Positions 1 through 14,729 of a stretch of 14,729 nt of DNA are shown one piece after another. The position numbers and the translations under genes are program-made. Origin of the DNA: Candidatus Falkowbacteria bacterium CG1_02_41_21. Its GTDB lineage: Bacteria > Patescibacteriota > Patescibacteriia > Patescibacteriales > UBA12465. Location of the stretch: contig MNUV01000052.1 of assembly GCA_001871235.1 (NCBI GenBank), positions 1 to 14,729 on the forward strand. The letters run 5' to 3'. Each line of letters starts with the position of its first letter. Position 1 is the stretch's first letter. The notes under the pieces are model-generated. The model was not told the origin of the DNA. It was given only the letters and a program-made list of their open reading frames with translations, and made no database searches.

Positions 1-1
1 A

Positions 2-235
2 TTTACTAGAGTGAAACGCCCACAGACCAACGGCAAAGCCGAAAGAGTTATCCAAACTATCATGAGAGAGTGGTGTCGGATCAATGAATTTAAAAATCAC
101 GAAGAAAGAAGAAGATCATTACAAAGATATGTGGCTCGCTATAATTATGAGAGGGCTCATTCAGCTCTAAATGGCTTAACCCCCATTCAGAGGATCACCA
201 ATTACTTTGCCAGCCAAAGTGTATACAACGCTTGA
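2..235 (+). CDS. DDE transposase/integrase, C-terminal fragment (5' end outside the window)
   Basis: This is the last part of a retroviral-integrase-type (rve) transposase of the IS481/IS3 kind. The frame is open to the window edge: Phe-Thr-Arg-Val lies before the Val-Lys-Arg-Pro-Gln-Thr-Asn-Gly-Lys-Ala-Glu-Arg motif, so the GTG at 11 is an internal valine and not a start. The Glu in Gly-Lys-Ala-Glu-Arg is the expected third residue of the catalytic DDE triad; both Asp residues would lie upstream of the window. The rest (YNYERAHSALNGLTPIQR) is the usual C-terminal signature. A TGA stop follows SVYNA. I could not identify a terminal inverted repeat after it, so the right end of the element is not mapped. 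Family level (IS481 versus IS3) is uncertain. Confidence 0.85.
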   Translation, partial: FTRVKRPQTNGKAERVIQTIMREWCRINEFKNHEERRRSLQRYVARYNYERAHSALNGLTPIQRITNYFASQSVYNA

Positions 236-349
236 CTTATTAACATACCAGGTGCTTCTGGATATTAGGGCTGGATTTGAAATCGAAAGGAGTATTCTGC
301 AAGATGCCTTGGATGAGTCGAATGAAGTTTGATTATAAATTGTTGCTCA

Positions 350-377
350 AAAAGCGCCGAAAACATTCGGTGCTTTT
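350..377 (+). terminator. Bidirectional intrinsic terminator after the transposase
   Basis: Bases 350-361 pair with 366-377 in a 12-bp stem with one G-T pair and an AACA loop. The stem is GC-rich near the loop (CCGAA/TTCGG), ends in TTTT on the plus strand, and has AAAAA on the left for the minus strand. A competing pairing exists: 349-357 (AAAAAGCGC) also matches 407-415 (GCGCTTTTT), so two folds exclude each other. Confidence 0.65.
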
Positions 378-383
378 AAATAT

Positions 384-395
384 CAGGAGCTCCTG
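384..395. repeat. Perfect 12-bp palindrome CAGGAGCTCCTG
   Basis: The 12 bases are their own reverse complement, with no spacer. They lie between the terminator and the extended -10 promoter at 431-439, so they could be an operator or simply a chance palindrome. The rest of the 236-455 intergenic stretch holds only the terminator, this site and the promoter; I see no RNA gene. Confidence 0.4.
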
Positions 396-430
396 TATAA
401 GTTTTAGCGCTTTTTTGTTATCGTCTTTTC

Positions 431-439
431 TGGTATAAT
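431..439 (+). promoter_or_regulatory. Extended -10 promoter (TGG TATAAT) for the 456 gene
   Basis: TG at 431-432 followed by one base and a perfect TATAAT (434-439) is an extended -10 element. The best -35 candidate is a poor T-run (412-417, 16-bp spacing). Transcription should start near 446, leaving only about ten bases before the ATG at 456, so the leader is too short for a Shine-Dalgarno site. Confidence 0.6.
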
Positions 440-455
440 AGTAGTAGCTTTATTT

Positions 456-1910
456 ATGAAAAAACTCTCTTATCGCCTTAAAATCAGGCTTATTTTATGG
501 TCAATTGTTATTTTGGCCGTTTTTGCTTTGAAGTATTTAGCCATTGTCCCATATGGCAAAATAACCTACACCTATCATCAAAATGGGCATAATCTTTTTG
601 GGGGCAAGGGCTTCTTTGGTAATTTTACTCCTTTGGATCGGGTTGACACCAAGGGAGATAATTTGAAGATTATCGGCGACTCGGTTTATTTTTCATTATT
701 TACTCCGCGTCGTTTTGAAACGGCTAAAATGACTATTGTCTATCGCGGTTTTGATTATGAAACGTATCCGATCATTGAAACCGGAGTCATGGTTGATCCG
801 ATCCTGCGTAATTATCACCTTTACCCCATTTTCAATTATATTATTGATCGCCTATCCAATGAGTGGAAGAAAAAAAATGATAATGGCTTGGTGTTGTTGC
901 AAAAAGAGAAAAAATTTAATGATGTGGCAGAGCTTTTAGCCAATCTGCCCCAAAGCGGCGAGCTGGCGTTTTATAATTATCAGTATAATTTTCCTTATCA
1001 GATTACGGATTATAAAGCCGGCGCGCAGGTTGTTAATTTACCTGATTTGCGCGGAACTTATCAATTCTATGCTTATATTGATAATGAAGATTTAAATTTT
1101 TCCGTTGACTTTGTGGATCTGAATCGAAATTTAGATAAGAATGGCGATCCGGTCCAAATTTATGTTTATGGTCATGACAAAAAGGCTATCGCGGAATATT
1201 CTTTGCCGGATGACGGCGACAAGAATGATGACGAGAAAATGAGTGAGGTCCGAAATATTAATATCAAGATTTCTGGTCTAGTGGCGGGAGTTTATAAAAT
1301 AGAAGTAAAAACCAGTGATGATTTAGTCAGTCAAAATATTAAGACTACTCAAAGTAAATTAGCTTTTATTTCCCGCCTTTGGCTTTATAATCCCTCCTCT
1401 CAAAGCATTAATCTCTGGACCGACGGGGCCTTTATCAGGGCTAAGGTTAATGATCCGGCCGGGGTGGGTAAAATCGCTTTAGACAGTGATTATTTAGCTA
1501 TTCCTGAGACTTATAAACAATATAAGATGTCTTTTATTAATCCCCAGAAGATTAATAGTCTCATTGTTTCTCGTCCGGAAACAGTCGTGGAAACCAGTGG
1601 AGTATTTTCCTTTTCAGTCGATTCTTTATTTAATCCCGCCATTAAAAAGATTGAAGCTAATACCGATTTGGACGGCATTAAATATATTGTGGCTAATTAT
1701 AATTTTCCGGTTAGTTTAGGGATTTGGAAAAAGGCGGAAGTGAAAATGGATCTTAGCGATGTTTATCGGGAAAAGGGCAATATCAATTTTATGATTTCTA
1801 TCCCCGGGCTATTAGCGGAGAATAATATTACTGGGGCAGAGATCAAATCGCTCCAAATTGAGTTGACGGGGAAAAGTTTAATCCAAAAAATTAAAGAATA
1901 TGTTCAATAA
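456..1910 (+). CDS. Membrane-anchored extracytoplasmic protein of unknown function
   Basis: I do not recognise this 484-residue protein. It has a basic N-terminus (MKKLSYRLKIR), one hydrophobic segment at about residues 11-31, then a long soluble part rich in beta-forming and aromatic residues (many YxY, FxF, VxIYVY patterns). This suggests a single-pass protein with most of its mass outside the cytoplasm. No catalytic motif or cysteine pair was seen. The start is fixed by the promoter about 16 bases upstream and the absence of an earlier in-frame ATG. The 70-aa membrane gene overlaps its 3' end by 11 bases, so the two are likely co-translated and may work together. Conservation restricted to CPR is likely but inferred. 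Confidence 0.8.
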   Translation: MKKLSYRLKIRLILWSIVILAVFALKYLAIVPYGKITYTYHQNGHNLFGGKGFFGNFTPLDRVDTKGDNLKIIGDSVYFSLFTPRRFETAKMTIVYRGFDYETYPIIETGVMVDPILRNYHLYPIFNYIIDRLSNEWKKKNDNGLVLLQKEKKFNDVAELLANLPQSGELAFYNYQYNFPYQITDYKAGAQVVNLPDLRGTYQFYAYIDNEDLNFSVDFVDLNRNLDKNGDPVQIYVYGHDKKAIAEYSLPDDGDKNDDEKMSEVRNINIKISGLVAGVYKIEVKTSDDLVSQNIKTTQSKLAFISRLWLYNPSSQSINLWTDGAFIRAKVNDPAGVGKIALDSDYLAIPETYKQYKMSFINPQKINSLIVSRPETVVETSGVFSFSVDSLFNPAIKKIEANTDLDGIKYIVANYNFPVSLGIWKKAEVKMDLSDVYREKGNINFMISIPGLLAENNITGAEIKSLQIELTGKSLIQKIKEYVQ

Positions 1911-2112
1911 TAGACTCAAGTTTATTGGCGGATCTAAATTCCATGTATTTTGTCAGGAGTTATTTTATGCTTTATCCGGCGCCTTGGTATTATTTGTGGT
2001 GATGGAGATAATCAAACCGCAGATAGTTACGGTTTATTTAAATCTTAGCTTTTGGTTGCTCCTTTGGTGTCTTAATGCTATGATTTTATTGTTGTTTAAG
2101 CCAGGAAAATAA
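1900..2112 (+). CDS. Small two-helix membrane protein
   Basis: This 70-residue protein has a basic start (MFNNRLKFIGGSKF) and two hydrophobic stretches, about residues 20-38 and 44-66, separated by a short Lys-Pro-containing turn; it ends in KPGK. No family was recognised. Its ATG lies inside the last codons of the upstream 484-aa gene (11-base overlap), which supports translational coupling, and a terminator follows immediately. A tight overlap with a real gene, compatible base use and a convincing membrane topology argue that it is coding. It could be a membrane partner of the upstream anchored protein. Confidence 0.7.
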   Translation: MFNNRLKFIGGSKFHVFCQELFYALSGALVLFVVMEIIKPQIVTVYLNLSFWLLLWCLNAMILLLFKPGK

Positions 2113-2120
2113 TATAAAAA

Positions 2121-2153
2121 CGACCTTCTTTGAGGGAAGGTCGCGCCATTTTT
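2121..2153. terminator. Bidirectional terminator between convergent genes
   Basis: CGACCTTC (2121-2128) pairs with GAAGGTCG (2136-2143), 8 bp around a 7-base loop. On the minus strand the stem runs straight into TTTTT (complement of 2116-2120), an ideal terminator for the 2162-2353 gene. On the plus strand the T-run (2149-2153) begins 6 bases after the stem, so it is weaker there. Confidence 0.75.
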
Positions 2154-2161
2154 GGCTGATT

Positions 2162-2353
2162 TTACTTCGGATTTTTTAATGATTTTACCCAACTGATATG
2201 CTGGGTCAAAATGATTGCCGGAATGATCAAGAAGACAAACACCCCTATTACTGCGTTGAAAATAATCCCCGCAAGTATTCCGACAATAATGCTACATACG
2301 ACGGCGATTAAATCCATGGTAAAAAGTCCCGAGCTTACATAGATATCTTTCAT
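2162..2353 (-). CDS. Small two-helix membrane protein, hypothetical
   Basis: This is a 63-residue protein with a short polar start (MKDIYVSSG), hydrophobic residues about 10-33 (rich in Ile, Val, Gly) and about 34-50, and a basic tail (WVKSLKNPK). Two membrane helices in a hairpin are likely, with both ends probably inside. I know no function. It is a single gene facing the 456-2112 pair, with its own strong terminator at 2116-2143, and it is divergent from the acetyl-CoA synthetase gene. The terminator placed exactly at its 3' end and the clean hydrophobic pattern favour a real gene; there is no homology evidence here. Confidence 0.6.
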   Translation of the reverse strand: MKDIYVSSGLFTMDLIAVVCSIIVGILAGIIFNAVIGVFVFLIIPAIILTQHISWVKSLKNPK

Positions 2354-2410
2354 TTCTTACATATTTTTGGTGATAAGACCATGATAACATACTTTTAAAT
2401 ATTTGTCAAT
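2354..2410. promoter_or_regulatory. Short divergent promoter region
   Basis: Only 57 bases separate two divergent genes. On the plus strand TTAAAT (2395-2400) is a possible -10 whose start point would fall a few bases before the ATG at 2411, giving an almost leaderless mRNA. On the minus strand TATGTT (complement of 2386-2391) is a possible -10. Neither has a clear -35, so the assignment is weak. Confidence 0.3.
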
Positions 2411-4447
2411 ATGGACAAGCTCAAGTCATTTTTAAGCCCAAAATCAGTGGCTATTATCGGTGCTTCCTCTAATCCGGCTAAATTAGGTTGGCAAATTCTG
2501 TCTAATTTAAAATCCGCCGGTTTTCCCGGTGATGTTTACCCGATTAACTTACACGAAACGGAAATTTTGGGCTTTAAGGCTTATCCGACCATTAATGAAT
2601 TAAAGGCCAAGGTTGATTTGGCGGTAATAGTCATTCCCGCTCCTTTTGTCTTGGAAGAGGTCAAGAAAGCGGCCCGCGGCGGCATTAAGAATTTAGTAAT
2701 TATTTCCGCCGGCTTCGGTGAGACCGGAAAAGCCGGTCGGGCCGTTGAGTCAGAGATAAAAAAGATAGCCGAAGTCAATGGTTTAAATATTCTCGGGCCG
2801 AATTGTTTAGGCTTTATCAACTACCGGGCTCATTTGAACATTACTTTTGCTAATACTTTTGGCCCGGAAGAAGGAAAAAAGAATCACAATATCGCTTTCT
2901 TGTCGCAATCGGGCGCCATTGGCAGCGCGGTGCTGGATTGGACGAAGAATAAGAATATTGGTTTTTCTTTGTTCATGAGTCTGGGCAATAAGGCGGTGTT
3001 AGATGAAAATGATTTTCTGGAATATTTATTGACCGATACCAGCAGTGATTTGGTGGTGGCTTATTTAGAGGAAATATCCGATGGCCGCCGATTTTTGAAT
3101 TTAGTTTCTCGTTTAGCTAAAATAAAACCCGTCGCCATTTTAAAAGCGGGCCGAACGGAAGCTGGCAGTGCCGCCGCTATGTCTCATACCGGCAGTTTGG
3201 CCGGTGGCGGTGAAGCGGTTAAGGCCGCTTTAATTAGAAGCGGAGCCATAGTGCTAAATGATATGAATGAGTTATTTAATTTGATGCGATTAATTAAAAA
3301 ACCGTTAAATTTAAATAATCCCGATCTCTATCTGGTTTCTAACGCGGGCGGACCGCTGGTTGTCAGCGTTGATGCTATTTTTGAGAGTAATTTATCCTTA
3401 CCCAAACTATCTTTAGACCAGAAAAATAAAATCATTAAAATTTTGCCAAGTTTTGGCCATGTCGCCAATCCTCTAGATATTTTAGGCGATGCCACTAGTG
3501 AACGCTATGCCCAAGTTTTAGGGGTGTTATTAGCCGAGACTAAAGTTCAAGCCCTATTAATTCTGTTAACCCCTCAAAGCGGGACGGATGTGAAGAATAT
3601 CGCCGAAGTTATCGGTCGTTTTAGTTTAAAATATCCGGATAAATTAATCGTGACCAGTTTCATCGGTGGGGTGGCCATTGCCGACGGCAAAAAGATTTTG
3701 GCGGAATATTTAGTCCCTAATTTTGATTATCCGGAAGAGGCCATCAGGGTTTTGGGCCATTATCTTAATTGGCAAAAGAATAAAAAGAGTTTGGTGATTT
3801 ATAAACAGCCCAAGTTAATTTCTCCCCGCTCTAAAATTAGCGGTCTTTGGGATTATTTGGACACCAAAAAACTATTGGATCAATATGGCCTGAAGACGGT
3901 CAAGACCGTCAGAGTTACTAAGACCAATATTCAGATTAAATATCCGCTAGCCGCTAAAATCGTCGGTCCGACTGTGGTGCATAAGAGCGAGGCTCAAGCG
4001 ATATTTTTAAATTTAAAAAATGAGAAAGAATTAAAGAAAATTAATAGTCAGCCGTTATTAAAAAAAGGCGCTAATTATTTGGTGGCTCAAGAAATGATTG
4101 CCGACGGGCTGGAAATAATTCTGGGATTCAAGCGGGATGATAATTTCGGTCCGATTATTATGGTCGGTTGGGGTGGAATTTATACGGAGATTATTAAAGA
4201 TGTCAGATTATTTTTAGCGGAAGATAATAATCATTTGATTAGGGAAGAAATTAAGCAATTAAAAGTCTATCAATTAATTCAAGGTGCCAGGGGGAAGGAA
4301 CCTTTTGATTTAGAGGCCTTAGTAGCCAATATTAAAAAATTAGTTTTATTGTCGCTCGCGCATCCGGAAATAAAAGAATTGGATATTAATCCGGCTTTTA
4401 TTTCGCCCCATGGTTTGGTCGCTGCTGACTGGCGGATTATCTCATAA
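2411..4447 (+). CDS. acdAB: Acetyl-CoA synthetase (ADP-forming), fused alpha-beta chain
   Basis: It converts acetyl-CoA (or a related acyl-CoA), ADP and phosphate to acetate, CoA and ATP, a substrate-level ATP step in the cytosol. Domains in order: CoA-binding Rossmann domain (about 6-135, with VAIIGASSNPAKLG and the ILGPNCLG motif at 128-134), succinyl-CoA-ligase-like domains (about 155-450), and an ATP-grasp beta domain (about 475-678). His259 in SHTGSLAG is the expected phosphohistidine of the alpha part. His524 in VVHKSEAQA corresponds to the second phosphohistidine of the beta part. The ELDINPAF motif near the end is the ATP-grasp metal-site signature. Length (678) is close to that of fused enzymes. 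The residues after His524 are usually D-V-G-G and are E-A-Q-A here. murJ follows after 5 bases. Acetate is the likely product, given porB in the same window, but substrate range is not certain. Confidence 0.9.
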   Translation: MDKLKSFLSPKSVAIIGASSNPAKLGWQILSNLKSAGFPGDVYPINLHETEILGFKAYPTINELKAKVDLAVIVIPAPFVLEEVKKAARGGIKNLVIISAGFGETGKAGRAVESEIKKIAEVNGLNILGPNCLGFINYRAHLNITFANTFGPEEGKKNHNIAFLSQSGAIGSAVLDWTKNKNIGFSLFMSLGNKAVLDENDFLEYLLTDTSSDLVVAYLEEISDGRRFLNLVSRLAKIKPVAILKAGRTEAGSAAAMSHTGSLAGGGEAVKAALIRSGAIVLNDMNELFNLMRLIKKPLNLNNPDLYLVSNAGGPLVVSVDAIFESNLSLPKLSLDQKNKIIKILPSFGHVANPLDILGDATSERYAQVLGVLLAETKVQALLILLTPQSGTDVKNIAEVIGRFSLKYPDKLIVTSFIGGVAIADGKKILAEYLVPNFDYPEEAIRVLGHYLNWQKNKKSLVIYKQPKLISPRSKISGLWDYLDTKKLLDQYGLKTVKTVRVTKTNIQIKYPLAAKIVGPTVVHKSEAQAIFLNLKNEKELKKINSQPLLKKGANYLVAQEMIADGLEIILGFKRDDNFGPIIMVGWGGIYTEIIKDVRLFLAEDNNHLIREEIKQLKVYQLIQGARGKEPFDLEALVANIKKLVLLSLAHPEIKELDINPAFISPHGLVAADWRIIS

Positions 4448-4452
4448 CAATT

Positions 4453-6096
4453 ATGTTTAAGAATTTGTTTAGTCGTCAAATAAACAGTATCACCATGGCC
4501 GCCGCTTTAGTCGGTGTGTCTTCTTTACTGTCGCGTTTTTTGGGGGTTTTCCGGGATAGAATTTTGGCCGGACAATTTGGTGCCGGTGAATCTTTGGATA
4601 TTTATTACAGCGCTTTTCGAATCCCGGACTTGGTTTATAATCTTTTGATCCTGGGAGCTTTATCCGCCGGCTTCATTCCCATCTTTACCGGGTTGATCAA
4701 GGACTTCAAGAGTTACAAGAGTACTGGCTTGTTCAAATATCTAAACTCCGAGGCTTGGGACCTAGCCAATAACCTTTTAAATATTTTAATGTTGGCCTTG
4801 ATTGGGTTAAGTGTCTTGGGTATTATTTTTGCTCCGAACTTAATCGCTTTAATTTCTCCCGGATTTTCGCCCGAGGCCAAAGAAACTACGGTTGCTTTGA
4901 CTCGGATTATGTTTTTGTCACCACTATTTTTGGGAATCTCCGGTATCTTGGGAGTAGTTTTGCAGTCTTTCAAAAACTTTTTAGTCTATTCGCTGGCTCC
5001 AATTTTGTATAACGTCGGTATTATCGTCGGAGCTTTATGGCTCTTTCCCTTAATGGGTATTCCAGGTTTGGCTTGGGGTGTCGTCCTGGGAGCTTTTTTA
5101 CATATGGTGATCCAAATCCCGATTGTTTATAACCTGGGTTGGCGCTATCGCCTGGCGATTAATTTCAGAAATAAGAATTTGATTAAAATCGCTCAAATGA
5201 TGATTCCACGGACTCTGAGTTTGGCGATTTCCCAAATTAATTTAGTAATTATTACCATCATCGCCTCAGAACTGGTTAGCGGTTCTTTATCGGTTTTCAA
5301 TTTCGCCAATAATCTGCAATCTTTCCCGGTGGGCATCTTTGGAATTTCTTTTGCAGTCGCGGCTTTTCCGGCTTTGTCGGCCGCCGCTCATGACAACAAA
5401 AAAATGATCAGTCATTTTTCTTCGGCCACTCGGCAAATATTATTTTTTATCATTCCCGCTACCGTTTTATTGATTACTCTCCGGGCCCAGATTATTCGAA
5501 TTATTTTGGGAACTGGTTCTTTCGATTGGCAAGATACTATTTTGACGATGGACACCTTAGGATTTTTTGCTTTAAGTCTTTTCGCCCAGGCGATAATTCC
5601 ACTTCAGACCAGACTCTTTTATGCCCGGCAAGATTCCAAGACGCCATTTATCATCGGCATCTTTGTCGTTGTTGCTAATATCTTTTTGTCCCTCTGGCTC
5701 TCCGGTCGTTTGGGTGTGGCCGGTTTGGCTTTGGCTTTTTCCATCTCCAGCATTTTGAATTTTATTTTGCTTTGGGGCTGGCTGTATATCAAAATCGGCA
5801 ACATGGATCAGACTAAGATTTTAATTTCCACCGCTAAGTTCTCAGCGGCCGGAATTGCTGCTGGTTTTGTTGTTCAAATGATGAAAAATATAGTCTGGCC
5901 TTATATTGATATGACAACTTTTTTTGGAGTTTTGGCTCAAGGTACGGCTGCCGCCCTGTTTGGGATTATTACCTATCTGCTGGTTTGCGCTCTACTGAAG
6001 AGTGAAGAGTTTTACGACTTTCTGAGTCTTATCAAGCGCAAATTATCTTGGCGTAAGGTCAAGGTGGGCGATCAAGGCGAGGTTCGGGGCTTGTAG
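4453..6096 (+). CDS. murJ: Lipid II flippase MurJ (MviN family)
   Basis: It moves lipid II, the peptidoglycan precursor, from the inner to the outer face of the cytoplasmic membrane. The 547-residue protein is hydrophobic throughout, consistent with the family's usual 14 helices. The N-terminus carries the signature SSLLSRFLGVFRD (23-35) followed by the DIYYSAFRIPDL region (49-60) and LGALSAGFIPIF (67-78). By alignment from memory, Arg28, Arg34 and Asp49 match functional E. coli residues Arg18, Arg24 and Asp39. E. coli Arg52 and Glu57 appear to be Tyr62 and Leu67 here. The short C-terminal tail is basic and cytoplasmic. It starts 5 bases after the acetyl-CoA synthetase stop and has no promoter of its own, so the two are co-transcribed; the terminator at 6130-6157 ends the unit. 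Confidence 0.93.
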   Translation: MFKNLFSRQINSITMAAALVGVSSLLSRFLGVFRDRILAGQFGAGESLDIYYSAFRIPDLVYNLLILGALSAGFIPIFTGLIKDFKSYKSTGLFKYLNSEAWDLANNLLNILMLALIGLSVLGIIFAPNLIALISPGFSPEAKETTVALTRIMFLSPLFLGISGILGVVLQSFKNFLVYSLAPILYNVGIIVGALWLFPLMGIPGLAWGVVLGAFLHMVIQIPIVYNLGWRYRLAINFRNKNLIKIAQMMIPRTLSLAISQINLVIITIIASELVSGSLSVFNFANNLQSFPVGIFGISFAVAAFPALSAAAHDNKKMISHFSSATRQILFFIIPATVLLITLRAQIIRIILGTGSFDWQDTILTMDTLGFFALSLFAQAIIPLQTRLFYARQDSKTPFIIGIFVVVANIFLSLWLSGRLGVAGLALAFSISSILNFILLWGWLYIKIGNMDQTKILISTAKFSAAGIAAGFVVQMMKNIVWPYIDMTTFFGVLAQGTAAALFGIITYLLVCALLKSEEFYDFLSLIKRKLSWRKVKVGDQGEVRGL

Positions 6097-6129
6097 TTCG
6101 ATTTAGCAAAAATATTTTTTGGGCAAGAA

Positions 6130-6157
6130 AAAAAGAGGCTGTTTTGGGCCTCTTTTT
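6130..6157. terminator. Bidirectional terminator, murJ / exported-protein gene A
   Basis: Bases 6130-6139 (AAAAAGAGGC) pair with 6148-6157 (GCCTCTTTTT). On the plus strand it ends murJ with five T; on the minus strand GCCTC runs into seven T and ends the 6178-6684 gene. The 30-base block 6116-6145 that includes the left arm is repeated at 6858-6887 with one mismatch. Confidence 0.85.
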
Positions 6158-6177
6158 ATATTCCTTTATTTGTCTGC

Positions 6178-6684
6178 TTATTTTTGAACTGCTAGAAAAC
6201 TGCAATGTTCAAAAAGTTCGGGGAAGAGAGATATTATAGTAATAGAACTTTTAGAATTGCATATTTCTAAATAAGGTGCATCATCTTCATTGTTTGAATC
6301 CTCTTCATGGTCTGCATCTAGAATAGAGCCGAGAGCGACAACTTCGATATGCTTACCTGATTTCGGTTGAGTTTCGCCGAAAGCAAGAAGTTCAAAAAAG
6401 GTAGCAGGGCGACAGCCAGCTTTATCCATTATAGATATAGCATCTTTTAAAGAAGTGCCTTTGTCAAAAGTGAAAAGTTTGGTTGATACTTCAATATTTT
6501 TTCCAACCAACTCAGCCGACAAGGGAAATTTTTCAGTGATAAGACTGCAATGAACATATGGGGTAAGCATTTGTTCTGGCGTCTTAGAATAATTAACGGT
6601 TAACAGTTCGGAGTTATTGTTTTGAGCTTTACAAGCACAAAACACAAACATTAAAATTGTGGATATCAAAAATAACTTTTTCAT
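6178..6684 (-). CDS. Exported protein A with CPR-type C-terminal domain
   Basis: This is a 168-residue protein. Residues 1-20 form a signal peptide (MKKLFLISTILMFVFCACKA) with likely cleavage before QNNN; Cys16 or Cys18 could make it a lipoprotein, but the lipobox is poor. Residues 88-168 match a pattern I recall from many short CPR proteins: GCRPATFFELLAFG, then VVALGS, PYLEI and a terminal CSFLAVQK. That family has no function known to me. Residues 123-135 are strongly acidic (DADHEEDSNNEDD), a possible metal-binding or linker stretch. The middle (about 50-87) resembles the part that normally precedes this domain. It is transcribed from the promoter at 6798-6826, through a structured leader, to the terminator at 6130-6157; these frames are shared with gene B next to it. 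Recognition of the domain is from memory and was not searched. Confidence 0.75.
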   Translation of the reverse strand: MKKLFLISTILMFVFCACKAQNNNSELLTVNYSKTPEQMLTPYVHCSLITEKFPLSAELVGKNIEVSTKLFTFDKGTSLKDAISIMDKAGCRPATFFELLAFGETQPKSGKHIEVVALGSILDADHEEDSNNEDDAPYLEICNSKSSITIISLFPELFEHCSFLAVQK

Positions 6685-6703
6685 GATTATTGGATTTAAG
6701 GTT
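6674..6703. repeat. 30-bp start-codon block, copy A
   Basis: Identical at all 30 positions to 8018-8047. Read on the minus strand it begins AACCTTAAATCC, continues AATAATC, and ends with ATGAAAAAGTT, so it covers the 3' end of the leader and the first three codons and part of the fourth. The protein sequences diverge immediately after this block. Confidence 0.95.
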
Positions 6704-6769
6704 TAGAAATTGAGTTAATTATTGGGCCTATATTAATGATAAGCCAGATAATTAACTCAGTTAACCTTA
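6697..6769 (-). promoter_or_regulatory. Structured 5' leader of gene A (long hairpin)
   Basis: The outer stem pairs TAAGGTT (6697-6703) with AACCTTA (6763-6769). The inner stem pairs TGAGTTAATTAT (6711-6722) perfectly with ATAATTAACTCA (6748-6759); the loop is 25 bases. In the mRNA it ends 12 bases before the AUG and there is no Shine-Dalgarno site. Its flanks are shared with the gene B leader: 6750-6777 matches 8101-8128 at 26 of 28 positions, while the loop differs in sequence and length. Confidence 0.7.
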
Positions 6770-6797
6770 TTTTTCAACGAACTGGTTGTATGGCTGT

Positions 6798-6826
6798 ATT
6801 ATAACATCCTTCTTTAATCTTGTCAA
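6798..6826 (-). promoter_or_regulatory. Perfect-consensus sigma70 promoter of gene A
   Basis: On the minus strand TTGACA (complement of 6821-6826), a 17-bp spacer and TATAAT (complement of 6798-6803), with TG one base before the -10. Both hexamers are exact. The start point should be near 6791, giving a leader of about 107 bases. A small hairpin (GGGGAT 6827-6832 with ATCCCC 6840-6845) abuts the -35 on its upstream side. Confidence 0.85.
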
Positions 6827-6871
6827 GGGGATGATAAAAATCCCCATATTTATTGAGTTTTTGGACAAGAA

Positions 6872-6900
6872 AAAAAGAGGCTGTTTTTTAGCCCCTTTTT
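6872..6900 (-). terminator. Terminator of gene B
   Basis: On the minus strand AGGGGCT/AGCCTCT pairing (6890-6895 with 6877-6882, one G-U pair) is followed by seven T. On the plus strand the same position would be an A-C mismatch, so the hairpin is better suited to minus-strand RNA. The block 6858-6887 equals the gene A block 6116-6145 at 29 of 30 positions. Confidence 0.8.
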
Positions 6901-6909
6901 AAAATGATT

Positions 6910-8028
6910 TTATTCTCCTAGATAGTGAATTTTTTCTACTTTGTTACCAGTTTTTTTGAGGTAAATACCGGCAGGTAAATTTTTATTTAATCCAGAAATT
7001 TTTTGTCCGGATAGATTATAAAATTCGGTTAGTCCCGTAGATTCACTTTTTGGCTTTGGTCTGAATTCATCAATTAAAGTGATGTTTAAATCAAATTTTT
7101 TGATGGTCGTTCTATCAACTAAGATGTAGACTTCATTGTTAAAATATTCAACATCAAAACAATTTTGTTCGGTTAATAGTGTTTGATAACTTTGGCCAAT
7201 ACTGTCCGAATTAACCATATAAATACCATTGCCATTAGCCATAAAAGTTAAACCATCAGGGCTGCTGCAAACGGAGCGAGCTATGCCGCTGTAGGCTGAA
7301 ATTGGATACCATCCCCAGAACTGATGATAAACGAGGTCATTTCCCCCGAAATAATGGTCAGTGATGGTCATGGCATAATCATAGGCGCCAGAAGTATTTG
7401 TTGTGAATGTTTTGGCTGTCTGATTAAACGACATTCCTTCCAGGTTTGGATAGTTATAGAATGTTATATGTCTGTAAACAGCGGTATCTCCGTCCCAAAT
7501 ATAAATAGCCGGCCTTTCAATTAAATCAACTGTGTCCGTATAACTTCCGGCAATAAATATTTCTTCTGAGCTATAACCATTCATTCCCAGAAATAAAGAA
7601 TTGGCCTCTTCGGCTTTTTTAACAAATGAGCCGCTTACTAATTTAAGTAAAAATGAGGTTGTTCCATTTCGTCCAGTGATATAAATATTGCCATCAATAC
7701 CCCAAACACGATAAAGGCAACCACCGGCCGGGTTTGTTAATGATGACCAACTAGAGCCATTGTAATGAAGAATGGCACTGTTACCAACAGCCCAAGCTTC
7801 GTTGGCGGAAATTGGAAAGACTGAAAATAATTCTACCGGCGGCCAGTATTCAAATGTTTGGCCGTTTTTAATAATTATTATTTTTTCACCAACGCTATAA
7901 ATTGCACCGTCATTAGTAATGGCGATATCATCAATAATGCCAGGACCAGAATAAATTTCTGTTAAATTTTGTGCTCTAATAGAAGACAAAATAAACATGA
8001 TTACGATCAAAACTGTAAACTTTTTCAT
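6910..8028 (-). CDS. Exported beta-propeller-like protein B with T9SS-like C-terminal tail
   Basis: This is a 372-residue protein. Residues 1-19 are a signal peptide (MKKFTVLIVIMFILSSIRA) with likely cleavage before QNL. Residues about 25-315 are built of short beta repeats such as ISANEAWAVGNSAILHYNGSSW and SSEEIFIAGSY, typical of WD40/YVTN-like or glycosyl-hydrolase-BNR-like propellers; no catalytic residue is evident. Residues 334-368 (EFYNLSGQKI, then LPAGIYLKKTGNKVEKI) resemble the last part of the Bacteroidota type IX secretion sorting domain, but the usual YPNP segment is missing and the tail is short. A CPR cell has no known outer membrane or T9SS, so the tail either has another role or marks acquired DNA. 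The expression frame (promoter, leader, terminator) is shared with gene A. Confidence 0.78.
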   Translation of the reverse strand: MKKFTVLIVIMFILSSIRAQNLTEIYSGPGIIDDIAITNDGAIYSVGEKIIIIKNGQTFEYWPPVELFSVFPISANEAWAVGNSAILHYNGSSWSSLTNPAGGCLYRVWGIDGNIYITGRNGTTSFLLKLVSGSFVKKAEEANSLFLGMNGYSSEEIFIAGSYTDTVDLIERPAIYIWDGDTAVYRHITFYNYPNLEGMSFNQTAKTFTTNTSGAYDYAMTITDHYFGGNDLVYHQFWGWYPISAYSGIARSVCSSPDGLTFMANGNGIYMVNSDSIGQSYQTLLTEQNCFDVEYFNNEVYILVDRTTIKKFDLNITLIDEFRPKPKSESTGLTEFYNLSGQKISGLNKNLPAGIYLKKTGNKVEKIHYLGE

Positions 8029-8047
8029 GATTATTGGATTTAAGGTT
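8018..8047. repeat. 30-bp start-codon block, copy B
   Basis: Identical to 6674-6703. It covers the ATG and first codons of gene B and the leader bases just upstream. The spacing from the ATG to the outer stem is the same in both copies. Confidence 0.95.
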
Positions 8048-8120
8048 AATACTAATTGGATTAATTACTAATATCACCTAAAACCAGAGATGAATTTAGT
8101 AATTAACCCAATTAACCTTA
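8041..8120 (-). promoter_or_regulatory. Structured 5' leader of gene B (long hairpin)
   Basis: The outer stem pairs TAAGGTT (8041-8047) with AACCTTA (8114-8120). The inner stem pairs 8054-8071 with 8096-8113 over 18 positions; the only non-Watson-Crick position is 8060/8107, A-C on the plus strand but U-G in minus-strand RNA. The loop is 24 bases. Stem bases differ from the gene A leader yet remain paired, which supports a conserved RNA fold in the mRNA. Confidence 0.72.
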
Positions 8121-8146
8121 TTTTTCAAATAACTATTAACAAAAGA

Positions 8147-8175
8147 ATTATAGCATAAACATAGTTTTATGTCAA
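8147..8175 (-). promoter_or_regulatory. Perfect-consensus sigma70 promoter of gene B
   Basis: On the minus strand TTGACA (complement of 8170-8175), 17 bp, TATAAT (complement of 8147-8152), with TGC before the -10. It has the same architecture as the gene A promoter but a different spacer sequence. The start point would be near 8140, with a leader of about 112 bases. Confidence 0.85.
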
Positions 8176-8180
8176 ACAAG

Positions 8181-8260
8181 TTGACCAGAAGGCTAAAATG
8201 CCTTAATATAATAGAGTAATAGCGGGGCGATATATCTTTTTATGTCGCTTTCTTTATATT
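8181..8260 (+). promoter_or_regulatory. lepA promoter region with a leader hairpin and a second -10
   Basis: TTGACC (8181-8186) lies 17 bp before TAATAT (8204-8209), overlapped by TATAAT at 8207-8212. The -35 is only 5 bases from the oppositely directed gene B -35. Downstream, GCGATATA (8227-8234) pairs with TATGTCGC (8241-8248), an 8-bp hairpin with one G-U pair. A second -10-like TATATT (8255-8260) ends 7 bases before the lepA ATG and could drive a leaderless transcript. Confidence 0.55.
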
Positions 8261-8267
8261 AAATCAA

Positions 8268-10079
8268 ATGAACGAAAATATTAATAAAATCAGAAATTTT
8301 GCCATTTTGGCTCATATTGACCATGGTAAATCAACCTTGGCCGACCGAATGTTGGAGATTACTAATACGGTTGATAAACGGAAGATGAAGAACCAGATTT
8401 TGGATGGCATGGATATTGAACGCGAAAGGGGTATCACCATCAAACTGCAACCGGTAACTATGGATTACAAGGGCTATCAATTGAATTTGATTGACACTCC
8501 CGGTCATGTGGATTTTTCTTATGAAGTTTCCCGCTCACTGGCAGCCGTGGAGACGGCTATTTTGCTAGTTGACGCCACTCAAGGCATCCAGGCCCAAACT
8601 TTGGCTAATTTATATTTGGCGCTGGAGCAAGATTTAACAATCATTCCGGTAGTCAACAAAATTGATTTGCCGGCAGCCAATGTCCCTAAAACTAAAAATG
8701 AAATTATTAAATTATTGGGTTGTAAGGAGGAAGAAATTCTGTCCGCTTCGGGTAAAACCGGTGAAGGTGTGGCTGATATCCTAGACGCAGTGATTGCTAA
8801 AAGCAATCCGCCTCAAGGGCAGAGTGATCTCAAATATCCTCGGGCTTTGATTTTTGATTCTAAGTACGATGAATATAAAGGAGTGGTGGCCTATGTCCGT
8901 ATTTTTGACGGCGTTTTAAAGAAGGGCGACAAGATTAAATTGATGGCCACTAAAGCTGAAAGCGAAGTTTTGGACATCGGTATTTTTCGTCCGGACTATT
9001 TTTCCACCGGAGAATTGAAGAGCGGCAGTATCGGTTATATCGTGACCGGTTTTAAGGCGGTGGGAGAGTGTCGAGTCGGCGATACCATTACTTTTCCTTA
9101 CGTTGAAGCTAATAGACCGGAACCGCTGGCGGGCTACAAAGAAGTCAAACCGATGGTTTTTGCCGGTATTTTTCCGACCGAGGGTGATAGCTTAGAGGAC
9201 TTGAGAGAGGCCATGGAAAAATTGAAATTGAATGATAGCGCTCTAGTTTATGAACCGGAGAGATCCGAGGCCTTGGGTTTTGGTTTCCGTTGCGGGTTTT
9301 TAGGGTTATTGCATTTGGAGATTTTTCAAGAAAGGTTGAGACGCGAATATAATTTGGATATTATTGTCACTATCCCGAGCGTGGCTTACAAGATTATTAA
9401 AAAGAACGGTGCGGAGGAAATTGCGCGGACACCGCAAAAATTATCCGATCCCTCCGAGCTCATCTCCATTGAGGAACCTTGGGTCCTGCTGGATATTGTC
9501 GTCCCGAAGGAATATATGGGGAATGTCATCAAATTGGCGCAAGACAAGCGGGGTATCTATAAAAATACCGAGTATATGTCAGTGGACACTGATCAGCCCA
9601 GGGTGATTTTACATTATGCCATTCCGATGGCCGCGATTTTAACCGATTTTTATGATAAGATAAAAAGTGTCAGTGCCGGCTACGCTTCCATTAACTACGA
9701 TTATTTGGACTATCGTCCGGCTGACGTGGTCAAGATGGATATTATGGTGGCCGATGATATTGTGGAGTCGCTGGCGACCATCGTTTATCGTGATGAGGCT
9801 TTTCGTCAGGGCAAAGAAATAGTTAATATTTTAAAGGATACTATTCCGCGCGAGATGTTTGTGATTAAGCTCCAAGCGGCTATCGGAGGTAAAGTAATCG
9901 CTGCCGAAAGATTGTCGGCGATGCGCAAGGATGTGACCGCCAAATTATATGGTGGCGATGTCAGTCGGAAGCGGAAGTTGTTGGAAAAACAAAAAAAGGG
10001 TAAAAAGAAAATGATGAGTATGGGTAAGGGCAGTGTTAATATTCCGCCCGATACTTTTGTAAAAATATTAAAAAGATAA
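8268..10079 (+). CDS. lepA: Elongation factor 4 (LepA), ribosome back-translocating GTPase
   Basis: This is a translational GTPase that acts on stalled or mis-translocated ribosomes; the 603-residue length is normal. G motifs are intact: G1 AHIDHGKST (15-23), G2 RGIT (54-57), G3 DTPGH (76-80), G4 NKID (130-133) and a G5-like SASGKTG near 159. EF-G-like domains II, III and V follow (GFRCGFLGLLHLEI is diagnostic), and the LepA-specific C-terminal domain ends with KRKLLEKQKKGKKKM and the family hallmark GKGSVNIPPDTF. The ATG at 8268 is in the usual position for the family. Its promoter region faces that of gene B. The 32-residue membrane ORF follows after 10 bases. Confidence 0.97.
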   Translation: MNENINKIRNFAILAHIDHGKSTLADRMLEITNTVDKRKMKNQILDGMDIERERGITIKLQPVTMDYKGYQLNLIDTPGHVDFSYEVSRSLAAVETAILLVDATQGIQAQTLANLYLALEQDLTIIPVVNKIDLPAANVPKTKNEIIKLLGCKEEEILSASGKTGEGVADILDAVIAKSNPPQGQSDLKYPRALIFDSKYDEYKGVVAYVRIFDGVLKKGDKIKLMATKAESEVLDIGIFRPDYFSTGELKSGSIGYIVTGFKAVGECRVGDTITFPYVEANRPEPLAGYKEVKPMVFAGIFPTEGDSLEDLREAMEKLKLNDSALVYEPERSEALGFGFRCGFLGLLHLEIFQERLRREYNLDIIVTIPSVAYKIIKKNGAEEIARTPQKLSDPSELISIEEPWVLLDIVVPKEYMGNVIKLAQDKRGIYKNTEYMSVDTDQPRVILHYAIPMAAILTDFYDKIKSVSAGYASINYDYLDYRPADVVKMDIMVADDIVESLATIVYRDEAFRQGKEIVNILKDTIPREMFVIKLQAAIGGKVIAAERLSAMRKDVTAKLYGGDVSRKRKLLEKQKKGKKKMMSMGKGSVNIPPDTFVKILKR

Positions 10080-10089
10080 TTTAAATATT

Positions 10090-10188
10090 ATGAAACGTAA
10101 AAAAGTCGTTAAAGTGGTTTGGATTATTATTTCTTTGATCGTGGTTATTTCCATGGTGGCTTGGACCGTCGCCCTGCCTTTTATGTAA
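10090..10188 (+). CDS. Very small single-helix membrane protein downstream of lepA
   Basis: A 32-residue ORF: basic start MKRKKVVKVV, then an unbroken hydrophobic helix (WIIISLIVVISMVAW), ending TVALPFM and TAA. A Lys/Arg-rich N-terminus and one helix predict a protein with its N-terminus in the cytoplasm. It starts 10 bases after the lepA stop, and the bases before its ATG (TTTAAATATT) resemble those before other starts here (rnhA has TTTTAAATAT). It resembles tiny proteins I associate with CPR genomes, but this is recollection. The function is unknown; a short, AT-flanked hydrophobic ORF could also arise by chance, although the charge distribution is convincing. Confidence 0.6.
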   Translation: MKRKKVVKVVWIIISLIVVISMVAWTVALPFM

Positions 10189-10260
10189 TTAAATCGGAGC
10201 CAAAGATGGTAAAACATCAAAATATCTAATATTAGCAATTTTTGTTTATAAAAATCTGTT

Positions 10261-10324
10261 TTTTGTTCAGTATTATTACTGTAGTGAACAAAATATGACT
10301 TTTTTGTCCACTACAGTAATAACA
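10261..10324. repeat. Overlapping inverted repeats upstream of recJ
   Basis: Repeat 1: TTTTGTTCA (10261-10269) with TGAACAAAA (10285-10293), 9 bp perfect. Repeat 2: 10273-10293 with 10302-10322, 20 of 21 positions paired (only 10287/10308 fails), around an 8-base loop. The arm 10285-10293 belongs to both, so only one fold can form at a time. The motif TTTTGTYCA thus occurs three times in alternating orientation. No T-run follows, so it is not an intrinsic terminator. It ends about 10 bases before the recJ ATG. The rest of 10189-10332 holds only a weak CTAATATTAG palindrome (10226-10235). Confidence 0.8.
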
Positions 10325-10332
10325 TTCAATTT

Positions 10333-12075
10333 ATGTCTAAAATCTGGCAGCTGACGGAAAAATTACCGCCGGCGGTTATGGTCGCCAATCCTAAATATTC
10401 TCCCATTCTTTTGCAATTGCTCTTTAATCGAGGTCTGCAAAAACCGGAGGAAGTAGAGGCCTTTTTTATTGAGGAATTTGGTTCAAATGAATATTTAAAG
10501 CACTATGACCCCTTTTTATTTAGAGATATGGATGAAGCTATTAATCTCATTGTCAGCTGTATTAAGGCTGGTCAGAAGATTATGATTTACGGCGACTATG
10601 ATGCTGACGGAGTAACCGCGACGGCCGTTTTATGGGATACTTTTAAGATTTTAGGGGCTAAGGTGGATTATTATTTGCCTGACAGAGTGACTGAGGGTTA
10701 TGGCATGAACAAGGAAGCCATTGCTAAAATTGTGGCCGATGATTATAAATTGATAGTTACGGTTGATACCGGTACCAGGAATTGGGAAGAGATTGAATAT
10801 GCCAAAAGTCTGGGGCTAGAAGTGATATTGACCGATCATCATGTTCTCTCCGACAACCCGGCCGAAATACCCCAATGCTTGTTTATAAATTGCGCTAACC
10901 AAGGAGATGCTTATCCGTTTAAAACTCTGGCTGGAGTCGGTGTGGCCTTCAAAGTTATTCAAGCGTTAGTGACTCGGTCAAAATTGAATGAAGAGCAAAA
11001 ACAATATTTGATGGAGAGAAGTTTGGACTTGGTAGCTCTCGGGACGGTTTCCGACATGGTGTCGCTTTTGGGAGAGAATAGGTTGTTGGTTAAAAAGGGT
11101 TTGGAAGTTTTGAATCGAACCAAGAGATTGGGTCTGAAAGAATTAATTAGCGTGGCCAAGTTGGGCAACAATGCCACCAAATTAGATTCTTGGAATATCG
11201 GTTTTCAATTAGGCCCGAGATTAAACGCGGCCAGTCGTTTAGGCCATGCCAATAATGCCCTAGAATTAATATTGTCAACTGACTTGGATGAGGTTAAACG
11301 TTTAGCCGGAGAATTAAACCAAAAAAATATTGAACGTCAGGAAATTACCGCTAATATTATGGCTCTGGTGGAAAAAGACATTGATCAAAAAAATATCCCG
11401 GCGATTATTATCAGTGTTTGTGATTTAGAATATGACGTTAAAACTGAGGGTGTGATTGGACTGGTAGCCGGAAAAATCTGCGAGAAATATTATCGTCCGG
11501 CCATAGTCATCACCCGCTCCCAAGATGGTTACAAAGCATCGGGGAGAAGTATTGAAGAGTTTAATTTGATTGAAGCCATTGAAGATTCACGGGAGTTTTT
11601 AGATAAGTATGGCGGACATCCGGCGGCTTGCGGTTTTTCCGTTTATGAACGGGACAAACTGGACAAGTTTATCGCTAAAATTTCTTCCATTGCCACGACT
11701 AAATTAGCCGGCTTGGAATTGGCGCCGAAGTTAAGATTGGACGCTATCTTATTGCCTAAAGATATTAATTTAAATTTAGTGGAAGATATCTCTAAGTTAG
11801 CGCCTTATGGTCAGAATAATCCGCAACCTAAATTCGCGGCTTATGGTTTGACAGTAATGGAACTGGTAACTATGGGTGGAAAAGGAGAACATATTAAATT
11901 GCGCTTGACCGATGGCGTTTCCAGTTTGTGGGCCATAGCTTTTTTCAAAAATAAAGAATTTTCCGAGATTCAAATCGGGAGCCAGGTTGATGTCGCTTAT
12001 TATCTGGATATCAATAATTATAACGGTAGAAGCGAGGTCCAAATGAAGATTATTGATTTGATCCCAACTAAATAA
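10333..12075 (+). CDS. recJ: Single-stranded-DNA-specific 5'-3' exonuclease RecJ
   Basis: It degrades 5'-ended single strands in recombination and repair. The 580-residue length is typical. DHH-family motifs are present: MIYGDYDADGVTATA (85-98; Asp88, Asp90 and Asp92), VTVDTGT (142-148, Asp145), LTDHH (166-170) and ALGTVSDMV (235-243, Asp241), the acidic and histidine ligands for two metal ions. RLNAASRLGHA follows the core. The DHHA1 domain has YGGHPAACGFSV (residues 435-446), where the family has GGHxxAAG; one residue is Cys. The C-terminal part is an OB-fold (GGKGEHIKLRL, DVAYYLDIN). The start directly follows the inverted-repeat region; rnhA follows 13 bases after the stop, so the two are probably co-transcribed. 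Confidence 0.95.
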   Translation: MSKIWQLTEKLPPAVMVANPKYSPILLQLLFNRGLQKPEEVEAFFIEEFGSNEYLKHYDPFLFRDMDEAINLIVSCIKAGQKIMIYGDYDADGVTATAVLWDTFKILGAKVDYYLPDRVTEGYGMNKEAIAKIVADDYKLIVTVDTGTRNWEEIEYAKSLGLEVILTDHHVLSDNPAEIPQCLFINCANQGDAYPFKTLAGVGVAFKVIQALVTRSKLNEEQKQYLMERSLDLVALGTVSDMVSLLGENRLLVKKGLEVLNRTKRLGLKELISVAKLGNNATKLDSWNIGFQLGPRLNAASRLGHANNALELILSTDLDEVKRLAGELNQKNIERQEITANIMALVEKDIDQKNIPAIIISVCDLEYDVKTEGVIGLVAGKICEKYYRPAIVITRSQDGYKASGRSIEEFNLIEAIEDSREFLDKYGGHPAACGFSVYERDKLDKFIAKISSIATTKLAGLELAPKLRLDAILLPKDINLNLVEDISKLAPYGQNNPQPKFAAYGLTVMELVTMGGKGEHIKLRLTDGVSSLWAIAFFKNKEFSEIQIGSQVDVAYYLDINNYNGRSEVQMKIIDLIPTK

Positions 12076-12088
12076 TTATTTTAAATAT

Positions 12089-12499
12089 ATGAACCATAAA
12101 AAAATTATTATTTATACCGATGGCGGAGCTCGGGGTAACCCGGGACCATCCGGTATTGGCGTGGTTATCTATAATGAGAATAAAGAATTAATTGAAGAGC
12201 ATTCGGATTTTTTGGGAATTGCCACTAATAATCAGGCGGAGTATAAAGCGGTGATTTTAGCGCTCAAAAAAGCTCAATTATTGGAAGCGGAGGAGTTGCA
12301 CTTTTATTTGGATAGTGAATTGGTGGTCAAACAGTTGCGGGGGGAATATAAAGTAAAAAACAAAGACTTGGCGTCTTTGTTTTTAGAAATTCACAATTTA
12401 GCTGTTAACTTTAAAAAAATATCTTATACTCACATCCGCCGGGAACTCAATCAAGAAGCGGACAGGCTGGCTAATGAAGCGATGGATAGAGGAGAGTAA
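12089..12499 (+). CDS. rnhA: Ribonuclease HI
   Basis: It cuts the RNA strand of RNA-DNA hybrids (R-loops, primers). The 136-residue protein shows the complete acidic active site: Asp11 in YTDGGARGNPGPSG, Glu51 in TNNQAEYKA, Asp75 in YLDSELV and Asp125 in NQEADRLANEA, plus His115 in THIRRE. The GGARGNPGP form is the bacterial/archaeal 'plant-like' type and not the E. coli type with its basic protrusion, which is absent. The gene lies 13 bases after recJ. Its stop is one base from the stop of the convergent 12501-13715 gene, and no terminator hairpin lies between them, so transcripts from the two sides must overlap or end inside the other gene. Confidence 0.95.
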   Translation: MNHKKIIIYTDGGARGNPGPSGIGVVIYNENKELIEEHSDFLGIATNNQAEYKAVILALKKAQLLEAEELHFYLDSELVVKQLRGEYKVKNKDLASLFLEIHNLAVNFKKISYTHIRRELNQEADRLANEAMDRGE

Positions 12500-12500
12500 T

Positions 12501-13715
12501 TTATTCGCCACAGACGTAAAAATGTTGGCTCAAACCGCATCCACCCCAATCATTAAGAGATATCCATGTTTTGCATTCAATATTAGTTGCCGTACAGCCA
12601 CCTTTATAAGGATAGCCGCTACCGCCCGCTGGATCATTAACATCGGCGATTAAATTATCTTTTTCTCGCCATCCGGTCAGGGCGATAAAATGTCCACCTC
12701 CAGTAAATTTACAATTAGGTTTGTTGGCGGCACTGACCGCAATGACTACAACACAGCCTTCATCTAGTTTTTGTTTAATACCTTCTACCCCCCCTGTGTC
12801 TCCGGCTTGGAGATTATAATATTTAGCTAGTTTTATTAAGCCTGTTCCAGCAGAGCCACTACCGCAAACACGCGCTCCTTGTTGTTCGGCCTGGCGAGTG
12901 AAAGCTTGGAGATCGGTTACACTCGTAAATTTATTAACGGCCATAAACGTGGACAAGACACCACAACCGGAAGTGCATAAATTAGGATTACCATTATAAG
13001 GAGACACCGGATTGGCTTGGGTGCCATATTTTTTTTCATCTTTTCCTCCGTTGCTCGGACAGATTTTATTTTTTTCGTTGTAAACTATTTTCTTGCCCTC
13101 TTCACTACATTGGCGGAATAAAGGAACGCCATGGCTAGAGCTAATTGAGGTTGGGCCTTCAATTTGTGCTTCTTCCGGCAAATTAAAAGTATCCTCCACT
13201 ACGCTGAGTTTTATGGATTTAAATCCGACTAAGTCGGGATTAACCTCATTTAACAACACATAAGAGGTGAACATTATCAACATTCCGGTCAGGGCGCCGG
13301 TAATCCATGATTTAGCCTCCGATATTCTGGTGGCGTTACCGGTTGACGTCAGATAAATCACGCCGCCAATCATTAGAGCTAAGGCCGCTAAAATACCGAC
13401 GATGCCCATGGCATAATTATAGATAGCTTTAATATAAATTGATATCCAGGGTAAACTGCACGATGTCCGGTCGCCTTCAGTGGTGCAAATGGCGGGAGTG
13501 TCCGAAGCTAATTTATCCAGTCCGGGAATTTTTACTTGTAGTTTTAATATCGGGTCCAATGTAATGAACGGTTTTTTGGTGGTAGCCGCTGGAGTTGAGA
13601 CTGGTGTAGTTGAGGTATTTGTTTGGGCGCTGGCGACAATCGGACAAATCAGCATTGTTCCTAAAAACAAAAAAATAAATAAAACTTTATTTTTTCTGGT
13701 CCAAACTTTTTTCAT
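12501..13715 (-). CDS. VirB2-like T4SS pilin module fused to a C39/papain-like cysteine peptidase domain
   Basis: This 404-residue protein starts with a signal peptide (about 1-30, cut after VASA). Residues about 92-160 form a two-helix module: YNYAMGIVGILAALALMIGGVIYLTSTGN, then a polar EAKSW turn, then a second helix ending SYVLLNEVNPDLV. This pattern is that of the Patescibacteria T4SS-pilin/VirB2-like family (PF18895 by memory). After a linker, residues about 225-400 form a peptidase-like domain: nucleophile Cys251 in CTSGCGVLSTFMAVN, His342 in GGGHFIALTGW and Asn360/Asp361 in ADVNDP. This Cys-His-Asn/Asp order fits peptidase C39-like (PF13529) folds. Ten further Cys in 203-402, besides Cys251, suggest disulfides and an extracellular domain. 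It starts 3 bases after the porB stop and is likely co-transcribed with it. Confidence 0.8.
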   Translation of the reverse strand: MKKVWTRKNKVLFIFLFLGTMLICPIVASAQTNTSTTPVSTPAATTKKPFITLDPILKLQVKIPGLDKLASDTPAICTTEGDRTSCSLPWISIYIKAIYNYAMGIVGILAALALMIGGVIYLTSTGNATRISEAKSWITGALTGMLIMFTSYVLLNEVNPDLVGFKSIKLSVVEDTFNLPEEAQIEGPTSISSSHGVPLFRQCSEEGKKIVYNEKNKICPSNGGKDEKKYGTQANPVSPYNGNPNLCTSGCGVLSTFMAVNKFTSVTDLQAFTRQAEQQGARVCGSGSAGTGLIKLAKYYNLQAGDTGGVEGIKQKLDEGCVVVIAVSAANKPNCKFTGGGHFIALTGWREKDNLIADVNDPAGGSGYPYKGGCTATNIECKTWISLNDWGGCGLSQHFYVCGE

Positions 13716-13718
13716 AAA

Positions 13719-14630
13719 TTATAATTGATATTTTTTGATATTCTCGTCGGCCAAGCTTTGAATGTAGGTTAAATCGGATTGAAATTGTTTTTGGGAAAAC
13801 AAATGTTTGAATCTGCCCTGGGGTTTTAGATATTCTTCCACTTGAGGGGTCGGTTGCGGGACTTTTGATTTGTTGGTTAATATTCCATTTTCATATTCCA
13901 ATAAAGGATACAGTCCGGTGGTAACAGCCAGTTTTCCTAAATGGACGGCTTGGTTTAAATCAATTTTCCAGCCGGGAATACAGGGGGTCAAAATTTGGAT
14001 ATAAGACGGGCCGGGTGTGGCCAGAGCCCTTTTTACTTTATTGGTAATGTCATCGGGAAAGCCGGTGGTGCTTTGTGCCACATAATTTAATTTATGAGCC
14101 AGAGCAATACCAATCATATCTTTTTTGACCTGTTTTGACCCGGGGTAAAGAGGACAAAGCGGTTTGTCGCTAGAGCACTCGCTAATAGGCGAAGTGGTGG
14201 TGCTAGCTCCATATGGCGTCGCGCCGGAAGCTTGAATGCCGGTGTTGGAATAGGCTTCGGTGTCATAGCAAATGTATAAAATATTATCGCCTCTTTCCCA
14301 CATCCCGCTCACTAGTCCGATACCGATATCATAAGTTCCGCCGTCACCGCCTTGAGCTACTATTTTTATATTCTTTTTGCCTTTGTAGTCCAGAGCGGCT
14401 CGAATACCGGAAGCGACGGTGCTGGAATTTTCAAAGAGGGAATGAATCCACGGCAAACCCCAAGAACTGGTGGGGTAGGCGGTGGTAGTTACCTCCAAAC
14501 AACCGGTGGCATTAGTCAGAATGGTATTTTTGTCCAAAGCTTTCATGGTGGCGCGTACGGCAATTAATTGGCCGCAACCAGCACAAGCATTGTGTCCGGG
14601 ACAAATATTTTCTATTTTTTTGTTGGTCAT
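13719..14630 (-). CDS. porB: Pyruvate (2-oxoacid):ferredoxin oxidoreductase, beta subunit
   Basis: It oxidises pyruvate with CoA to acetyl-CoA, CO2 and reduced ferredoxin; this subunit carries thiamine diphosphate and an iron-sulfur cluster. The 303-residue protein begins with the cluster motif CPGHNACAGCG (Cys10, Cys16, Cys19), and the fourth ligand is likely Cys in LTPCIPGWK. The TPP motif is GGDGGTYDIG followed by DTEAYSNTG. The length matches archaeal-type multi-subunit PorB. The alpha and gamma/delta subunits are not inside the window; they would be expected just upstream on the same strand. Specificity for pyruvate over other 2-oxoacids is inferred. The peptidase-fusion gene follows directly. 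Confidence 0.93.
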   Translation of the reverse strand: MTNKKIENICPGHNACAGCGQLIAVRATMKALDKNTILTNATGCLEVTTTAYPTSSWGLPWIHSLFENSSTVASGIRAALDYKGKKNIKIVAQGGDGGTYDIGIGLVSGMWERGDNILYICYDTEAYSNTGIQASGATPYGASTTTSPISECSSDKPLCPLYPGSKQVKKDMIGIALAHKLNYVAQSTTGFPDDITNKVKRALATPGPSYIQILTPCIPGWKIDLNQAVHLGKLAVTTGLYPLLEYENGILTNKSKVPQPTPQVEEYLKPQGRFKHLFSQKQFQSDLTYIQSLADENIKKYQL

Positions 14631-14633
14631 AAT

Positions 14634-14729
14634 TTAATATTTACAACTATCGGGACTATCACCATCCCCGCCATCCCCGCCTTTTTGAGCGCCTGGGACA
14701 CACACGGCAAAGATTCCTTTATGTGAACA
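14634..14729 (-). CDS. 3' end of an unidentified gene upstream of porB
   Basis: A frame open to the window edge ends at TAA 3 bases before the porB ATG. The visible 31 residues end in PGAQKGGDGGDGDSPDSCKY, rich in Gly and Asp. A second frame is also open and ends at a TGA overlapping the porB ATG, ending GMVIVPIVVNIKL. I favour the first because its codons look more like those of neighbouring genes, but neither matches a PorA C-terminus I can recall. The identity is therefore undecided. Confidence 0.35.
   Translation of the reverse strand, partial: CSHKGIFAVCVPGAQKGGDGGDGDSPDSCKY

Follow-up and report, generated by a model that had tools for sequence, protein, structure and literature searches.

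We found that a 14,729-nt stretch of Candidatus Falkowbacteria bacterium CG1_02_41_21 (GCA_001871235.1, contig MNUV01000052.1, positions 1-14,729), which we call the window, probably carries two single-gene cassettes from a lineage-specific family whose members are mobile, exchange their ORFs, and are expressed through a leader with a boxA-like motif. Each cassette unit consists of a sigma-70-type promoter, a 5' leader of ~100 nt, and a single ORF, with a terminator added in the two window copies; within the leader, a long hairpin starts directly after the boxA-like motif and stops shortly before the start codon. Judged by sequence comparison, we show that the cassettes have a common structured leader, carry unrelated ORFs, differ between relatives in their presence at the murJ-lepA site, and are enriched at tRNA 3' ends. 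More tentatively, they may represent a novel kind of mobile cassette system in Patescibacteria, in which an rRNA-leader mimic (boxA plus a long stem) would be the invariant platform at which cargo is swapped, the ribosomal transcription machinery would be recruited, and any new gene would be expressed immediately wherever it landed.

Two cassettes between murJ and lepA

The earlier note on this DNA had placed gene A at 6178-6684 and gene B at 6910-8028, and we found both ORFs (168 and 372 aa) at these positions on the minus strand. We also reproduced the blocks that it had described as common to the two genes, with 30/30 identity for the start block (6674-6703 and 8018-8047), 97% identity for the terminator block (6116-6145 and 6858-6887), and 89% identity over 35 nt for the distal leader block (6749-6783 and 8100-8134). 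Rather than being separate elements, the start and distal blocks form the opposite sides of a single hairpin leader, and the structured-RNA nature of this leader and its boxA-like motif go beyond what the block-repeat description saw. The promoters had been called identical in design, and both do read TTGACA-17 nt-TATAAT (in plus-strand letters, TGTCAA at 8170-8175 and ATTATA at 8147-8152 for cassette B, and TGTCAA at 6821-6826 and ATTATA at 6798-6803 for cassette A), but they are not copies, with an identity of 0.51 for the promoter and 0.46 for the spacer, both at background. The two promoters have a design in common and not a recent ancestry, and a duplicated expression frame, as the arrangement had been described, does not fit promoters that are no duplicates.

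A 1.6-kb query (window positions 6600-8200, covering cassette B plus the 5' portion of A) matched one place in the own genome outside the window, which is a third leader (C37:704-823, E = 3.4e-12); leader models found two weaker ones, at C44:174 and C43:156. The terminator block that A and B have in common had no further match in the own genome in this search, and the stretch behind the stop codon was above background in a few other cassette pairs (e.g.,.72 and.73).

The strain-specific presence between murJ and lepA that the earlier note had predicted was borne out to the extent that relatives, among them G002 of the same genus, lack the A/B pair at this site. The space between the two genes is 2172 bp in the window compared to about 100 bp in G002, and it is below 120 bp in 15 of the 22 relatives in which both genes were found; in G001, the other same-genus assembly searched, lepA was not found. 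When the window was aligned to G002, the left flank matched up to the end of murJ and the right flank from TTGACC at 8181, a putative lepA -35 element. By this alignment, the two cassettes are a ~2.1-kb insertion relative to G002 (Table 1).

Table 1. Features of the two-cassette region, in window coordinates
Feature	Position	Strand	Basis
Two-cassette insertion between murJ and lepA	6105..8180 (ends approximate)	minus	murJ-lepA spacing and flank alignment to G002
Promoter, cassette B (TTGACA-17-TATAAT)	8147..8175	minus	Read from sequence
boxA-like motif, leader B	8121..8133	minus	One mismatch to family pattern
Leader hairpin B	8042..8120	minus	Fold z -6.1; covariation in 48-sequence alignment
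Cargo gene B (372 aa) with hydrophobic N-terminal signal; model resembles a beta-propeller	6910..8028	minus	ORF; structure model
Terminator-like hairpin, cassette B	6858..6901	minus	Repeat block and fold
Promoter, cassette A (TTGACA-17-TATAAT)	6798..6826	minus	Read from sequence
boxA-like motif, leader A	6770..6782	minus	Motif match
Leader hairpin A	6698..6770	minus	Fold z -5.7; covariation alignment
Cargo gene A (168 aa), exported-looking; related to a family whose C-terminus is hypervariable	6178..6684	minus	ORF, homologs, structure model
Terminator-like hairpin, cassette A	6116..6153	minus	Repeat block and fold

A structured leader with a boxA-like motif

The leader hairpin is ~75 nt long, lies between promoter and ATG, and is preceded by the boxA-like motif. 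Its predicted folding energy is -33.9 kcal/mol for leader B (z = -6.1) and -26.6 kcal/mol for leader A (z = -5.7). In an alignment of 48 leaders (alignment A4, model R2), 94.3% of cells were paired and 17 of 20 pairs had two-sided changes (0/500 shuffles), counts that lean towards structure because the sequences are a hand-picked subset of matches found earlier with a structure model. We also counted 143 GU cells compared to 16 AC/CA cells. This wobble bias, together with the covariation, marks the leader as an RNA element, as read from the alignment. The hairpin has conserved ends, variable arms, and a conserved upper stem. The leader models include the ATG, and the start codon falls at one fixed model position in 103 of the 119 copies that we collected and no more than 18 nt from the model end in 116; TTGAC-16..20-TAnnnT is present upstream of 99. 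An Rfam search with the window and L006 gave four matches at E values up to 1, all under the gathering score.

A strict boxA motif is present in 92 of the 119 leaders and in 12 of the 22 16S rRNA leaders of relatives, where 0.8 was expected and 3 were seen on the antisense strand; the rRNA-leader count was 10/22 before the second base of the pattern was widened. The comparison was made with relatives since the 16S gene was not found in the own assembly. The absence of the strict motif from 27 of the 119 leaders and 10 of the 22 rRNA leaders counts against our preferred explanation. We detected NusB in 28 of 31 genomes, the own genome among them, and NusG gave a single match each in 30 of 31, which argues against a specialized second NusG of the LoaP type. 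Rho was not found in any of 21 genomes (RNA-binding domain in 0/21, compared to 9/14 control genomes), so boxA cannot have its textbook function against Rho here, and we dropped the idea that the motif protects foreign genes from Rho. On sequence grounds, a lineage in which Rho is not detectable uses a boxA-like signal for genes other than rRNA.

A covariance model found the leader in 33 of the 111 genomes of the order, 31 of which belong to the window's family (31 of 39 family genomes), while among 379 genomes sampled from the phylum the leader occurred only in G000 itself and G003, both of this family. The collected set contains 119 leader copies from 34 genomes; it derives from 120 and 48 model matches, with 49 rows dropped (47 weaker matches on the strand opposite a kept match and 2 repeats of one place), and one of the 81 rows of an earlier set (L049:3371, a GC-rich hairpin that is not a leader) was removed later. 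Tandem arrays, 8 in number with up to 4 cassettes each, account for 19 of the 119 cassettes. We rejected a phage origin of the cassettes: the window unit had no match in phage records, and searching viral_contigs with a tight leader pattern gave no match either, although this pattern is insensitive, as it found only one record across all named genomes (Candidatus Falkowbacteria bacterium CG1_02_37_21).

Cargo, tRNA ends, and a serine recombinase

The claim that many copies combine a constant control block with changing reading frames agrees with what we found: the ORFs behind the 119 leaders form 93 clusters, 77 of them singletons. Elsewhere in the family, promoter and leader can be 82 to 92% identical ahead of ORFs at background identity. 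For example, in the tandem pair at G009:C5, the identities of promoter, spacer, and leader are.92, 1.0, and.86, compared to.45 to.47 upstream and.44 to.52 in the ORF. The corresponding values are.88,.90, and.82 for G014:C1 and G003:C9 and.90,.90, and.88 for G015:C11 and G003:C6, with the ORFs at background in both cases; the latter two loci belong to two genera, and their recombinases are 89% identical while their cargo is unrelated. In G031 and G062, homologous ORFs keep both site and leader (leader identity.96), which indicates that some cassettes are inherited whole.

An N-terminal hydrophobic segment is present in 73 of the 119 cassette ORFs, compared to 99 of 363 neighbor ORFs. The other 46 lack such a segment, which makes a secretion cassette too narrow a description and rules out a secretion-only module; exported and membrane proteins are enriched among the cargo, not exclusive. 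Most cassette ORFs had no match in a Pfam scan, which left out 10 of the 119 (short ones, ORFs truncated by a contig end, and glmS-like ones). With many exported or membrane-bound products that mostly lack a Pfam match, the cargo genes are candidates for interaction with other cells. The model of the gene B product (mean pLDDT, 66) gave Foldseek matches to propeller proteins, Tako8 and YCF48 among them (best E value, 1.3e-8; modest TM-scores), suggesting a beta-propeller-like protein, and a homolog with 48% identity and its own leader lies at a different site in G001. We considered a type IX-like sorting tail on gene B and set it aside, as it had no NCBIfam match. The gene A model had weak C-type-lectin matches.

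A tRNA gene lies within 450 nt upstream, always in the same orientation, of 17 of the 119 cassettes compared to 13 of 391 neighbor ORFs (p = 5e-5); the other 102 cassette ORFs have none within this distance, which counts against our preferred explanation. We compared 21 tRNA-linked loci, which cover 14 of the 20 cassettes no more than 300 nt from a tRNA and not the other 6. Behind tRNA-Tyr, five genomes carry five mutually unrelated ORFs, and four of these loci have a common downstream neighbor; the ORFs behind tRNA-His are 49 to 216 aa long.

A gene for a divergent large serine recombinase (Resolvase, Recombinase, and Zn ribbon domains) lies beside 6 of the 119 copies, one of them broken, with a tRNA gene at its 3' end in five of the six loci and none found in one. 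Among the 14 best recombinase matches (E ≤ 1e-150), only those six adjoin a leader, and phage relatives were found below 60% identity only (22 to 28% among the matches listed). At G027:C12, a 17-nt repeat of the tRNA-Ser 3' end, apparently att-like, occurs 3653 bp apart and encloses recombinase, leader, and cargo. This was the one clear case from a targeted search, a search for att repeats with a minimum length of 22 having given nothing useful in four loci; G001:C26 has a 14-nt repeat of the tRNA 3' end, and repeats at the other tRNA-linked loci were weak or not found. We disregarded a 23-nt match at G001:C17, which falls within the 5' part of the tRNA instead of its 3' end. The window holds no tRNA gene, and no recombinase was noticed among its listed ORFs. 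The scarcity of recombinase-linked copies and of clear tRNA-end repeats, the missing tRNA gene in the window, the unrelated promoters of A and B, and the cassettes inherited whole all count against our preferred explanation. The earlier note had the cassettes generated by recombination between conserved flanks, which is possible; what we found instead was the tRNA 3' end enrichment and the serine recombinase beside 6 of 119 copies.

Explanations and known systems compared

These observations can be accommodated if serine-recombinase elements that target tRNA 3' ends for integration bring the cassettes into genomes as cargo, after which the recombinase would be lost and the cassettes duplicated into arrays or moved elsewhere. 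The conserved promoter-leader block would anchor the recombination by which ORFs are exchanged. The boxA-like motif may load the housekeeping NusB-S10 pair onto the nascent transcript, and motif and hairpin together may form a self-contained, rRNA-leader-like expression signal that would make the transcription, folding, or translation of a newly acquired gene independent of its site.

The leader could instead be an ordinary regulatory or stabilizing 5'UTR (a processing stem or a ligand or protein sensor) with an incidental resemblance to boxA. The conserved upper stem, a hairpin end close enough to the start codon to act on translation, and the 27 leaders lacking the strict motif fit this reading, but the motif matches that of the relatives' own rRNA leaders, it lies just downstream of the promoter, and NusB is present in nearly all genomes searched; we consider the alternative doubtful, if worth keeping in mind. 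We regard as unlikely an old, vertically inherited regulon in which the leader is a selected regulatory RNA, the ORFs are ancient duplicates or evolve fast, and nothing is swapped. Such a regulon would explain the constraint on leader sequence and structure, the homologous ORFs with kept site and leader in G031 and G062, and the scarcity of Pfam matches. However, conservation of promoter spacers is not needed under it, and in three pairs these are 90 to 100% identical while the ORFs that follow are at background; recombinases 89% identical adjoin unrelated cargo, ORF length varies widely behind tRNA-His, and the murJ-lepA site of G002 lacks cassettes.

Two further readings fare much worse. If the hairpin were a DNA recombination site like integron attC, at which a recombinase shuffles cassettes and the RNA fold is a by-product, tandem arrays and conserved ends with variable arms would be expected features, but the excess of GU over other-strand wobble is not explained by a DNA palindrome and disfavors such a site, the hairpin lies between promoter and ATG and not behind the ORF, and by eye we saw no canonical attC core; we judge this very improbable. 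Slightly less credible still is the idea that the two window cassettes arose by tandem duplication alone, with one ORF diverging afterwards. It would account for leader and terminator blocks common to A and B in tandem, but A and B have different homologs, the homolog of B has its own leader at another site in G001, promoter identity is at background, and the predicted structures look unlike, A being weakly C-type-lectin-like and B propeller-like.

The leader provides a recognizable tag for accessory genes in one bacterial family, as one covariance model picks about 120 of them, and its boxA-like signal in a lineage without detectable Rho makes a role of boxA without Rho a directly testable question. 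To our knowledge, little is understood of the ways in which reduced Patescibacteria acquire and express new genes, and we found no account of this leader or cassette system in the open-licence PMC literature, judged by titles and the starts of abstracts.

Integron gene cassettes are likewise single-gene units with tandem arrays and exchangeable ORFs, whereas the present cassettes each have their own promoter and 5' leader, a hairpin that behaves as RNA, and no attC core seen by eye. Phage morons have the same design, being self-sufficient units of one gene with a promoter and a terminator of their own, while the cassettes are chromosomal in this lineage. In lambda nut sites, a leader boxA is followed by the boxB hairpin, the order seen here, although the cassette hairpin is much longer. 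Like serine-integrase elements, the cassettes lie behind tRNA 3' ends, with one locus where a tRNA-end repeat encloses a serine recombinase. The same likeness holds for tRNA-integrated genomic islands, from which, as far as the excerpt of PMC4383910 describes them, the cassettes differ in their very small cargo, their one common RNA leader, and the mostly missing recombinase nearby. The dfn system, as the excerpt of PMC12691694 presents it, likewise has a leader RNA hairpin, which there serves antitermination through LoaP, a NusG-family factor that acts on a leader terminator; the cassettes differ in the single NusG found per genome and in a hairpin directly before the ATG. Genes outside rRNA that are controlled by boxA include suhB, through its 5'UTR, and others, and in the tested E. 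coli case boxA lowers suhB translation (excerpt of PMC5725501). Compared to these genes as that excerpt portrays them, the cassettes have a conserved long hairpin after boxA, many unrelated genes, and no Rho found, and they are alike in carrying, in the 5'UTR of single protein genes, a boxA motif that resembles that of the organism's rRNA leaders, in the case of the cassettes those of relatives.

Hairpin leaders and cassettes in the window's own genome

In the window, murJ and lepA on the plus strand flank genes A and B. An earlier note had described repeat blocks around these two genes, and we found every named repeat in the sequence. Its start and distal blocks are present, but they are not separate blocks; both are sides of one hairpin, which takes up the stretch from promoter to ATG (predicted fold, -33.9 kcal/mol and z of -6.1 for leader B; -26.6 kcal/mol and z of -5.7 for leader A). 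A third leader copy elsewhere in the genome precedes another exported-looking ORF, whose frame from the leader ATG is broken after a few codons, and this third cassette is flanked by what we take to be an IS200-type transposase and a second transposase-like gene. The hairpin arms vary among the three copies with pairing mostly kept, and two weaker copies were found by model search. For the inverted repeat in the window, Rfam matches were below gathering score only, and the ORF at the contig edge is presumably the end of an IS3/IS481-type transposase.

Coordinates of features in the window, its own genome (contigs C37, C43, C44), and extracted loci (L006, L060)
Feature	Location	Strand	Remark
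Gene A	window 6178-6684	-	
Gene B	window 6910-8028	-	
Transposase-end-like ORF	window 11-235	+	contig edge
Inverted repeat, 28 nt, 86%, 8-nt loop	window 10266-10329		between lepA and recJ-like gene
Type IV secretion pilin domain and C39-like peptidase domain	window 12501-13715	-	one protein
Third leader copy	C37:704-823		
Third cassette with flanking transposase-like genes	L006 1-3166		on C37
Distant serine recombinase	C37:10409-11866		same contig as third cassette
Weaker leader copy	C44:174		
Weaker leader copy	C43:156		
Serine recombinase gene	L060:5116-6693		
tRNA-Ser gene	L060:6591-6678		opposite strand to the recombinase

At the corresponding site in relatives, 32 genomes had a lepA match and 29 lepA loci were examinable. 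In 22 relatives murJ lies beside lepA, with a gap of <120 bp in 15 and of 567 to 1382 bp in 7; the gap is about 100 bp in G002, a same-genus genome with an 87% identical lepA, and lepA was not found in G001, the other same-genus assembly searched. The leader model found no convincing copy in the 29 lepA loci, where the next match had an E value of 0.09, model E values being rough. By eye, two of the longer gaps (G008 and G015) apparently contain another small ORF, preceded in G015 by a different hairpin, and these ORFs (loci L264 and L266) hint that the murJ-lepA site may be an insertion hot spot.

The leader family, its RNA structure and its boxA-like motif

A covariance model built from the three own-genome copies (R1), which starts partway through the boxA-like motif described below, matched in 29 of 98 relatives. 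Of 111 genomes from the order, 33 matched a second model built from 48 hits (R2): 31 of the 39 in f1, the window's own family, 2 in another family, f8, and 0 elsewhere. In a 379-genome phylum sample, R2 matched in the own genome and G003 only, both f1. Filtering was strict in these two scans, with few candidates taken per genome, and weak copies can be lost; the genomes are mostly fragmented assemblies, the own genome being 85.6% complete. The sole named record matched was Candidatus Falkowbacteria bacterium CG1_02_37_21, and no Rfam family scored above gathering score for the leader.

In an alignment of 48 leaders, 94.3% of cells are paired and 17 of 20 pairs have two-sided changes (0 of 500 shuffles as good), pair counts that are favoured because a structure model was used to find the sequences, which in turn yielded the structure. 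When partners were slid by 1 to 3 columns, pairing was 22 to 52%. The alignment holds 143 GU cells versus 16 cells that would count as wobble if the opposite strand were read, which argues that the leader is an RNA read in the gene direction and not a DNA palindrome.

Directly 5' of the hairpin is a boxA-like motif, G-N-[TA]-C-N-T-T-N-A-[AC]-A, present in its strict form in 92 of 119 leaders. Its first G was required by neither R1 nor the anchoring pattern and is conserved in 98% of the 66 leaders that fit that pattern among 81 listed matches; by eye, several of the 15 set aside were one mismatch off. The same motif lies 5' of 16S rRNA in 12 of 22 relatives' loci, compared to 0.8 expected and 3 on the antisense strand. 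Many of the relatives' rRNA leaders that were inspected (L113-L134) also share a small hairpin 5' of 16S, with the sequence TTGATGCTAATTGGCATCAA or a variant of it. A TTGAC-16..20-TAnnnT promoter is found upstream of 99 of the 119 leaders.

Exchange of cargo ORFs and links to recombinases and tRNA genes

The 119 leader copies are distributed over 34 genomes, with a median downstream ORF of 176 aa and the start codon at a single fixed model position in 103, which is partly built in, the ATG being part of the models. Clustering sorted the ORFs into 93 groups, of which 77 are singletons, and a Pfam scan of 109 ORFs matched 13 families, 12 by a single member. An N-terminal hydrophobic segment is predicted in 73 of 119 cargo ORFs versus 99 of 363 neighbours. 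Not counting itself, gene A has 15 relatives; among P0003, P0004, and P0006 (three pairs) and between P0007 and P0009, 103 residues are identical and 13 to 17 of the last 43 differ. Proteins diversified by retroelements show such a conserved body and variable C terminus, and by sequence these relatives (P0003-P0009) look like candidate targets of a diversity-generating retroelement. In Foldseek searches, the gene A model best matched C-type lectins, weakly (best E, 0.14); the gene B model is propeller-like, with moderate confidence (mean pLDDT, 66).

Leaders before nonhomologous ORFs are more similar when they come from one genome (score, 0.260) than when they come from different genomes (0.231; 0 of 2000 permutations), and for 21 of 119 the nearest leader is from the same genome, compared to 4.4 expected. 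In several pairs, ORFs at background identity follow a promoter, spacer, and leader that are 82 to 100% identical, including a tandem pair (G009:C5), G014:C1:413266 versus G003:C9:595, and G015:C11 versus G003:C6. The last pair spans two genera, and its serine recombinases are 89% identical, with the recombinase-to-leader DNA conserved too (.80-.83). Unrelated ORFs behind leaders also share neighbours (G026:C50/G029:C12 and G084:C4:40991/G016:C25, among others), and in G031 and G062 the ORFs at a shared site are homologous and their leaders similar. Eight same-strand arrays hold 19 cassettes in all, up to four each.

A divergent large serine recombinase gene, broken in one case, lies about 300 to 500 nt from six leader copies, and a tRNA gene is at its 3' end in five of these loci; none was found at G003:C9:87703. 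The recombinase on C37 is 32% identical to the leader-adjoining one. In L060, the recombinase gene runs through the whole tRNA-Ser gene, so its C terminus would be encoded by tRNA antisense. Recombinase, leader, cargo, and one further ORF in G027:C12 lie between two copies, 3653 bp apart, of a 17-nt stretch of the tRNA-Ser 3' end; a comparably clear tRNA-end repeat was not seen at other loci. A tRNA gene lies ≤450 nt upstream of 17 of 119 cassette ORFs, recombinase-less cassettes included, all in the same orientation, versus 13 of 391 neighbour ORFs with a tRNA oriented alike (Fisher P = 5e-5), which have 7 more in the opposite orientation. Four further cassettes have a tRNA ≤300 nt downstream with its 3' end towards the cassette, and in five loci the promoter starts directly at the tRNA end. 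Downstream of tRNA-Tyr are five mutually unrelated ORFs in five genomes (74 to 1865 nt away), and downstream of tRNA-His four ORF families across five loci (40 to 1228 nt). Among the 14 top-scoring recombinase matches in the family (E ≤ 1e-150), only six adjoin a leader, so recombinase and leader are non-obligate partners; the other eight slightly lowered our confidence in mobile single-gene cassettes that keep the boxA-hairpin leader and exchange the ORF, an explanation that we still consider somewhat probable.

Proposed role of the leader

The leader is unlikely to be a shield from Rho, because the Rho RNA-binding domain was found in 0 of 21 genomes of the order, the own genome among them. 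NusB and NusG had one match each in 28 and 30 of 31 genomes, respectively. The likeliest role is putative NusB-S10 recruitment, in which the boxA-like motif would recruit NusB-S10 and the hairpin would be a folding or processing stem beside the start codon. Few cassettes (16 of 119) or neighbour genes (10 of 292) are preceded by an SD-like motif.

In E. coli, passages of PMC5725501 report promotion of RNA folding as the primary role of Nus factors at rRNA, and describe a boxA in the suhB 5' UTR, with translation lowered by Nus factors. The leader motif resembles the gamma-proteobacterial boxA, GYTCTTTAANA, given in the same passages.
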